Positions 1 to 64,000 of a DNA stretch of 64,000 bases are shown piece after piece (position 1 is the first letter of the stretch; every line of letters starts with the position of its first letter). The translations under genes were made by a program, and so were the position numbers. The stretch is from contig CANNOC010000010.1 in assembly GCA_947507155.1 (NCBI GenBank), forward strand, positions 1 through 64,000. The letters run 5' to 3'. Source of the DNA: an uncultured Collinsella sp. (GTDB taxonomy: Bacteria; Actinomycetota; Coriobacteriia; Coriobacteriales; Coriobacteriaceae). The notes beneath the pieces are model-generated. The model worked only from the letters and a program-made list of their open reading frames with translations. It was not told the origin of the DNA and searched no databases.

Positions 1-421
1 ACCGCAGGAAGCTTGGATACGCCTAGGCGCGGTCCAAGAAATCGTCCGCACCCCCGTCGGGCTGGACGTCGAAGAGAAAAAGAGCGTGAACAGTTTTTCT
101 CTGGGAATGAAACGGCGGCTGGATATGGCTACGGCTTTGTTGGGCGACACCGACGTACTAATTTTCGATGAGCCGGCAAATGGATTGGACCCGCTGGGCA
201 TCGAGAGTATATGGGCCCTTATCGGTCGATTGAATCGAGAACAGGGTAAGACCATGCTCGTCTCTAGCCATGATTTGGATGAGTTGGCATCAGTTGCAAC
301 AAGTTGCGTGTTTATTCATGACGGCGAACTGCTGAAAAAGGAATCGATGGACGTCATAAGGGATGAGGCGTCGTCCCTAAAAGAGTATTACAGGCGCTTG
401 ATGAAGGCGGTCTCGCTATGA
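1..421 (+). CDS. ABC transporter ATP-binding protein (3' part, cut by window edge)
   Basis: The frame is open from base 2, so the start and the Walker A loop lie outside the window. What remains carries the ABC signature as NSFSLGMKRRLDMA (bases ~86-127), the Walker B strand DVLIFDEPANGLDP and the switch histidine in MLVSSHDLDEL. This is the hydrolysing subunit of an exporter-type ABC system on the inner face of the membrane. The signature SLGMKRRL and the GLDPLGIESI D-loop resemble the BcrA/CcmA-type ATPases that drive ABC-2 permeases, which fits the two membrane genes that follow. Its stop overlaps the next start (ATGA at 418-421), so the genes are translationally coupled. The substrate (antibiotic, lantibiotic or other) cannot be read from the sequence. 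Confidence 0.9.
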   Translation, partial: PQEAWIRLGAVQEIVRTPVGLDVEEKKSVNSFSLGMKRRLDMATALLGDTDVLIFDEPANGLDPLGIESIWALIGRLNREQGKTMLVSSHDLDELASVATSCVFIHDGELLKKESMDVIRDEASSLKEYYRRLMKAVSL

Positions 422-1242
422 AGCGGGCGATCCATCCCATAAAGGCAGATATGATGCGTTTGCACAGGATGTTTCCGGCGAAGTTTGGTCTTGCGCTTAT
501 TCTGGCGTTCGGCCTTCTCTTCGGTGTCTTTCTAAAAAACGGAACAACGTTGCTCGCCTTTGGCAATAGCGTTTTTGGGGAGGATATTGGTTTCTGCTGG
601 AATGTAATCGATCCTTCTGCACCCGATGAGTCCCTTGTGCGCAGTGCTTTTGCCGGCACGTCTCTGTTCGTTCCGCTCATCGTTTGCCTGGCGATTTTAC
701 AGGAGCGCGGCTATGATGAGGGGCACCGAATTTCTTCAGCAAGAGGTCTTACCCGCTTTAATGGGGTCCTAGCACATGTGCTTTCGTTTGCTTTAATAAT
801 TGGCGTAGCATATAGTGCGCTTTGCCTTCTTCTTTTTGCAATAGCCATAATACGTGGAGGGCATAACCTTTCGCACGATATGCTAACTGCATTTTTGCCT
901 GCAATGATAGTCAACGCTGTATTGGTGATATCGGTTGCGCTGGAGACGGTGACCATCTATCGGATTACAGACAGCGCTGTATTGAGCGGGGCTGCGATAA
1001 TTATTGGATTTGTCATGAGCTTGACGCTCTACGGAACCTTCCTTCAGGCGCCCATACCGTCCTTGCGATGGATTTTCCTTCTTCCGGGGCCGTATCTTGG
1101 AGTCGGATGTGCCCTTGGGTATAGCGATATGGGTCAGCTGACACTTCTGGGATACGGCGTGGCAGCCAGCTGTCTATCGGTATTGATTTACGCTCTCGTG
1201 AGCTTTCGTGCTGGGGGTGTGCTCAATGGCTCGCCAGACTAG
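418..1242 (+). CDS. ABC-2-type membrane permease subunit
   Basis: A 274-residue protein with about six hydrophobic segments and no enzymatic motif. After a basic N-terminus (MKRAIHPIKADMMRLHRMF) comes a first membrane helix, then a short external loop, then five more helices. That is the layout of the membrane half of ABC-2 exporters and of lantibiotic-immunity permeases. The start overlaps the upstream ATPase stop by four bases and the 3' end overlaps the next gene, so the three genes form one transcript. The DNA here is visibly richer in A and T than the flanking core genes, which hints at horizontal acquisition. I infer the function from context, since sequence identity in this family is low. 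Confidence 0.7.
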   Translation: MKRAIHPIKADMMRLHRMFPAKFGLALILAFGLLFGVFLKNGTTLLAFGNSVFGEDIGFCWNVIDPSAPDESLVRSAFAGTSLFVPLIVCLAILQERGYDEGHRISSARGLTRFNGVLAHVLSFALIIGVAYSALCLLLFAIAIIRGGHNLSHDMLTAFLPAMIVNAVLVISVALETVTIYRITDSAVLSGAAIIIGFVMSLTLYGTFLQAPIPSLRWIFLLPGPYLGVGCALGYSDMGQLTLLGYGVAASCLSVLIYALVSFRAGGVLNGSPD

Positions 1243-2044
1243 AAGATTTCTTCATTCAGAATTGAGGCATGTGAGCAAATGGACGTACGCCTTAATCCTG
1301 GTAATTTATGCGTGCATGGTGGTATTGCAGCTTAATTCTTTCCCGATGTGGTTCTGTAGCCTCCGTGAGAACAGTTTCTTGGGCTTTTTCCCAGACCCGA
1401 CACTTCGGCTATCGGCAGAGGATGTCCTTCTATTTGGTAATGCAGAGGTTTTCCGCGGTCTGCTGTTCAACGTGGCCCCGTTGGCTCATGCATTGTTCTT
1501 TCCGTTCATCGCGGCTTGCATTGTGCCGCGCTTTGTCAGCTCGGGCTTTATTGAGGAACCGTGGGGGTTGTCGGAGGCTCGGGGAGGGAAGCGTGTGTGC
1601 GCTATCGTTGCGCGAGTGGTGCTGTCTTCTTTTGCCCTTTTGGGCGCATTTATCCTGTCAAGTGTCGTTTTGTACTGTCTTAACTGCGTAATCGTTTTGG
1701 ATGCTCAGCAGTATTTCAACCTGAATATTTTTTGCTATCGACTTCTTCTGGCGAGTGTCGTCTGCCTTGCATATGTGGTCTCTTGCGTGATTGCTGTTTC
1801 CTATTTTGGGTCCGGCTTCGGTCCGATTGGCATGCTGCTGCTTGTCAATGTTGTAGCGATCTACATACAGCTCGGGGCCAATTCCATGATTCCGCTTCCG
1901 TCCTCGATGCTCATGTGGATTTGCGGTGTGACCCCGTTGGGGGACGGCCAATGCGTTTCGATTTTAATTGACTGCCTAATAAACGTAGCAAGCGTTTTTA
2001 CCATTTGCTTCACTATCGACCGATTGCGGTCGAGATTTATTTGA
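1226..2044 (+). CDS. second ABC-2-type membrane subunit
   Basis: A 272-residue polytopic membrane protein beginning MARQTRRFLHSELRHVSKW, with about six predicted membrane helices separated by short loops. I prefer the ATG at 1226 because a GGGGG stretch lies about eight bases upstream. An in-frame GTG at 1208 would add six residues. It overlaps the 3' end of the preceding permease gene and is the last gene before a strong hairpin, so it is probably the second half of a heterodimeric exporter channel driven by the ATPase at the window edge. There are no recognisable substrate motifs, and codon use is AT-shifted as in the upstream gene. Confidence 0.65.
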   Translation: MARQTRRFLHSELRHVSKWTYALILVIYACMVVLQLNSFPMWFCSLRENSFLGFFPDPTLRLSAEDVLLFGNAEVFRGLLFNVAPLAHALFFPFIAACIVPRFVSSGFIEEPWGLSEARGGKRVCAIVARVVLSSFALLGAFILSSVVLYCLNCVIVLDAQQYFNLNIFCYRLLLASVVCLAYVVSCVIAVSYFGSGFGPIGMLLLVNVVAIYIQLGANSMIPLPSSMLMWICGVTPLGDGQCVSILIDCLINVASVFTICFTIDRLRSRFI

Positions 2045-2082
2045 TTGTTTGTGAGGGATAATCATACCGAGCAAACCAAATG

Positions 2083-2120
2083 CAGGCGGGCGGGCACCGT
2101 GGCTGGTGTTCGCCCGCCTG
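2083..2120. terminator. hairpin between convergent genes
   Basis: CAGGCGGGCG pairs with CGCCCGCCTG, with further CACC/GGTG pairing inside. It sits between the ABC-exporter genes on the plus strand and the amidotransferase on the minus strand. There is no clear T-run on either side, so it could be a bidirectional or weak terminator. Confidence 0.5.
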
Positions 2121-2153
2121 GCATAGGAGGCTTTAACCTGAGTGGTTTGCGGG

Positions 2154-2963
2154 CTAGCGGGCCTGCTTTACCTTGGCCGCCGCCTCGACAAACGACTTCC
2201 ACAGGTTAAAGTCGGTCTCGAGCGTCTGCCAGGTGTACTCGGGATGCCATTGCACACCCAGACAGAACGGCTGGCCTTCGACTTCGATGCACTCGGGAAC
2301 GCCGTCGGTTGCCTTGGCGACCAAGCGCGTGCTCTTACCCAGACGATCGACGCAGCAGTGATGTGCGGAGTTGGTCTGGATCAGCCTGTGCCCGCCAACC
2401 GCGCGCTCCAGCAGCGAGCCCGGCACGACCTCGACAGGATGCACAGGGTCGTTGAGCACGTGGGTATGGCGCCACTGCGTGCGGCCCTCGCGCGCGCCCA
2501 GGCTCGGCACGTCCATGCACAGGGTGCCGCCGGTGGCGACGTTGAGCAGTTGCGTGCCGCGGCAGGTGGTAAAGAGCGGCTTTTTGGCACGGAGCACCTC
2601 GCTTACCAGCTTAAACTCAAAACTATCGCGGATCTCGCAGCAGAGGGTGGGGTCGTAGGGTCGATCATCGCCCCAACGTTTGGGATTGACATCGGGGCCG
2701 CCGGGAATGGCGATGCCGTCGGCGATATCGACGTAATGACGGATGACCTCAATGTCCTCGGTGATGGACATCTGCAGCGGCAGACCGCCGGCGGCAAGAA
2801 TGGCGTCGACAAATACGCTCGCAATCTCCTCGTTGGGGGAGAGCGTCTCGCTCAAATAGGGCTTCGCTTCTTCCCAGCGTGGTGCTACCAGGATAAGCGG
2901 GCGGTCAGCGGGATCGACGTCGACGTGCGGAGTGTAGGACGATGAGGTGCGGGTTCCGATCAT
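2154..2963 (-). CDS. class-I glutamine amidotransferase-like hydrolase (peptidase C26, PuuD-like)
   Basis: A 269-residue cytoplasmic enzyme of the gamma-glutamyl-gamma-aminobutyrate hydrolase type. It has the nucleophile elbow TTCRGTQ (Cys134), the oxyanion region IPGGPDVNP near residue 86, and the His-Glu pair in WHPEY (His240, Glu242), so the Cys-His-Glu triad is complete. The length is typical for PuuD-like hydrolases. These enzymes cleave gamma-glutamyl amides, as in putrescine breakdown, but no other Puu gene is nearby. It lies 87 bases downstream of the amino-acid ABC ATPase on the same strand, so it may act on an imported gamma-glutamyl compound or on glutamine. That link is inference. 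No good ribosome-binding site precedes the ATG. Confidence 0.85.
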   Translation of the reverse strand: MIGTRTSSSYTPHVDVDPADRPLILVAPRWEEAKPYLSETLSPNEEIASVFVDAILAAGGLPLQMSITEDIEVIRHYVDIADGIAIPGGPDVNPKRWGDDRPYDPTLCCEIRDSFEFKLVSEVLRAKKPLFTTCRGTQLLNVATGGTLCMDVPSLGAREGRTQWRHTHVLNDPVHPVEVVPGSLLERAVGGHRLIQTNSAHHCCVDRLGKSTRLVAKATDGVPECIEVEGQPFCLGVQWHPEYTWQTLETDFNLWKSFVEAAAKVKQAR

Positions 2964-3050
2964 GGGTGCGGCTTTCGAATCCGGGTGGACATGGCACAGG
3001 GGCGGCGCAGGACAAACGCTGGTGATGAATTTGCCCGCGTGACAATTGGG

Positions 3051-3815
3051 TTAGTGGCCCTTAATGGAGTTGAGGAAGTCCTGGGCGCGCTTGGTCTGGG
3101 GGTGGTCGAAGAACTCGTCGGGCGTGCCGGTTTCCACGATCTGGCCGTCGGCCATAAACACGACGCGATCGGCAACGCGGCGGGCGAAGTTCATCTCGTG
3201 CGTGATGACGATCATCGTCATGCCCTGCTGAGCCAGACGGACCATGACCTCGAGCACCTCGTTGATCATTTCGGGGTCAAGGGCGCTCGTGGGCTCGTCA
3301 AAAAGCATGACCTTGGGCTGCATGGCAAGCGAGCGGGCGATGGCTACACGCTGTTGCTGGCCGCCTGAGAGCTGTGCGGGCACCTTATCGGCCTGCTCGG
3401 CCACGCCTACGCGGCTCAGCAGGTCCATGGCGCGCTCACGGGCCTCGTCCTTGGAGACGCCCAGCACGTCGACCGGTCCCAGCATGACGTTCTGCAGTAC
3501 GGTCATATGCGCGAATAGGTTGAACTGCTGAAACACCATGCCCAGCTCGGCACGCATGCGGGCAAGGTCCTTGCCTTCCTGCGGCAGGGGCTCGCCCTCG
3601 ATGAGGATCTCGCCCGAGTCGATGGTCTCCAAGCGGTTGATGGTGCGGCACATGGTTGACTTGCCCGAGCCCGAGGGCCCGATCACAACGACGACCTCGC
3701 CGCGATCGACCGAGAGATTGATGTCGTTGAGGACATGTAGATCGCCATAGTGCTTATCGACGTGCTTGAGCTCAATCAGCGGCTGATTGCCGGTAGAAGA
3801 AGTGCTCTGTGCCAT
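3051..3815 (-). CDS. polar amino-acid ABC transporter ATPase (GlnQ type)
   Basis: A 254-residue ATPase. Walker A is GPSGSGKST (residues 46-54), the Q-loop is in [16 protein letters not shown], the signature is LSGGQQQR, Walker B is [13 protein letters not shown] and the H-loop is [10 protein letters not shown]. This pattern is characteristic of the GlnQ/HisP polar amino-acid uptake family. The start at 3815 is supported by AAGGAG eight bases upstream. A longer reading frame to 3995 runs back into the permease gene and looks spurious. It is the fourth gene of a minus-strand operon (binding lipoprotein, permease, permease, ATPase) and would power import of an amino acid such as glutamine, glutamate, cystine or a basic residue. 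Confidence 0.95.
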
Positions 3816-3852
3816 GGTACTCGGCTCCTTATGACTCGAAATGGTAAAAGCG

Positions 3853-4686
3853 TTAGCGGATGATGGTCGCGCCGGTCTTGTGCGAAACGTAGACAGCGGC
3901 CTTGTTAATCGCGACGTTGATGAGGATGTAGATGACCGCGATAACCAGGTAGACCGACACGAGGGCGTCGTAGTTGGTAATGAGCACACGGGCATTTTGC
4001 ATGAGGTCGGGGTAGCTCACCACGTAGGCGACGGTGGTATCTTTGACTACGACCACGAGCTGCGAAATCAACGACGGAATGATAAACCGAATCGCCTGCG
4101 GCAATACGATTTTAAAGGTGATTTTAGCCTTGGAGAGACCGAGCGCTTGGGCCGCCTCGACCTGGCCACGCGGCACGGCGTTGACGCCGGCGCGGAAGAT
4201 CTCGGCGAGTACGCCGGCTGCGGCGAGCGCGACGGGAAGCGTGAGCATCCAAAACGACGGTAGCGCGATCTTGTACTGGGGCAGCACCAAAAAGAAGAAG
4301 TAGATGAACAGCAGACTCGGCACGCCGCGGAAGAAATCGGTGAGCACGCGGCAGACCAGCTGCAGCGGCTTGATGTCGCTGGTGCGGCCGAGCATAAGGC
4401 CTAAGCCCAGTACCAGCGCGATGGCGCCAGCGGTGAGTGCGACCTTGACGGTGCCCTCAAAGCCGGCAAGCAGGAACTTCCAGGTGGTGAGGTGCGTAAA
4501 GAAGTACCAGTAGTGGACCGAAAGCTGACCGGTCACATAAAAGCGCTGCAGTACCAAGGTGATGAGCGCTGCCACGGCAACCAATGAGATGGCGGTGCCG
4601 ATGCGAATCTTGACGCGCATCTTGGGGCCGGGAGCCTCGTAGAGCGCATCACGCATGGTAAGCGCAGGGGAGGAATGCTTGCTCAT
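3853..4686 (-). CDS. amino-acid ABC transporter permease
   Basis: A 277-residue HisM/GlnP-type permease. After a ~30-residue cytoplasmic N-terminus and a first helix it carries about five membrane segments and the EAA cytoplasmic loop [20 protein letters not shown], which docks on the ATPase. Its start overlaps the stop of the upstream permease by four bases (ATGA). Two different permease subunits in tandem indicate a heterodimeric channel, as in glutamate or histidine importers. The N-terminal extension before the first helix is a little longer than in GlnP. Confidence 0.92.
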
Positions 4687-5342
4687 CGGAGGATCCTCAC
4701 CTTCTTATCGATATAGTTGCCAATGTGGCTCACCACAAAGGCCGTGCCCAGGTAGCCGAGCGCCGAGATAAAGAACGCGGCGACGCCGCCGAGCGAGCGC
4801 GTGTTGATATAGCTCACCACGCCGGTGAGCTCCTGCGGTTGCAACGGCACCTGGCTGCCGAGCGCGGTGGTGAGCATGACGGCGATAAAGAGGTTGGTCA
4901 TGGGCAGCACGCTCGAGCGCAGCGCCTGCGGAATCACGATCTTGGCGAGGATACGGCTGAAGCTCATGCCCAGCGAGCGGGCGGCTTCCACCTGGCCGAC
5001 GCCGACGGTGTTGATGCCGCTCATAAAGTTCTCGGAGCCAAAGGCCGAGCCCAAAAGAACTGTGGCGACGATAACGCAGGTGCGATAGGGCAGGACGACC
5101 TTGAGCGGTGGCAGTGCGTAGACGACGATGATGAGCAGCGCGATGCCGGGGATGTTACGGAAGACCTGAACATACAGGTCGCCAAAGACACGCAGCGGCT
5201 TGAGCGGCGACACGCGCATCACAGTGACGGCGACGGCCAGCACCATGGCGATGGCAAACGACTCAAGCGTCATGCCCCAGGTTGCTAGCAGCGCGTCGAT
5301 ATAGTTCTGGCCATAGAGCGACCAGAGCTCGTAGAGACTCAT
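4683..5342 (-). CDS. amino-acid ABC transporter permease
   Basis: A 219-residue permease of the HisMQ/GlnP family, with five or so membrane helices and an EAA loop (VEAARSLGMSFSRILAKIVIP). GGGAGG seven bases upstream supports the ATG at 5342. It is the first permease gene after the binding-protein gene and is separated from it by a 138-bp gap containing a GC-rich hairpin. It would pair with the 277-residue permease to form the channel of the importer. Confidence 0.92.
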   Translation of the reverse strand: MSLYELWSLYGQNYIDALLATWGMTLESFAIAMVLAVAVTVMRVSPLKPLRVFGDLYVQVFRNIPGIALLIIVVYALPPLKVVLPYRTCVIVATVLLGSAFGSENFMSGINTVGVGQVEAARSLGMSFSRILAKIVIPQALRSSVLPMTNLFIAVMLTTALGSQVPLQPQELTGVVSYINTRSLGGVAAFFISALGYLGTAFVVSHIGNYIDKKVRILR

Positions 5343-5366
5343 GCAGACCTCCCGCCGATAAGGAAA

Positions 5367-5392
5367 GGGGCTCCCGTGTGTACGGAAGCCCC
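5367..5392 (-). terminator. intra-operon hairpin (attenuator-like)
   Basis: On the minus strand GGGGCTTCCG is followed closely by CGGGAGCCCC, and the hairpin is followed by TTTCC. It lies between the binding-protein gene and the first permease gene. Partial termination here would give more binding protein than permease, as is common for solute-binding-protein operons. One mismatch in a ten-base stem and the weak T-tract point to a leaky signal. Confidence 0.55.
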
Positions 5393-5480
5393 GACAACTC
5401 AGTGAGGAAACAGTTTATCGCAATAAAGCGCATCATGCGTTTCCATATGGTTTCGTTGCGGCCGTTACCAGGCTCGCTGC

Positions 5481-6476
5481 CTAGGCCCCGATCTCGGGCA
5501 GCTCGGGAACATTGGTGTCGCCCGTACGGTCGCCGATGCAGATCTGCCACAGCTCAGTCCAGGTACCGTCGTCCTCGATCTTCTTAAGGAAGTCGTTGAC
5601 AAAGGCGACGCCGTCGGAATCGAGCGGCAGACCGATGCCATAGGGCTCCTTGCTGCCGAAGGGCTTGCCGGCGATCTTGTACTTACCGGGCTCGCGGACC
5701 AGGGCGCTCTGCTGCATGTTGTTATCGATGACGTAGGCGTCAACGCGGCCCTGCTGGAGTGCCTGGCGGGCCTCCTCGTCGGTCTTGAACTCCTGCTGGC
5801 TGGCCTTGGGGGCGAACTCCTCCAGGATGGCGGGACCGTTGGAGCCGGACTGGACGGCGACGTTCTTGTCGACCAGGTCGTCGACGCTCTTGATGTCGTC
5901 GTTGTCGGCGAGCACTAGGATAGCTTGCTGCGTGTAGTAATAGGGACCGGCAAAGGAAACGAGTTTCTTGCGCTCGTCGGTAATGGTGTAGGTGGCAAAG
6001 ACAGCGTCGACCTGGCCGTTCTGCAGGACGGACTCGCGCGTGTCCGAGGTCACCTGGGTGATCTCGACCTTGTTCTCGCCCAGAATGTAGTTGGACAGGA
6101 GCTGTGCGATACCGGCGTCGAAGCCGCGGGTCTGACCGTCTTTCTCGTTGAGGAGGGAGAAGAGCGTGGAGGTCTGAACGCCACCGATCTTAAAGACGCC
6201 GGCGTCCTTAACGGCCGTGGCCCAGGTGCTGGCGGCGATGGCGTCGTCATCGGCCTTGGGCCCGTTGTCGACGAGCTTGTCGAATGCCTTAGCGTCGAGC
6301 GTGGCGGAAACTTCGGTATCCTTGGAGCTCTTGGAGGAGCCGGCGGCGGAACCCTTGTCGGCCTCGGCGCTGGTGTCGGAGCAGCCGGCAAGACCAAGGC
6401 CGGCGACGGTTGCGAAGGTGGCGGCAACGAAGCCGCGGCGGTCGAGAACGACCTGCTGGGAGAGGTTCTTGCTCAT
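5481..6476 (-). CDS. amino-acid-binding lipoprotein of ABC importer
   Basis: A 331-residue extracellular substrate-binding protein. The N-terminus has a twin-arginine-like start (LDRRGFVAATFATVAG) and the lipobox LAGC, so Cys32 would be lipid-modified after Lgt action. A Ser/Gly/Lys-rich linker follows. The SBP_bac_3 domain then runs from about residue 80 to the end, including FKIGGVQTSTLFSLLNEKDG, the typical FDAGIAQLL and FATYTITDERK, and AGPYYYTQQAILV. It is the first gene of the importer operon and has its own promoter-like sequence. The substrate is a polar amino acid. The FATYTITDERK block is typical of glutamate/glutamine- and cystine-type binders, but I cannot assign one. Confidence 0.93.
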   Translation of the reverse strand: MSKNLSQQVVLDRRGFVAATFATVAGLGLAGCSDTSAEADKGSAAGSSKSSKDTEVSATLDAKAFDKLVDNGPKADDDAIAASTWATAVKDAGVFKIGGVQTSTLFSLLNEKDGQTRGFDAGIAQLLSNYILGENKVEITQVTSDTRESVLQNGQVDAVFATYTITDERKKLVSFAGPYYYTQQAILVLADNDDIKSVDDLVDKNVAVQSGSNGPAILEEFAPKASQQEFKTDEEARQALQQGRVDAYVIDNNMQQSALVREPGKYKIAGKPFGSKEPYGIGLPLDSDGVAFVNDFLKKIEDDGTWTELWQICIGDRTGDTNVPELPEIGA

Positions 6477-6519
6477 GGTAGAACACCTTTCTCAATAAAA
6501 TCCCTAGCGGTTGAGTAGA

Positions 6520-6549
6520 GTTATACCCTATCCCGCTCAAATGGGTCAA
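6520..6549 (-). promoter_or_regulatory. sigma-70-like promoter for the amino-acid importer operon
   Basis: On the minus strand TTGACC (6549-6544) and TATAAC (6525-6520) are separated by 18 bases, about 45 bases upstream of the binding-protein start codon. This is one of the best promoter matches in the window. No clear operator is visible. Confidence 0.6.
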
Positions 6550-6596
6550 CACGAAATAACTCAGAAACATACTTGTCTTATGGGTAATTCTACCTA

Positions 6597-6644
6597 CCAA
6601 AAAGGGACAGGTTTATTTTGGCAGGTTTTATCTGGGCAAACGTT
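6597..6644 (+). repeat. 48-bp dispersed GGGACAGG repeat, copy 1
   Basis: Begins CCAAAAAGGGACAGG, continues through TTTTGGCAGG and ends CAAACGTT. Near-identical copies lie at 48551-48598 (inverted) and 53441-53488, each just outside a gene. Each copy contains CCAAAA and TTTTGG arms and can fold into a hairpin, as REP elements do. Confidence 0.8.
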
Positions 6645-6695
6645 GATTATTACAGCTAAGAAAGCGTTTTGCGGGCGGCCGGTCTCGTTGTTTTG

Positions 6696-6911
6696 TCTCA
6701 ATCTGTAACAGGTAGACGAGGAAATGGGTTCTAGCTGTTACAGATCGAGATTATCTCTTCAGGGGGATTCGAATGTCTCGATCTGTAACATCTGGACGGA
6801 CAAAAGGTCTCTAGCTGTTACAGATTGAGACAAAGGTCTGGGACTAAGATGTCTTATCTAGATCTGCCACATCTGGACGAGGATTTATCCTCTAGATGTT
6901 ACAGATTGAGA
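6696..6911. repeat. three 55-bp palindromic repeats at ~80-bp period
   Basis: Units at 6696-6750, 6776-6830 and 6857-6911 each begin TCTnnATCTGnnACA and end TGTTACAGATnGAGA. Unit 1 pairs its left TCTCAATCTGTAACA imperfectly with its own right arm, and pairs it perfectly with the right arms of units 2 and 3. The 25- and 26-bp spacers are unrelated to each other. They fill the gap between the importer operon promoter and the dxs terminator. No gene or transposase is visible in 6550-6967. The units are diverged but the spacing is conserved, which suggests a duplicated palindromic element or a cluster of protein-binding sites. Confidence 0.8.
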
Positions 6912-6922
6912 TAATCGCGCCG

Positions 6923-6965
6923 CGAAAACAAAAACCTCCGCAGGGGTGCTTCCCTTGCGGAGGTT
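6923..6965 (-). terminator. rho-independent terminator of dxs
   Basis: On the minus strand, directly after the dxs stop, AACCTCCGCA pairs with TGCGGAGGTT and is followed by TTTTTGTTTT. Both the strong stem and the T-run are present. Confidence 0.88.
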
Positions 6966-6967
6966 AT

Positions 6968-8749
6968 TTACTCGTTGAGTAGCCTTACGGCTTCGGCGGC
7001 CATGTTCTCGACCGTCATGCCGTTCTGAGCGAGCAGCTCGTTGGGGTCGTAGCGGTCGGGGAAGCCCTTGGCGATACCAAAGGTGTGCGTGCGCACAGGC
7101 GTGCAGGCCAAGTAGCACGCGACACGCTCGCCCCACCCACCGTCCAAGATGCCGTCCTCGAGGGTGACGACAACGCGATGCTCGGCGGCAAGGCTGTCGA
7201 GAAACTTGCGGTCAAGCTCGGTTGCAAAGCGCGGGTTGACGAGCGTGGCCTCGATGCCGTACTCGGCAGCCAAGCGGTTTGCCACGCGCTCGCCCAGTTC
7301 AAAGAAGTCGCCAAGCGCAAGCACGGCTACATCGCGGCCCTGACGCGCGACGTTGTAGCGCACGACGCTGTAATCGGCGCCCTCGGCGGGCGCCAGATCG
7401 GGACGGCTTACCAGGCCGATGCCCGGTACGCGGATTGCCACGGGATGCTCGCGGTGGTCGAGCGACCAGCTCAGCATGGACAGGTATTCTTCCATGCAGG
7501 CCGGTGCCAGGTAGCGCATGTTGGGAAGTCCGCCCAGCATGGAAATATCAAAGAACGAGAGGTGCGTCTCGGACGTTGTGCCAAAGACCGAAGCGCCAAA
7601 CACCAGGATGGTTGCGGGGGCGTCGTTGAGGCACAGGTCGTGCCACAGTTCATCGTAGGCGCGCTGCAAAAACGTGCCGTATGCGCCAAAGACCGGCTTG
7701 GCGCCGGCGCTGGCGAGCGCGGTGGCAAAGGTGACGGCGTGTTCTTCGGCAATGCCCACGTCGACAAACTGCTTGCCTGCCGCGGCGCGAAGCTCGGGCG
7801 TAAAGCCCATGATATAGGGCGTGGCAGCCGTGATAGCGACAACCTGCGGGTCGTTCGCGATAGCGGCGTTGAGTGCCTCGCTCGTAATATCGGCATAGGT
7901 GCGCGGTGCGGGCTCGCTCGGGTGGCCCGGGCAAAGTTTGCGACCGGTTGCCATATCGAAGGGCCCCACATGATGCCAGTGCTCGGGGTCGCTCTGGGCT
8001 GGCTCAAAGCCCTTGCCCTTGGCGGTGGAGACGTGCAGCACGATGGGATGATCGATATCGCGCAGCTCCTGCAGCGTATCGACCAGCGCTTGGACATCGT
8101 TACCGGCGTCCAGGTAGCGATAGTCGAGCCCCAGCGCGCGGAAAACGTTGCGCTCGCAGGTGCCGTTGCTGGCGCGCAGCTCGGCCAGATTGCGATACAG
8201 GCCACCGTGGTTTTCGGCAATGGACTGGTCGTTATCGTTGACGATAATGATCAAGTTGCTGTCGAGATCGGCGGCATTGTTAAAGCCCTCAAACGCCAGA
8301 CCGCCCGAAAGCGAGCCGTCGCCAATAACGGTAATGACGTTATACGTGTCACCCGCCAGGTCGCGCGCGTGGGCAAGACCGCAGCCCAAGCTCACCGAGG
8401 TCGAGGTGTGACCCATGGCAAACAGGTCATGCTCGGACTCGTCGGGATTGGCAAAGCCAGAGGCCTCGCCATAACGCTCCGGATCGATATAGGTGTACGC
8501 GCGCCCGGTCAGCGCCTTGTGGGCGTAGGTCTGGTGCGAAACGTCAAAGACAATCTTGTCGGTGGGGGAGTTAAACACGCGGTGGAGCGCGACCGTGAGC
8601 TCAACGACGCCCAGGTTGGGGGCAACGTGTCCGCCGACAGCGGCGGAGCTTTCGAGGATGGCGTGGCGAATCTCGTCGCAGAGCTGCGGGAGCTCGGCGC
8701 GATTAAGAGCCTTGACGTCCTCGGGCGTTGTCGTTTGCGTAAGCAGCAT
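6968..8749 (-). CDS. dxs: 1-deoxy-D-xylulose-5-phosphate synthase
   Basis: A 593-residue thiamine-diphosphate enzyme that condenses pyruvate and glyceraldehyde-3-phosphate to DXP, the entry to the MEP isoprenoid pathway and to thiamine and pyridoxal synthesis. The N-terminal third has HVAPNLGVVELTVALH and the ThDP/Mg motif GDGSLSGG (143-150) with the following N in FNNAADL. The central pyrimidine-binding domain has DVGIAEEHAV, and the C-terminal transketolase domain has LVNPRF. It is slightly shorter than the usual 620-640 residues and lacks part of the loop between the first two domains, as in the DXS-like branch found in some anaerobes. No other MEP gene is adjacent. A terminator follows. 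Confidence 0.93.
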   Translation of the reverse strand: MLLTQTTTPEDVKALNRAELPQLCDEIRHAILESSAAVGGHVAPNLGVVELTVALHRVFNSPTDKIVFDVSHQTYAHKALTGRAYTYIDPERYGEASGFANPDESEHDLFAMGHTSTSVSLGCGLAHARDLAGDTYNVITVIGDGSLSGGLAFEGFNNAADLDSNLIIIVNDNDQSIAENHGGLYRNLAELRASNGTCERNVFRALGLDYRYLDAGNDVQALVDTLQELRDIDHPIVLHVSTAKGKGFEPAQSDPEHWHHVGPFDMATGRKLCPGHPSEPAPRTYADITSEALNAAIANDPQVVAITAATPYIMGFTPELRAAAGKQFVDVGIAEEHAVTFATALASAGAKPVFGAYGTFLQRAYDELWHDLCLNDAPATILVFGASVFGTTSETHLSFFDISMLGGLPNMRYLAPACMEEYLSMLSWSLDHREHPVAIRVPGIGLVSRPDLAPAEGADYSVVRYNVARQGRDVAVLALGDFFELGERVANRLAAEYGIEATLVNPRFATELDRKFLDSLAAEHRVVVTLEDGILDGGWGERVACYLACTPVRTHTFGIAKGFPDRYDPNELLAQNGMTVENMAAEAVRLLNE

Positions 8750-8977
8750 CGTTGTGGGTTACTCCATGCGAATCGAGCGCCGGCGCTCCCTCGGCCGGCA
8801 CAATTGCACAAAACAGTCTCGCACATTTTGGCGTTTGATATGTGACGGCGGCGCGGTAATTCGCCAACTGGCGGGGCAAAACGTTTTGTCCGATGCCATA
8901 CTGGTAGATTCGATGATGATTTTATTCAATGCGTGCAGGACGTGGCTTGCCGCCGTGAGCCGCTGGAAGGAGGCAGC

Positions 8978-9535
8978 ATGTCTGATGCCGTTCGTGCCGA
9001 GAAAATCGCGCACGAGGTCGACGATGCCGCCCACCAGCTGGCCCAGGCGGGCCGCTTGGACCTGACGCACGAGTTTGTCCAGCATGGCGACGTGACGGTC
9101 TATGCACATGTGACTTCGGTAGCGCGGGTGAGCCTGTCCTTTGCCGAGCGCTTGGGCCGTGCTGGCATTTCGGTCGACCGTGCCTCGCTGCTGCGCGGTG
9201 CCCTGCTGCACGATTACTTTCTCTACGATTGGCACGACCCCGATCCGAGCCATCGACTGCACGGATTTCGGCATCCATTTTTTGCCCTGGCACGTGCCGA
9301 AGAGGATTTTGAGCTGACGCCGCGCGAACGGAATATTATCGCGCGACATATGTTTCCGCTGGTGCCAGTGCCGCCGACGTGTCGCGAGGCATGGATTGTG
9401 TGCCTGGCTGATAAGTGGTGCGCACTGTGCGAGACGGTCGCCGGCCGTCTGCCGCGCAAAGACGGCGCGAACGATTTGAACGAGGGCTCGAGTGACGGCT
9501 CGAGTAAAGAATCGAGCGAAAAGAGGAGAGGGTAG
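8978..9535 (+). CDS. HD-domain phosphohydrolase-like protein
   Basis: A 185-residue cytoplasmic protein. The start at 8978 is set by AAGGAGG six bases upstream. A GTG at 8933 in the same frame lacks a ribosome-binding site. The metal-binding HD pair is in RGALLHDYFLYDWHD, with an upstream His in YAHVTSVARVSL and downstream histidines in HRLHGFRHP and IARHMFPL, so the set of His/Asp ligands looks complete. The family hydrolyses phosphoesters or nucleotides, and the substrate is unknown. The C-terminus is a short Ser/Asp/Glu-rich tail. The next gene starts four bases downstream, so the two are co-transcribed. The pair is divergent from dxs. Confidence 0.8.
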   Translation: MSDAVRAEKIAHEVDDAAHQLAQAGRLDLTHEFVQHGDVTVYAHVTSVARVSLSFAERLGRAGISVDRASLLRGALLHDYFLYDWHDPDPSHRLHGFRHPFFALARAEEDFELTPRERNIIARHMFPLVPVPPTCREAWIVCLADKWCALCETVAGRLPRKDGANDLNEGSSDGSSKESSEKRRG

Positions 9536-9538
9536 ACG

Positions 9539-10558
9539 GTGGAAACCGCGATTGATATGGCGTTTGGCGGCGCGACGCTTGCCGCCTGCCCGCTTTCGGC
9601 ACTGGTGCTCTCGTTTGCCCTTTACGGGTTTTGCGGTTGGGCATGGGAGTCGACAGTATGTGCCATGCTCAACCAAGGACGCTTTGCCAACAGCGGATTC
9701 TTGCTGGGGCCGTGTTGTCCTATCTATGGTGTGGGCGGCATAGCCTGCTGGCTTTTGCTGCGCGGGATTCCGGATGCCTCGAGCCAGTTTGTCGCCGCGG
9801 CGCTTGTGTGCAGCGTAATCGAGTACAGCGTGGGCCTTCTATTGGAAAAGACAACGGGCGCACGCTTTTGGGACTATTCGCACCTGCCGTTTAACCTGCA
9901 CGGACGCATCTGCCTGTACTGGGCCTGCGCGTTTGGCTTGGGTGCGTTGTGCATTTGCCGCGTAGTGGAACCGGCGGTGTTGGGTTTGCTCGGCCATTTG
10001 CCGGTGCTGATTGTGCGGCTGTCCGCCTTTATCGTTGCGGTGGCGATGATGGTCGACGCGGCATGCTCTTTGGCCAGTTGGCGCCGCCTGTCCGATCAGC
10101 TGGAGCGTGTGCGTGCCGACCTTGCCGACCGCATCAACGAGTCGCTTGCCGATGCGTCTGACTCCATGCTCGAACGTATTCCCGATTCGGCGATCGACTC
10201 GGTGGCACAGACGCATATCCGTAGCCGTGCCGTTAACGCGTGGCTGGCCGAGCTGGGCGACGCGACGCTCGATGCCCTTCGTGAGAAGGCTTCGATGCCG
10301 ACGTTTATCGCGGATGGTGCTCGCGGCCTGGCGCTCGCTGCCCGCCGCGTGGCCGATGCCGCGCCGAGCGTGCCCCATCCATCGCTCGCCCGTCTCCGTG
10401 CCGGCAGGCGCGCGAACCGTCCGGTGCCGAGTGTGTCGCTCAGTCGTCGCGACCTGCGCTTCTTCAATGCCTTCCCGCGTCTGCGCATCAATCACTACGA
10501 AGGTGTCATTCGAGCAACTGATCTCCGCGACCGCGCCCACGAGCTGTTTCGGCGCTAA
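9539..10558 (+). CDS. CmpB-type (putative ABC permease family) membrane protein
   Basis: A 339-residue protein starting at GTG 9539, preceded by AGAGGAGAGG. Residues ~1-190 hold five or six membrane helices with the signature FCGWAWESTVCAML followed by GRFANSGFLLGPCCPIYG and the EYSVGLLLEKTTGARFWDYS block, which matches the PF06541 family (CmpB-like putative ABC transporter permease). The last ~150 residues are soluble, Ala/Arg-rich and partly helical. Its role is not established. The family often sits beside HD-domain genes as here, so the two products may work together. Confidence 0.75.
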   Translation: METAIDMAFGGATLAACPLSALVLSFALYGFCGWAWESTVCAMLNQGRFANSGFLLGPCCPIYGVGGIACWLLLRGIPDASSQFVAAALVCSVIEYSVGLLLEKTTGARFWDYSHLPFNLHGRICLYWACAFGLGALCICRVVEPAVLGLLGHLPVLIVRLSAFIVAVAMMVDAACSLASWRRLSDQLERVRADLADRINESLADASDSMLERIPDSAIDSVAQTHIRSRAVNAWLAELGDATLDALREKASMPTFIADGARGLALAARRVADAAPSVPHPSLARLRAGRRANRPVPSVSLSRRDLRFFNAFPRLRINHYEGVIRATDLRDRAHELFRR

Positions 10559-10589
10559 GAGCTGGAGTCGTAGAGGTGCCTTGCAAGTG

Positions 10590-10733
10590 CGTGTTTCCTA
10601 GGGAAGTCACCTTATCGCTCTGCCCAATCGTGATTCCCCTAGGGAAAACACGCTACTGCCGCCGCCGACTGTGATTCCCTTAGGGAAAACACGCTAAAGA
10701 GCTCCTAGCCGTGTTTCCCCTAGGGGAATCACG
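10590..10733. repeat. CCTAGG palindrome array, left copy
   Basis: Four imperfect palindromes centred on CCTAGG or CTTAGG, of the form CGTGATTCCCCTAGGGAAAA followed by CACG, at 10590-10610, 10629-10652, 10670-10693 and 10710-10733. The same ordered array recurs at 12019-12161, making a ~144-bp direct repeat on either side of the nuclease-like gene. I see nothing else recognisable between 10734 and 10965 except the ribosome-binding site of that gene. Confidence 0.85.
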
Positions 10734-10965
10734 TTTGAACTGAGGCCACGAGGCGCCATTGATGCCAGAGGGCCTAGAGAGGGCAAGGAAACTGCCGCCT
10801 GCACCTCGATGACAACCGTTCACCGAGCGACGTAGTTGTGGTGCGCGCCGGGATGACGTCTTTGACCTGCGGCGTCAAGCAGTACGTCAAGCTTTTGGTC
10901 AGTTAATGGCAAGAGATTGGCAAGGTGCCTTTTGGCTATGCTGCCTCTATTGGGAGGTGGCTTTC

Positions 10966-11946
10966 GTGAGGAATACCAGCGCACGGCAAAGGATTGAAGA
11001 ACAGCTTGATGGGGCGGAGCGCTTGCAGCGTTGTCTAGTGCCCAAAACCAGGGCGGATCGCGAAGCGCTTCGTCGCGCCGTAGCGGCAGGGGTGGCCGTG
11101 CGTCCGTTTAGCGGGATGTTCATGCGCGCCTCCACGTGGGATGCGCTCAAGACGAGTCCGCGCGTTCGTTGGCGCTATGTTCAAAATACGTTTCTCGACG
11201 AGCACCCTGACGAGGCCGTCTGTTCCTTTTCTGCTGCGCTTGACCATGGACTTTGGGTTTCGAAGAAATATCTGGACACAATTCATCTTGTAGCTAGCGG
11301 GCGCTCGCATGGTAGGTGCGGTACGGGAATCCATCGGCATGAGTGCCCTCTAAATGAGATCGAGCTAAACGGCACCGTGAAACGAACGACGCTAGAACGG
11401 ACGGTGCTCGACTGCTCACTTGTTGCTTCTTTTGAAGACGGTTTGGCTATAGCTGATAGCGCCCTGCGGTTCTGCAAGCTCGATATCCAAAAGTATCGCG
11501 ACTATGTTGAAGCGTTGGCGCGATGTCGCTCTGGGGCCTTGTGCGCTGAGATGGTAGCGCGCTATGCCGATGGCGCTTCGGAGAGCGGCGGTGAATCCAT
11601 CGTGCGCGGATTGATTGTCGCGCTGGGTTACCTTCCTCCGACCATGTTGCAAGCCGAGTTTGTTGACCCGATCGATGGCGGTGCGATTCGTGCCGATATG
11701 TACTACGAGTTGCCGAATGGGCTTCGCTTAATTATTGAGGTCGATGGTTTTGGCAAATACGTTGGTGCGGACGGCCTGGGAAAAGAGATGCAAAGGCGCT
11801 TGGTTGCAGAGCGTCAACGAGAGTCGCACATTACGGCTCTGGGCATTCCGGTCATGAGGGTGCAATTTAGTCGCGTGTACGAGGACGGTTATCTCGAACA
11901 CCTACTGAGGCGTTTCGGTGTGCCAAAAGTCGCTCCTCATATGTAG
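10966..11946 (+). CDS. AbiEi-like N-terminus with DUF559/Vsr-type nuclease-like C-terminus
   Basis: A 326-residue protein if started at GTG 10966, where GGGAGGTGG lies six bases upstream. An ATG at 10906 has no ribosome-binding site. The N-terminal ~110 residues (RAVAAGVAVRPFSGMFMRAS, then FSAALDHGLWV) resemble the wing-helix/AbiEi antitoxin-like region seen in many actinobacterial genes of this layout. The C-terminal ~110 residues have ESIVR, then IRADMYYELPNGLRLIIEVDG and RQRESHITALGIPVMRV, a PD-(D/E)XK-like pattern of the DUF559/Vsr group. No AbiEii-type toxin gene is next to it. Its palindrome-array flanks suggest a recombining cassette. Function unknown; the nuclease activity is a guess from motifs. 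Confidence 0.65.
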   Translation: MRNTSARQRIEEQLDGAERLQRCLVPKTRADREALRRAVAAGVAVRPFSGMFMRASTWDALKTSPRVRWRYVQNTFLDEHPDEAVCSFSAALDHGLWVSKKYLDTIHLVASGRSHGRCGTGIHRHECPLNEIELNGTVKRTTLERTVLDCSLVASFEDGLAIADSALRFCKLDIQKYRDYVEALARCRSGALCAEMVARYADGASESGGESIVRGLIVALGYLPPTMLQAEFVDPIDGGAIRADMYYELPNGLRLIIEVDGFGKYVGADGLGKEMQRRLVAERQRESHITALGIPVMRVQFSRVYEDGYLEHLLRRFGVPKVAPHM

Positions 11947-12018
11947 TGTTGGGCAGTGGAGGAGATGCTGATAAGGGTTGTTTTGCGTGGTGTGGCTTTT
12001 TGATATGGTCATCAGCTT

Positions 12019-12161
12019 CGTTTTCCTTAAGGGGGCGTTACCCTGCTCCGCCCAGTTGTGATCTCCCTAGGGAAAACACGCTATTGCCGACGCCGACTGT
12101 GATTCCCCTAGGGAAAACACGCTAAAGAGCGCCTGGCCGTGTTTTCCCTAGGGGAATCACG
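12019..12161. repeat. CCTAGG palindrome array, right copy
   Basis: Palindromes at 12057-12080, 12098-12121 and 12138-12161, with a degenerate one from 12019, repeat the order and spacing of 10590-10733. The 30 bases between palindromes are also conserved (for example the shared GCCGACTGTGATTCCC and GCTAAAGAGC). From 12162 to the amt start at 12415 I see no gene, only the amt leader. Confidence 0.85.
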
Positions 12162-12414
12162 GACGAATCTGATATGGAGTCTGCCTTGGGACTCCTTGCT
12201 TCTGCATATAGCCGATTTGAAATGCGGGTATAGATGGCCTCTTGATTTACGCGTTTCCCATTGGTTTCGCGCCCGTTGCTGCGCCGTTTCCAAGATTGCG
12301 GGACCGTTTCCATTCGACAACGGAGCGTTTAACAACGCCGTATCTGGTCTACACCAGTTGCCCCTCGGCCGCATTATGGGCGCCGACAACGTTCATGCGA
12401 CCAAGGGAGAGCGA

Positions 12415-13692
12415 ATGTACGACACGGGATCGACAACGTTTATGCTCATCTGCACCATGCTCGTGTTTTTAATGACACCGGGTCTGGCGTTTTTCTATGG
12501 CGGCCTGTCCAGGCGCAAAAATGTCATCAACACCATGCTTATGTGCTTTGGCGCCATTGGCCTGGTTGGTGTGCTGTGGATTGCTGCCGGCTGGTCGCTG
12601 GCCTATGGCGGCGACGGCTCGAATCCGTTTATTGGAGGCCTTGACCAGCTGCTGTGCCTGCCGGTGCTCAACCAGGTGCTGCAGGCGGCCGAGGGCAACG
12701 CCGCGGATGGTGCCGTCTACCCTCAGATCATCAACATCGCCTTCCAGATGGCGTTTGCCATGATTACTGCCGCTATCGTCACGGGCAGCCTGGCCGGCCG
12801 CGTTAAGTTTGGTGCCATGACGGCCTTCCTGGGCATTTGGCTGCTCGTGGTCTATGCGCCGCTCGCTCACATGGTTTGGGGCGGCGAGGGCTCCTTTATC
12901 GGCGACATCATCGGCGCGCTCGACTTTGCCGGCGGCGACGTGGTGCACATTTCGTCCGGTCTTACGGGCCTGATTCTCTGCTTAATGCTCGGCCGTCGTC
13001 GCGGTTTTGGCATGGTGAGCTATCGCCCGCATAACGTGCCGTTTGTGGCGCTCGGCGCCGGCCTGCTTTGGTTTGGATGGTTTGGCTTTAACGGCGGCAG
13101 TGAGTTTAAGGCCGATGCCGTGGCCGCGCTTGCCATCCTCAACACCGTGACGGCCAGCGCGGCGGGCATGGTCTCGTGGCTTGCCGTTGAGCGTGTGCAT
13201 ACCGGTCGCCCCACGCTGGTGGGCGCCAGCACCGGTCTGGTTGCGGGCCTCGTGGTGGTCACGCCCGGCGCAGGCTTTGTCGAGCCGTGGGCGGCACTGG
13301 TCATGGGCCTGATCGTCTCGCCTGTCTGCTACCTGGCTATCAGCCATCTTAAGACCAAGTTCGGCTACGACGATGCGCTCGATGCGTTCGGTTGCCACGG
13401 TATCGGCGGCATCTTGGGCGGCGTGCTCACGGGCCTGTTCTGCGTGCCGGAGCTTTCGTGGACCGGTAAGGGTGGCCTGTTCTACACGGGCGACGTGTCG
13501 CTGCTCGTCTCGCAGGTCCTGGGCATTGTGGTGACGGTCGCTATAGTGCTGGTGCTCGACTTGGTGATCGCCGCGGTGGTCAAGGCGCTGTTCCACGGCA
13601 GCCTGCGTGTGGACGAGGCCGACGAGGCGCTGGGCTTGGATGCGAGTCAGCACGGCGAGAGCGCGTATCCTTCTTTCTCCGGGCTCGATTAG
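12415..13692 (+). CDS. amt: ammonium transporter
   Basis: A 425-residue Amt/MEP/Rh channel. The start at 12415 follows AAGGGAGA. An upstream open frame to 12139 has no support. It has about eleven membrane segments, and the sequence SRRKNVINTML after the first helix is typical of the family. The pore twin histidines are His178 (GGDVVHISSGL) and His328 (DAFGCHGIGG). The C-terminal tail (DEADEALGLDASQHGE) keeps the E-x-LGLD-x-x-x-HGE signature that docks PII proteins. A PII gene follows 156 bp downstream, the classic amtB-glnK pair for nitrogen scavenging. Confidence 0.96.
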   Translation: MYDTGSTTFMLICTMLVFLMTPGLAFFYGGLSRRKNVINTMLMCFGAIGLVGVLWIAAGWSLAYGGDGSNPFIGGLDQLLCLPVLNQVLQAAEGNAADGAVYPQIINIAFQMAFAMITAAIVTGSLAGRVKFGAMTAFLGIWLLVVYAPLAHMVWGGEGSFIGDIIGALDFAGGDVVHISSGLTGLILCLMLGRRRGFGMVSYRPHNVPFVALGAGLLWFGWFGFNGGSEFKADAVAALAILNTVTASAAGMVSWLAVERVHTGRPTLVGASTGLVAGLVVVTPGAGFVEPWAALVMGLIVSPVCYLAISHLKTKFGYDDALDAFGCHGIGGILGGVLTGLFCVPELSWTGKGGLFYTGDVSLLVSQVLGIVVTVAIVLVLDLVIAAVVKALFHGSLRVDEADEALGLDASQHGESAYPSFSGLD

Positions 13693-13694
13693 CA

Positions 13695-13803
13695 GCACGG
13701 CTTTCCCAGGCACCCGACCTTGCCCCTCAAACCGTCGCTTGCGTACCGAAGTACGCGGCGCTCCTCTTTCGGGGCAATCTCGGGCACCTGGAAAACCCGT
13801 GCC
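13695..13803. repeat. nested long hairpin between amt and the PII gene
   Basis: Outer arms of ~32 bases (13695-13726 and 13771-13802, about 80% complementary) enclose an inner GCGTAC-CGAA-GTACGC hairpin. It lies between the two genes and may be a processing or attenuation site, or a palindromic mobile unit. The architecture resembles the elements at 59704 and 62063. Confidence 0.65.
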
Positions 13804-13848
13804 ATGTGAAGGACAATTCATTTCTTTTATTGAAGAGAGGAATTCACT

Positions 13849-14187
13849 ATGAAGAAAATTACGGCTATTGTGCGCCAGGAAAAGCTTGAGGTTCTCAAAG
13901 ACGCGCTGTTTGCTGCTGATGTTCGCGGCATGACTATCAACCAGGTGCAGGGCTGCGGCGCTCAGCATGGCTGGAAGGAATACGTGCGCGGCAACGAGTT
14001 GCTTGTCAACACGATCCCTAAGGTACAGTTCACGCTCATTTGTGCCGATGAGCATGTCGACGGCATTGTCGACATCATCTGCAACGCTGCTCGCACCGGT
14101 GCCGTTGGAGACGGCAAGATTTGGGTCGAGCCGGTCGAGGAAGTTATCCGCATCCGTACCGGCGAACACGGCCCCGCCGCGGTGTAG
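13849..14187 (+). CDS. PII nitrogen-regulatory protein (GlnB/GlnK family)
   Basis: A 112-residue trimeric signal protein that senses 2-oxoglutarate, ATP and ADP and gates Amt. The PII fold is clear: MKKITAIVRQEKLEVLKDAL, the T-loop beginning GCGAQHGWKEYVRGN, then TGAVGDGKIWVEPVEEVIRI and RTGEHGPAAV at the C-terminus. At position 51, where E. coli GlnB has the uridylylated Tyr, this protein has Leu (RGNELLV), and position 46 is Val. GlnD-type modification at that site is therefore impossible. GAGAGG upstream supports the start. The location behind amt indicates control of ammonium uptake. Confidence 0.95.
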   Translation: MKKITAIVRQEKLEVLKDALFAADVRGMTINQVQGCGAQHGWKEYVRGNELLVNTIPKVQFTLICADEHVDGIVDIICNAARTGAVGDGKIWVEPVEEVIRIRTGEHGPAAV

Positions 14188-14261
14188 AATCGACTGCCTG
14201 CCATCCGCAACGTTAAAATGCTGCAATGAGGCACAAGACTTGCGTTGCGGATGGACGGATT

Positions 14262-14924
14262 ATGGGTCGTAATAAATATCCCGAGGAGACGGTCGCGAAG
14301 ATTCTCGACGCGGCGCTGGAGCTATTCTGCGCACAGGGTTATGAGGGGACGAATATTCAAGACATCGTCGACCGCCTCGATGGCATGACCAAGGGTGCTG
14401 TCTATCATCACTTTAAGAGCAAAGAGGAGATTTTCAACGCCGCATTTGATCGGGCAATGGCTCCGATTGTTGAGCGCCGTCGCTCAACGCTTGGTATCGG
14501 TAATATGACCGGAGCCCAAAAGCTCAAGCGGCTGTACGCGCCCGAGTCCGTCGTTCCACAAATTGAGCTATGGGCACGCATGCATCCTGCGGCAGATCCG
14601 GTAAAAAGCTCGCGTCTACTGGCGATGCAGTACCAGGGCTCGTTTGACGAGTCGGCCGATGGCAATCTCTTGCCAGTAATCGAGGAGGGCATCGCCGACG
14701 GCTCCATTGCGTGCGAATGCCCGCGCGAAGCGGCGGAGGCCGTATCGTTGTTGGCGAATCTTTGGCTGCTGCCATTGTTCCGTCCGCTTGAATCCAAGGA
14801 CCGAATGCTCGCTCGCGCTCAATGTTTGGCGCAGATGGCTGCCGCGGTGGGACTCGATTTGGGGGAAGAAGTGCTTCAGACAACGGCGCAGATTTGGGAC
14901 GTATGGGACCGCGCCGGGTGGTAA
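14262..14924 (+). CDS. TetR-family transcriptional regulator
   Basis: A 220-residue repressor. The N-terminal HTH runs from about residue 5 to 50 (TVAKILDAALELFCAQGYEGTNIQDIV followed by GAVYHHFKSKEEIF). The C-terminal ligand domain is not recognisable. I choose the ATG at 14262. An in-frame ATG at 14226 would add 12 residues without TetR similarity. A perfect terminator hairpin and two copies of an operator-like palindrome follow, and the next gene is an MFS efflux pump. The natural model is a drug-responsive repressor of that pump and of itself. Confidence 0.88.
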   Translation: MGRNKYPEETVAKILDAALELFCAQGYEGTNIQDIVDRLDGMTKGAVYHHFKSKEEIFNAAFDRAMAPIVERRRSTLGIGNMTGAQKLKRLYAPESVVPQIELWARMHPAADPVKSSRLLAMQYQGSFDESADGNLLPVIEEGIADGSIACECPREAAEAVSLLANLWLLPLFRPLESKDRMLARAQCLAQMAAAVGLDLGEEVLQTTAQIWDVWDRAGW

Positions 14925-14926
14925 TA

Positions 14927-14945
14927 TAGATACCGACGGTATGTA
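14927..14945. promoter_or_regulatory. TetR operator-like palindrome 1
   Basis: TAGATACC-GAC-GGTATGTA, with ATACC/GGTAT arms around a three-base centre. It shares 14 of 19 positions with the palindrome at 14992-15010 and lies just after the tetR stop codon. Confidence 0.65.
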
Positions 14946-14957
14946 ATAGATTTGAGA

Positions 14958-14979
14958 GGGCAGCTCCGGCTGCCCTTTT
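14958..14979 (+). terminator. terminator of the tetR gene
   Basis: GGGCAGC and GCTGCCC arms enclose the tetraloop TCCG and are followed by TTTT. It separates the regulator from the MFS gene, so the pump needs its own promoter. Confidence 0.85.
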
Positions 14980-14990
14980 CAAGTCATTAA

Positions 14991-15011
14991 ATACATACTA
15001 ACAGTATGTAT
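14991..15011. promoter_or_regulatory. TetR operator-like palindrome 2 at the MFS promoter
   Basis: Perfect nine-base arms ATACATACT and AGTATGTAT around AAC, ending 12 bases before the MFS start codon. Binding here would block transcription or translation initiation of the pump. Confidence 0.75.
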
Positions 15012-15023
15012 AGGGGTAGGCTT

Positions 15024-16286
15024 ATGGCTGGAATGCGGAGGAGTAGCGTCTCCTTGACGCAAAAAACAGTGCGATCTATCAGGCTTTTTGGCCTTCTTGT
15101 TGCGCAGCTGTGCACGTATTCGATGCTGTCGGCGCTGTGCTTTGCGTATCCACTTTACTTGTTCGATTGCAGCGGCTCGTCAACGTTATATGGCGCCGTC
15201 GCGGCGATAGCGTTCATACCGGGCGTGCTCGCGACTCCGGTTGGCGGGATTTTGGCGGATCGGGGAAGACATCGCGGGGTTCTTGTGGTACTCGGCATTG
15301 TTCTGATGGCTGCATCACTGTTGTTTATCCCCATGAAGCGTTCGCTGTCTCTTGCGGTTGTCGTGGCAGCAATGCTTTGCGTCCAATATGGCATCCAATC
15401 GCTGCTGAAGCCAATGCTCCAAATTGAGACGGTGCGTATGGCGGGTGAAGAGAAGGTTGAGCGGGCCACTGCATTGGTTTCGCAGATGACCATGGTGAGC
15501 AATATCTTGGGCCCTGTGGTCGGGACGGCAGTCTATGGGTGCTTTGGTATCGATACTCTATGCGAAACCGCGGCGTTGACGTTTACGATTTCAGCCCTGC
15601 TGTTCGGGGGCGCACTCAAGCAAAATGCCTCATCTGAAACGATAGGAGACGGCGCGACTCGTACGACATGCCGAAGCGATTTTCGGGAATCGATTCGGTA
15701 TCTGTTGCAAAATGCATCTTTGGTTGCTGTGATTTTGCTTGCGGCAGTTTTGAACCTTGCGTTGGTTGGGCTAACGATTGGCGCTCCCGTTATTGTTGCA
15801 AAGCATCTCGGAATGCAGTCATCCTTTGTTGGGATTATTGAGGTGGCTATGGGCTTAGGTGGTCTTGTCGGCAGTGGTTTGGTCGGTATTTGGCCGCATC
15901 GTTTTTCTTTCAAGGGCATATGTCGATATGTTGCGATGATCTGTTTTGGAGTCGTACCGATTATTGTCATGCTACTGAGCGGTCCTGATGAATTGTCGTT
16001 TGCCGCGCTTGCGGCCGGCTCGGCATGGGTCATGGCGTGGGCAAGCATTACATCGGTCGAAATCGTTTCATTTGTTCAGCGGTCAGCGCCAAAGGAATTC
16101 TGCGGAAAAGTGCTGGCACTCGTTTATATGACGCTTTCCTGTGCAACGCCTATTGGCCAATTGGTTTATGGGCTCGCATATGATCGATGGACACCGGCGA
16201 TTGTATTCGCAGGCATGTTGGCGGTGCTGACGTTGACGACGGCGCTGTTTTATCGGCTGAAAAGTCGCTTGTGGCGATTGTCTTAA
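15024..16286 (+). CDS. MFS efflux transporter
   Basis: A 420-residue major facilitator with about twelve membrane helices. The cytoplasmic motif-A-like loop GGILADRGRHRG follows helix 2, and the central loop (ALKQNASSETIGDGATRTTC) divides the two halves. The family layout (MFS_1/MFS_3-like) matches drug or macrolide exporters. The start at 15024 is preceded by TAGGGGTAGG. An ATG at 15006 lies inside the operator. The adjacent TetR gene and paired operators make substrate-induced efflux likely. The substrate is unknown. Confidence 0.85.
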   Translation: MAGMRRSSVSLTQKTVRSIRLFGLLVAQLCTYSMLSALCFAYPLYLFDCSGSSTLYGAVAAIAFIPGVLATPVGGILADRGRHRGVLVVLGIVLMAASLLFIPMKRSLSLAVVVAAMLCVQYGIQSLLKPMLQIETVRMAGEEKVERATALVSQMTMVSNILGPVVGTAVYGCFGIDTLCETAALTFTISALLFGGALKQNASSETIGDGATRTTCRSDFRESIRYLLQNASLVAVILLAAVLNLALVGLTIGAPVIVAKHLGMQSSFVGIIEVAMGLGGLVGSGLVGIWPHRFSFKGICRYVAMICFGVVPIIVMLLSGPDELSFAALAAGSAWVMAWASITSVEIVSFVQRSAPKEFCGKVLALVYMTLSCATPIGQLVYGLAYDRWTPAIVFAGMLAVLTLTTALFYRLKSRLWRLS

Positions 16287-16346
16287 CGCGTTGGGGCACC
16301 ATGAATTTGTGGAGGCAGTGGCACGCCGCGCCGGGACGGCATTATT

Positions 16347-16402
16347 TGGGCATGCCTCTCCTTCGTCTACAATATCGTGCAGACGAAGGAGAGGCATGCC
16401 CA
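16347..16402 (+). promoter_or_regulatory. perfect 22-bp hairpin masking the HAD-gene start
   Basis: Bases 16347-16368 are an exact reverse complement of 16381-16402, with a 12-base loop (ACAATATCGTGC). The right arm holds the ribosome-binding site AAGGAG, the ATG at 16396 and the first base of the ATG at 16402. In the mRNA this would bury translation initiation. No T-run follows, so a terminator is unlikely. Confidence 0.85.
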
Positions 16403-17259
16403 TGATCAAGATGTTTGCGAGTGACTTAGACGGAACGCTGCTGAACGCCCTGCACGAGGCAGACGGGACCATCCGCCGTGCCATTCGTGAGCTGACCGAG
16501 GCTGGTCTGCATGTGGTTCCCGCGACCGGACGCTCGACGTTGCCAATCGGCGAGCATGGTTTTACGGGGCTGGCGCTCGATGCCTGCTGCTCTAACGGCT
16601 CCATCGTGCGTGATAGCCATGGCGAGGTGCTCAAGACCTGGACCATCGACCCACAGATCACCGAGGAACTGCTCAAGGAGTTCCCGGACATTTGCTTTGA
16701 CTGCTCCACGCCCGATGGCATGTTTTCGAGCGGTTCGTTCGAGATGCACCAGGCGGGTTTTAAGAAGGACAGCCCTATCAAGCGCATCGTGATGCGCGGC
16801 ATGCGTGCGCGTGGCGGGTACCACGAGGAGCAGTATTTCGACCAGTCGATCGGCGACATCCTGCGCCACGATGTGTGCAAGATCAACTGTCGCGTGACCT
16901 CGCCCGAGCTGGAGCGCGACCTTAAGGTATATCTTGCCGAGCGCTCGGACCGCGTTGTCAACGCGCCGTTCGATCCGGTGATGTTTGAGATCACGGACGT
17001 GGCGTGCAACAAGGGCGAGAGCGTGGCCTGGCTGGCGGGCTACTACGGTATTGCCGAGGACGAGGTCGCGGTTTATGGCGACGGCGGCAATGACATTGCC
17101 ATGCTCAAACGCTTCCGCCACAGCTACGCGACCAAAAACGCAAGCGATGCAGCCAAGGCCGCCGCGAGCGCAACTATCGGCAGCTGCATGGCCCACGCCG
17201 TCCCCAAACACATGCTCGCCACCATGCGCAAGCAAAACTCCCGCACCGTCATCGAATAA
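16396..17259 (+). CDS. Cof-type HAD-IIB phosphatase
   Basis: A 287-residue hydrolase from ATG 16396, or 285 residues from the ATG at 16402. Motif I is FASDLDGTLLN, with nucleophile and acid Asp, and motif II is in VVPATGRS. The Lys is in CNKGESVAWL and motifs III/IV are YGDGGNDIAML, with a C2-type cap between. These enzymes dephosphorylate sugar phosphates or flavin/pyridoxal phosphates. The substrate is not predictable. The ribosome-binding site and both start codons lie in the right arm of a perfect hairpin, so translation may depend on melting of that structure. Confidence 0.9.
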   Translation: MPMIKMFASDLDGTLLNALHEADGTIRRAIRELTEAGLHVVPATGRSTLPIGEHGFTGLALDACCSNGSIVRDSHGEVLKTWTIDPQITEELLKEFPDICFDCSTPDGMFSSGSFEMHQAGFKKDSPIKRIVMRGMRARGGYHEEQYFDQSIGDILRHDVCKINCRVTSPELERDLKVYLAERSDRVVNAPFDPVMFEITDVACNKGESVAWLAGYYGIAEDEVAVYGDGGNDIAMLKRFRHSYATKNASDAAKAAASATIGSCMAHAVPKHMLATMRKQNSRTVIE

Positions 17260-17290
17260 TGTGGCAAAGGGGCAGCGCCTTTGTCACATT
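17258..17290. terminator. bidirectional terminator (HAD gene / helicase gene)
   Basis: AATGTGGCAAAGG pairs with CCTTTGTCACATT with one G-T type mismatch. It lies across the ends of two convergent genes and includes the stop of the minus-strand gene. The CAAAGGGG loop border links it to the GGGACAGG-type palindromes elsewhere in the window. Confidence 0.65.
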
Positions 17291-20200
17291 CTAGAGTTCT
17301 CAATTAGCCAGTGCTCGTAGGCGCGCTGCATGACCTCGGTTTTATCGGCTTTTTTGCGGCAGCCCTTCTGCTCCTCGATGGCAAGCTCATAGGCATCGCT
17401 CTGCTCAAAAGCGCTGGTATCCCAAGCACCGTGTTCAATGCGAGCCCATGTGGCATCGATGAGCTGCTCGAGTTCGGCAATGTCAACGGCGTTGGCGGTT
17501 GTCGCGAACGGCGGGCGGAGCTCGCCCGTCGTCTTGTCGGGTTCTACATAGTAGTCGCCCATGGAGGTGACGGTGTAGCCATAAAACTCGGGTGACGCTT
17601 CGACCAGCAGTTTGTAAAACTTGAGCTGACGATGGTAGCCTGCAGGGATTTCTTTGCCAAAGCCAGTCTTGTAGTCGACGATCTGCACCGTCTTAGCTGC
17701 ATCGTCAACGAGGAGCAGGTCAAGAAAACCAAAGAGTGGAGTTCCACCGGCAGTTAGACACTGCATGTTCGCTTCCGTGATGCAACGGTAGCCACGTACG
17801 TGCTCGACAAGCCAAGGGACGAATGCATTACAAATGCGTTCGAAGCGGTCCGAATAGCGATGGACGTCCTCGGGGGCAAAATCGAGCCACGAAATCTGCT
17901 GGCGATACTCGGCCTCAATTGTCTCAATTGCCGCCGCGCCATCGGTTGCCATCCGATTAACGATTTCTTCGAACATCGCGTGAACGATAGTGCCGAATTC
18001 GGTTTGAATCGTGGGCGCCGTGGGTAGGCGCACAATCTGCTTCTCGGGGAAGTGCTGGCTATTTGCGCATCCAGGCTCGTACGTCACAAAGTTGTTGAGT
18101 GCCGTGGCAGAGAGGTGTTTTACGTCGGTGTGAGGATCCAAAAGCGCACGGAGCTCGGGCGTATCAAACACGTAGTTGTCGCGCCATTCGGTTTCGATGG
18201 CGGCACTGAGCTGGTCCGCTTTGGCAGAAACCTCGCAAGAGTCGATAAGCCCCGTGAGCTCCTGCAGCGCCGATCCTCCGGCGCGGTAGAGCTCGAGGTG
18301 TCGCTTAGCGCGTGTGATGGCTACAAACAGCAGACGGCGCGCATCGTCGTCATCCTTTTCGTCGCGAATAAGCAGGTTGGACGGGTACAGACTCATGCCG
18401 CCAGCACCTTTGTGCCAGGTGGAGTCGTCGGCGTCGAGCAGGTAGACGCAATCGAACTGCAGACCTTTCGAGCTGTGAGCGCTAGTAAGTCGAACGGCTC
18501 CCGGTGTGCCAAGATCGATCGATGCGTCGATGCTCACACCAAACTTTTGCGCGGCGTCGAGTTTGTCGACAATATCGGGCAGGCGAAGCGTGCGTCCCAT
18601 GCGGCGCGCGTCGCCCATTTCACCCTCAGCAAAGGTGAGTAGGGCGCGGATGCCGGCATTGAATTCGGCGGCGCCCAGCGGATCCTGTTTCTTATGATCC
18701 TGATAATAGTCAAGGCTGCGTTTGAGAATCTTAAAGAGCAACGCTCTGACCGGGGAGGCGCCGGCCTCGGCCGCCCACTGCATAAGGTCGTCGTACAGCT
18801 CTTTGACGCGGGCGCTATTACTCTCGCACATGGCGGGCATCCAGTCGCCGCGATGTTCGCGCTTGGCGCTGAGCGCAAACGTCACGGACGATGGATGGTC
18901 GCCGCCCAGCTCGGCGGCACAGACAATCTGCGGAAGATAGCTGCTGGCGAGCTCCTTCTGCCCGCGAGCAAGCGCGGTAACGCAGCGCAACAGTGCCAGC
19001 ATCGTCTGCATACGCTCGGAAGCAAAGAGATTCTGCCGCTCGCGATACGAAAAAGGTACCTTCTCCTTAACGAGGAAGGGAATCAGCGAGCGCAAGGCGG
19101 CGTGCTTGGCAGAGATGACTGCAATTCCTTCATTGGGATCTTCGCATTCATCGAGATAGTGATCATCAAGCCGCTGCCTAATACTCGCAGCGACAGCGGC
19201 GTATTCTTCAGCTTTGCCGGCGTAGACGTTCTCGCTAAAGCCGACCTGATCACCCTGAGGCTTGGAGGCTTCGATTGACTTATTCGAGCTGGCGTCGAGG
19301 CGATATTCAATTTGGCGTGCGATAGCTTGACCAAGCTCAACGATGGCGGGCGTGGAGCGATAGTTGGTCTTGAGCACGATGCTCCGGGGCGAAAACTCGG
19401 CCGCAAACTGGTTGGCACATTCGATCGTGGCGCCCTGAAAGCGCATGATGGCCTGATCGTCATCGCCAACGGCCATGATATTGGGCACATCAACGCCGTC
19501 GCAGAGCAGCTCGATGATGCGCATCTGGGCACCATTGGTGTCCTGGAACTCGTCAACTTGGATATAGGTATAGGTGTCCTGGAGTACTTGGCGCAACGCG
19601 TCATTGTGTTCTACGGCGTTAACAAAGTCGCCGATCATGTCGTCGTAATCGTAGAGATGGTGCTGGTCGAGCTCGCTCTGGTAGCGACGCGCGACGTCGC
19701 AAGCGGTCTTAAGTCGCTCGCTCTGCTCCGCAATCTTAAAGGTGCGTCCCTGAGAGTTGCTGCCTCCAAAGAAGGCATCGCGCACTTTGGTGTATCCCGA
19801 GGATTTGCCCTTCTCATCGATGAGCTCGGTGCGGCGAACGGTATCGCGCAGCTCAAGGATATAGGGCACGTACGTACCGGCGGGACAGTCGATCGGGCGG
19901 GTGAGCGATGTGGGCGCCATGCCGCAGGCACGCTCGACCTCTTCCTCAAAGCGTTCGGCCAACGCGGCGCTTGCCCTTTCGCAGGCGAGCGTAAGCAGCT
20001 CGGAATGTTCGGTGAGCCAGACAGCGGCGTCGATATTCTGCTGCGCGATGGCGCCCAGCGTGTCGTAGTCCAGGCCACTGCGTTTGATCTTGGAGACAAA
20101 GCCAATCATCTTGCCAATATTTGGCGCAGGCATATCAGGTGACCCTCCGCCTAACGGAGAACCAAAGGGCAGTGATTTGAGCAGCCGATCAAAAATCTCT

Positions 20201-20571
20201 TGCTGGTGCAGGCTAGTAACAAGCGTGTCGGTCGATGGGCGCATGAAGTACTCGGGATAGCGCGACCTGATGCTGCTTGCAAATCCGTGAAACGTACTGA
20301 CTTCGATGCCGTAGGCGTCGCGCCCAATCAGCTCGATCAGGCGCTTGCGCATGGCTTCCGCGCCCGCCTCGGTATAGGTAAGGCAGAGGATGTTGCGCGG
20401 GGCGACATCGCACTTGGCCAGGATGTTCGCCGCGCGCAGGCTCAGTAGCTGCGTCTTGCCGGTGCCGGGACCGGCAATGACGAGCAGCGGGCCATCTAGG
20501 CATTCGACGGCCTCGCGCTGTTCGGGGTTCAGGTTCTTAAACGATTCGTCGAATTTAGGGGTTGTAGCCAT
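17284..20571 (-). CDS. UvrD/Rep-type helicase fused to a PD-(D/E)XK nuclease
   Basis: A 1095-residue superfamily-1A helicase. The Q motif is NLNPEQREAV and Walker A is AGPGTGKT (33-40). Motif II is VDEFQDTN and motif III is VGDDDQAIMRFQGA. Motif IV/V regions include TSAHSSKGLQFDCVYL, and motif VI is LLFVAITRAKRHLELY. The last ~280 residues carry a RecB-like nuclease with LLVDDAAKTVQIVDYKTG and QLKFYKLLV. This layout matches bacterial AddA/PcrA-like DNA repair helicases with a C-terminal PDDEXK_1 domain. The likely role is recombination repair or defence. It begins six bases after the WYL gene stop (same strand), so a regulator-plus-effector pair is possible. Confidence 0.9.
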   Translation of the reverse strand: MATTPKFDESFKNLNPEQREAVECLDGPLLVIAGPGTGKTQLLSLRAANILAKCDVAPRNILCLTYTEAGAEAMRKRLIELIGRDAYGIEVSTFHGFASSIRSRYPEYFMRPSTDTLVTSLHQQEIFDRLLKSLPFGSPLGGGSPDMPAPNIGKMIGFVSKIKRSGLDYDTLGAIAQQNIDAAVWLTEHSELLTLACERASAALAERFEEEVERACGMAPTSLTRPIDCPAGTYVPYILELRDTVRRTELIDEKGKSSGYTKVRDAFFGGSNSQGRTFKIAEQSERLKTACDVARRYQSELDQHHLYDYDDMIGDFVNAVEHNDALRQVLQDTYTYIQVDEFQDTNGAQMRIIELLCDGVDVPNIMAVGDDDQAIMRFQGATIECANQFAAEFSPRSIVLKTNYRSTPAIVELGQAIARQIEYRLDASSNKSIEASKPQGDQVGFSENVYAGKAEEYAAVAASIRQRLDDHYLDECEDPNEGIAVISAKHAALRSLIPFLVKEKVPFSYRERQNLFASERMQTMLALLRCVTALARGQKELASSYLPQIVCAAELGGDHPSSVTFALSAKREHRGDWMPAMCESNSARVKELYDDLMQWAAEAGASPVRALLFKILKRSLDYYQDHKKQDPLGAAEFNAGIRALLTFAEGEMGDARRMGRTLRLPDIVDKLDAAQKFGVSIDASIDLGTPGAVRLTSAHSSKGLQFDCVYLLDADDSTWHKGAGGMSLYPSNLLIRDEKDDDDARRLLFVAITRAKRHLELYRAGGSALQELTGLIDSCEVSAKADQLSAAIETEWRDNYVFDTPELRALLDPHTDVKHLSATALNNFVTYEPGCANSQHFPEKQIVRLPTAPTIQTEFGTIVHAMFEEIVNRMATDGAAAIETIEAEYRQQISWLDFAPEDVHRYSDRFERICNAFVPWLVEHVRGYRCITEANMQCLTAGGTPLFGFLDLLLVDDAAKTVQIVDYKTGFGKEIPAGYHRQLKFYKLLVEASPEFYGYTVTSMGDYYVEPDKTTGELRPPFATTANAVDIAELEQLIDATWARIEHGAWDTSAFEQSDAYELAIEEQKGCRKKADKTEVMQRAYEHWLIENSRM

Positions 20572-20577
20572 GAAATA

Positions 20578-21588
20578 TTACCTGTCTTCCTGGTAAAGTG
20601 CCCGAGTGTCGTCGAGATATTTGAGATACGTATCGATGGCGCTTTGGGGCTGAACGATCTTAATGAAGGTGCTGAGTTGCAGCAGCCAGCCAAAGAACTG
20701 CGGCGACAGCGGAGCTTTGACAGTTGCTAACAGGCGCCCATCCTGGTTTTCAAACACAACGGCGTCCAGTCCGAACTTGTCGATGAGCGGATTCATCGCG
20801 CGGTCGTCGAGTTCCAGCACCATGGTGGTTTTGTCCGCCGCATACACGCCAAATGATGGCGAGACGTGATCTTCGAGCACATAGCCGGCGATGCGCGGAT
20901 CTTTGGTCGCGGACTCTTCGGACACCGCAACGTCGAGCATGCGATCGACGCGGTAGGGCGTGAACGGCTGATGGCCCGAGCCGGCGTTGGCCCATTTATC
21001 TCTAAACCCAATCATGTAATAGAGTTCGTCGGAGTAGATAAGACGCACGGGTGTGAGCTCGTAGGTCTTTCCGTCATGGTTGAAGGCCTTTTGCTTGGCG
21101 GCGTTGTAGTGGAAGTAGCGGAAGCGGATCTTGCGCTTTTCGCGCATGGCTTGCTGGATAAGGTCGATATTGTGCAGAGCATCGGAGTTTTGCATCTTCA
21201 CACGCGAAGGCACGTCGACGCGCTTGTGCATCAGCTCGCGTTCGTCCAGGCTGGCGAGGCTCTGTAGTTTGTCGATGAGGTGGTCGGTCAGCTCATCGGT
21301 CAAAAACGGCGAACTCTGCACGGCGTCAACAAGCATGATGAGTTCTTGCAGGTCGAGCGGGCGTGAGACCAACGCCCATTCCTTGCCACCGCGCTGGTCG
21401 ATGTCGAGCCCGAAGTCGCGAAGGGTTTGCAGGTCGCGATAGATGGCCTTTCGTTCGGCCTCGAGATCGTGATAGGCGAGCTCCTCGATGATCTGCTGCG
21501 TCGTGAGTCCGTGCGTGCTGTCGGTCTTTTCCATCAAGGTTTTAAGCAGGAACAGAAGCCTGAGCTTTTGGTTTGGTCTGTTCGCCAC
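20578..21588 (-). CDS. WYL-domain transcriptional regulator
   Basis: A 336-residue protein from GTG 21588, chosen because AAAGGAG lies six bases upstream. A longer frame to 21756 begins in non-conserved sequence. The N-terminal winged helix covers ~10-75 (LRLLFLLKTLMEKTDSTHGL, then ERKAIYRDLQTLRDFGLDI). The WYL domain around 150-235 has VRLIYSDELYYMIGF and QPFTPYRVDRML. A WCX-type C-terminal extension follows. WYL proteins bind single-stranded nucleic acid or nucleotides and often regulate DNA repair and phage defence. It sits directly before the helicase-nuclease gene and is divergent from rtcB. Confidence 0.88.
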   Translation of the reverse strand: MANRPNQKLRLLFLLKTLMEKTDSTHGLTTQQIIEELAYHDLEAERKAIYRDLQTLRDFGLDIDQRGGKEWALVSRPLDLQELIMLVDAVQSSPFLTDELTDHLIDKLQSLASLDERELMHKRVDVPSRVKMQNSDALHNIDLIQQAMREKRKIRFRYFHYNAAKQKAFNHDGKTYELTPVRLIYSDELYYMIGFRDKWANAGSGHQPFTPYRVDRMLDVAVSEESATKDPRIAGYVLEDHVSPSFGVYAADKTTMVLELDDRAMNPLIDKFGLDAVVFENQDGRLLATVKAPLSPQFFGWLLQLSTFIKIVQPQSAIDTYLKYLDDTRALYQEDR

Positions 21589-21810
21589 GCTGTCTCCTTT
21601 CGCCGGCAGGGTATCAGCCGGAGATGCAAAACAAGACCCGTTATTGGGACTCATTGTAGCCCGCGCGACCGTAGTATTCGCAGCAATAAGGGCCCGAATA
21701 GGGCGAAAGGTGGTTAAACGGAAATCGGCGGTTTGGCTGGTTGGTGTGACGTGCACTCTGTTGGCTTGGGGCCGGTTCCGGTTTACAAGGATCAGAACAG
21801 GAGAAATGCG

Positions 21811-22908
21811 ATGGCAGACATCAAAGTCTTTGCCGAGAATCTTGAGGATTCAACCAAGGAGCAGATCGAGGAGATCTCTAGCTGCCCGGCGTTTGAAGGC
21901 GCCAAGATCCGCATCATGCCCGATGCCCATAAGGGCAAGGGCTGCGTGATTGGTTTTACGGCAAACTTGGGCGACAAGGTCATTCCTAATTTGGTGGGCG
22001 TCGACATCGGATGCGGTATGTACTGCGTACCGCTTGCAGAGACTATTGCGCGCGATGACCTCATTCAGTTCAATCGCGACGTGAAGCGCGCAGTGCCCAC
22101 GGGCTTTAGCCTTCATCGCGATCCTGCCTGCGTACTTGCGGACTTTGGCATGGAGTCGCGCGATTGGCTTCAGGATAAACGCAAGGTTGAGCGCTCCATG
22201 GGCACGCTGGGCGGCGGTAACCACTTCATTGAACTCGACGAGGACGAGAATGGGTGCCAATATCTGGTCGTGCACACCGGCTCGCGCAACATGGGCAAGC
22301 AGACGGCGGAGCACCATCAGGCGCTGGCGCAGAAGACGTGCACGGCAGATATCCCTGACGAGCTTAAGTATCTCGTGGGAGATCTTTCTGCCGAGTATCT
22401 CGTCGATATGCATAACTGCCAACGCTTCTCGAATCAGAACCGCAAGGCGATTGTCGCACAGATTGTTGAGCGTACGGGAATTCGACTCGACGGAGACGGC
22501 TTTACCACCATGCACAACTACATCTCGGAAGGCGGCATGATTCGCAAGGGCGCCATTAGCGCTCATGCAGGCGAGATGGCGCTGATTCCGTTCAACATGC
22601 GCGACGGTGCCGTTATTGCGCGCGGCAAGGGAAACGAGGACTGGAACTGCTCGGCGCCGCACGGGACGGGTCGTGCGATGAGCCGCACCAAAGCATTCCA
22701 AACGCTCGATACCAGGTCGTTCGTTAACGAGATGCGCGATGCCGGCATCTACTGTCCGAGTGCATGCGAGACGACGCTCGATGAGTCGCCCGAAGCGTAT
22801 AAGCCTGCGGATGATGTATTGAGACTCATGGACCCGACGGTTGATGTTATTCACCGACTCAAGCCGATTTGGAATTTTAAGGCTACTGGTAAGCGCGGTA
22901 GGCGTTAG
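21811..22908 (+). CDS. rtcB: RtcB-family RNA ligase
   Basis: A 365-residue GTP- and Mn-dependent 3'-phosphate RNA ligase. Metal ligands are seen in VGVDIGCGM (Asp65, Cys68) and GTLGGGNHFIEL. The guanylylated His is His284 in SAPHGTGRAMS, and YCPSACETTLDESPEAYK is typical of the C-terminus. This is the short bacterial type. CAGGAG upstream supports ATG 21811. In bacteria RtcB repairs or reseals RNAs cut by stress endonucleases and is often controlled by regulators divergent from it. Here the divergent neighbour is the WYL gene. Confidence 0.92.
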   Translation: MADIKVFAENLEDSTKEQIEEISSCPAFEGAKIRIMPDAHKGKGCVIGFTANLGDKVIPNLVGVDIGCGMYCVPLAETIARDDLIQFNRDVKRAVPTGFSLHRDPACVLADFGMESRDWLQDKRKVERSMGTLGGGNHFIELDEDENGCQYLVVHTGSRNMGKQTAEHHQALAQKTCTADIPDELKYLVGDLSAEYLVDMHNCQRFSNQNRKAIVAQIVERTGIRLDGDGFTTMHNYISEGGMIRKGAISAHAGEMALIPFNMRDGAVIARGKGNEDWNCSAPHGTGRAMSRTKAFQTLDTRSFVNEMRDAGIYCPSACETTLDESPEAYKPADDVLRLMDPTVDVIHRLKPIWNFKATGKRGRR

Positions 22909-22918
22909 GAGGGTTGCG

Positions 22919-23737
22919 ATGACGCTAAAGATGGACTCCAGGGACGACCGAATTGGCCGTTCTGTGAGTATGGGCGAGCTGATGAGCTTCCCGGGCGTGA
23001 TGCCGCCGTCCGCGAATCGGTGCGGCGGGAATCGTGGAGAGCGTGATGACGAGGGTTTTGACCTCAGCGGTTTTCACAGTCGGCTGGTTTCTGGACTCGA
23101 CCGTGGTGTGGAAACGTCACTGTTCGCAGCTCCGCGCTTGTTGAAAGCCGGCATGTCGGCCGATGACGCCCTAGGTGGCGGCGTTGGGCTGGGCAAGCTC
23201 AGCGTGATTGGCGGTGCGCATGAAGACGTTTCGAACGTGCTGGCACACGCGGTGCTGCGCCTGAGTGAGCAGTGCGCCGTGCTTTACGTGCCGATTCGGG
23301 AGCGTGAAGAGGATGCGATTGCCCGGCTTATTCGTGCCGAGATGGATGGCAAGGTGTCAGAGGATCCTGAGGAGCAACAGGTTGAGACAATCCGCGCAAC
23401 GATGCGCCTCAAGCAGCGCAACCTGGGCATCTTTGTCGAAGACAACATGACCATGGACCTTGTAACAAGTTGGTTGCTCGGCGACCAAATGTGGAACAGA
23501 GCAGTGCTAAAGGACGTCGTAGCCGTAATCGACGGACTCGAAATGCTCGACGACAACCGCTCGGTAAACGCTGTCCTGCGTGACTTGCGCAACATGCTCA
23601 GCCCAACATCCGCCATCCTGGCAGGATGCTTTGCGGCGGAGGGCCGAGAGGACGACGCAACATTCGCGGAGACCCACTGCAATGCAGATGTCCTGGTCCA
23701 CATGAGTTCCGATGGTGAAAATCCCATCTACATGTGA
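22919..23737 (+). CDS. DnaB/RecA-fold-like protein with degenerate Walker A
   Basis: A 272-residue protein of uncertain function, ten bases after rtcB and preceded by TAGGAGGG. It resembles the ATPase half of a replicative helicase or KaiC. GGGVGLGKLSVIGG precedes GAHEDVSNVLAHAVL, where DnaB has its P-loop. AVLYVPIREREEDAIARLI corresponds to the DnaB step into strand 2, and DVVAVIDGLEMLDDN is Walker B-like. The Gly-x-Gly-Lys-Ser/Thr of a working P-loop is missing, so ATP hydrolysis is doubtful. The first ~70 residues are low-complexity. A terminator follows, and translation is probably coupled with rtcB. Confidence 0.6.
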   Translation: MTLKMDSRDDRIGRSVSMGELMSFPGVMPPSANRCGGNRGERDDEGFDLSGFHSRLVSGLDRGVETSLFAAPRLLKAGMSADDALGGGVGLGKLSVIGGAHEDVSNVLAHAVLRLSEQCAVLYVPIREREEDAIARLIRAEMDGKVSEDPEEQQVETIRATMRLKQRNLGIFVEDNMTMDLVTSWLLGDQMWNRAVLKDVVAVIDGLEMLDDNRSVNAVLRDLRNMLSPTSAILAGCFAAEGREDDATFAETHCNADVLVHMSSDGENPIYM

Positions 23738-23772
23738 GTTTTCGGCTAGGTCCATAGCCGAAAACAATAGTC

Positions 23773-23806
23773 CGGCCCGTGACGCATCTGCACCACGGGC
23801 CGTTTT
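23773..23806 (+). terminator. terminator of the rtcB operon
   Basis: CGGCCCGTG pairs with CACGGGCCG and is followed by TTTT. It lies 36 bases after the stop of the RecA-fold-like gene. Confidence 0.85.
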
Positions 23807-23877
23807 CAAGAGATATTTATTTCACATGCTCGCTGGCATGCCATGAGGGGCTTACTTTAACGGCGCGCAACAATAAG

Positions 23878-23913
23878 GCTGCTCGCCCCGCTTGGTATGA
23901 TGAGCGAGCAGCC
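23878..23913 (-). terminator. terminator of the mcrBC operon
   Basis: GGCTGCTCGC pairs with GCGAGCAGCC. On the minus strand the hairpin is followed by TTATTGTT. It starts three bases after the McrC stop codon. Confidence 0.75.
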
Positions 23914-23915
23914 AT

Positions 23916-24971
23916 CTATTCTTCGACTAAAGCTGCGATGTCATCGAGTTGCTTGCGAATACCTAAAAACTCTGTGTCAAGATCGAGTGTCCGACAGTGG
24001 AAGCGATAGCCGGTTTCATCCCAGCTTTCGCACATTGACCTCGCGTTATCAGTGAGAGCGTAAAGAAGCATGCCCTCGACCGCCCCTGTTTTTCGCGACC
24101 ATGATTCATGGGCAACGTAGGAATAGATTTGATTGCGATGGGCTGGGGATAGAATTTCGGATTCCATGTGCTGGTGAAGAATAGTCCCGTAACATTTGCA
24201 GTCAATGATGAGGGTTCGACCGGGGCCTTCAAGAGTGACGTCTGTCAGTAATGCCGGCAATATCTTTGGAGCGTTGTCCGATCCTGATGCCACTCGATGG
24301 GCAGATGCCCTAAGATCGGGATGCTCGGCGCGATAATACTCCAGTACAAAATGTTCAAAGAGAGCGGAGAGTTTCTGATTGTCCCGCCATTTGCCAAAAG
24401 CGGTATCACCTGAATAAAGTGTCGGCAGGCTATTCTCAATTACGGCATGACAGACTCCCATAAGAAGGCGATAACCGCGGTTTCCTCCGTGAAAGGAGAG
24501 CCTTCCCCAGTCGATAGAGGAAGGTCGAATATTGTCGATAGAATCGAGCTGACGATAATAACTTCTAAGTAGGTTTTTCCGTTCGGTGCCGACTGCGCCA
24601 GAGCGAGCGAGGGTGCCCACTGCGCATTTAAGCACCCTGTTCATCTGAGTATTGACTGTCCATTCGTCGCTGGTACACCTAATGCTTCGGCGCCCAGCGG
24701 AGCGCAGCTGTGATGTCCGAGCCATATCGATTTTCCCGCGAATACCAAGAAAGTCCTCGGAAACCTCGGCATAACCGTGCTCCAGACCACGTTTGAGTCG
24801 TGATGAGATGCCGATTGAGAGGATGGCCGCAAGTAGGTCTTCGACGTGCTCAAACTCCTCGGTCTCGATAGACGCATATTCATCGAGACCGAGGGCTTTG
24901 AAGGCATAGGCCATCATGTAGTAGATGTTTCGAACGATGACCTTTTCTTCAGCTCTGGGCATTGACGGCAC
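23916..24971 (-). CDS. mcrC: McrC-like nuclease subunit of an McrBC restriction system
   Basis: A 351-residue protein starting IVRNIYYMMAYAFKAL, the conserved N-terminus of McrC proteins, with LGIRGKIDMART and CTSDEWTVNTQMNRVLKCA in the middle. The catalytic PD-(D/E)XK core is LLTDVTLEG (Asp244) then LIIDCKCYG (Asp257, Lys259). McrC associates with the McrB GTPase ring and cuts DNA once translocation is triggered, classically at modified cytosines. The gene overlaps mcrB by 23 bases and ends at a terminator. The region is AT-richer than the core genome, as expected for a transferred defence module. Confidence 0.9.
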   Translation of the reverse strand: MPSMPRAEEKVIVRNIYYMMAYAFKALGLDEYASIETEEFEHVEDLLAAILSIGISSRLKRGLEHGYAEVSEDFLGIRGKIDMARTSQLRSAGRRSIRCTSDEWTVNTQMNRVLKCAVGTLARSGAVGTERKNLLRSYYRQLDSIDNIRPSSIDWGRLSFHGGNRGYRLLMGVCHAVIENSLPTLYSGDTAFGKWRDNQKLSALFEHFVLEYYRAEHPDLRASAHRVASGSDNAPKILPALLTDVTLEGPGRTLIIDCKCYGTILHQHMESEILSPAHRNQIYSYVAHESWSRKTGAVEGMLLYALTDNARSMCESWDETGYRFHCRTLDLDTEFLGIRKQLDDIAALVEE

Positions 24972-26526
24972 CTTCGAGGACGCTTATTGCCGCATCCGCT
25001 TTGGCTCGATCATCGAACCAATATTCACGGATGAGTGGGTTGAGTTCGTATTTAACGATGTCGTCAACACACCCTTTGCCGGAGCGACAGAGGTAACTAT
25101 GTCCAATCTCGTACCCTTCACCGAGCGCGGGGTCGGAGGCAATGTCGATGTTTACCGAGCGTACCGCATTGACGAGAGAGGGCATTCTTTTGTCGGCACA
25201 TTTCGATGCATCTTTGAGGAAAGAGGTGTTATTGAGAGCTGGGGTCATGCGAAAGAAAGCGAACCTTCTGCGAAGTGCATAGTCGATAAGGGCAATGCTA
25301 CGATCAGCGGTGTTCATGGTGCCGATAATGAAGACATTGTCTGGTACGAAAAAGGGCCTTCCATCGATAGCGAGACTGGTGGGATTGCCGCGATGTCCGG
25401 CTTCTATAAGGCTCAAGAGTTCTCCAAATACCTTTGAGATATTCGCTCGATTGATCTCGTCGATTAGGAAGAAGTAGTCACTGTTGGGATCGCTTGCCGC
25501 TTTTTGACAGAATGAGGTGAAGACGCCCGCTTTGATATCGAATCCGCCTGCATCATTTGGACGGTATCCAATGACGAAGTCCTCATAGGTTGTCCCTTGG
25601 TGGAATTGAACGGTTTCTATCTTGGAGTTGTCTCGCTTGCCCATGAAGCTCCAAGCGAGTCTTTTTGCGCAAAACGTCTTCCCTGTTCCTGGAGCACCGT
25701 CGAGGATAAGATTTCGCTTTGCCTTAAGGAGTCGTTTGAGCTGTGAGAGATCATTTGCGTCAAGATAGACGTCATTTAAAAAGTCGTCGTCAGTGTATGC
25801 GCTGCCGTCTTTGCTTGGCGAGGCGTTGGAGTCCGTAGGCAATTCTGAATCTTCGGCAGGATTAGATGTAGCGTCTCGCTTCGGGGCTTTATGGTCAAAC
25901 GCTTCAGCCGAAATCTCGTAAAGGGGCCTACCCAGATGGCCCACCTTGTTAAGGAGCTCTAAATAACCGGTCCCATTTTGTTTGGATGACGTTACTAATA
26001 TGCCGTAAACACTTTCGAGATAATTTCTGCTTAGTTGATCAAAAGGCATGAACGTGTCGGGCCTGCACCAGAACAATGCCATGGAGAGGTTTGCAAAGCC
26101 GATATTCTTTTGGGCCAATACTCGATCGAACAAATTGATGAACTGGACGTGATCTTCGTCTTCTGGTGAGTATGCCATTGCCTCTTCGAAGAAATCCCAC
26201 TTCTCCTCAATGCTTGAGTCTATTCCGTCCATGTAACGCCAGCGCCTGTTATTTGAGGTGGGTACACCGGCATAGTCAGTGGGAATTGCGCCGTGAATAT
26301 CGAGGCGGGCAAAAATGCTTTCGATTACCTTGGTGCGGCTATCGTAGCTTATCGATCTGTTGAACAGAGACATGAACGTGAATGGATCCATTCTGTTTGT
26401 GTCTCCAGTATTTGCATTGTTCTTGCAGATTTCGAGAAGGGTTTCTTCGTCGTTTCGCATAGTCAGCAATTTTCGAGCGATTGCCGTGTAGGTATCGACC
26501 CATGTGAACTTCGTTTCGGTGTCCAT
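24949..26526 (-). CDS. mcrB: McrB-like AAA+ GTPase of an McrBC restriction system
   Basis: A 525-residue protein from ATG 26526 (GGGAG upstream). A further open frame to 26643 lacks support. The C-terminal half is the AAA+ motor, with Walker A GAPGTGKT (277-284), Walker B FFLIDEINR (353-360), the McrB GTP signature MNTADRS (404-410) and arginines in YALRRRFAF. The N-terminal ~250 residues are helical and should be the target-recognition module. I do not recognise it as the DUF3578 methylcytosine binder of E. coli, so the recognised DNA modification is unknown. The four-gene paralogue array lies directly upstream on the same strand. Confidence 0.9.
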   Translation of the reverse strand: MDTETKFTWVDTYTAIARKLLTMRNDEETLLEICKNNANTGDTNRMDPFTFMSLFNRSISYDSRTKVIESIFARLDIHGAIPTDYAGVPTSNNRRWRYMDGIDSSIEEKWDFFEEAMAYSPEDEDHVQFINLFDRVLAQKNIGFANLSMALFWCRPDTFMPFDQLSRNYLESVYGILVTSSKQNGTGYLELLNKVGHLGRPLYEISAEAFDHKAPKRDATSNPAEDSELPTDSNASPSKDGSAYTDDDFLNDVYLDANDLSQLKRLLKAKRNLILDGAPGTGKTFCAKRLAWSFMGKRDNSKIETVQFHQGTTYEDFVIGYRPNDAGGFDIKAGVFTSFCQKAASDPNSDYFFLIDEINRANISKVFGELLSLIEAGHRGNPTSLAIDGRPFFVPDNVFIIGTMNTADRSIALIDYALRRRFAFFRMTPALNNTSFLKDASKCADKRMPSLVNAVRSVNIDIASDPALGEGYEIGHSYLCRSGKGCVDDIVKYELNPLIREYWFDDRAKADAAISVLEGAVNAQS

Positions 26527-26765
26527 TTTGCTCCCGTCTTTAGCGGCCGCTTTAACAACAAATACTAGAACGTGGGCTTTGTGAAATAGTTGAGCAACAA
26601 AGGTGTGCGGACAATCTAGGCGGATGAGCGGTGGGATGGTCAAATGTCATCGTTAAGATCGCTATTCGGAAAAGTCTGCGTTGCCGCCGCGTCGACGTTC
26701 ATCTCGATTGGATCCGCCGCATCTGTTGATCGTCCCCTCGAGTACCGATATGCATCCAGCTTCCG

Positions 26766-27800
26766 TTATCGAGCACGATGCCGATATATATCCAGCCAAC
26801 CGGGTTCTTCTTCTTTGTTGTCGGTGCACTCTTCTAACAAGTCATCTATCCGGTCCGGCTTGATCTCTTGCAATGCCGTGCATTCTTCTGGCAAGGGCTG
26901 TGTTACTTTCTTTGCTCTGAACACGGGCGACAACATCAAGTTCGTGTGTGCCCATCCGGCAAAGCAACTGCCGTAGGGGATAGAGCCACATCTGATCTGC
27001 CCATCGCCATCGGGATACAGGCAGTCCAATTTCGAGTTTGCTACCAGGCAATAACAAGGGCCTGGTGCCCATGGCCTGCAGTCGATCTCAAGAATGTCGC
27101 CCTTTCTGTACGGCGTGGGCAGGTCGACATATGCCCCCTTGAACCACGGGCCAAAGATCCCACCCACAATGCAGTCGAGCACCTCGCCACATTCGCCCTC
27201 TTCTTCCCTGCAGATGTACTGGATTTCGCCGGAGACGTTTGCGTAGTAAGTGTAGTCCGGCTGCAGAAAGCCGTCGTATGGATATGAACAGCTCGGGTCG
27301 TTGGCAAGGTTGAACAGCTCGACCATCCAGTATGAGGACGATAAGTCTGTCATTTCGCTCCACTTGTCTGCGTATGCCTTCATTGCCGCAAGGGCGGCCT
27401 GCCAGGATGCCACGGGGAAGGGGCCATGCGTGATGGCGGATCCCACTTCGTTGCCGATAAAGCTAATTTCGCTAATAAGCAGCACCTTCCTGTTCCCGTC
27501 GACGGCCTTTAGCGCGTCTAGACAGTCATCGATGTAGTCGATACAGATCTCTGGCCCGTACCAAGAAAAGGTTTCGTCTGACGAACTGCGCTCGGCAGCA
27601 ACCAGCTTGCTGAGCATCTCCCGTTTGCGGTTGATTTCTATCGACGCGCCACTGATGATTTGCGAGTAATGATCGCCACTCAGCAGCTGCGGATTATGCA
27701 GCAAATGCTCTCGCAGCTCCGGAGATTCGATCAGGTTGATTATTTCTTCGTGCACGATAGTCTCCGAGTTGTTGGTGCGACTTCTTGTGGATTCGGACAT
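26766..27800 (-). CDS. unknown protein, single N-type unit of the tandem family
   Basis: A 344-residue soluble protein that I cannot assign. It contains one copy of the ~340-residue unit: SPELREHL (26-33), then HGPFPVASWQAALAAM (125-140), then PTPYRKGDILEIDCRP (228-243). It matches the first half of the 710- and 708-residue proteins upstream. It is eight bases downstream of the matching second-half gene, so the pair looks like a two-unit gene that was split and reordered. There are no membrane segments or signal peptide, and Trp, Asp and Glu are abundant. An antiviral or nucleic-acid-binding role is speculation from the McrBC neighbour 240 bp away. Confidence 0.6.
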   Translation of the reverse strand: MSESTRSRTNNSETIVHEEIINLIESPELREHLLHNPQLLSGDHYSQIISGASIEINRKREMLSKLVAAERSSSDETFSWYGPEICIDYIDDCLDALKAVDGNRKVLLISEISFIGNEVGSAITHGPFPVASWQAALAAMKAYADKWSEMTDLSSSYWMVELFNLANDPSCSYPYDGFLQPDYTYYANVSGEIQYICREEEGECGEVLDCIVGGIFGPWFKGAYVDLPTPYRKGDILEIDCRPWAPGPCYCLVANSKLDCLYPDGDGQIRCGSIPYGSCFAGWAHTNLMLSPVFRAKKVTQPLPEECTALQEIKPDRIDDLLEECTDNKEEEPGWLDIYRHRAR

Positions 27801-27808
27801 GGTGGCCT

Positions 27809-28882
27809 TTATTCAAATAGCTGCGGGTACTTCTCCTTGAGCGGTGCCTGATCCAGACGTAGCTCTTCCAGGTTGCGCTTTGCCTTGGACTCCATCCTTA
27901 TGGTGTCGATAAACGCGATGAGTGAGTCGACATACAGATCGCCGCGCAGGTAGGCCTGGGCGGCGATTAAAATTCGCTGCTCGTCTTCGAGTGGTTTGCG
28001 ATAGTACTCTAGATTCAGGTAAAGCGGGTCTGGCTCGCCGATGTAGAGGGGAAACGTCTCGTTGTAGGTAATCGAGCAGCCAGTGGCGCGCATGTTGCTG
28101 ATATCCCCTGCATGGCGATAGTGCTCGAGGCGCTGCTGCGCATGATCAAGCCATTCGTCAGAACGGTCTGCCTGCCGAAGCTCTGCCTCAAGCTTTGTCC
28201 GGTCCCACGTGGGCAGATCGAACAACGTGAACGGCTCACGGGCACTGCCTTGCGGCGTCCAGACGATATCGCCGGTGTGAAACGGCGTGGGGATATCGAC
28301 CCAGATGAACTCGAATGCGATCTCCCAATCGTTCTCAACGGGGCCGGCTGAAGGGCAATAAACGGAAAGGGGCTCACCTTTGCCGTTCACCATGAGCCAA
28401 TCTTCCCGGTGATGTTCTTCGTCGGCATCGAGCGGGCACCGGGTGATGCGTACGCGTGTCTCTGGACGGCTCGCCAGTTCATCATCACCGCGCAACGCCT
28501 CGGCACATTTCTCATAACAGCTGAATGGCGCGCCGAAGGCCCCACAAAGTTGCCCGTCGGGCACAATCTCCTCTTCATACTGATAAACGTAGCCCGTCCC
28601 ACTCGCAAACGCATCGACGCACCGCTTGTTGTAATCGATTGTCCAGCTCAAAAAAGCATGGAAATCGGGGATGGCCGGCCTTCCAAGACCGGCATGGGTT
28701 GCTTCCAACGAACAATTGGGCATGGTACGCGCGATCTCCTGCCAGGCTTCGCACTTCTGCTCGAGCGTGGCGGTCTTCGAAAACCAAACCAGATAGGCGG
28801 CCTCGATGGTGCTGGGCTGGAAGTCGATACTGCGCAGGTGCCCCCGAATGTCCTGGGAGTCCACAAAATCCAGGATGTTCAT
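27809..28882 (-). CDS. unknown protein, single C-type unit of the tandem family
   Basis: A 357-residue soluble protein of unknown function, beginning MNILDFVDSQDIRGHLRSID. It corresponds to the second half of the long paralogues: the SQDIRGHL motif, then FSCYEKCAEALRG, then IPTPFHTGDIVW, then YYRKPLEDEQRIL with AYLRGDLYVDSLIAF near the end. AAAGAGGAG upstream supports the start at 28882. It begins two bases after the 710-residue gene stops. No catalytic motif is visible. Confidence 0.6.
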   Translation of the reverse strand: MNILDFVDSQDIRGHLRSIDFQPSTIEAAYLVWFSKTATLEQKCEAWQEIARTMPNCSLEATHAGLGRPAIPDFHAFLSWTIDYNKRCVDAFASGTGYVYQYEEEIVPDGQLCGAFGAPFSCYEKCAEALRGDDELASRPETRVRITRCPLDADEEHHREDWLMVNGKGEPLSVYCPSAGPVENDWEIAFEFIWVDIPTPFHTGDIVWTPQGSAREPFTLFDLPTWDRTKLEAELRQADRSDEWLDHAQQRLEHYRHAGDISNMRATGCSITYNETFPLYIGEPDPLYLNLEYYRKPLEDEQRILIAAQAYLRGDLYVDSLIAFIDTIRMESKAKRNLEELRLDQAPLKEKYPQLFE

Positions 28883-28884
28883 GG

Positions 28885-31017
28885 TTAGCTCCTCTTTGTT
28901 TTGAATCGTGCCGGCGGGGCTATCGTGTTATCGAACAGCTCCGGATAGCGGGACTTGAGCCCGCCGTCTTCTCCTTCAAACCGCTCGGCTTTTTTCTTGA
29001 CCAGCGCCTGCAGCTCGAAAAGACTTGATAGCGCAATAAGTGAGTCAAGACCCAGATTGCCGTCGAGATATGCCCGCACGCCGTACAGAATTCTCGCCTC
29101 CGGTTTGAGCGGGGTACGGCAGTATTCCATATCGAGAAGAAAACAACTCGGCTCTCCGATATAGATGGGGTACTCCAGGGGATATTCAATCTGACAGCCG
29201 TAGGCGTACATGTCGCTCGTATCGCCATTTTGCCGATGGTGCCTGAGCAGGTCGTCGGCCTTATTTGCGGCGCATTCCCTGTAGGTGGAAGGCGGAAGCT
29301 CATCCATGACTCGCTTCGTGGTCCATGTCTGCATATTGAGAAGCAGCATGGGGTCGCCAGGGTCGCCGTGCCGACAAATGATGTCGCCGGCGTGGAATGG
29401 CGTCGGGATGCCAAACCACATCAGCGCAAAGGCAAAAGTGGGGTCTTCGCCCTCGCGTTCCTTGTCGATGCAGCGCAGCTGGCAATCCATGACCTTGCCA
29501 TTTGCGTCGAGCATGAGCTTATCGGCGGCATAGTAGTCTTCGTCCGGATCGATCGGGCGGCGTGTTACTTCAATCGAGGTAGGATTCTCCCCCTCAAGCT
29601 CATTCCAGATTGCCTCGAAACATTTTTCGTAGCTAGTGTAGGGGCCATAATTGCACCCGCTCTCATGGGGACTTCCCGTCTTGTCCTCAAAGAAATACAT
29701 GTGCTTGCCAGGTTGTTTGAACCGGGCGATTTTCTTGCGCTCCCATCTGATGACGTCGCGAAGAAAGACATGGAAGTTGGGGATATTGAACGTGCCGTAT
29801 CGCCTGCTCATCGCGCAATTGGGCATGTTTTCGAGAATCTTTTGCCAGGCCTCGATCTTCTGGTGCAGCGTCTTTTCGCTCGAACGGTCGACGATGAACG
29901 CCGCCTCGGGCGTGGTGGGTTCGTAGCCGATGCCTTCCAAATGCTCTCTGATATCGGGCGAGTCGAGAAACTCGAGAATGTCCGAACGTATGGCGTTGAC
30001 GCCGGCGCCGGCCGATGTGCGGTATGGCTGCAGGCAGTCGTGTACGACCGATCCGTCCGACCATTGTTTGCCGTAGCTGGGATCATCGTGCAGCTTTTTC
30101 GAGAGCTCGAGCATAAAGGGGCAATCATCGGGCAATTCGCCGGTATAACGTTCGGCGGTATAGAGGGCAGAGGGCGTGAAGTCGTCGAGGAAGCCGTCCG
30201 TGAAATCCCTCAAGCGGAGATTGCCTTCCTCAACGCCGTAGATTTTGCTCGGATAGGCGCACCAAACCTGGCCTTTGAACGAACTATCGTAGTCGTCTTC
30301 GAGCACGATGGCAAAACGGGGACCGTGATCGAAGGGCCGACCGTCGATCTTGATGATGTCGCCGGGGACCCAGGGAGTGTAAAAGACCTCACCATTGGCG
30401 CAGAAGTGCTTGCTATTGTTCCACGGCAAGTGATCGATGCTTTGGTGCGGAGTCCGCTGATTCCGGCGATCGCTCAAAAAGACCAAATCGCCAGCCATGG
30501 TCGCGGCGAATATCAGCGAGGCTTGAGCGCGCGGGCGGTCGTGTAAGTCTTCGGCGGTATAGAGCTTAATCTGCCAGAATGATTCGGACCAATCTTCATC
30601 GGGGTCATCATCGACGTATTGCTTCATGAGGATTTGCGCAGCTTCCCATGAGGCAACGGGGAAGGGGCCATCAAAGGTGTCGTGCCCACGCTCCTCTTCA
30701 CTGTAAAACATGCCGGAGATTAGAAGGGTGCCGTGGTCGCGGTCAACGTTGTAAAGCATATCGAGCGCGCTGTTGAGCTGGTCAAGGCCGGAGTCAATCG
30801 CCTCGGCGTAATCCGATGAGACCTCTTTGCGAAGCTGCTCGAGCATGGCTCGTTTTTCGTCGAGCGTCTTGAGGGAGCCGCCGATGATTCTACAGAGGGA
30901 GCCATCTGCCATTCCCATGTGTTTGAACATATGAACACGCAGCTCATCGTTCTTGATGCAACTGCAAACGAGCTCCCTGCCGGCATCGGTGATCACGGTA
31001 TCTGCTTTGCTGTCCAT
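28885..31017 (-). CDS. unknown two-unit protein (paralogue 2)
   Basis: A 710-residue protein from ATG 31017 (TTGGAGG upstream). It comprises two related units. The first has NDELRVHM (23-30), DGPFPVASWEAA (116-127) and TPWVPGDIIKIDGRPF (214-229). The second has SPDIREHL (353-360), YGPYTSYEKCFEAI (457-470) and PTPFHAGDII (538-547). The same three landmarks recur about 330 residues apart, which points to an ancient internal duplication. I know no family for it. It is a close paralogue of the gene at 31184-33310, and both share a leader palindrome. It is hydrophilic with no signal peptide, so presumably cytoplasmic. Confidence 0.65.
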   Translation of the reverse strand: MDSKADTVITDAGRELVCSCIKNDELRVHMFKHMGMADGSLCRIIGGSLKTLDEKRAMLEQLRKEVSSDYAEAIDSGLDQLNSALDMLYNVDRDHGTLLISGMFYSEEERGHDTFDGPFPVASWEAAQILMKQYVDDDPDEDWSESFWQIKLYTAEDLHDRPRAQASLIFAATMAGDLVFLSDRRNQRTPHQSIDHLPWNNSKHFCANGEVFYTPWVPGDIIKIDGRPFDHGPRFAIVLEDDYDSSFKGQVWCAYPSKIYGVEEGNLRLRDFTDGFLDDFTPSALYTAERYTGELPDDCPFMLELSKKLHDDPSYGKQWSDGSVVHDCLQPYRTSAGAGVNAIRSDILEFLDSPDIREHLEGIGYEPTTPEAAFIVDRSSEKTLHQKIEAWQKILENMPNCAMSRRYGTFNIPNFHVFLRDVIRWERKKIARFKQPGKHMYFFEDKTGSPHESGCNYGPYTSYEKCFEAIWNELEGENPTSIEVTRRPIDPDEDYYAADKLMLDANGKVMDCQLRCIDKEREGEDPTFAFALMWFGIPTPFHAGDIICRHGDPGDPMLLLNMQTWTTKRVMDELPPSTYRECAANKADDLLRHHRQNGDTSDMYAYGCQIEYPLEYPIYIGEPSCFLLDMEYCRTPLKPEARILYGVRAYLDGNLGLDSLIALSSLFELQALVKKKAERFEGEDGGLKSRYPELFDNTIAPPARFKTKRS

Positions 31018-31071
31018 AGTAACCTCCAATTCGGTCGTTGCCGTTAGCATCCATCAGAGGTTGTGCTTTGT

Positions 31072-31090
31072 GGTCCCATTAACGGGTCCC
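31072..31090. promoter_or_regulatory. leader palindrome upstream of paralogue 2
   Basis: GGTCCCATTAACGGGTCCC, about 55 bases before the start codon of the 710-residue protein. It matches the perfect palindrome at the same place upstream of the next paralogue. A regulator-binding site or conserved mRNA leader is likely. Confidence 0.6.
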
Positions 31091-31113
31091 ATATGAATCT
31101 CGCGTCAAACATA

Positions 31114-31183
31114 TTTTTGGAAACGCCACTGGTGCATGGGCGGCTGCGTGTTGAATGGACAATCGGTAGTGGCGTTTCAAAAA
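31114..31183 (-). terminator. hairpin after paralogue 1
   Basis: AAACGCCACT (31121-31130) and AGTGGCGTTT (31168-31177) are exact complements, with A/T-rich extensions on both sides. Placed directly after the minus-strand stop at 31184, it may end or reduce transcription between the two paralogues. Confidence 0.5.
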
Positions 31184-33310
31184 CTAAGCGTAACTGGCGC
31201 AACCTCCCTCTAAGAAGGGATCGGCCGTCGTATCGAACAGCTCCGGGTAGCGGTCCTTGAGCCAGCTGTCTGCATCCTCGAAGCCGCGTGCCTTTTTCTC
31301 CGCCAGCGCCTGTAGCTCGCATGCGCTGGCCATCGCGGCGAGCGAATCAACCGCCAGGTCACCTCTGACATACGCCCTGACGCCGTAGAGGATTCGCTCC
31401 TCCGACTTGAGCGGCTTACGATAATAGTCAATGTCCAAAAGAAAGCCCTCAGGCTCCCCAATGTAGAAGGGGAAATGCAAGGCGGATGAGACTTGGCACC
31501 CGTAGGCGTACATGTCGCTGGTGTCGCCGTCATATCGGTGCCAGCGCAATAGCTTGTCGGCCTTTTGAACGAGGCGCTCTTTGTAGACGGAGGAAGCAAG
31601 CTCTTTGTCGACTCGTTCGGATCCCCAAGTTTGCAGGTCAAACAGCACCATCGGCTCGTCGGGGCGTTGGAGGTTGCAGACGATGTCTCCGGCATGGAAG
31701 GGCGTTGGGATATCGAACCACATGTCCTCGAAATCGCTCGCGGTGCCCGCCTCGTCCCACTCACCCTCGAACCGGTAATCGCAAGACATTACTTCGCCGT
31801 TCGCATTGAGTAAGACCATGTCGTCGGCATAGTGGTCTTCGTCCGGGTCGATGGGGCGGCGAGTGATCTTGATCGCCTTTGGATTGTCGCCTTCGAATTC
31901 TCTCCAGATGGCATCGAAGCATTTTTGATAACTGCTGTACGGGCCGTAAAGAAGGTCGCATCGGTCGCGCCGGTCCCACGAGTAGTCCTCAAAGAAATAC
32001 AGACTCTGGCCGTCCGTCCTTTTAAAGTGTGCGAGCTTTCTTTGCTCCTGCCTGATGACATTGCGCAGAAAGGCATGAAAGTCAGGGATGTTGACCGTGT
32101 CGTTTCTGCGGCTCATGGCGCAATTGGGCATGGTGTCGATGATCTTTTGCCAGCCTTCGAGCTTTTGCTGCAGCGTCGCTTTATGCGAGCGGTCGACGAT
32201 AAAAGCCGCTACGGGCGTGGTGAGCTCGTAGTTGATTCGTTGAAGGTGCTCCTTAATGCTGCGCGAGTCCAAAAACTCAAAGATGTCCGGACGAATATCC
32301 AACTCACTTTGGCTGGTAGGCTTGCAGCGCGGCTGCAGGCAATCGTGCCCGACCGAGCCTTCGGACCACTGCTTGCCGTAGTCAGGGTTGTCGTGCAGCT
32401 TCTGCGAAAGTTCGATCATAAAGGCGCAGTCGTCCGGCAGGTCACCGGTGTAGCGCTCGGCGGTGTAGAGGGCAGATGGGATGAAGGGGTCCAAGAGACT
32501 GTCGCTGAAGGTGCCGGATGAAAGCGAACCCTCCTTAACACCATGATCTCTACTGGGCCCTGCGCACCAGATCTGTCCCCGGAGCGTGTGCTCGTAGTCG
32601 TTTTCGAGCACAATGGCAAAGCGAGGCCCGTGGTCGAAGGGGCGACCGTCGATTTTGAGGATGTCGCCCGGTACCCACGGCGTGTAGATAGGCTCGTTGT
32701 TCGTGCAGAACCGCCTGCTATCGTTTCGCCAGACGCTTTCGACATGCGATTTGCGAGTGCGGTGATTGCGCAGATCACGGAGGAATATAAGCTCGCCGTC
32801 CCTAGTTGCCGCAAACGTCAGGGAGGGCTGCGCCGTTTGGTGCTCGTGCAGGTCTTCCGCGGTGTAGAGATTGATCTTCCAGTACGATTCGGACCAGTCG
32901 TCGTCAGGATACTCTTCGATGTAGTGCTTCATGAGCGTTTTCGCGGCTTCCCAGGATGCGGTGGGGAAGGGGCCGTCAAGGGCATCGACGTCGCGCTCCT
33001 CCTCGTTGTAGAGCATGACGTACAGTAGGAGGATTCCGCGGTCGCGCTCGACGTTGTTGAGCATGTCGAGCGCGCAGTTGAGCTGGGTGAGATGCGAATC
33101 GATATCTTCGGTCAGCTTCGGCGAAACCTCTTTGTGGAGTTGCTCAAGCATGGCGCGCTTTTCGTCAAGCGTTTTCAGCGAGCCGGCGATGATCGGCGCT
33201 GGCCAGTATAAGTATTTGCGCATGTGGTCTCGCAGCTCTTGGCTTTTGATGCAGCTGAGGACGAGGTCTTTGCCGGCATCGGTGATGCCATCGCTTGCCT
33301 GATTGTTCAT
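31184..33310 (-). CDS. unknown two-unit protein (paralogue 1)
   Basis: A 708-residue protein from ATG 33310, with AAGGAGG upstream. A second ATG at 33340 lacks a site. It parallels the 710-residue neighbour over its whole length: KSQELRDHM, DGPFPTASWEAAKTL and TPWVPGDILKIDGRPFDHGP in the first unit, then SRSIKEHL, YGPYSSYQKCFDAI and PTPFHAGDIV in the second, ending with AYVRGDLAVDSLAAMASACE. It is the first gene of the four-gene array that leads into mcrBC. No known domain is recognised. It could act as a sensor, adaptor or immune effector, but nothing in the sequence shows which. Confidence 0.65.
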   Translation of the reverse strand: MNNQASDGITDAGKDLVLSCIKSQELRDHMRKYLYWPAPIIAGSLKTLDEKRAMLEQLHKEVSPKLTEDIDSHLTQLNCALDMLNNVERDRGILLLYVMLYNEEERDVDALDGPFPTASWEAAKTLMKHYIEEYPDDDWSESYWKINLYTAEDLHEHQTAQPSLTFAATRDGELIFLRDLRNHRTRKSHVESVWRNDSRRFCTNNEPIYTPWVPGDILKIDGRPFDHGPRFAIVLENDYEHTLRGQIWCAGPSRDHGVKEGSLSSGTFSDSLLDPFIPSALYTAERYTGDLPDDCAFMIELSQKLHDNPDYGKQWSEGSVGHDCLQPRCKPTSQSELDIRPDIFEFLDSRSIKEHLQRINYELTTPVAAFIVDRSHKATLQQKLEGWQKIIDTMPNCAMSRRNDTVNIPDFHAFLRNVIRQEQRKLAHFKRTDGQSLYFFEDYSWDRRDRCDLLYGPYSSYQKCFDAIWREFEGDNPKAIKITRRPIDPDEDHYADDMVLLNANGEVMSCDYRFEGEWDEAGTASDFEDMWFDIPTPFHAGDIVCNLQRPDEPMVLFDLQTWGSERVDKELASSVYKERLVQKADKLLRWHRYDGDTSDMYAYGCQVSSALHFPFYIGEPEGFLLDIDYYRKPLKSEERILYGVRAYVRGDLAVDSLAAMASACELQALAEKKARGFEDADSWLKDRYPELFDTTADPFLEGGCASYA

Positions 33311-33362
33311 GTCGGCCTCCTTATTGATCGTTACCGGCATGATGCAACGGGTGCGGCTATTG

Positions 33363-33384
33363 TTGGTCCCATTAACGGGACCAA
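33363..33384. promoter_or_regulatory. leader palindrome upstream of paralogue 1
   Basis: TTGGTCCC-ATTAAC-GGGACCAA, perfect eight-base arms, 53 bases before the start codon. It matches the element at 31072, so the gene duplication included its leader, or one regulator controls both. Confidence 0.7.
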
Positions 33385-33394
33385 GTGGCGGCTC

Positions 33395-33427
33395 GATGTG
33401 ACAAAGGGACTGCCCTTTCGTCACATC
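33395..33427. repeat. CAAAGGGACTG palindrome
   Basis: GATGTGACAAAGGG pairs with CCCTTTCGTCACATC (one bulge) around ACTG. It is related to the palindromes at 17258 and 48490. It lies between the divergent array and tetR genes and could limit read-through from upstream. Confidence 0.6.
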
Positions 33428-33451
33428 CCAAATATTGCCTTTACGTGTTGA

Positions 33452-33466
33452 TGCACACGGTGTGCA
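33452..33466. promoter_or_regulatory. operator-like palindrome before the TetR gene
   Basis: TGCACAC-G-GTGTGCA, a perfect 15-base palindrome followed by TAATAC and a second half-site TTGCACAGTGCG on the opposite strand. It is 51 bases before the TTG start of the TetR gene, a fitting autoregulatory site. Confidence 0.6.
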
Positions 33467-33517
33467 ATAATACTCGCACTGTGCAATAGCGCACAGGCTG
33501 AGTAACAGGGAGGACGC

Positions 33518-34228
33518 TTGTCCCAGCTCGAGAAATGCGATCGCCGGTCCCTTCGCTCGCAGCGTGCCCTTCGCCAGGCGCTTGCCAGCGAGCTTGCCGA
33601 AAGCGGTGACCTTTCGCGCATTAACGTCGCGTCGCTCACCGAGCGTGCCGGCCTTACGCGCCGTACGTTCTATTCGCACTACCGCGATATCCCCGACTTT
33701 ATCAATCAAATCGAGGACGGCTTGCTGGCCGAGATCCGTGAGCGCATTGAGCTCATCACCGCAGCTCAGCTGCCCGATCTCTATCACAACATCGATGAGC
33801 TCGAGCCGGCGCCCGGTTCGGTTGAGCTGCTGCGTTATCTTGCGGCCAACCGCGACTTAATCGGTGCGCTGCTGGGTCCGGGCGGCGATCAGGCCTTCAT
33901 TAAAAGGATCATCGACACCGCTCGTGAGGCTGTGGTGCCGCGTGCGCAGACGGGCATTTTGGGCCTGGCGCTGGGCACGTTCTTTGACTACTACGTCACC
34001 TACGTCGTGAGTGCCGAGGTCGGCATGATTCAGCGCTGGTTTGAGCGTGGGCTCACCGAATCGCCCGAGGCCATAGCGCGCATTATGACGGTGCTCGCTT
34101 TTGTGCGCCCTGGTGACCTGTATGGCCAACCCATCGATATCAACGTGCCGGAATACGGCATGAAGCTATTGAACTTGCAGCTCGAGGACGCGGCTGACAC
34201 CGCCGCAACCGTCGAGTCCAACAACTAA
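33518..34228 (+). CDS. TetR-family regulator of the dehydratase operon
   Basis: A 236-residue protein from TTG 33518 (AGGGAGG five bases upstream). The HTH covers ~10-60 (RSQRALRQALASELAESGDL, then INVASLTERAGLTRRTFYSHY). The C-terminal half matches the TetR_C_8/33-type ligand domain only loosely. It is 12 bases upstream of the 1595-residue gene and probably cotranscribed, and a palindrome lies in its promoter. It likely senses an acyl-CoA or fatty acid. The basis is gene order, not a binding motif. Confidence 0.85.
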   Translation: MSQLEKCDRRSLRSQRALRQALASELAESGDLSRINVASLTERAGLTRRTFYSHYRDIPDFINQIEDGLLAEIRERIELITAAQLPDLYHNIDELEPAPGSVELLRYLAANRDLIGALLGPGGDQAFIKRIIDTAREAVVPRAQTGILGLALGTFFDYYVTYVVSAEVGMIQRWFERGLTESPEAIARIMTVLAFVRPGDLYGQPIDINVPEYGMKLLNLQLEDAADTAATVESNN

Positions 34229-34240
34229 GAGGAGAGACAG

Positions 34241-37200
34241 ATGAGCAAACTCGTCGAGGGCATCAAGGACCGCATGATCGCCGCCGCACGCGAGGCCGCG
34301 CCCACCGTGGTGGACGCCGCGCAGAAGGCCGCGACCGCGGCTGCCGAGAAAGTTGTCGAGGCTGTCGCCGATGCCAAGAACGCGACGGGGGAGACGTCCA
34401 TCGCCAGCGAGCCCGCCACCGCCGCTGAGCCCGTAGCCGCCACCGCCGCCCACGCCCCCGAAGGTGCGATCTTCAACCCCGAGGCCGCCCACGGCAACCT
34501 GCACCTGGGCATCGACGTGGGCTCCACCACCGTTAAGCTCGCCGTGCTCAACGACGACAACCAGATCGTCTACGCCAAGTACCAGCGCCACCACACCGAC
34601 GTCCGCGCTTGCGCCCGCGACTTGTTCGAGGGTGCCGCGACTGTGCTGCCGATGGCCCAGATGACCTGTGCCATCACCGGCTCAGGCGGCCTGCTGCTGT
34701 CCCAGTGGCTCGATTTGGAGTTTGTCCAGGAGGTCATCGCCAGCAAGCGTGCCGTCGAGACCCTCATCCCGGCCACCGATGTCGCCATCGAGCTGGGCGG
34801 CGAGGACGCCAAGATCATCTACTTCGATAATGGCATTGAGCAGCGCATGAACGGCACCTGCGCCGGCGGCACGGGCGCGTTCATCGACCAGATGGCCACT
34901 CTGCTGCACACCGATGCGAGCGGCCTTAACGAACTCGCGGCCAACGCCACCACCATCTATCCCATTGCTAGCCGCTGCGGCGTTTTTGCCAAGACCGACG
35001 TCCAGCCGCTGCTCAACGAGGGCGCCCGCCCCGAGGACGTGGCTGCCTCCATCTTCCAGGCTGTCGTGACCCAGACCATCTCGGGTCTGGCGTGCGGCCG
35101 TCCCATCCGCGGCAACGTCGCCTTCCTGGGCGGCCCGCTGCAGTACCTCTCCGAGCTGCGCCACCGCTTCTACCTCACGCTCAACCTGGACGAGGAGCAC
35201 CGTATCGTGCCCCAAAACGCCCACCTGTTTGTGGCGAGCGGCGCCGCCATGGCGCACGAGTCCAATAAGCTCAGCACGTTCCCGCAGCTCATCGAGGCCA
35301 TCGATGCCCTGGGCGACACACAGGGTGCCGAGGTCGAGCGCCTGGATCCGCTCTTTGCCACCGACGAGGACTTTGCCGAGTTCAAAACCCGCCACGACCA
35401 GGAAGTCGTCCCCAAGGGCAAGCTCGAAGGCTACACCGGCCGCGTGTTCATTGGCATCGACGCCGGCTCCACCACCATGAAGGCCGCGCTCGTGGGCGAG
35501 GACGGCCAGCTGTTGCACACCTGGTACGGCAACAACAACGGCGACATCCTGGGCACGGCCAAGGTCATCATGGCCGATTTCTACAACCACATCCCCGCCG
35601 GCTGCACCATCGGCCACGTGACCACCACGGGCTACGGCGAGGCGCTGCTCATCGAGGCCCTCAAAGCCGATTCCGGCGAGATCGAGACCGTCGCGCACCT
35701 GCGCGGCGCCAAGGCGTTCCTGCCCGGCGTCGAGTTTATCCTGGACATCGGCGGCCAGGACATGAAGTGCCTGCGCGTCAAGGACGGCGTTATCGAGCAC
35801 ATCATGCTCAACGAGGCCTGCTCGTCGGGTTGCGGTAGCTTTATCGAGAGCTTCGCCGTCTCTATGAACATGGACGTGCGCGCGTTCGCCGACGCGGCCA
35901 TCCATGCCAAGGCCCCGGTCGACCTGGGCAGCCGCTGCACGGTCTTTATGAACTCGCGCGTTAAGCAGGCGCAAAAGGAAGGCGCCACGGTGGGCGACAT
36001 CGCGGCCGGCCTGTCCTATTCCGTCATCAAGAATGCCCTGTTCAAGGTCATTAAGCTGCGCGACCCCAAGGAGATCGGCAGCCAGGTTATCGTTCAGGGC
36101 GGCACCTTTATGTCCGATGCCACGCTGCGCGCGTTTGAGCAGCTCACCGGCGTTCATGCCGTGCGTCCCGACATCGCCGGCTGCATGGGCGCCTACGGTG
36201 CGGCCCTGCTCGCCCGCGATCGCGCCGGCGCCGACGGCATCTCGACCATCCTTTCCGCCGAGGACATCGCGCACCTTACCGTGACGCAAAAGCATGTCCG
36301 CTGCGGCCGTTGCTCTAACAACTGCCAGCTTACCGTCAACGACTTTGGTGGCGGCAGGCGCTTCATTACTGGCAACCGCTGCGAGAAGGGCGCCGGCCAC
36401 AAAAAGCAGAAGACCGAGGCCCCCAACCTCTTCAAAAAGAAAAATGAGTTGCTCTTTAACCGCGAGGTGCTGAGCCCCGACGAGGCCCCGCGCGGCACCG
36501 TGGGTATCCCGCGCGCACTCAACATGTACGAGAACTACCCCTTCTGGCATGCGTTCTTTACGCGTCTGGGCTTTAGCGTGCAGCTGTCCGACCAGTCGAG
36601 CAAAAAGACCTATCAGGCGGGTATCGAGTCCATGCCGTCCGAGAGCGTGTGCTATCCGGCCAAGATGAGCCACGGCCACGTGATGAACCTCATCGACCGC
36701 GACGTCGACTTTATCTGGATGCCGTGCGTGCGCTGGGAGCGCAAGGAGGATCCGACGGCTGGCAACTGCTATAACTGCCCCATCGTCATGAGTTACCCCA
36801 CGGCGCTGGCGCTCAATATCGACGAGATTCGCGAGCAGAACATCGAGTTCCTGTACCCGTTTGTGCCCTATCACGACAAGACCGAGCTCAAGCGCCGCCT
36901 GTACCAGGTGCTCGCCGTCGACCGCGTGGCCGATGCGCAAGCCGGTCGTGGTCGCGTGTGCGGTCCCAAGATCACGCGCTCCGAAGTCGATGCCGCTGTC
37001 AACGCTGCCTTTGAGGCCGACGCGCGCTTCCACGAAGACATCCAGACCATGGGCGAGGAGGCCCTTAAGTGGGTCGAGGACCACGGCGGTCACGGCATCG
37101 TGCTCGCCGGTCGTCCCTACCATAACGACCCCGAGATCAACCATGCCCTGCCCGAGCTTATCTCGAGCTTTGGCTTTGCGGTCTTTACCGAGGACTCGCT

Positions 37201-39028
37201 CGCGCATCTGGTAAAGCCCGAGCGTCCGATTCGCGTCGTTGACCAGTGGATGTACCACAGCCGCCTGTACGCCGTCGCCCGTTTTGTGACGATGCGCAAC
37301 GACCTGGACCTGATCCAGCTCAACTCTTTCGGCTGCGGCCTGGACGCTCTGACCACCGACCAGGTGCAGGAGATCCTGGAGGCCAGCGGCAAGATCTACA
37401 CCGTGCTCAAGATCGACGAGGTGTCCAACCTGGGCGCCGCGCGCATCCGCATCCGCTCGCTCATGGCAGCGCTCAAGGACCAGGAGGCCGAGCGCTTGGC
37501 CGAGGCCACGGCCGCGGGCGAGGCCTACGAGCAGGGCGATGCCGCGCCGGTGGCGCCTTCCACGGATGCCCCCGCGTTCGCGAGCCGTAAGTACACGTTC
37601 GAGGCGCAGCGCGAGAGTGCTTCGACCGCGTGGCCCAAGGTGCCCTTTACCGAGCAGATGCGCGACGAGGGCTACACCATCCTGTGCCCGCAGATGGCAC
37701 CGATTCACTTTGACCTGGTCAAAGAGGTGTTCCGCGGTGCCGGCTACAACCTGGAGCTGCTGCCCTCGACCGACCACGACGCCGTCGAGGCCGGCCTGCG
37801 CTATGTGAACAACGACATTTGCTATCCGTCGATCCTGGTGACGGGCCAGATCATGGAGGCCATCGAGAGCGGTCGGTACGACCTGTCCAAGACGGCCGTG
37901 GTCATCAGCCAGACCGGCGGCGGCTGCCGTGCCACTAACTACATCGCGCTCATCCGCAAGGCGCTGCGCGAGAGCGGCCACCCCGAGATTCCGGTAATCT
38001 CGCTTTCGGCCGTGGCGCTCGGCGAGGACAACCCCGGCTTTAAGATTACGCCGGCGCTGCTTAAGCAGGCCGTGTACGCGGTGCTCTTTGGCGACGTGAT
38101 GATGCAGATGCTCTATCGCTGCCGCCCGTACGAGGCCGCGCCCGGTGCCGCCAATGCGCTCTACGAGGAGTACATGGCGCGCGCCCGCAAGCTGGCGCCC
38201 AAGTTTAACCGCCACAACTACACCAAGCTGTGCCGCGAGGCCATCCGCGCGTTCGACACCATGCCGCTCGTGGGCGAGGGCACCAAGCCGCGCGTGGGCG
38301 TAGTCGGCGAGATCCTGGTCAAGTTCCACCCTACGGCCAACAACCACGTGGTCGACGTGATCGAGCGTGAGGGCTGCGAGGCCGTAGTACCGGGCCTGCT
38401 CGACTTCTTCCTGTACTCCATGAGCAACGCTGAGCTGCAGAAGGACGAGTTGGGAAGCTCTGCCACTACGCGCGCTGGTATGCAGGCGCTCATTAAGCTG
38501 GTGGACTGGATGCGCACGCCGGTGGAAGAGATGCTCGAAAAGTCCCGCCGCTTTGAGGCGCCCGAGCGCATCGGCACCATGGCCGACAAGGCCCGCACGG
38601 TGCTTTCGGTGTGCAACAACATGGGCGAGGGCTGGCTGCTCACGGCCGAGATGCTCGACCTAATCGACCATGGCGCGCCCAACATCATCTGCACGCAGCC
38701 CTTCGCGTGCCTGCCCAATCACGTAGTGGGCAAGGCCGTGATCAAGGAGCTGCGCCGTCAGCATCCCGAGAGCAACATCGTTGCGGTGGACTACGACCCC
38801 GGTGCATCTGAGGTCAACCAGCTCAACCGCATTAAGCTTATGATCAGCGTGGCCAAGGAAAACATGCGCGCCGGTAAGGGCTTTAAGCTCGAGAAGGTGG
38901 CGCCGCTCGCGATGGACGAGGTCACCGGCCAGATGCGTGCCCATGACGGCTGCGTGAGCTGCGGACCGGCCAGCGAGGACGCCGTGGCGTCGGTCGCCAA
39001 GCGTCTGGGGCGCGGCATTAAGAAGTAG
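34241..39028 (+). CDS. fused 2-hydroxyacyl-CoA dehydratase-type double activase (BadF/BcrA ATPase + DUF2229)
   Basis: A 1595-residue protein with AAGAGGAGAG at the start. An Ala-rich linker (1-85) is followed by a first ASKHA activase domain (IDVGSTTVKLAV, later AGGTGAFIDQ) and a second one (IDAGSTTMKAAL; DIGGQDMK; NEACSSGCGSF, the iron-sulfur cysteine motif). A Cys cluster CGRCSNNC, a DUF2229 region (IPRALNMYENYPFWHAFF) and a HgdB-like dehydratase-subunit region follow. Single-chain proteins of this layout occur in anaerobic Firmicutes and Actinobacteria. Family knowledge suggests ATP-driven low-potential electron transfer to dehydrate 2-hydroxyacyl-CoA or reduce a related acyl substrate. 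The first domain has QRMNGTCAGGTGAF in place of the second domain's cluster motif, so the two copies may differ in activity. The neighbouring 3-hydroxyacyl-CoA dehydrogenase supports acyl-CoA metabolism. Confidence 0.88.
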   Translation: MSKLVEGIKDRMIAAAREAAPTVVDAAQKAATAAAEKVVEAVADAKNATGETSIASEPATAAEPVAATAAHAPEGAIFNPEAAHGNLHLGIDVGSTTVKLAVLNDDNQIVYAKYQRHHTDVRACARDLFEGAATVLPMAQMTCAITGSGGLLLSQWLDLEFVQEVIASKRAVETLIPATDVAIELGGEDAKIIYFDNGIEQRMNGTCAGGTGAFIDQMATLLHTDASGLNELAANATTIYPIASRCGVFAKTDVQPLLNEGARPEDVAASIFQAVVTQTISGLACGRPIRGNVAFLGGPLQYLSELRHRFYLTLNLDEEHRIVPQNAHLFVASGAAMAHESNKLSTFPQLIEAIDALGDTQGAEVERLDPLFATDEDFAEFKTRHDQEVVPKGKLEGYTGRVFIGIDAGSTTMKAALVGEDGQLLHTWYGNNNGDILGTAKVIMADFYNHIPAGCTIGHVTTTGYGEALLIEALKADSGEIETVAHLRGAKAFLPGVEFILDIGGQDMKCLRVKDGVIEHIMLNEACSSGCGSFIESFAVSMNMDVRAFADAAIHAKAPVDLGSRCTVFMNSRVKQAQKEGATVGDIAAGLSYSVIKNALFKVIKLRDPKEIGSQVIVQGGTFMSDATLRAFEQLTGVHAVRPDIAGCMGAYGAALLARDRAGADGISTILSAEDIAHLTVTQKHVRCGRCSNNCQLTVNDFGGGRRFITGNRCEKGAGHKKQKTEAPNLFKKKNELLFNREVLSPDEAPRGTVGIPRALNMYENYPFWHAFFTRLGFSVQLSDQSSKKTYQAGIESMPSESVCYPAKMSHGHVMNLIDRDVDFIWMPCVRWERKEDPTAGNCYNCPIVMSYPTALALNIDEIREQNIEFLYPFVPYHDKTELKRRLYQVLAVDRVADAQAGRGRVCGPKITRSEVDAAVNAAFEADARFHEDIQTMGEEALKWVEDHGGHGIVLAGRPYHNDPEINHALPELISSFGFAVFTEDSLAHLVKPERPIRVVDQWMYHSRLYAVARFVTMRNDLDLIQLNSFGCGLDALTTDQVQEILEASGKIYTVLKIDEVSNLGAARIRIRSLMAALKDQEAERLAEATAAGEAYEQGDAAPVAPSTDAPAFASRKYTFEAQRESASTAWPKVPFTEQMRDEGYTILCPQMAPIHFDLVKEVFRGAGYNLELLPSTDHDAVEAGLRYVNNDICYPSILVTGQIMEAIESGRYDLSKTAVVISQTGGGCRATNYIALIRKALRESGHPEIPVISLSAVALGEDNPGFKITPALLKQAVYAVLFGDVMMQMLYRCRPYEAAPGAANALYEEYMARARKLAPKFNRHNYTKLCREAIRAFDTMPLVGEGTKPRVGVVGEILVKFHPTANNHVVDVIEREGCEAVVPGLLDFFLYSMSNAELQKDELGSSATTRAGMQALIKLVDWMRTPVEEMLEKSRRFEAPERIGTMADKARTVLSVCNNMGEGWLLTAEMLDLIDHGAPNIICTQPFACLPNHVVGKAVIKELRRQHPESNIVAVDYDPGASEVNQLNRIKLMISVAKENMRAGKGFKLEKVAPLAMDEVTGQMRAHDGCVSCGPASEDAVASVAKRLGRGIKK

Positions 39029-39057
39029 ACGGTCTGCTATGGGCTGGATATGAGACA

Positions 39058-39093
39058 AACGGGTGGTGGCCGTACCGGCTATCACCCGTTTTT
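39058..39093 (+). terminator. terminator of the activase gene
   Basis: AACGGGTG pairs with CACCCGTT, with inner GCCG/CGGC pairing, and is followed by TTT. It begins 30 bases after the stop codon. Confidence 0.8.
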
Positions 39094-39146
39094 GCTGGAC
39101 ATATGTTGCGTAAACGCCCTAGCTATCATCCCTTGCGAACTTAGAT

Positions 39147-39275
39147 TTCGGAAGTATGCGGCAAAATCTGAATAGGCCGAGCACACCGGATATGTCCAAG
39201 CTCTGTACCTGCGGTTTTATTGGCGAAAGACTGGGGTGCGCTCGAGAGTTCTAGAATTTGCCGCATACTTCCGAA
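39147..39275. repeat. inverted repeat with 23-base arms
   Basis: TTCGGAAGTATGCGGCAAAA at 39147 returns as its complement near 39253-39275, with one mismatch over 23 bases and ~83 bases between. The rest of the 39094-39444 gap shows no gene. Confidence 0.7.
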
Positions 39276-39444
39276 AACGACGTTTCTGCGGCACCAAAAA
39301 TCGCCCTCGGAGCCTTGAAATAATGAACAGGTGTAGCCGTTCGCGGCAAAATACCGTCCGTTTATAGAACCCACCCCCATCGCGCGTCATCCTTACGGTT
39401 GAATAAATACACATCTATGGAATTACGTAAGAGAGGACCGTTCC

Positions 39445-40404
39445 ATGAGCTACAAGACCGTTTGTGTTGCCGGTGGCGGCGTGTTGGGAAGCCAGATTGC
39501 CTTTCAGGCTGCCTACTGCGGCTTTGATGTGACGATCTGGCTGCGCAGCGAGGGCAGCATCGGTCGCACTCAGCCCAAGATCGATCATGTGCGCGAGGAG
39601 TACATCGCGGCAATCGAGGGCATGGCGGATGGCACAGGCGAGTGGTGCGCCGGTATCGCCGATAGTGGCCAGCCCTTCGACAAGGAGGCGGCACTCGCCG
39701 CCGTCGAGTGTGCCTACTCCACGCTCAAGCTGGAGCTCGATCTTGCCAAGGCCGTAGCCGACGCCGACCTGGTCATCGAGTCTATGGCCGAGGACACCCA
39801 GGCAAAGATCGACTTCTACAAAAAGCTTGCCCCGGTTCTCCCGCAAAAGACCGTCGTCGTGACGAACTCCTCTACGCTGCTGCCGAGCACCTTTGCCAAG
39901 TACACTGGTCGCCCCGAGAAGTACCTGTCGCTGCACTTTGCCAACTCCATCTGGAAGAACAACATGACCGAGGTCATGGCGCAGGATCAAACCGACAAGC
40001 GCTACTTCGACGAGCTCGTCGACTTCGCCAACGACATTCGCATGCTTGCCCTGCCCGTCAACAAGGAAAAGAACGGCTACCTGCTCAACTCTATGCTGGT
40101 ACCGTGGCTGCTCTCGGGCCTTGACCTGTATGTCTCGGGCGTGAGTGACCCCAAGAGTATCGACCTCGCATGGACGCGTGGCACCGGCGCCCCCAAGGGT
40201 CCGTTCCGCGTATTCGATACGGTTGGTATCCAGACGGCTTACAACATCGTTATGCAGTACCAGAAGGTGCCGGGCCTGGTGAGCCCGTTGCTCAAAAAGA
40301 TGATGATGCCCTACAACTTTAAGGCCATGGCATCCGTCCTCAAGCAGATGCTCGACGAAGGCAAGCTGGGCGAAAGCTCGGGCGAGGGCTTCTTCAAGTA
40401 CTAA
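39445..40404 (+). CDS. 3-hydroxyacyl-CoA dehydrogenase
   Basis: A 319-residue NAD-dependent enzyme of the short 3-hydroxybutyryl-CoA dehydrogenase type. The Rossmann motif is GGGVLGSQIAF, where GAGxMG is usual. Acidic recognition follows in the second strand, with TNSSTLLPS and LHFANSIWKNNMTEV holding the catalytic Ser and His and KNGYLLNSML the conserved Asn. A C-terminal helical domain ends GEGFFKY, the typical ending of the family. AAGAGAGGACC upstream supports the start. It would oxidise or reduce a 3-hydroxyacyl-CoA, fitting the activase gene before it, though a hairpin and a 416-bp gap separate them. Confidence 0.9.
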   Translation: MSYKTVCVAGGGVLGSQIAFQAAYCGFDVTIWLRSEGSIGRTQPKIDHVREEYIAAIEGMADGTGEWCAGIADSGQPFDKEAALAAVECAYSTLKLELDLAKAVADADLVIESMAEDTQAKIDFYKKLAPVLPQKTVVVTNSSTLLPSTFAKYTGRPEKYLSLHFANSIWKNNMTEVMAQDQTDKRYFDELVDFANDIRMLALPVNKEKNGYLLNSMLVPWLLSGLDLYVSGVSDPKSIDLAWTRGTGAPKGPFRVFDTVGIQTAYNIVMQYQKVPGLVSPLLKKMMMPYNFKAMASVLKQMLDEGKLGESSGEGFFKY

Positions 40405-40552
40405 AAAATGATCCCTCGGGGACGGAGGAAAACGGATTGCCCGCGCCCCCAAAGCCGTGTTTCCACGCTGCTGCAAGCTTAAACTACTGCTAAGGGGTGT
40501 TTGTTAAGCTCTGAGCCATATTTGGGATAGAGACGGGCAAACGCCATGGTAT

Positions 40553-42304
40553 ATGAGGGAAATGACGGTGGCATTCAAAGACGGTAACGATATGGAATTG
40601 AGTGACAAGGACAACAGGCTGCTCTCGCGCCGAGTAGCTCTTGCGGGTGCGGCGGGCGCGCTGGCGCTTGCCGGGACAGGGCTCATGGGATGCTCAGTTG
40701 GCGGGGCCGGCACGGGCGCTGCATCTAGTCCGAGCAACGAGCTCACCGACGAGCAAAAGAAGCTCCACAAGCAGATCGTCGCGACCTACGACGTCGAGAA
40801 GCAGGCGGCCATCAAGGAGCGGCTCGATGCCGAGTACGCCGCCGGCGGCTACAGCGAGGCCGCTCCGTTTGTCGCGCAGGACCCCTTTGGCACCGATACC
40901 CTGAGCTGCTACGTTCGCTTTGCGACAACGGATTCCGTAACCGTCTCCTACAAGGTCGCCGGTCGCAAAAAGACCGGTGACGCGCCCAAAGTCGCTACCT
41001 TTTCCCGCACGCCCCGCGGTGGCGATACACCTGCCATGGAACATGAGTTCAAGGTCATCGGCCTCATTCCCAACCACAAAAACAGGGTGACCCTCACCAG
41101 TACGGCACAAGACGGTACCAGTCGCACCTCGACCTTTACCGTCAAGACGCCGGCTCTCAAGGGCGAGGAAGAAGAGCGGCTCGCCGTCACGGCGGGGGAG
41201 TCCAACACGCCGCTCGCCGATGGCCTCTTTGCCATCCTGGGCAACGACTCATCCAAGCTCGACTTTATGTACCTCTACGACAACGCGGGACAGATCCGTG
41301 GCGAGGTGCCAATCATCGGCTATCGCAGCCATCGCCTGCTGTTTCCGGGCGACGGCAGCATGATCATGAGCGTCTCGACGACCAAGATGGCCCAGATCAA
41401 CGCCATCGGCCAGGTGGTAAACGTCTGGAGCACGGGTGACTACGAGCTGCACCACGACTACGCCTTCGATGACGACGGCAATCTGCTGGTGCTGGCGAGC
41501 CATGCCGGCTCCGAGGCCGACTTGGACGTCGACCGCGCGGCTGCCAAAAAAGACAAAGACGATCGCGTTAACGTCGAGGACCTCATCATCAAGATCGACG
41601 TGACCACTGGTGATGTTTCCCTTGTTGTGGACCTGGGCGACATGTTCCCCAATCTCAAGGCGAGTGCCAAGGTGGCCTCGGACGGTGACCTGGATTGGAT
41701 TCACATCAACACGATCCAGTGGCTCGGCGGCGGCACCGTTCTGCTCAGCTCGCGCGAGACCTCGACGGTCATCAAGCTCACGGATATTAACGGCACGCCT
41801 ACGGTCGATTGGCTTATGGGCTCGCCAGAGTTTTGGGCGGGCTCGGGCTTTGAGGACAAGCTGCTGCAGGCCCAAGGCGATTTTTCGCTCAATGCGGGCC
41901 AGCACAGTGTGACCTATCTGCCAAACGACGAGACGACCACGACCGGTCGCTACCAGGTGCTGCTGTACGACAACAACTTTGGTGCGGCCGAGAGCTATCC
42001 CAAGTTCGACTGGGGCAAGCTGGGCGCCGCGGTGGTGACCGACTACAGCAGGGGAACGCATTCGTTTGGGCGCATCTTTACGGTGGACGAGACCGCGCAC
42101 ACCTATGAGCTTGTGGACCAGATCGCAGTGCCGTTCTCAGGTTACGTAAGCAGCGCGCAACGCGTCGGCGATTCAAATAGTATGCTCGTGGCATCGGGCC
42201 AGGCCAAGACCTTCACCGAGTACGATCGCTATGGACTGCCCATCGCCACCTACGAAATGGAAGCCGAGAAGTACATCTACCGCGTGTACAAGTACGAGCT
42301 GTAG
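40553..42304 (+). CDS. arylsulfotransferase-family (ASST) lipoprotein
   Basis: A 583-residue exported protein. The N-terminus has LSRRVALAGAAGALALAGTG, and the lipobox LMGC follows, so a lipoprotein is expected. After a linker comes the arylsulfate sulfotransferase beta-propeller, with blocks such as YELHHDYAFDDDGNLLVLA, TIQWLGGGTVLLSSRETS and SPEFWAGSG. ASST moves sulfate between phenols without PAPS. Gut examples act on dietary or drug aryl sulfates. The start is uncertain: ATG 40553, 40562 and 40592 are in frame. The gene stands alone and the acceptor is unknown. Confidence 0.82.
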   Translation: MREMTVAFKDGNDMELSDKDNRLLSRRVALAGAAGALALAGTGLMGCSVGGAGTGAASSPSNELTDEQKKLHKQIVATYDVEKQAAIKERLDAEYAAGGYSEAAPFVAQDPFGTDTLSCYVRFATTDSVTVSYKVAGRKKTGDAPKVATFSRTPRGGDTPAMEHEFKVIGLIPNHKNRVTLTSTAQDGTSRTSTFTVKTPALKGEEEERLAVTAGESNTPLADGLFAILGNDSSKLDFMYLYDNAGQIRGEVPIIGYRSHRLLFPGDGSMIMSVSTTKMAQINAIGQVVNVWSTGDYELHHDYAFDDDGNLLVLASHAGSEADLDVDRAAAKKDKDDRVNVEDLIIKIDVTTGDVSLVVDLGDMFPNLKASAKVASDGDLDWIHINTIQWLGGGTVLLSSRETSTVIKLTDINGTPTVDWLMGSPEFWAGSGFEDKLLQAQGDFSLNAGQHSVTYLPNDETTTTGRYQVLLYDNNFGAAESYPKFDWGKLGAAVVTDYSRGTHSFGRIFTVDETAHTYELVDQIAVPFSGYVSSAQRVGDSNSMLVASGQAKTFTEYDRYGLPIATYEMEAEKYIYRVYKYEL

Positions 42305-42371
42305 CGCTGCGCTCGGCTGTGCCTGCGCCCCGCGGCTGCGCTCTCGTGCCGGGCCCACCTCGCGTCCCGCA

Positions 42372-43511
42372 TTACTTCACGTCAAACTCCACGCGATCGA
42401 GTTCGGGCACGTTGAGGTCGATGAGCTTGCGGGCAACGCGGCGGTCGTGCGCCCCGAGTGCCTCGCTTGTCGTCACGTGAGCGACAACCTCGCGCTCGAC
42501 AAGGCCCTCCTTGTCGCCTTCGGTAGCCGAAGTCTCGACGGCGACGGTGTAATCCTTAAAGCCCGGCAGCACCGCGGCAAGTTCGCGCGTGGTTTCGGTG
42601 ACGCCGTAGCCGTCCTGCACGCCGGCCTGCGCCGAGCCAATGGACCCCGCGGTCATAACGATGCAGGGGATGGCAAAGATCACCGTACCCACGATGATGC
42701 GGCGGCGCACCTTGTGCGACAGCTCATCGACCTCGGCATTTTCCTCAGCGGTCACAATGCCGTCGCCGTTGAGGTCGCGCTTGAGCGGTACACGTAAAAG
42801 AAGCAATACGGCTTCGGCAGCCAGTGCGATAAAGACGACATTGATGCCAAACTCGTAGAGGGCCGAGAGGAACAGCGACCCGCTCGCGATGGCAATGCCG
42901 TAACCTGCCGCGCACAGGGGCGGCATGAGCGCAGTCGCCACGGCTACGCCGGCAATGAGCGTCGAAGGCTCCTGGTCGCGCGAGTTGCCCAGCCCGCCCG
43001 CAAAGCCGCCCGCGAGCGCGACGGCAAGGTCCCATACGGTGGGTGTCGAGTTATCGATGATGGCGGCCGTGGTGGTGCCAAGGGGCGAGAGCTTAAAATA
43101 CAGCGTGGAAGTGATCAGGCAAAGGACCATCTGCAGCGCGAGGCCGGCAATTGCCTCGAGGGTAATCTCACGGTCGAGCGTGGCGATGCCGTATGCCATG
43201 GCAAGGACCGAGCCCATGAGCGGGCAGATGAGCATGGCGCCCACAATGGCGATGTCCGAATCGATATCGAGGCCGACACTCGCGATCAGCATGGCGATAA
43301 TGAGGATGCACAGGTGCGAGCCGGTTAGGCGCGCCCCGTTTACAAAGCGCTTACGAATTACGTGATAGGGGGCGCGACCCTCGCGAATGTTGAATGCGCG
43401 CCTCAGGAAGCGGCCGGCGTTCTCCATGACCTCGCTGTAGGCAGGGCGGATGCCGTGGCGCCGGTGATGGCGCTCGCGCAGTCGCTTGAGCTGCTGGTTA
43501 TCGAGTTTCAT
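42372..43511 (-). CDS. DUF389-family membrane protein with EF-hand-like loop
   Basis: A 379-residue membrane protein from ATG 43511 (GCGAGG upstream). A basic cytoplasmic N-terminus is followed by GLDIDSDIAIVGAMLICPLMG and four or five more helices, the conserved DUF389/TIGR00341 block. Between helices it has LKRDLNGDGIVTAEENAEV, whose DLNGDGIVTAEE segment fits the 12-residue calcium-binding EF loop (D-x-N-x-D-G). The soluble C-terminus is mixed. The role of DUF389 is unknown. The EF-like insert suggests an ion-responsive function, but that is inference. Confidence 0.72.
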   Translation of the reverse strand: MKLDNQQLKRLRERHHRRHGIRPAYSEVMENAGRFLRRAFNIREGRAPYHVIRKRFVNGARLTGSHLCILIIAMLIASVGLDIDSDIAIVGAMLICPLMGSVLAMAYGIATLDREITLEAIAGLALQMVLCLITSTLYFKLSPLGTTTAAIIDNSTPTVWDLAVALAGGFAGGLGNSRDQEPSTLIAGVAVATALMPPLCAAGYGIAIASGSLFLSALYEFGINVVFIALAAEAVLLLLRVPLKRDLNGDGIVTAEENAEVDELSHKVRRRIIVGTVIFAIPCIVMTAGSIGSAQAGVQDGYGVTETTRELAAVLPGFKDYTVAVETSATEGDKEGLVEREVVAHVTTSEALGAHDRRVARKLIDLNVPELDRVEFDVK

Positions 43512-43661
43512 GTTCACCTCGCTTCGCCGCGGGCTATGCATCGCGCCCGCTGCCTCTACTCTACACCGCGGCAGGCGGGGTGGTCATCTTGACGTGAAAC
43601 TTAGACGAGTAGGTAAAGGGGGCGCGTCAAATGAGGTTGAAGCCGAGGGTTTCGGCAGATA

Positions 43662-43700
43662 CAAAAAAGCGCGGGGCCGGATGGTCTCCGACCCCGCGCT
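43662..43700 (-). terminator. terminator of the OPT gene
   Basis: AGCGCGGGG pairs with CCCCGCGCT. On the minus strand the stem is followed by TTTTTTGT. It lies 25 bases after the stop codon. Confidence 0.88.
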
Positions 43701-43725
43701 CTGCACGGATACGTTGTTGTTGGGT

Positions 43726-45429
43726 TTAGCCCAGCAGGCTCAATCCCACGGAGACAAACGCCAGGATAACGCCGACGATGGACTCGCCGCCCAGCAGGCC
43801 GCTGGCAACGACCAGGCCCTGCTCCTGGAAGGCGGCGTCCTTGGCAGCCTTCTCCTTGTCCGAAAGGCCTGCCTCGACGTCTCGGTGTGCGGCCCACTTG
43901 TCGTAGGCGAGCTTGACACAGGAGCCCAAGAAGGCCGTGAGCGACATGTAGAACGGTAGGTACACGCCCAGACCGATCATCATGGCCGGAATGCCGAGCC
44001 AGTACATGATGATGCCGGCGATAAAGCCACCTGCGAACCACGGCACGCTCGGGATGCCCGAGACCATGGTGGCGACCACGCTTGCCTGCGCGGCCACAAA
44101 GCTCTTGTCGGGGCCGAAGGCGTCCGGACCATAGGCGGTGACGAGCGCGACCATGACAGCGGCAGCGACCAGGGCGCCCACGATGCCGCCAATGGCCTGG
44201 CCGACCCACTGTGCGCGCGGGTTGGTGCCCAGCACGGCTCCGGCCTTAAAGTCGTTCATGACGTCGCCCGCAAGGCCGCACGCCACGGCCACGATGCCGG
44301 CGATAAAGAACAGCTTGACCTGCGTGAGCTGCGCGAAAGCTGCCACGATGAGCATGACGATGAGGCCAAAGATCTCCATAGGGTCGATACCCGTCTGGCC
44401 GCAGCTCTGTGCGCTCATGATGGTGGTGACAAAGGTGAACAGAGTGACGATGACGGCCGGGACGGGACCGAGGTCGAGCGCGATGGCAACGATCACGGCG
44501 ATTGCTGCGGTGCCCAGGCCGATGATGCCGGCGTCGAGCTTAAGCGAGCCCGAGATGAGCGACTGCTCGTCGGTGTCGGTGGAGCTGTCGGCGGCGAGGC
44601 CGCGGACGATACCGGCGACCTGCGGCAGGATGTCCTTAAGGACGACGGCGACGCCAAAGCCCATCATAAGGCCCATACCGAGGGACTTGACGATACCCTG
44701 CGCGGTCACAACATCGAACAGGCCGGCAGCGGTGCTGCCGACGATGATGCCAAAATTGCCCAGCAGCGCGCCGGCAAACCAGAACGCGACGGGGGCGAAG
44801 CCCACCAAAAAGCCGATGGACAGCAACATGGGCGAGTTGTAGATGGCAAAGGTCACGCCGGGGATGTTGAGCGTGCACAGCATGCTGGGCACCACGCCCA
44901 GGGCGTCGCGCAGCACGCTGTAGATGCCTGCGATGGCCATGGAGCCAAAGAGCTGCTTGCCGGTCTTGCCGCCGGCCTCGGTCGCGCGTAGGGTCTGAGC
45001 TGCGGCGTTGCCGGTGGGGAACTCCAGCGCGGCGTCCACGATAAAGTGACGGTGGATGAGTGCCGTGGCCAGTAGGCCCAGGATAGTGCCGGCGAGTGCC
45101 ACGATAAACATGTCGAGCCAACTGATCTGGTCGGCATAGCCCAGCATCCAGGCGCCCGGGATGGTAAACGCCAGACCGCCGGCGACCATGGCGCCTGCGG
45201 ACATGATGGTGTGGGTGACGTTGGCCTCGTTGAGGCTGGCGTTGCCCATGAGCTTCAGGAAGAACAGCGAAATGACGGCAGCGAAAATGATCGGCCAGGG
45301 GAGGGCGCCCATCTTGAGGGCGGTATAGGCCGAGCTTGCCGTGATAATCACGCAGCCAAGGACGCCGATGACGACGCCGCGCAGCGTGAGTTGACCGCGC
45401 ATCGAGGTGCGGTTCGAGGGATTGCTCAT
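43726..45429 (-). CDS. OPT-family oligopeptide transporter
   Basis: A 567-residue transporter with about fourteen helices, starting with RGQLTLRGVVIGVLGCVIIT and with the family marks ANVTHTIMSAG in the first third and a long run of Gly-rich helices later. AAAGGAG supports ATG 45429. OPT proteins import oligopeptides or metal-chelate complexes by proton coupling. The short bacterial form without an extra C-terminal half is usual. The gene stands alone and is divergent from coaX. Confidence 0.9.
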   Translation of the reverse strand: MSNPSNRTSMRGQLTLRGVVIGVLGCVIITASSAYTALKMGALPWPIIFAAVISLFFLKLMGNASLNEANVTHTIMSAGAMVAGGLAFTIPGAWMLGYADQISWLDMFIVALAGTILGLLATALIHRHFIVDAALEFPTGNAAAQTLRATEAGGKTGKQLFGSMAIAGIYSVLRDALGVVPSMLCTLNIPGVTFAIYNSPMLLSIGFLVGFAPVAFWFAGALLGNFGIIVGSTAAGLFDVVTAQGIVKSLGMGLMMGFGVAVVLKDILPQVAGIVRGLAADSSTDTDEQSLISGSLKLDAGIIGLGTAAIAVIVAIALDLGPVPAVIVTLFTFVTTIMSAQSCGQTGIDPMEIFGLIVMLIVAAFAQLTQVKLFFIAGIVAVACGLAGDVMNDFKAGAVLGTNPRAQWVGQAIGGIVGALVAAAVMVALVTAYGPDAFGPDKSFVAAQASVVATMVSGIPSVPWFAGGFIAGIIMYWLGIPAMMIGLGVYLPFYMSLTAFLGSCVKLAYDKWAAHRDVEAGLSDKEKAAKDAAFQEQGLVVASGLLGGESIVGVILAFVSVGLSLLG

Positions 45430-45631
45430 ATAGAACTCCTTTGCGTATATCCGCTTCCCCCGGGAGCGCCGCTACGGATACGGCGCGGGAAGTCGGGTTA
45501 CCAAGGGCCGCCGCGTGAGCTCGCGCACGACCGCGCATCAGTATAGCCGCAAGGTAGTCAATTTGGGACGGGGCTTTTTAGCTGGTTTGGGTAGGCGATA
45601 TACTGCTGGGCAGACGAAAGGAGCGCCGACG

Positions 45632-46483
45632 ATGCTTAATGGGTGCGCATATATATTGACGGTCGACGTGGGCAACACGTTCATTCGCTTTGGCCTGTTT
45701 GCCGAGGATTCGGCCGCGGCGCAGGAATGCCCGCTTGCGACGTGCGAGATCACGACGCCGTCGAGCATCACGGCCGACGAGGCGCGCATGAGGCTCGTGC
45801 AGGTCATGGGCGCGCTGTCAGCCGATGCGGGCATGCCGGGTGCGCTCGTTCCCACAGCCGCAGTGCTGAGCTGCGTGGTGCCGGCGCTCGAGCGCCCGTG
45901 GAAGGCGGCGCTTTCCCGCACCTGTACGGGGCGCGTGCTCACCGTGGGGCCGGGCCTCAAGACCGGTATGCCCGTGCACTACGATGATCCAGCAGAGATC
46001 GGTCCCGACCGCATCGCCGACGCCGTGGCGGCCCGTGCCGTCTACGGCTCTCCGTGCATCGTGATCGACCTGGGCACTACGACCAATATCGAGGTCATCG
46101 ATGCGCACGGAACCTTTGTCGGCGGCGTCATCGCGCCGGGCTTGGCACTTGGCGCCCGCTCGCTTTCGGCCGCTGCGGCGCGCCTGCCGCAGGTCGAGCC
46201 CTCGGCACCCACGCATGTGATCGGTCACAACACGCGCGAGGCCATGCGTTCGGGCGTGGTCTTGGGCGAGGTTGCCCGCATCGACGGCATGCTCGACATG
46301 GTGCTTGCCGAGATGCGCTCGACCAAGGCGGCGGGGGAGGGTATCGTGCCCATCGTCATTACCGGCGACGATGCCGAGGCGCTCGCTGCGTTGGTCGGCC
46401 ACAGCCTGACGGTAGACGACGCACTGACGCTGCGGGGTCTCGCCGAGCTGTACCGCATCAACCAAAAGCCTCGTCGCGCATAA
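45632..46483 (+). CDS. coaX: type III pantothenate kinase
   Basis: A 283-residue enzyme for the first step of coenzyme A synthesis. The start at 45632 follows GAAAGGAG. A long upstream open frame is spurious. Phosphate motifs are VDVGNT (Asp12), GPDRIADAVAA and DLGTTTNIEVI, with GGVIAPGLALGARSL and ITGDDAEAL following. The usual DFGTATT block is a DLGTTTN variant here. CoaX lacks feedback inhibition by CoA. The gene begins a plus-strand series with dCMP deaminase and nfu. Confidence 0.92.
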   Translation: MLNGCAYILTVDVGNTFIRFGLFAEDSAAAQECPLATCEITTPSSITADEARMRLVQVMGALSADAGMPGALVPTAAVLSCVVPALERPWKAALSRTCTGRVLTVGPGLKTGMPVHYDDPAEIGPDRIADAVAARAVYGSPCIVIDLGTTTNIEVIDAHGTFVGGVIAPGLALGARSLSAAAARLPQVEPSAPTHVIGHNTREAMRSGVVLGEVARIDGMLDMVLAEMRSTKAAGEGIVPIVITGDDAEALAALVGHSLTVDDALTLRGLAELYRINQKPRRA

Positions 46484-46570
46484 AGCCGAGGACGTCGGCG
46501 GGAGAGGAAACAACCCCACCTTTCACCTGCTACAATGGGTCAAACTATTGCGATTTCGGAGGTGTCTGCC

Positions 46571-47095
46571 ATGTCGGACGATCTTCATCAAACCACGTCG
46601 GGCAAGCGCCGCGACGTTATTAGCTGGGACGAGTTCTTTATGAGCGTAGCCATCGCCGCGCAGCGCCGCAGCAAGGATCCCAACACGCAGGTGGGCGCGT
46701 GCATCGCCAGCACCAACCACCGCATCCTTTCGGTGGGCTACAACGGTACGCCCTCGGCACTCAACGACGACTTTTTCCCGTGGGGCACGAGCGATGACCC
46801 GCTGCAGGACAAGCACAACTACGTGGTCCATGCCGAGGCCAACGCCGTGCTCAACTACCGCGGCTCGCTCAAAGACCTTGAGGGTTCCACGGTCTACGTC
46901 ACGCTGTTCCCGTGCCACGACTGCGCCAAGATTTTGGCGCAGGTGGGCGTGGGCGAGGTTGTCTACCTAGACAACAAGTACGCCGACACCGACGACGGCC
47001 GCATCAGTCGCCGCATTCTCGACTCCTGCGGCATCAGCTACCGCCAGGTCATCGTCGATGTCCACATTGGCACCGGGGAACAAACTCAGCAGTAG
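46571..47095 (+). CDS. deoxycytidylate (dCMP) deaminase
   Basis: A 174-residue zinc enzyme. The start follows CGGAGG. The zinc site is HAEANAVLNY (His87, proton-shuttling Glu89) and PCHDCAK (Cys115, Cys118). The long insert DDFFPWGTSDDPLQDKHNY between these is typical of dCMP rather than cytidine deaminases. The product dUMP feeds thymidylate synthesis. The gene is 87 bp after coaX and probably in one transcript. Confidence 0.9.
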   Translation: MSDDLHQTTSGKRRDVISWDEFFMSVAIAAQRRSKDPNTQVGACIASTNHRILSVGYNGTPSALNDDFFPWGTSDDPLQDKHNYVVHAEANAVLNYRGSLKDLEGSTVYVTLFPCHDCAKILAQVGVGEVVYLDNKYADTDDGRISRRILDSCGISYRQVIVDVHIGTGEQTQQ

Positions 47096-47269
47096 CGGCA
47101 GCGTGCGCTAGCGCCGGGCGTCGGCAAAAGCAGCCAAAAAGCCCGTCCCAAATTGACTGCTCGTGAAAGTCGTGTCCGCGCGCATGGACGGCTCGTGAGC
47201 GGGTACACGGCTGTAGTAACATAGCTCTGTCCGCGGGCGCGCCCGCGTTATTGTGAGAAAGGAGCCCCT

Positions 47270-47548
47270 GTGGCTGTTAACGAAGAGCTGCTTAAGAAGG
47301 TTCTTGAGGAGATCCGCCCCAACCTGCAGGCCGACGGCGGCGATATGGAGTATGTGGGTGTCGACGACGAGGGCGTCGTCAAGCTGGAACTGCAGGGCGC
47401 CTGCGCCGGCTGCCCTATGAGCGCACTGACCCTGTCCATGGGTATCGAGCGTATCCTCAAGGAGCACGTACCCGGCGTTACCCGTGTCGAGCAGGTCAAT
47501 GCCTCCGGCGAGACCGAGGACCTGTACGACGAGTACGCGCCGTTCTAA
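47270..47548 (+). CDS. NifU-like iron-sulfur scaffold protein (NFU domain)
   Basis: A 92-residue protein from GTG 47270 (GAAAGGAG upstream). It consists only of the NFU domain: VLEEIRPNLQADGGDMEYVG and the cluster-binding CAGC (Cys45, Cys48). It probably carries or transfers a 4Fe-4S cluster to apoproteins. The full NifU IscU-like N-terminus is absent, as in many actinobacterial and Gram-positive NFU proteins. Confidence 0.88.
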   Translation: MAVNEELLKKVLEEIRPNLQADGGDMEYVGVDDEGVVKLELQGACAGCPMSALTLSMGIERILKEHVPGVTRVEQVNASGETEDLYDEYAPF

Positions 47549-47597
47549 GATGCGAAAGCTGCGGACGGCGTACTCCGCATAGACGTTACGCCCAAAT

Positions 47598-47633
47598 ATG
47601 CGGCTGCGAGCGAAAGGCCCGCGGCCGCATTTG
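47598..47633 (+). terminator. terminator-like hairpin after nfu
   Basis: ATGCGGC pairs with GCCGCAT, followed by TTGT. It lies 50 bases after the nfu stop and just before the lgt ribosome-binding site. Confidence 0.6.
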
Positions 47634-47657
47634 TATGTAGGGAGTAGGAGGGTCGAC

Positions 47658-48479
47658 ATGCTCAACGACCTCTACCATATGCTTGATCCCGTCGCGATTT
47701 CGGCGGGGCCCATCACCATCTACTGGTACGGCTTGGCCTACGTGGTCGGCGCTCTGCTCACGGCGGTCGTCATGTATCGCACGCAGCGTCGCTGGGGTTT
47801 CGACATTACGGTCGACGACCTGACGAGCGTCGTGGTCGGTGTGGTCTTTGGCCTTATCATTGGCGCCCGCCTGTTCTACGTCATTTTCTACGGCGACGGC
47901 TACTACTGGGCGCATCCGCTCGAGATCTTTGCCACCAACGAGGGCGGCATGAGCTTTCATGGCGGCCTGGTGGGCGGCATCATCGGTGGCGCGCTCGTGT
48001 GCCGTATGTACAAGCTCGATGCCTGGACTTTGGCAGACCTTGCGGTCATCGGTGCTCCGCTGGCCCTGTGCCTGGGGCGCTGCGCCAACTTTGTCAACGG
48101 AGAGCTGTGGGGCAAGCCGACCGATTTGCCCTGGGGCGTGATCTTTGGCGGTACCGCGGGCGATATGCCGCGTCATCCCTCCCAGCTCTACGAGGCATTC
48201 CTAGAGGGCATCGTGCTCTTCTGCATTCTGCAGGTGCTCAGCCGCAAAAAACCGCTGCTGCCCCAGGGCACGTTTATGGGCGTGTTTGTGATGGGTTACG
48301 GCATCGTCCGCTTCCTCATTGAGTTTGTGCGCGTGCCCGATGCCCAGCTGGGCTATCTGCTGGGCGGCGTCATCACCATGGGTCAGCTGCTGAGCCTGCC
48401 GCTCGTAATCGCAGGACTGGCGCTCATCATCTTCGCCCGACACCGCAATCGCCCCCAGCGCATCTACCTCGACGCCTAG
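47658..48479 (+). CDS. lgt: prolipoprotein diacylglyceryl transferase
   Basis: A 273-residue inner-membrane enzyme that adds diacylglycerol to the lipobox Cys. The start follows TAGGAGGG. The signature motifs are GGMSFHGGLVGG (His101) and GRCANFVNGELWG (Arg141, Asn144, Glu149), with about seven helices. It serves lipoproteins such as the binding protein and the arylsulfotransferase found in this window. A GC-rich hairpin closes the gene. Confidence 0.95.
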   Translation: MLNDLYHMLDPVAISAGPITIYWYGLAYVVGALLTAVVMYRTQRRWGFDITVDDLTSVVVGVVFGLIIGARLFYVIFYGDGYYWAHPLEIFATNEGGMSFHGGLVGGIIGGALVCRMYKLDAWTLADLAVIGAPLALCLGRCANFVNGELWGKPTDLPWGVIFGGTAGDMPRHPSQLYEAFLEGIVLFCILQVLSRKKPLLPQGTFMGVFVMGYGIVRFLIEFVRVPDAQLGYLLGGVITMGQLLSLPLVIAGLALIIFARHRNRPQRIYLDA

Positions 48480-48489
48480 CCACCACATG

Positions 48490-48526
48490 CCACCACAAGG
48501 GGGACAGGCACCTTTGTGGTGGTTTT
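48490..48526 (+). terminator. REP-like terminator of lgt
   Basis: CCACCACAAGG pairs with CCTTTGTGGTGG around a GGGACAGG loop and is followed by TTTT. It has the same body as the GGGACAGG palindromes seen elsewhere. Confidence 0.65.
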
Positions 48527-48550
48527 GCCGGGCAACGATGACAGAACCGT

Positions 48551-48598
48551 AACGTTTCCCCAGATAAAACCTGCCAAAATAAACCTGTCCCTTTTTGG
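48551..48598 (-). repeat. 48-bp dispersed GGGACAGG repeat, copy 2 (inverted)
   Basis: The minus strand reads CCAAAAAGGGACAGG and so on, nearly identical to 6597-6644. With the next bases it forms AAACCTGCCAAAA / TTTTGGCAGGTTT, a perfect 13-bp stem. Confidence 0.8.
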
Positions 48599-48625
48599 CA
48601 GGTTTCTAGAAAGGCTATTCGGACT

Positions 48626-50809
48626 GTGAAGGATTCCGACCTCTCCGCAACGGCTGCGCGCGACGCCGCCCGCATCGTTTGGTTTAAGCGCTATCCCGCC
48701 AAACAGACGCTCATCGCATTTTTGCTCGCCCTGCTGGCGACCACGGCGTTTTCCATCGATCCCGCCCCGGTGTCGAGCAACGCGGTCCTGGCGATCGACC
48801 CCAAGGCGACGGGCACGCTCTACGTGTGCTACGAGGTACTTCTCTCGTTTGCCGGCCATACCGACGCAGTGATGCTGCTCGCGCTTGCCTGCTTGCTCAC
48901 GCTGCCGTTTCGCTATGTGTTCTTTGGCCGCGGTGACGCTTGGCGCCCGTCGGTCGTGCTGCCATCGCTGTTCTTTGCCGTTTGCATGGTGTTCGGCCGT
49001 AGCTACGACCTTGCCGATTCGGCAGAGATTGTGCTGGGCGACAAGGCACGCGTTATCTGCGCCTGGATTGGCGGCGCGGGCTGGATGCTTCTGGCGATTG
49101 TGGCCTTCTATCTGGCTTTTGAGTTTTTGGATTGGTTGAGCTCCCGCCGCATTCCGTTTTCGGAGACCCACTTTGGCCGCGTGTGGCGTGTTGCCCACGC
49201 CGTGCTCTCGGTCCATCCCTTTGTCGGGCCGTTTCTTGTGCTCATGATTGCCTGGGCGCCCACGCTTATCGCCTCGCTGCCCGGCCTCTTTATGGGAGAT
49301 ACGGGCGCGCAGATCCGCCAATGGTTCAACTATCCCAACGGCACGAGCGACTACCTGCGTCTGCTCAATCCCAATGTGTTGCTCAACGGACATCACCCCG
49401 TGGTGCACACGGCTATCATCGGTTCGTGCGTCCAGCTGGGGCTTTCACTGTTCAACAGCGCCAACGCAGGTCTTGCCATCTACACCTGCGCTCAGTTCGT
49501 CATTACGGCCGCCTGTATGGCCTATTCCATCTCGTCGCTGCGCAAGCTAGGCGTGAGCCTGCCGGTCCGCGGCGTGATCTTGCTGTTCTTTGTGTTTATG
49601 CCCATGTTCTCCAACTACGCGGCCCTGCTTACCAAAGATGTGCTGTTTGCCGACGCGTTTTTGGTGCTGTTGGTGCAGACCGTGAAGCTTGTGGCATGCG
49701 GCCTGCCCCGTCGCGATGCCAATGCCGAGCGTGCGGGCGAACAGAGGCCCGTGCTCTTTGTGCGCCATGACTGGCTGCTGCTCGCTATGGGCGCCATGGG
49801 TTCCACGTTTCTGCGCAACGGCGGCCTGGTGTTTCCCCTGGCGGCATGCGTAATCGCGGCGGCGTTTTGCGCATGGGACGCGCACGTGGCTCGTCGTGCA
49901 GCCAAGCAGGCTGGTGCTGCGCCTTCGGGCACCACCCCGCGTTTCCGCTGGGTGGGAGTTCTTGCGGTGCTTGCACTCTGCCTTGCCTCTAATATGTACT
50001 TCACCAAGGTCTTTATGCCGGCACATGACATCACGCCTGGTTCCAAGCGCGAAATCCTCTCGATTCCGTTCCAGCAGACGGCTCGTTTTGTCCAAAAGCA
50101 CGACGGCCTCAACTCGGGCGTCAACCCCACGGTTAAGGAGGACGGCACCATCGTGGAGGCTCCTTGCGACGGCTTGGTGACCGACGAAGAGCGTGCCGTG
50201 ATCGACCGTGTGCTCAAGTACGAGAATCTGGGCCGCCGTTACAACCCGGATAAGTCGGACGCCGTCAAAAATTGCTTTAACGAGTACGCCTCGCAGGAGG
50301 ACATCAAGGCCTATTTTGAGGTGTGGGCCCAGATGTTCAAAAAGGATCCCGAGTGCTATATCTCGGCGCTCATCAATAACTACTACGGCTACTTTTATCC
50401 GAGTGCCCGCGATGCGTGGGTCTACAGCACGGCGCGCAGTGCCGAGATTATGGCGAAGCCCGATAACCTTAAGTACTTCGACTTCCATCCGGTCGATAGC
50501 AAGGTCGTGCGCTGGTGCGACCACCTGATTAACCTGTACCGCGTGGCGGTGCAGCGCATCCCGTTTATCTCGCTCACCATGAGCTCGGCCACCTACGTGT
50601 GGATCATGATCGTCGTGGTGGTCTACCTGTTGCGCCGCCATTCGTGGCGCGCGCTGGCCATCTGGATACCGCTGCTGGGCGTGCTCGCCGTGTGCCTGAT
50701 CGGCCCATGTAACGGATCGACCTATATGCGCTACCTGTATCCGGTCATCGACTGCATGCCTTTTGCCGTCGGTGCCACGATCACCCGCAGCGACCTCCTC
50801 TGGACCTAG
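48626..50809 (+). CDS. large polytopic membrane protein (DUF6020-like)
   Basis: A 727-residue membrane protein from GTG 48626 (AAAGG upstream at some distance). It has about twelve helices: a group at ~30-220, a second at ~300-470, and two near the C-terminus. An external domain of ~200 residues lies between the last groups. The loop with LMGDTGAQIRQWFNYPNG and LLNGHHPVVHTAIIG resembles the acceptor-binding face of GT-C-fold glycosyltransferases and of the DUF6020 group. Sugar or lipid-linked glycan transfer at the cell surface is possible but not shown. Confidence 0.65.
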   Translation: MKDSDLSATAARDAARIVWFKRYPAKQTLIAFLLALLATTAFSIDPAPVSSNAVLAIDPKATGTLYVCYEVLLSFAGHTDAVMLLALACLLTLPFRYVFFGRGDAWRPSVVLPSLFFAVCMVFGRSYDLADSAEIVLGDKARVICAWIGGAGWMLLAIVAFYLAFEFLDWLSSRRIPFSETHFGRVWRVAHAVLSVHPFVGPFLVLMIAWAPTLIASLPGLFMGDTGAQIRQWFNYPNGTSDYLRLLNPNVLLNGHHPVVHTAIIGSCVQLGLSLFNSANAGLAIYTCAQFVITAACMAYSISSLRKLGVSLPVRGVILLFFVFMPMFSNYAALLTKDVLFADAFLVLLVQTVKLVACGLPRRDANAERAGEQRPVLFVRHDWLLLAMGAMGSTFLRNGGLVFPLAACVIAAAFCAWDAHVARRAAKQAGAAPSGTTPRFRWVGVLAVLALCLASNMYFTKVFMPAHDITPGSKREILSIPFQQTARFVQKHDGLNSGVNPTVKEDGTIVEAPCDGLVTDEERAVIDRVLKYENLGRRYNPDKSDAVKNCFNEYASQEDIKAYFEVWAQMFKKDPECYISALINNYYGYFYPSARDAWVYSTARSAEIMAKPDNLKYFDFHPVDSKVVRWCDHLINLYRVAVQRIPFISLTMSSATYVWIMIVVVVYLLRRHSWRALAIWIPLLGVLAVCLIGPCNGSTYMRYLYPVIDCMPFAVGATITRSDLLWT

Positions 50810-50981
50810 CCCAAGATTGGCGCACTGGGGGCAGGTTGCTTTGCGCTAAGGGGCTGTATCATCATGGTGGCTTCATTTTTTTGTTTATCTCACAGGCCAG
50901 TAGGTATATCATTTATAGCGTTTGTTTATATTGCCCGAGCATCCACGCTGGGCTTTAGGTCGAAACCGATAGGAGACACGT

Positions 50982-51788
50982 ATGTCCGGACACTCTAAGT
51001 GGGCCACAACCAAGCATCGTAAGGGCGCGCAGGACGCCAAGCGTTCCGCCCTCTTCTCCAAGCTCAGCCGCAACATCACCGTTGCTGCCCGTCTCGGCGG
51101 CGACCCGCTGCCCGAGAACAACGCCAGCCTCGCCGCTGCCGTTGCCAAGGCTAAGGCTCAGTCCATGCCTAAGGACAAGATCAAGTCCGCTATCGATAAG
51201 GCCTTTGGTTCGGGTGCCGACGCCGCCGTCTACGAGAACATCGTGTACGAGGGCTACGGTCCCGCCGGTGTTGCCGTCTACGTCGACTGCCTGACCGACA
51301 ACCGCAACCGCACTGCCGCCGACGTCCGTTCCGCCTTCTCCCACGCTGGTGGCAACCTGGGCACCTCGGGCTCCGTCGCCTTCCAGTTTGAGCGCAAGGG
51401 CCAGATCGTCGTCGCCAAGGAGATCCTGGACGAGAACGCCAAGAAGGAGACCATGATCGCCAACGGTGCTGCCGGTGACGAGGATGAGTTTATGATGGCG
51501 ATCGCCGAGGCCGGTGGCGAGGACTACGAGGACGCCGGTGAGGAGTGGATCGTCTGGACCGCCGCCAACGACGTCATGGCTGTCTCCAAGGCACTCGAGG
51601 AGCAGGGCGTCCAGGTCAAGGGCTCCGAGACCACCATGGTCCCGACCACCCCGACCGAGGTCTCCGGCGCCGACGCCAAGAAGGTTCAGCGCCTCATCGA
51701 CCGTCTTGAGGAGCTCGACGACGTCCAGGACGTCTACAGCACCATGGACATGACCGACGAGGTTATCGCTGCCCTCGAGGAGGAGTAG
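50982..51788 (+). CDS. YebC/PmpR-family protein
   Basis: A 268-residue protein beginning MSGHSKWATTKHRKGAQDAKR, the family signature. LGGDPLPENNASLAAAVAKA follows, and FQFERKGQIVV begins the second domain. YebC proteins were described as transcription regulators and more recently as translation factors that relieve stalling at polyproline. ATAGGAGA supports the start. The gene lies upstream of the envelope stress operon but has its own terminator. It is ~20 residues longer than E. coli YebC because of an acidic insert near residue 160. Confidence 0.93.
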   Translation: MSGHSKWATTKHRKGAQDAKRSALFSKLSRNITVAARLGGDPLPENNASLAAAVAKAKAQSMPKDKIKSAIDKAFGSGADAAVYENIVYEGYGPAGVAVYVDCLTDNRNRTAADVRSAFSHAGGNLGTSGSVAFQFERKGQIVVAKEILDENAKKETMIANGAAGDEDEFMMAIAEAGGEDYEDAGEEWIVWTAANDVMAVSKALEEQGVQVKGSETTMVPTTPTEVSGADAKKVQRLIDRLEELDDVQDVYSTMDMTDEVIAALEEE

Positions 51789-51857
51789 CGCCCGCACGGA
51801 TTGAGCCGTGCATATCTGGGCATAATGAAGCGAGCATGCAAGCCTCGTGGAATAGAT

Positions 51858-51899
51858 GAGCCGGATCCGCGTGCATGAGGCACCGGACCCGGCTCTTTT
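51858..51899 (+). terminator. terminator of the yebC gene
   Basis: GAGCCGGATCCG pairs with CGGACCCGGCTC (one mismatch) and is followed by TTTT. It lies 70 bases after the stop codon. Confidence 0.82.
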
Positions 51900-51954
51900 A
51901 TAATGATGCGAATCGTTTTGCATTCTGTGGATCGAGATTTGAAGGGAGCGCTGC

Positions 51955-52500
51955 ATGCGCGTGCTCAAACGAGCCCTGGCGATCGTGTATCTTGCCGCCG
52001 CCGTCGTGGCGCTGGGTACGTTAGTCTGCCAGTTTTGGGGGCCATATACCTATCGCTTTATGCTGCTGATGCGCGATCCGCTGCCTCGCATCGTTGTTAC
52101 GGCGTGCGGCGGTGTCGTGGCACTCGGCGTGCTCGTGGGTTTCTTCCGCCTGATGTTTGCTCGTCGCGAGCCGTCCTGTGTGCATCCGGCGGGGGAGCGC
52201 AATATCGAGGTCACGCTCGCTGCCCTCTCCTCGTGTGCTCGCACCGCGGCAGAGCGCGACGACCGAGTGATGATCGAGCATGTCGAGGCGCGCGTGCAGG
52301 GCTCCGACGAATCGCACGTCCGTTTTAAGGTCGACGCCATCGCGCTCGACGACCGGGACGTGGCTTCCCTTGCAGCCGCGATGCAGCAACGTATCGAGGA
52401 GGCCTGCGACACCATGCTCGGCACGCCGGGCACGACTGCGCGCGTTCGTTTTTTGCCGTCCAAGACTACCGTCCAGACCGTGGAGGTTTCCGGTGAGTGA
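51955..52500 (+). CDS. amaP: AmaP-like alkaline-shock membrane anchor
   Basis: A 181-residue protein with two N-terminal helices (LAIVYLAAAVVALGTLV and IVVTACGGVVALGVLVGFF) and a ~110-residue soluble C-terminus, the layout of AmaP, which tethers Asp23 at the membrane. The next gene overlaps by eight bases and the Asp23 gene follows, so the function is supported by order more than by sequence. GAAGGGAG is upstream. Confidence 0.78.
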   Translation: MRVLKRALAIVYLAAAVVALGTLVCQFWGPYTYRFMLLMRDPLPRIVVTACGGVVALGVLVGFFRLMFARREPSCVHPAGERNIEVTLAALSSCARTAAERDDRVMIEHVEARVQGSDESHVRFKVDAIALDDRDVASLAAAMQQRIEEACDTMLGTPGTTARVRFLPSKTTVQTVEVSGE

Positions 52501-52870
52501 TACCAATCAAGACAAGACCGTCCGCACCCCGCGCCTGACTATCGATCAGAGCGCCGCGCCGGCAGGCGAGGTCGTCGATCCTAAGGTGGAGGGTACCGAG
52601 TTACATGACGCGGTCGCCGATGATTTTGATGAGGCCATGGGTCTCATCAAGGGTACGGGGGCAGCCATCTGGAGCTATGCCGTCCGCCATCCCAACACCA
52701 CGCTTGGAGCCGTCGCTGGTTTTGTGCTCGCCGTGCTGGTGCTCACGCTCGGCCTGTGGGATACGCTCGTCATCGCTTTCTTTGTGCTGATCGGCGCCGT
52801 GATTGGCCAGATCCGCGACGGCGAGAACGGGATCGTCAACTTCTTCGGCCGTCTGTTTAGCGGCCGCTAG
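52493..52870 (+). CDS. DUF2273 small membrane protein of the Asp23 operon
   Basis: A 125-residue protein from GTG 52493, with TGGAGG in the end of amaP. After a ~55-residue acidic N-terminus come two hydrophobic helices (NTTLGAVAGFVLAVLVLTLG and WDTLVIAFFVLIGAVIGQ) and DGENGIVNFFGRLF at the end, as in DUF2273. It is always found with Asp23/AmaP proteins and probably helps place the complex at the membrane. Confidence 0.82.
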   Translation: MSDTNQDKTVRTPRLTIDQSAAPAGEVVDPKVEGTELHDAVADDFDEAMGLIKGTGAAIWSYAVRHPNTTLGAVAGFVLAVLVLTLGLWDTLVIAFFVLIGAVIGQIRDGENGIVNFFGRLFSGR

Positions 52871-52914
52871 CATGTATTCGACCGCCGCGTGTGCGGTGGG
52901 CATAAGGAGGAACC

Positions 52915-53436
52915 ATGGCTTTTAACACGAAGGTCGATGTGGCCGATACCGAGCTCGAGGTAGACGAGACCGTCACCGCCGAGGCCGAGGACGTAACGCT
53001 CGAGGACGAGGCGCTCGTCGAGGCCGAACCCGCCGACGATGCGGATGAGGATGATGGGGAAGCGGATGAGTCCGAGGACTCGCTGACCTATTCCAACGGT
53101 GTGATCGAGAAGATCGTCGCCATGGCCACCCGCGAGGTACCGCACGTCCTGGGCATGAAGGGCAACCTCATGCACTTTGTGCAGGAGCAGTTTGGTGCCG
53201 AGAATCTGACCAAGGGCGTGACGGTCGAGGTCACCGATGACAATCGCGTGGTCGTCAACATCTCCGTCATCATCGAGTACGGCGCCTATGCGCCCGCGAT
53301 CTTCGACGATGTCAAGGCACGTGTCACCGAGCGCCTTGCCGCGATGACCGGCCTTGAGGTGGCGGGTGTCAACCTGCGTATCGAGGACGTCATCACCCCC
53401 GAGGAGTACGAGCACCGCACCAGCCAGCACGAATAA
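52915..53436 (+). CDS. Asp23/Gls24-family envelope stress protein
   Basis: A 173-residue cytoplasmic protein with a very acidic first ~55 residues (EDDGEADESEDSLTY) and then an Asp23 domain: NGVIEKIVAMATREVPHVLG, VVVNISVIIEYGAYAP, and VAGVNLRIEDVI near the end. TAAGGAGG gives a strong ribosome-binding site. In Firmicutes the protein forms a membrane-associated network through AmaP. The acidic N-terminal extension is longer than in Staphylococcus Asp23. Confidence 0.9.
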   Translation: MAFNTKVDVADTELEVDETVTAEAEDVTLEDEALVEAEPADDADEDDGEADESEDSLTYSNGVIEKIVAMATREVPHVLGMKGNLMHFVQEQFGAENLTKGVTVEVTDDNRVVVNISVIIEYGAYAPAIFDDVKARVTERLAAMTGLEVAGVNLRIEDVITPEEYEHRTSQHE

Positions 53437-53440
53437 CCTT

Positions 53441-53488
53441 CCAAAAAGGGACAGGTTTGTTTTGGCAGATTTTATCTGCGAAAACGTT
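53441..53488 (+). repeat. 48-bp dispersed GGGACAGG repeat, copy 3
   Basis: CCAAAAAGGGACAGG start and AAAACGTT end; four or so differences from 6597-6644. It is five bases after the asp23 stop and immediately before a terminator. Confidence 0.8.
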
Positions 53489-53489
53489 A

Positions 53490-53527
53490 AACGGCCGACC
53501 GCGCAAGCAAAAGCGTGGCCGGCCGTT
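53490..53527 (+). terminator. terminator of the amaP-asp23 operon
   Basis: ACGGCCGACC pairs with GGCCGGCCGT (one mismatch) and is followed by TATTTGT. Confidence 0.78.
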
Positions 53528-53645
53528 ATTTGTATGCCCCCCCGATGTAGGCATACCGCTCGTCTAACTAGGGGTTGCAATCGTCGCGTTCCGCGTTACC
53601 CTAATGGGCGCATTGTTTCCAAATTGTTAACGAGGGGTTGCCGTA

Positions 53646-54668
53646 ATGGCCGACGAGCACGAAACAGAAAGCAAGGCATGGGCGATTGAGGCCGCCGCGG
53701 CAGAGGCGGCATCGCGAGCTGCCGAGGAGCTACATCGTCCTCCCGTGGTGCCGATGGAGCGCGTGGTCGATCGCACCGATATCGAGCGCGGCGAGCGTGC
53801 CGGTCAAAAGCGCAGCCAGGAGCCAGGCTTCCCGCGCTTTTTCGCCGAGCTCAATCTGGGTCTGATTCTTACGGCCTTTGCCATCGTTGCGTTTAAAACC
53901 CCTAATCACTTTGCTTTTGGCGGCACCTCGGGCGTGTCGGTCATTCTGTCCACGCTGTTCCCGACCCTGCCCGTCGGTGTCTTTATGTGGATTATCAACG
54001 CGGTTCTCGTCGTCTTGGGCTTTATCTTTTTGGAACGCAAGGCAATCCTGTGGAGCGTCTTCGCCTCGTTTGCGCTGTCCGCCTATGTTTCGCTTTTCGA
54101 GCTCTTTATCCCGACCAGTGTCTCGATGACGGGCGATATGTGGCTCGACCTGTGCTTTGCCGTGATTCTGCCGGCGCTCGGCAGCGCCATCGTCTTTGAT
54201 ATCGGCGCCTCGACGGGCGGCACGGACATCCTCGCTATGATCCTCAAACGCCGTACCACACTCGAGATTGGTCGCGCGCTGTTGCTGGTCGATATCGGCA
54301 TCGTGACCATCGCGGCCTTTTTGTATGGTCCGCGTATCGGTCTGTATTGCGTGCTCGGCCTGTTTGCCAAGACGCTTGTGGTCGACAAGGCCATCGAGAG
54401 CATTCATCTTCGTAAGGTCTGCACGATCATTTGTTCCGAGCCCCTTAAGGTCGAGGAGTTTATCGTCAAGCATCTCAACCGTACGGCGACCATCAGTCGC
54501 GGCTACGGTGCCTTCTCGGGCAAGTGCGTGACGGTGATCATGAGCGTGCTGAGCCGTCGCGAGGCCGTGCAGCTGCGCCGTTATGCGCGCGAGGTCGATC
54601 CGGGTGCCTTTATCACGATCGTCGACAGCTCCGAGATCGTCGGCAAGGGTTTCCGCGGAACGAACTAA
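53646..54668 (+). CDS. YitT-family membrane protein (DUF161/DUF2179)
   Basis: A 340-residue protein. After a ~65-residue charged N-terminus come five helices with the family motif FGGTSGVSVILST and then IVFDIGASTGGTDILAMIL. A soluble C-terminal DUF2179 domain (CTIICSEPLKVEEFIVKHLN and TISRGYGAFSG) ends the protein. YitT homologues are common in Gram-positives with no firm role. The N-terminal charged tail is longer than usual. Confidence 0.87.
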   Translation: MADEHETESKAWAIEAAAAEAASRAAEELHRPPVVPMERVVDRTDIERGERAGQKRSQEPGFPRFFAELNLGLILTAFAIVAFKTPNHFAFGGTSGVSVILSTLFPTLPVGVFMWIINAVLVVLGFIFLERKAILWSVFASFALSAYVSLFELFIPTSVSMTGDMWLDLCFAVILPALGSAIVFDIGASTGGTDILAMILKRRTTLEIGRALLLVDIGIVTIAAFLYGPRIGLYCVLGLFAKTLVVDKAIESIHLRKVCTIICSEPLKVEEFIVKHLNRTATISRGYGAFSGKCVTVIMSVLSRREAVQLRRYAREVDPGAFITIVDSSEIVGKGFRGTN

Positions 54669-54818
54669 CGCGGACGCACTCATCAAACAATCGAAAAGCG
54701 CCTCGCGCGTTGCAAATACGTCATCTAAGAGTATTTGTCCCCACATTGGGCGATAATGATGCCAATGACATCGTTTGCGATCCAGGTGATTCGCTCTAGA
54801 TACGAAGGGATGATTTCG

Positions 54819-56123
54819 ATGTTCTGTTCGCAGTGTGGCGCTCCTATGGGCGATAACGACAAGTTCTGCGGCGTGTGCGGTGCTCCTAATGCTGGTGCTG
54901 TAGCTTCCACCCCTCAGGGTCAGCCTCAGCAATATGTCCCTCAGCCTCCCATGAGCGCGTCCAAGGGCTGTGTGGCTCAGGCGTTTGAGGATATGACCAA
55001 GACTCCGGGCGTGCTGCAGCGCGTGTGCCAGATCGCTTTTTTGCCGGCGCTTATCTGTGTCGTGTCGGTGCTCGTGCTGTTCATCCCCGTTATCGGCGGT
55101 ATTGCGGCTGCCATCGGCTTTTTGGCTGCCTACGTGGCGAGCGTATGCGGTTCGGGCTTTGGCATCGAGTGGGGTCGCGATCTGTCGCTTAAGATCGATG
55201 ACGGCATGGATCGTCCGTTGATGCGTTCCACGTCGTTTGGCCTCGGAGTCTTTTCGAGCGTTATCTCGGTCGTGCTCGAGGTTATCGCTGCCATTCCCGT
55301 GATCGGTGTAGTGCTTTCGCTGGTGGAGGGCGTGGTAATTGGCGCGGCGGGCTCGTATTCGTATTACGGCTCTTATGCGCTCGAGGCTGCGCTGTTTGGC
55401 TCGCTTGGCTTGCTCGTTCTGGCTATGATTGCCACGGCGGTCCTGGGGGTCTTCTTTAAGATGTTCGCCGACATTGCCGTGATGCACTTTGCGGTGACCG
55501 GTCGCGTCGAGAGCGCGTTTTCGCTCGATAAGGTTTGGGCGGCCTTTAAGAACAACAAGACCAAGCTGTTCTGCGCTTCGTTCCTCCCCGAGTTTTTGAC
55601 GGGCTTGGTCGCCAACGTTGTCACATGGATCTTGACGGTTGTCTTTGGCGCCATTGCCTCTGTCGGTATGTATAGCTACTACTATCGTCCTACGGGTATT
55701 GAGGCGATTGTTACCGGCGGTGGCATCACGCTTGTACTGTTCCTGGTGCTGATCGCGTTCGTCACCGTATTTCTTACGGTCTTTGGCAAGATGCTCAAGC
55801 ACCGTGCCGTTGGCTATTGGGTTGCACGTTATGCAAGCGAGTGGGCCGACGAGGACAAGGACGACGTCCTGACTTTTGTATTGCCCTTCGAGAAGAAGTC
55901 CGCTCCCTCGGGTTACAGCGCTCCGGATGTCGCGCCTGAGCCCGAGCCCAAGCCTGAGTCGGCACCTGCACCCGAGACCGCGTCTGCGCCCGAGCCCGAG
56001 CCCGAGCCTGAGCCGGCGCCTGTGCCTGAGCCGGAGCCGACACCTGCACCTGAGCCGGCGCCCGCGCCCGAGCCTGAGCCTGAGCCTGAGCCAAGTTCCG
56101 ACGAGGACCCTCAGGACGAGTAG
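54819..56123 (+). CDS. zinc-ribbon membrane protein with Pro-Glu-rich tail
   Basis: A 434-residue protein from ATG 54819 (AAGGGA nearby; ATG 54810 is also possible). The N-terminal zinc ribbon is [21 protein letters not shown] Gln/Pro linker follows, then a DUF4013-like membrane region with about six helices containing [20 protein letters not shown]. The C-terminal ~65 residues are almost all Pro, Glu and Ala in PEPEP-type repeats, ending in SSDEDPQDE. The tail is encoded by imperfect GAGCCTGAGCC repeats that could vary by slippage. The molecular role is unknown. Confidence 0.72.
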
Positions 56124-56173
56124 CCATGCCGCCTGCCATTTGGGGACGGGGTAGAAATAGCGCTTGACAAATG

Positions 56174-56209
56174 AGCGGGGGCGGACGTTTCGACACGTCC
56201 GCCCCCGCT
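56174..56209. terminator. bidirectional terminator between convergent genes
   Basis: AGCGGGGGCGGACGT pairs exactly with ACGTCCGCCCCCGCT around TTCGAC. It is followed by TTTGCTTT on the plus strand. It serves the zinc-ribbon gene and the M20 gene. Confidence 0.85.
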
Positions 56210-56245
56210 TTGCTTTAGCCAGGTTGTTATGGATGGGTGTGACGA

Positions 56246-57709
56246 TTACTCGTCGTGCTTATCCTCGTGACGAGCGGCGGCGCGGGCTTCGTGGATGCCC
56301 TTGATTGCGGCATGGCGAGCCGTGCGGGCATCATGGATGGCGTCGCGAGCCTCGGCGGTCGTCGCCTTGGCAGAGCGTAACTTGGCGGCCAGATCGGGGT
56401 TGGTTTCGGCGACCGCGGTGATCGCGGGACCGTCGAGCTCCTCTTGCGTGGGCTCGGCCAAAAAGTCGATAGCATACTGGGCTGCCACCATGGAGCCCTT
56501 GGCCAGCACGCTCTCGTCGATCTTGTAAAAGCAGGAATGTTGGGCGTACGTGGCGCCAATCTTGGGGTTGCGCGTACCTACAAAGGCGAGCACGCCCGGT
56601 ACGCGGCGCAGGTACTCCGAAAAATCCTCGCCCGAAAGCGTGCCGCGATAATGGCCTTGACCGGCGGGACCCAGACACTTAATTACAGCCTGACGGCAGC
56701 GCTCGCTCGAGCCCGCGTCGTTTTCGACCTTGTAGTTGGCGATGGTGTAGTCGGTGAGCTCTGCCTCGGCGCCCAAGGCGGCCGCGGTATGCTCCACGAT
56801 GCGGCGCATAAGTTCCGGCATTTCCTCGTGGGTTGAATTTCCGTAGGTGCGCACCGTGCCGGCGAGGTAGGCCGTGCCGGCGATAACGTTGCGCGCGGTG
56901 CCGCCATGCAGCTCGCCGACGGTGATGACGGCCGGCTCGTAGGGGCTTATCTCGCGCGAGACGATGGTCTGCAGGGCGTTGACAATCTCGGCGGCAACCA
57001 TAACGGCGTCGTGGCCGCGCTGGGGCATGGCGCCGTGGCACGAGGTACCGCGGACATCGATGCGGAACCAGTCGGTATTGGCCATGCGCGGGCCGGGCTC
57101 GCAGCTTACGGTGCCGGCGTCGACCTCGCTCCAGATGTGCGCGGCGTAGGCACCATCGACGCCGTCGAGCACGCCCGTGCCGATCATGAGTTTGGCGCCT
57201 TGGCCGTTTTCCTCACTGGGCTGGAAGACGATGCGGACCTCGCCGTGGATGTCGTCTGTCATATGGCGCAGAATCTGCAGCGTGCCGAGCATCATGGCGA
57301 TGTGGCAGTCGTGGCCGCAGGCGTGCATGCAGCCCTCGTTGACGCTGGAGAAATCCTCGCCGGTCTGCTCGGTGACGGGCAGGGCGTCGATATCCGCACG
57401 CAGCAGGATGCGGCGGCGCGGCGTGCCGTCCTCGCGATAGGCGTCGGGCGCGGTGCCGCGAAGGGTCGCCACCAGGCCCGTCTTAAGGGGACGCTCGTAG
57501 GGGATATTCATGGCGTCGAGCTGGTTGGCGATGTCAGAAGTCGTGCGCTCTTCGGCGAGGCTCAGCTCCGGGTGCTTATGGAAGTGCCGACGCTGCTTAA
57601 TGATGTAGGGTTCAAACTCGGCGGCGATATCTTGGATGGCTGCGGTGACGTCGTCAGCCGCGCGAGCCTCGGTCGCCGCCATAATCTGCTGTGCCTTGGT
57701 CTTCGTCAT
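56246..57709 (-). CDS. M20-family amidohydrolase
   Basis: A 487-residue metallohydrolase. The start at 57709 is set by AAGGAG. Motifs are HFHKHPELSLAEERT, CMHACGHDCHIAMMLG (metal and catalytic His/Asp) and VFQPSEENGQGAKLM (catalytic Glu), with MPQRGHDAVMVA in the lid domain. These enzymes cleave N-acyl amino acids, hippurate or indole conjugates. The last ~70 residues are Ala/Glu/Arg-rich (ATTAEARDAIHDARTARHAA), an extension that normal M20 proteins of ~390 residues lack. The gene is divergent from the YtcJ-like gene. Confidence 0.88.
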   Translation of the reverse strand: MTKTKAQQIMAATEARAADDVTAAIQDIAAEFEPYIIKQRRHFHKHPELSLAEERTTSDIANQLDAMNIPYERPLKTGLVATLRGTAPDAYREDGTPRRRILLRADIDALPVTEQTGEDFSSVNEGCMHACGHDCHIAMMLGTLQILRHMTDDIHGEVRIVFQPSEENGQGAKLMIGTGVLDGVDGAYAAHIWSEVDAGTVSCEPGPRMANTDWFRIDVRGTSCHGAMPQRGHDAVMVAAEIVNALQTIVSREISPYEPAVITVGELHGGTARNVIAGTAYLAGTVRTYGNSTHEEMPELMRRIVEHTAAALGAEAELTDYTIANYKVENDAGSSERCRQAVIKCLGPAGQGHYRGTLSGEDFSEYLRRVPGVLAFVGTRNPKIGATYAQHSCFYKIDESVLAKGSMVAAQYAIDFLAEPTQEELDGPAITAVAETNPDLAAKLRSAKATTAEARDAIHDARTARHAAIKGIHEARAAARHEDKHDE

Positions 57710-57877
57710 GGTCGATTTGCTCCTTGCTGGGTTGATCGCAAAATCGTACAGGCTCTCTCCAGTATGCCACCTGCCGCTAGGGCTGGTAAAGTTGCCGTTT
57801 GCCGCTTGGGGTTTTGTTGCAAGGGCGGGGGAGTACACTCGGGGGTGTTGAATTTCCTGCCAGAGATGGGGATGCCC

Positions 57878-59515
57878 ATGCAACATATCGATCGGATTAT
57901 CCGCTCCAAGAACGTCTTTACCGCGCAAGACGGCATCGATACCGCCCGCGAGCTGGCGATTGCCATCGCAGGCGACCGTATCGTCGCAGTCGGTGCGCCC
58001 GATGACGTGATCGCCGCCGCGCCTGCCGCTACGCCGGTGGTCGATTACGGCGAGCAGTTTGTCTGCCCCGGTTTCCATGACGCGCACCTGCACTTCTTCC
58101 ATACCTCGGTTGGCTCCTCACCTTATATGCTCATGGATATGGGCACGTCAGAGGCGGCGCTGGTGCAGCACGCGCTCGAGTTTTCCCAGGATCTGCCTAG
58201 TGACGCTTGGGTTGTGACGCAGGGCTGGCGCGATTACCGTTGGGATCCGCCCGAGCATCCTACCAAGGCGTCGCTCGATGCGGCATTCCCCGATCGTCCC
58301 TGCGTTATGTATTCGGGCGACGGGCACACGCTTTGGCTCAACAGCCGCGCACTCGAGGCGCTCGGCGTCACTCGCGACAGCGAGCCGCCAGCGGGCGGCA
58401 GTTACGACAAGGATGCAAACGGCGAACTCACGGGCATTGCTCACGAGGCGGCTGCCATGCAGCTGCTACCGCGCTGCCTTGAGTGGCTGGGGGAGGATCG
58501 CATCGCAAGCGCTTACGCCGATCAAATGAGGCGTATGGCCGAGCAGGGCATCACCTCGATCTGCGATATGTCGCTCATGCCCATGCCGGGCTGCGATTTT
58601 ATCCGCGACGACGTCTACGACAAACTGCAGGCAGCCGGCAAGCTGGGCATCCGAGCCCATCTGTTCCCCACGCTGCTGGATGACCAGTCGCGCTTGGAAG
58701 AGTTGCAGACCCGCTACGCGAACAACGCGCTGCTCTCGGCGCCTGGTTTTAAGCAGTTTTTCGACGGCGTGTCGAGCGAACACACGGCCTATCTCACCGA
58801 GCCCTATACCAACCTGCGCTTCCCGGGCGACCAGGGCCGTCTGACGGTTCCTGCCGAGCGTATGCGCAAGCTGGTCCTCGCTGCCGCGGAGCGCGGTCAC
58901 ACCGTGCGCATCCACGTCATCGGCGACGGTGCCATCCATGCCGCGCTCGATATCTTTGAGGAGGCCGCGGAACTGTACGGCCTGCCCCAGCACGGCCATA
59001 ACACGCTCGAGCATCTGGAGAACCTCTTGCCCGAGGACATCGATCGTCTACGCAAGCTTAACGTCGTTGCCTCGAGCCAGCCCTGTCACATTACACTCGA
59101 CCCGGGTGGACCGGAGCGCGACCTGGGCCTGGAGCGCAGCCGCATCATGTGGCCGTTCGCAACCTATAAGCAGCGCGGCATTCGACAAGCCTTCGGCACC
59201 GATAGCCCCATCACAGCTGTTACAAGCATGAACGTGCTCTACACGGCTATCACGCGCCAGGACCCCAAAAGCCACTGGCCCGAGGGCGGCTGGCTGCCGA
59301 GCGAGCGCATCGATGCAGCAACAGCCCTGCGCAACTACACCCTGGGCAGCGCGTACGCAGCGGGCGACGAGCAAAACCTCGGCAGCTTGGAGCCCGGCAA
59401 GTATGCCGACCTGGTAGTCCTGGACCAAAACCCGCTCACCGTTGACCCCCAAGAACTGCAAGCCACCAAGGTTCAGGCCACCTACCTGGCAGGTAACTTG
59501 ATTTACGAGCGCTAA
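57878..59515 (+). CDS. YtcJ-like metal-dependent amidohydrolase
   Basis: A 545-residue enzyme of the Amidohydro_3 group. In-frame ATGs lie at 57866, 57872 and 57878; I use 57878 because of GGGG upstream. Metal-binding motifs are FHDAHLHFF near the N-terminus, then IHVIGDGAIHAALD, then HNTLEHLENL, and FGTDSPITAVTSMNVLYTAI with the metal Asp. The final block ends ATYLAGNLIYER. The family hydrolyses amides or exocyclic amines. The substrate is unknown. Confidence 0.85.
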   Translation: MQHIDRIIRSKNVFTAQDGIDTARELAIAIAGDRIVAVGAPDDVIAAAPAATPVVDYGEQFVCPGFHDAHLHFFHTSVGSSPYMLMDMGTSEAALVQHALEFSQDLPSDAWVVTQGWRDYRWDPPEHPTKASLDAAFPDRPCVMYSGDGHTLWLNSRALEALGVTRDSEPPAGGSYDKDANGELTGIAHEAAAMQLLPRCLEWLGEDRIASAYADQMRRMAEQGITSICDMSLMPMPGCDFIRDDVYDKLQAAGKLGIRAHLFPTLLDDQSRLEELQTRYANNALLSAPGFKQFFDGVSSEHTAYLTEPYTNLRFPGDQGRLTVPAERMRKLVLAAAERGHTVRIHVIGDGAIHAALDIFEEAAELYGLPQHGHNTLEHLENLLPEDIDRLRKLNVVASSQPCHITLDPGGPERDLGLERSRIMWPFATYKQRGIRQAFGTDSPITAVTSMNVLYTAITRQDPKSHWPEGGWLPSERIDAATALRNYTLGSAYAAGDEQNLGSLEPGKYADLVVLDQNPLTVDPQELQATKVQATYLAGNLIYER

Positions 59516-59532
59516 CCCCACATCCACACCTC

Positions 59533-59599
59533 AGTTGCGGTGAAATAGTCCCTAAAATCGGCCTTCAAGCCCAAAAACAGGAACTATTCCACCGCAACT
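59533..59599. repeat. palindromic hairpin after the amidohydrolase gene
   Basis: AGTTGCGGTGAAATAGTCCC at 59533 returns as AGGAACTATTCCACCGCAAC from 59579 with two mismatches. No T-run follows. The gap 59516-60008 holds this and the next element and no gene. Confidence 0.7.
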
Positions 59600-59703
59600 T
59601 AAAAGAGCGCGTCCCAACAACGTGCCCCTATCTTGTGCATTCCATCCGCATCGCCATTTTGCTGCACTGACTTCTCTGAATTCCGGGCCCTAGTTAGTCA
59701 ACC

Positions 59704-59840
59704 TGGCTCCCGGGGCGGACCGGAGGGCATGAAGTTTGTCGCGAGTTCCGCACGCAAAGGAAAGCACTTAATGTGCTTTCCGTCTTGCGCAGGACTGTAG
59801 AGCAGCAAACTTCATGCCCTCCGGTCCGCCCCGGGAGCCA
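59704..59840. repeat. nested 35-bp-arm hairpin upstream of groES
   Basis: Bases 59704-59738 are an exact reverse complement of 59806-59840 (TGGCTCCCGGGGCGGACCGG at the left). Inside, GGAAAGCAC-TTAAT-GTGCTTTCC makes a second stem and the flanks pair partly as well, so nearly the whole 137 bases can fold. It is a long inverted-repeat element of unknown type. Confidence 0.85.
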
Positions 59841-60008
59841 CTTCTAAGTTATCCCCCGGCATTCAGAAAATCTAAGTGCCAAAAAATAAGATTTTTTGAC
59901 TCCGTGTTGTATAACCCGCCATTCGTGGGTACCATTCAACGCGTACGCAAACAAAAAAGGGTTAATTCGCGTGGTATAACCGCGCGGCCCAAAAAGGAGG
60001 AGACAAGC

Positions 60009-60302
60009 ATGTCGTCTTTGAAGCCGCTTGCAGATCGTGTTCTGGTCAAGCCCGACGAGGCCGAGCAGAAGACCGCTTCTGGTCTGTATATCGCCAGCAA
60101 CGCTCAGGAGAAGCCGCAGCGCGGCACCATCGTTGCCGTGGGCGCCGGCAAGGTCAACGACAAGGGTGAGCGCATCCCCATGGACGTCAAGGTTGGCGAC
60201 GTTGTCATCTACGGTAAGTTCGGTGGCAACGAGGTCAAGGTCGACGGCGAGAAGTATCTGCTGATGCGCGCCGACGACATCTACGCTGTCGTCGAGGCCT
60301 AG
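60009..60302 (+). CDS. groES: co-chaperonin GroES
   Basis: A 97-residue protein: LKPLADRVLVKPDEAEQKTA, the mobile loop SGLYIASNAQEKPQRG, then YGKFGGNEVKVDGEKYLL. The start follows AAAGGAGGAG. It caps the GroEL ring. No CIRCE or HAIR repeat can be seen in the region upstream, so the heat-shock control is not obvious. TATAAC-type -10 boxes lie at about 59910 and 59975 with no convincing -35. Confidence 0.97.
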   Translation: MSSLKPLADRVLVKPDEAEQKTASGLYIASNAQEKPQRGTIVAVGAGKVNDKGERIPMDVKVGDVVIYGKFGGNEVKVDGEKYLLMRADDIYAVVEA

Positions 60303-60320
60303 TCTCGTCAGAATCTCTGA

Positions 60321-62036
<1,716 letters not shown>

Positions 62037-62062
62037 GGCCGACAAGGTCTAGAAATCCCACC

Positions 62063-62207
62063 GGGGATCCGGGGGCGTGACGGGGGTTTCTCTCCGGAAC
62101 GTCCTCGGACATGCAAAGAGGCTCCGCATCGCGCTTCGCGCTGCGGAGCCTCTTTGCGTCCTGCGGAATGTTCCGGAGAGAAACCCCCGTCACGCCCCCG
62201 GATCCCC
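62063..62207. repeat. nested 38-bp-arm hairpin downstream of groEL
   Basis: Bases 62063-62100 are an exact reverse complement of 62170-62207. Inside, GCAAAGAGGCTCCGC and its complement (62113-62127 and 62143-62157) form a second stem with a GC-rich loop. The outer sequence resembles that of the element at 59704 (a GGnTCC start and a GGGGGCG-type core). No T-run follows. Confidence 0.85.
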
Positions 62208-62372
62208 TGCGTTTACGGCCTTGAGGTCGGCGTGGGCGGAGATCGTGGCTGATGGGGATACATGTCCCGGTCGCTGTTTCGCGCTTTGCGCGAAAGGCGC
62301 GTTACTTTGGGATGGGTGGGGAACGTGGTTGTTGCGGCAACTGATCCCCGCCATAAATTACCCTCGGCATAC

Positions 62373-62400
62373 TTGCGCGAAAACCTGCCCGTGCTACACT
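62373..62400 (+). promoter_or_regulatory. promoter of the FMN-riboswitch transcript
   Basis: TTGCGC (62373-62378) and TACACT (62395-62400) are separated by 16 bases, a few bases before the riboswitch begins. The position fits the start of the riboflavin transport transcript. Confidence 0.55.
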
Positions 62401-62412
62401 TGCAATTGCTGT

Positions 62413-62586
62413 TTCAGGGCGGGGTGAAATTCCCCACTGGCGGTAAATCGGGCGGTGCCAAAGGGGTGCCGTGGCGCAGGCGAGGTGTCTGCGACCGTGC
62501 CGATGAGTCCGCGACCCGTGCGTGTGTTGGTTCGCACGCCGGCTGAACTGGTGAGATCCCAGTACCAACGGTTAGAGTCCGGATGA
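62413..62586 (+). ncRNA. FMN riboswitch (RFN element)
   Basis: The conserved segments are present in order: CAGGGCGGGGTGAAATTCCC, ACTGGCGGTAAA, AGTCCGCGACCCG, CTGAACTGGTGAGATCCCAG, and GTTAGAGTCCGGATGAAAG at the end. FMN binding normally turns off riboflavin transport or synthesis genes. Because the element ends 18 bases before the ribU start, control is probably by blocking translation; no terminator hairpin is visible between them. Confidence 0.95.
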
Positions 62587-62603
62587 AAGAGGCAGGTGAT
62601 CTT

Positions 62604-63194
62604 ATGTCTGAACAGTCGCAGCATATCCATTTTGAGAACACGAATAGGTGGAGCACCAAACAGCTCGTTACCATGGCGTTGATGTGCGCCTTGGGCGCCC
62701 TGTTTATGTACGTGCAGCTGCCCATTCTTCCTTCGGCGCCGTTTTTGACCTATGACCCGTCGCTGGTGCCGGCGATGGTGTGCGGATTTGCGTATGGCCC
62801 CGGTGCTGGTACCGCTGTTGCCGCTATGGCGATCGTTATTCATGCGCTCACTACGGGTGACTGGGTCGGCGCGCTTATGAATCTGGTTGCCACGCTGGGC
62901 TACATTCTGCCCGCGGCTATTGTCTACCAGAAGATGCATACCTATAAGGGTGCCGTGATTGGCCTGGTGCTCGGCGTTATTGCTGCTACGGCGTTGTCTA
63001 TGGTCGCAAACCTTACCATTGGCGTATGGTTCTGGTATGGCTCGGTCGATGTGATCGCCCCACTCATGATTCCTGCCGTGCTGCCGTTCAACCTTATCAA
63101 GACCGTGCTCAACTCGGTGTTGACGCTCGCGGTGTACAAGGCGGTCTCTAATCTCATCACGCCCAAGAAGGACCAGGTCAAAGGCCGCGCATGA
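62604..63194 (+). CDS. ribU: ECF-transporter riboflavin-binding S-component
   Basis: A 196-residue membrane protein from ATG 62604 (AGAGGCAGG upstream; an ATG at 62583 is inside the riboswitch). About six helices with KQLVTMALMCALGALFMYVQ, then LPSAPFLTYDPSLVPAMVCG, the typical RibU region, and GAGTAVAAMAIVIHALT later. It captures riboflavin for import together with the energising module. The ATPase gene overlaps by four bases (ATGA), and the FMN riboswitch upstream confirms the vitamin. Confidence 0.93.
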   Translation: MSEQSQHIHFENTNRWSTKQLVTMALMCALGALFMYVQLPILPSAPFLTYDPSLVPAMVCGFAYGPGAGTAVAAMAIVIHALTTGDWVGALMNLVATLGYILPAAIVYQKMHTYKGAVIGLVLGVIAATALSMVANLTIGVWFWYGSVDVIAPLMIPAVLPFNLIKTVLNSVLTLAVYKAVSNLITPKKDQVKGRA

Positions 63195-64000
63195 TTGAGT
63201 GTCGGGGCGTTTCCTTTAGCTATGACGGTGCCGCGCCGGCACTCGACGGCGTCGATCTGAACATCGAGGATGGCGAGTTTTTCTGCATCCTTGGTGGCAA
63301 TGGGTCGGGCAAGTCGACGTTTGCCAAGCATCTGAATGCACTGTTGCAGCCCGATGCGGGCACGGTACGCGTCAACGGCATGGATGCGTCCGACCCCGAG
63401 CTGGTCTACGACATTCGTTCGACCGCGGGCATGGTATTCCAGAATCCCGATGACCAGCTGGTGGCAACGCTTGTCGAAGATGACGTTGCGTTTGGTCCCG
63501 AAAACCTTGGCGTGCCGTCGGCGCAAATTGCGCGGCGCGTACGCGAGGCGCTGAAGGGTGTGGGCCTGGTGGGCTTTGAGCGTCACGAGACCCATGCGCT
63601 TTCGGGCGGCCAAAAGCAGCGCGTGGCGCTTGCCGGCGTGCTCGCCATGGAGCCGCGCGTGCTCATTTTGGATGAGGCTTCTTCGATGCTCGATCCACGT
63701 GGACGCAAGGGCCTCATGAAGGCTTGCCACGCGTTGCACAATCGTGGCATGACCATCGTGATGATTACGCACTTTATGGAAGAGGCCGCCGAGGCCGATC
63801 GCGTTGCTGTCTTTCAAGCGGGTCGCGTTGCCATGCTCGGTAAGCCCGAGGAAATCTTGACGCGGGCGGACGAACTTGCGCAGCTCAACCTGGATATGCC
63901 GGTGTCGTGCTGCCTAGGTAGGGCACTTCGTGAGAAGGGCGTTTCCGTTTGCGCGCAGGTGCGCGAGGCAGATATGGTCGCCGAGATTGCACAGGCTTAT
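63191..64000 (+). CDS. ecfA: ECF-transporter ATPase EcfA (cut by window end)
   Basis: An open frame from ATG 63191 that leaves the window, 270 codons visible. Walker A is LGGNGSGKSTFAKH, the Q-loop is in MVFQNPDDQLVATLVEDDVA, the signature is ALSGGQKQRVALAG, Walker B is VLILDEASSMLDPRG and the H-loop is MITHFMEEA. The FQNPDDQ block is characteristic of the ECF A-components. The start overlaps ribU by four bases. A second ATPase and the EcfT permease would be expected just beyond the edge. Confidence 0.93.
   Translation, partial: MIECRGVSFSYDGAAPALDGVDLNIEDGEFFCILGGNGSGKSTFAKHLNALLQPDAGTVRVNGMDASDPELVYDIRSTAGMVFQNPDDQLVATLVEDDVAFGPENLGVPSAQIARRVREALKGVGLVGFERHETHALSGGQKQRVALAGVLAMEPRVLILDEASSMLDPRGRKGLMKACHALHNRGMTIVMITHFMEEAAEADRVAVFQAGRVAMLGKPEEILTRADELAQLNLDMPVSCCLGRALREKGVSVCAQVREADMVAEIAQAY

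What the first reader, a model, noticed from the sequence alone, without database searches (positions are those of the whole stretch)
23916..33310. McrBC defence genes behind a four-gene array of an unrecognised protein family
All genes from 33310 down to 23916 are on the minus strand with small gaps: two ~710-residue two-unit proteins, two single-unit proteins, then mcrB and mcrC with a terminator at the end. The array family matches nothing I know and shares motifs (GPFPVASWEAA, GDIIKIDGRP). The region is AT-shifted near mcrBC. Co-localisation with a restriction system suggests the array is a defence component, a sensor or a toxin/immunity set. The functional link is inference.
Basis: partly seen in the sequence, partly recalled or inferred. 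Interest (0 to 1): 0.85.

Follow-up and report, generated by a model that had tools for sequence, protein, structure and literature searches.

The report
RNA-repair island with swappable McrBC slot
In a Collinsella gut bacterium, four genes of a protein family that has no name in the family libraries searched sit in a 16-kb island together with an RNA ligase (RtcB) and a WYL regulator, and they likely help the cell repair cut RNA, while the neighbouring McrBC restriction genes are replaced by an unrelated gene in the three other islands of this kind that were compared.

Summary
The layout is real: two fused proteins, two single-unit proteins, then mcrB and mcrC, all on the minus strand. The fused proteins are A+B; the singles are one B and one A; A and B are remote homologues. 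The McrBC link fails. In three other Collinsella islands the array, RtcB, WYL and UvrD-nuclease genes stay, and a 3.0-kb mcrBC segment is replaced by an unrelated gene. McrC lies near A/B genes in 1 of 25 A/B genomes, the window itself. What recurs is RNA repair: a WYL gene within 10 kb in 15 of 25 genomes (0.7 expected) and RtcB within 20 kb in 8 of 25 (0.3 expected). Pnkp-ligase, KptA, RlaP and NADAR genes occur beside some relatives, and one B protein is fused to a cREC domain. The island (17,289-33,396) is bracketed by two 29-bp palindromes; 12 of 12 array-less regions examined lack it at that site. Best reading: A and B are accessory proteins of a WYL-regulated RNA-damage response, probably non-enzymatic modules that recognise substrates or partners. 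Their biochemical role is inference. Interest 0.6.

The parts
17260..17288 (.). left 29-bp palindrome that bounds the island
   Evidence: one of 2 matches in the 64-kb window, expected 0.00; a copy also at the empty sites
17284..20571 (-). UvrD helicase with a PDDEXK nuclease domain
   Evidence: UvrD-helicase E 4.5e-55, PDDEXK_1 E 1.8e-16; 93-98% identical in the three other array islands, 63-64% in L018, L077, L078
20578..21756 (-). WYL-domain regulator, divergent from RtcB
   Evidence: WYL E 8.6e-9; also found by the genome search
21811..22908 (+). RtcB-family RNA ligase (diverged, 365 aa)
   Evidence: PF01139 over cut-off in the window; motifs GVDIGCG, GGGNHFIE, VHTGSR, HGTGR present and aligned to solved RtcB chains
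22919..23737 (+). conserved island gene without a family match (looks like a degenerate RadA/DnaB-type protein by eye only)
   Evidence: no Pfam, NCBIfam, PHROGs or PADLOC match; kept in L016, L017, L022
23768..26767 (.). exchangeable slot, filled here by mcrBC
   Evidence: the only large break in alignment to L016, L017 and L022 inside the island
23916..24971 (-). mcrC
   Evidence: PF10117 E 1.3e-20
24949..26643 (-). mcrB
   Evidence: AAA_5 E 8.1e-23; GAPGTGKT, DEINRAN and MNTADRS motifs
26766..27800 (-). A, single unit, 344 aa
   Evidence: model pLDDT 79.9
27809..28882 (-). B, single unit, 357 aa
   Evidence: model pLDDT 88.1
28885..31014 (-). AB2, fused A+B, 709 aa (ORF may start at 31050)
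31184..33310 (-). AB1, fused A+B, 708 aa, 60% identical to AB2
33397..33425 (.). right 29-bp palindrome that bounds the island

Best explanation
The array lies in a 16-kb island with RtcB and WYL genes, and its A and B proteins are likely accessory parts of a WYL-controlled response to damaged RNA. Shown: the array, the UvrD-nuclease, the WYL regulator and RtcB are present together in four Collinsella islands and absent together from the same site in the array-less strains examined; WYL and RtcB recur beside distant A/B relatives; mcrBC occupies an exchangeable slot. Inferred: when a ribotoxin, an anticodon nuclease or stress cuts RNA and leaves cyclic-phosphate ends, the WYL protein senses the ends or a derived nucleotide and switches the island on. 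The A and B proteins, which would be non-enzymatic modules with a helical N part and a small beta barrel, then bind the cut RNA or its ribonucleoprotein and bring in RtcB, or in other species a fused end-processing domain, to reseal it. Six units in four genes would widen the range of targets or form a hetero-oligomeric scaffold. McrBC would be independent cargo in the same island.
For: Island: array, UvrD, WYL and RtcB kept together in L016, L017 and L022 and absent next to TetR in 12 of 12 array-less regions fetched, of 40 genus genomes without the full array; precise ends at two palindromes. Recurrence: WYL within 10 kb of A/B genes in 15 of 25 genomes (0.69 expected), RtcB within 20 kb in 8 of 25 (0.34 expected); counting the three array genomes once, 13 of 23 and 6 of 23. 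Related islands with UvrD, WYL and B genes in L018, L077 and L078, two of them with RtcB. Neighbours of other relatives: KptA, Pnkp kinase-phosphatase-ligase, NADAR, RlaP. One B relative fused to cREC_REC, a domain tied in print to cyclic RNA ends and WYL regulators (PMC7824862, passages); WYL factors are proposed there and in PMC9503650 (passages) to sense such ends. RtcB keeps its motifs. Genes constrained.
Against: RtcB is absent from 10 of the 25 A/B genomes, and 7 of the 15 that have it carry it more than 20 kb from A/B genes or on another contig. WYL is not within 20 kb in 10 of 25. WYL and RtcB are themselves linked (10 of 19 RtcB copies have a WYL within 6 kb, 3 of them away from A/B genes), so the two counts are not independent. 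At least seven of the 22 non-array loci show no RNA-repair neighbour by eye. The expectation assumes random scatter, and the HsdS control expects only 0.35, so its 0 shows no excess rather than a deficit. RlaP is near in 1 of 25. No structural or sequence match shows RNA binding. The UvrD-nuclease in the island would fit DNA repair as well.
Confidence: 0.5

Rival explanations
1. The array is a McrBC accessory, sensor or immunity set.
For: Same strand and adjacency in the window.
Against: mcrBC is replaced in 3 of 3 other array islands while the array stays, and the replacement gene runs opposite to the array; McrC in 3 of 25 A/B genomes, near only in the window.
Confidence: 0.05
2. A/B proteins are themselves toxins or RNases, or toxin and immunity pairs, and RtcB heals their damage.
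For: A and B tend to occur together; multi-copy arrays; a Fic/Doc gene is near in L008; RNA-repair neighbours.
Against: Nearly invariant residues show no obvious catalytic set (judgement); no toxin family match; the array has both units fused in one chain.
Confidence: 0.15
3. A/B genes are passengers that share a recombination hot spot with WYL and RtcB but not a function.
For: The island sits between palindromes that also bracket other fillers in 6 of 11 array-less sites, and cargo is exchanged.
Against: HsdS, another exchangeable marker, shows no excess near A/B (0 of 25, 0.35 expected); the WYL link recurs in Clostridia with different layouts; the genes are constrained.
Confidence: 0.15
4. 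The island is mainly a DNA-damage response: A/B work with the UvrD-nuclease under the WYL regulator.
For: UvrD-PDDEXK travels with A/B in Collinsella and in L018, L077 and L078.
Against: RtcB, KptA, Pnkp-ligase and RlaP neighbours act on RNA as far as known; UvrD of this type was seen only in the Coriobacteriia loci.
Confidence: 0.12

Closest known systems
RtcB-centred bacterial RNA-repair operons (rtcBA with RtcR; PMC7790460, start of abstract seen in a search listing)
   Same: an RtcB-family ligase beside a ligand-sensing transcription factor
   Different: no RtcA or RtcR among the island genes; a WYL regulator instead; carries UvrD-nuclease and the A/B array
WYL-regulated conflict and RNA-repair loci (PMC4012209, PMC9503650 and PMC7824862, passages; Burroughs and Aravind 2016 recalled, not held)
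   Same: WYL regulator with RNA-end-processing enzymes; cREC, NADAR and KptA are among the listed partners
   Different: the A/B family is not named in the passages I saw; I could not check the 2016 survey
McrBC type IV restriction (PMC11090510, passages)
   Same: the mcrB and mcrC genes of the window
   Different: the A/B array is not linked to McrC in the other 24 A/B genomes
Pnkp-based RNA repair (PMC4411300, start of abstract in a search listing)
   Same: a kinase-phosphatase-ligase gene lies near a B gene in L068
   Different: seen at one A/B locus only, not in the window's island

Membership tests
WYL-regulated RtcB RNA-repair island | RtcB-family ligase with its motifs | tested here: met
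   PF01139 over cut-off; motifs
WYL-regulated RtcB RNA-repair island | WYL regulator beside rtcB | tested here: met
   20578-21756, divergent from rtcB
WYL-regulated RtcB RNA-repair island | A/B genes recur beside WYL or RtcB elsewhere | tested here: met
   15 of 25 and 8 of 25, against 0.69 and 0.34 expected; not universal
WYL-regulated RtcB RNA-repair island | WYL protein controls the array and rtcB; RNA rejoining | not testable with these tools
   needs expression and repair assays
canonical rtcBA/RtcR operon | RtcA and RtcR next to rtcB | tested here: not met
   none of the island proteins given to Pfam is RtcA or RtcR; genome-wide presence not tested
McrBC type IV restriction (mcrB, mcrC) | AAA McrB with MNTADRS motif and McrC with PF10117 | tested here: met
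McrBC accessory (the array) | array stays with McrBC across islands | tested here: not met
   0 of 3 other islands have mcrBC; McrC near A/B in 1 of 25 genomes
KOW/SH3-like barrel proteins (fold) | structural match of the A/B C-terminal barrel | tested here: inconclusive

The most novel reading that the evidence does not exclude
A/B proteins are a new class of RNA-repair adaptor: modular, non-catalytic proteins that recognise broken RNA or stalled ribonucleoproteins and recruit RtcB, or fused cREC and possibly SLOG enzymes, multiplied in Collinsella into a six-unit recognition set carried on a palindrome-bounded exchangeable island.
Probability: 0.3. Interest if true: 0.78.

Novelty: new variant of a known kind. 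Interest (0 to 1): 0.6.

Why it matters
How bacterial RtcB systems outside the rtcBA/RtcR model choose their substrates, and what triggers them, is open (recalled, not taken from a call). A recurrent unnamed family found beside WYL, RtcB and, at single loci, Pnkp, KptA and RlaP genes in Coriobacteriia and Clostridia gives a testable candidate for missing recognition factors. The island also gives a clean natural comparison: precise empty sites, and the same island with and without mcrBC.

Tried and rejected

Mobile carriers: none found on plasmids with the AB2 protein, in phage records with P0126, or in viral contigs with the A alignment (197 stretches fitted the pattern, none a relative). Rfam: nothing at 15-36 kb. 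Generic restriction-island idea: HsdS is near A/B in 0 of 25 genomes, 0.35 expected, so no excess. McrBC partnership: rejected. Papers: Burroughs and Aravind 2016 (gkw722), the likeliest place for an earlier description, is not held, so I cannot say that the family is absent from print. Searches with Collinsella plus RtcB or McrBC terms returned 0 papers.

One search was a first enrichment estimate from hand-entered flags; one search replaces it. Gene calls outside the window are greedy longest ORFs from a script, not curated genes.

Full report
What is there. Six minus-strand genes run from 33310 to 23916. The first two encode proteins of about 710 residues, the next two single-unit proteins, the last two mcrB and mcrC (PF07728 and PF10117). 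Searching the own genome with the second large protein shows that its N half matches the 26766-27800 gene (29%) and its C half the 27809-28882 gene (37%). So the large proteins are A-B fusions and the order is AB, AB, B, A. A and B are themselves remotely related (hhalign probability 96%, E 1.8e-9). No family library names them. Codon comparison with two or three orthologues per gene gives dN/dS of 0.12-0.24 for the array genes and 0.05-0.11 for UvrD, WYL and RtcB, so these are real, constrained genes.

The genus.

The island. The array is the right end of a larger unit. Left of mcrBC lie a conserved gene without a family match (22919-23737), an RtcB-family RNA ligase (21811-22908), a WYL regulator divergent from it (20578-21756) and a UvrD helicase with a PDDEXK nuclease domain (17284-20571). 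All 43 genus genomes searched have the TetR gene that flanks the island. I fetched that region from 12 of the 40 genus genomes without the full array. None of the 12 has UvrD, WYL, RtcB or an array gene within the fetched stretch of 16-20 kb. One of the 12, G044, carries a related island elsewhere (L018). In the other 11, aligned to the window, homology stops near 17288 and resumes near 33396. Both points carry a 29-bp palindrome, which matches only twice in 64 kb with none expected. The three other islands (L016, L017, L022) are bracketed in the same way. Four of the 11 array-less sites have one palindrome and no filler (L085, L090, L091, L092). Six have 0.4-0.7 kb of filler between two palindromes. 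One (L082) has 4.2 kb of filler and one palindrome. The island therefore comes and goes as a unit at a palindrome-marked site; the mechanism is unknown, and how common the palindrome is genome-wide was not tested.

The mcrBC slot. G025, G037 and the named Collinsella aerofaciens record L022 carry the same island with the same array. Between the 22919 gene and the A gene they have a single unrelated gene instead of mcrBC, 348 residues in G025 and 374 in L022 (34% identical), with no library match. The replaced stretch in the window is 23768-26767 against L016. In all three the replacement gene runs opposite to the array. McrBC is thus interchangeable cargo. Of 25 genomes with A/B relatives, 3 have a McrC and only the window's is near A/B genes.

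Where the family lives. A/B relatives are patchy: 4 of 65 genomes of the family (fusion protein), 6 of 246 of the class (B profile), 10 of 348 in the family of a Lachnospiraceae genome and 7 of 391 in its class. The 25 genomes used below are those with a match. For these I placed RtcB, WYL, McrC and HsdS and computed distances from typed coordinates. WYL lies within 10 kb in 15 of 25 (0.69 expected if scattered at random), 13 of 23 when the three array genomes count once. RtcB lies within 20 kb in 8 of 25 (0.34 expected), 6 of 23 collapsed. HsdS, present in 11 of 25 genomes, is near in none, but only 0.35 is expected, so this shows no excess and no more. RtcB is absent from 10 of the 25. WYL and RtcB are themselves neighbours in 10 of 19 RtcB copies (within 6 kb), three of these away from A/B genes, so the two counts are not independent. 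RlaP occurs in 2 of 25 and is near in one.

Neighbours. I read 22 non-array loci by eye (L018, L019, L062-L081) and sent 40 chosen proteins to Pfam, three of them A proteins, plus two neighbours from L008. These were picked, not every gene (230 ORFs of 110 aa or more lie within 6 kb). Found: KptA (L065), a Pnkp kinase-phosphatase-ligase (L068), NADAR (L073), RlaP (L080), metallophosphatases (L066, L072, L079), a YpsA-type SLOG protein (L073), a 5'-nucleotidase (L072), and Fic and phosphoribosyltransferase proteins (L008). Seven loci show no RNA-repair or WYL neighbour by eye (L062, L063, L067, L070, L071, L076, L081), some because the contig ends close by; L069 and L079 have only a metallophosphatase-like gene.

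Fusions. One of 59 B relatives (P0137) is fused to a cREC_REC domain and three of 111 A relatives carry a precomputed CPCC domain; Pfam confirms P0137 and P0245 over cut-off, P0246 falls just under it. P0150 reads by eye as a B-A fusion. N-terminal parts beside or on other A proteins resemble SLOG domains only weakly (E 0.04-0.07, below cut-off). The cRec literature links that domain to cyclic RNA ends and WYL regulators (PMC7824862, passages), and WYL factors are proposed to sense RNAs with cyclic ends (PMC9503650, passages).

Structure. AlphaFold models have mean pLDDT 79.9 and pTM 0.82 for A, 88.1 and 0.87 for B. By the secondary-structure strings both have an N-terminal helical part, a middle alpha/beta part and a later mostly-strand part that starts at the conserved P-x-P-[FY]-x-x-G-D motif; both end in helices, long ones in B. 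Nothing in PDB matches at E 0.001, nor in the viral models for B. Both models give weak KOW/SH3-like and Rubisco-small-subunit-like alignments, which I use only as a hint of nucleic-acid or protein binding. Nearly invariant positions show no obvious catalytic set; this is a judgement, not a test.

Reading. The gene company, the shared presence and absence, and the fusions point to a response to damaged RNA that the WYL regulator controls and that RtcB executes here and other repair enzymes elsewhere. The most economical role for A/B is recognition or scaffolding. What is shown is linkage and co-mobility; sensing, RNA binding and recruitment are inferred.

Noticed in passing
window 17260-17288 and 33397-33425; L083, L084, L086-L089: The same 29-bp palindromes that bound the island also bracket 0.4-0.7 kb fillers in six array-less strains, as if the site takes different cassettes.
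   Followed up: partly
G025:C1:219762-221925 (in L016): The second fused gene is broken into two frames in G025 while the other array genes are intact.
   Followed up: no
L016:10337-11383 and L022:11229-12350: The gene that replaces mcrBC belongs to a family without any library match, 34% identical between the two strains.
   Followed up: partly
L019, L063, L066, L073, L074, L081: A small protein family of about 110-180 aa recurs near A/B genes in six loci and has no Pfam or PADLOC match for the member tested.
   Followed up: partly
L074:16389-17873: A DUF2828/DUF7788 protein with a VWA part, near RtcB and a B gene; a link to Ro/TROVE proteins is only recalled.
   Followed up: no
window 10557-12254 and 14187-16363: Two further stretches left of the island are absent from several or all compared strains, so the neighbourhood is variable.
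   Followed up: no
protein P0232: A database protein joins the front of an A protein to the end of the island's WYL regulator, either a deletion within the island or an assembly error.
   Followed up: no
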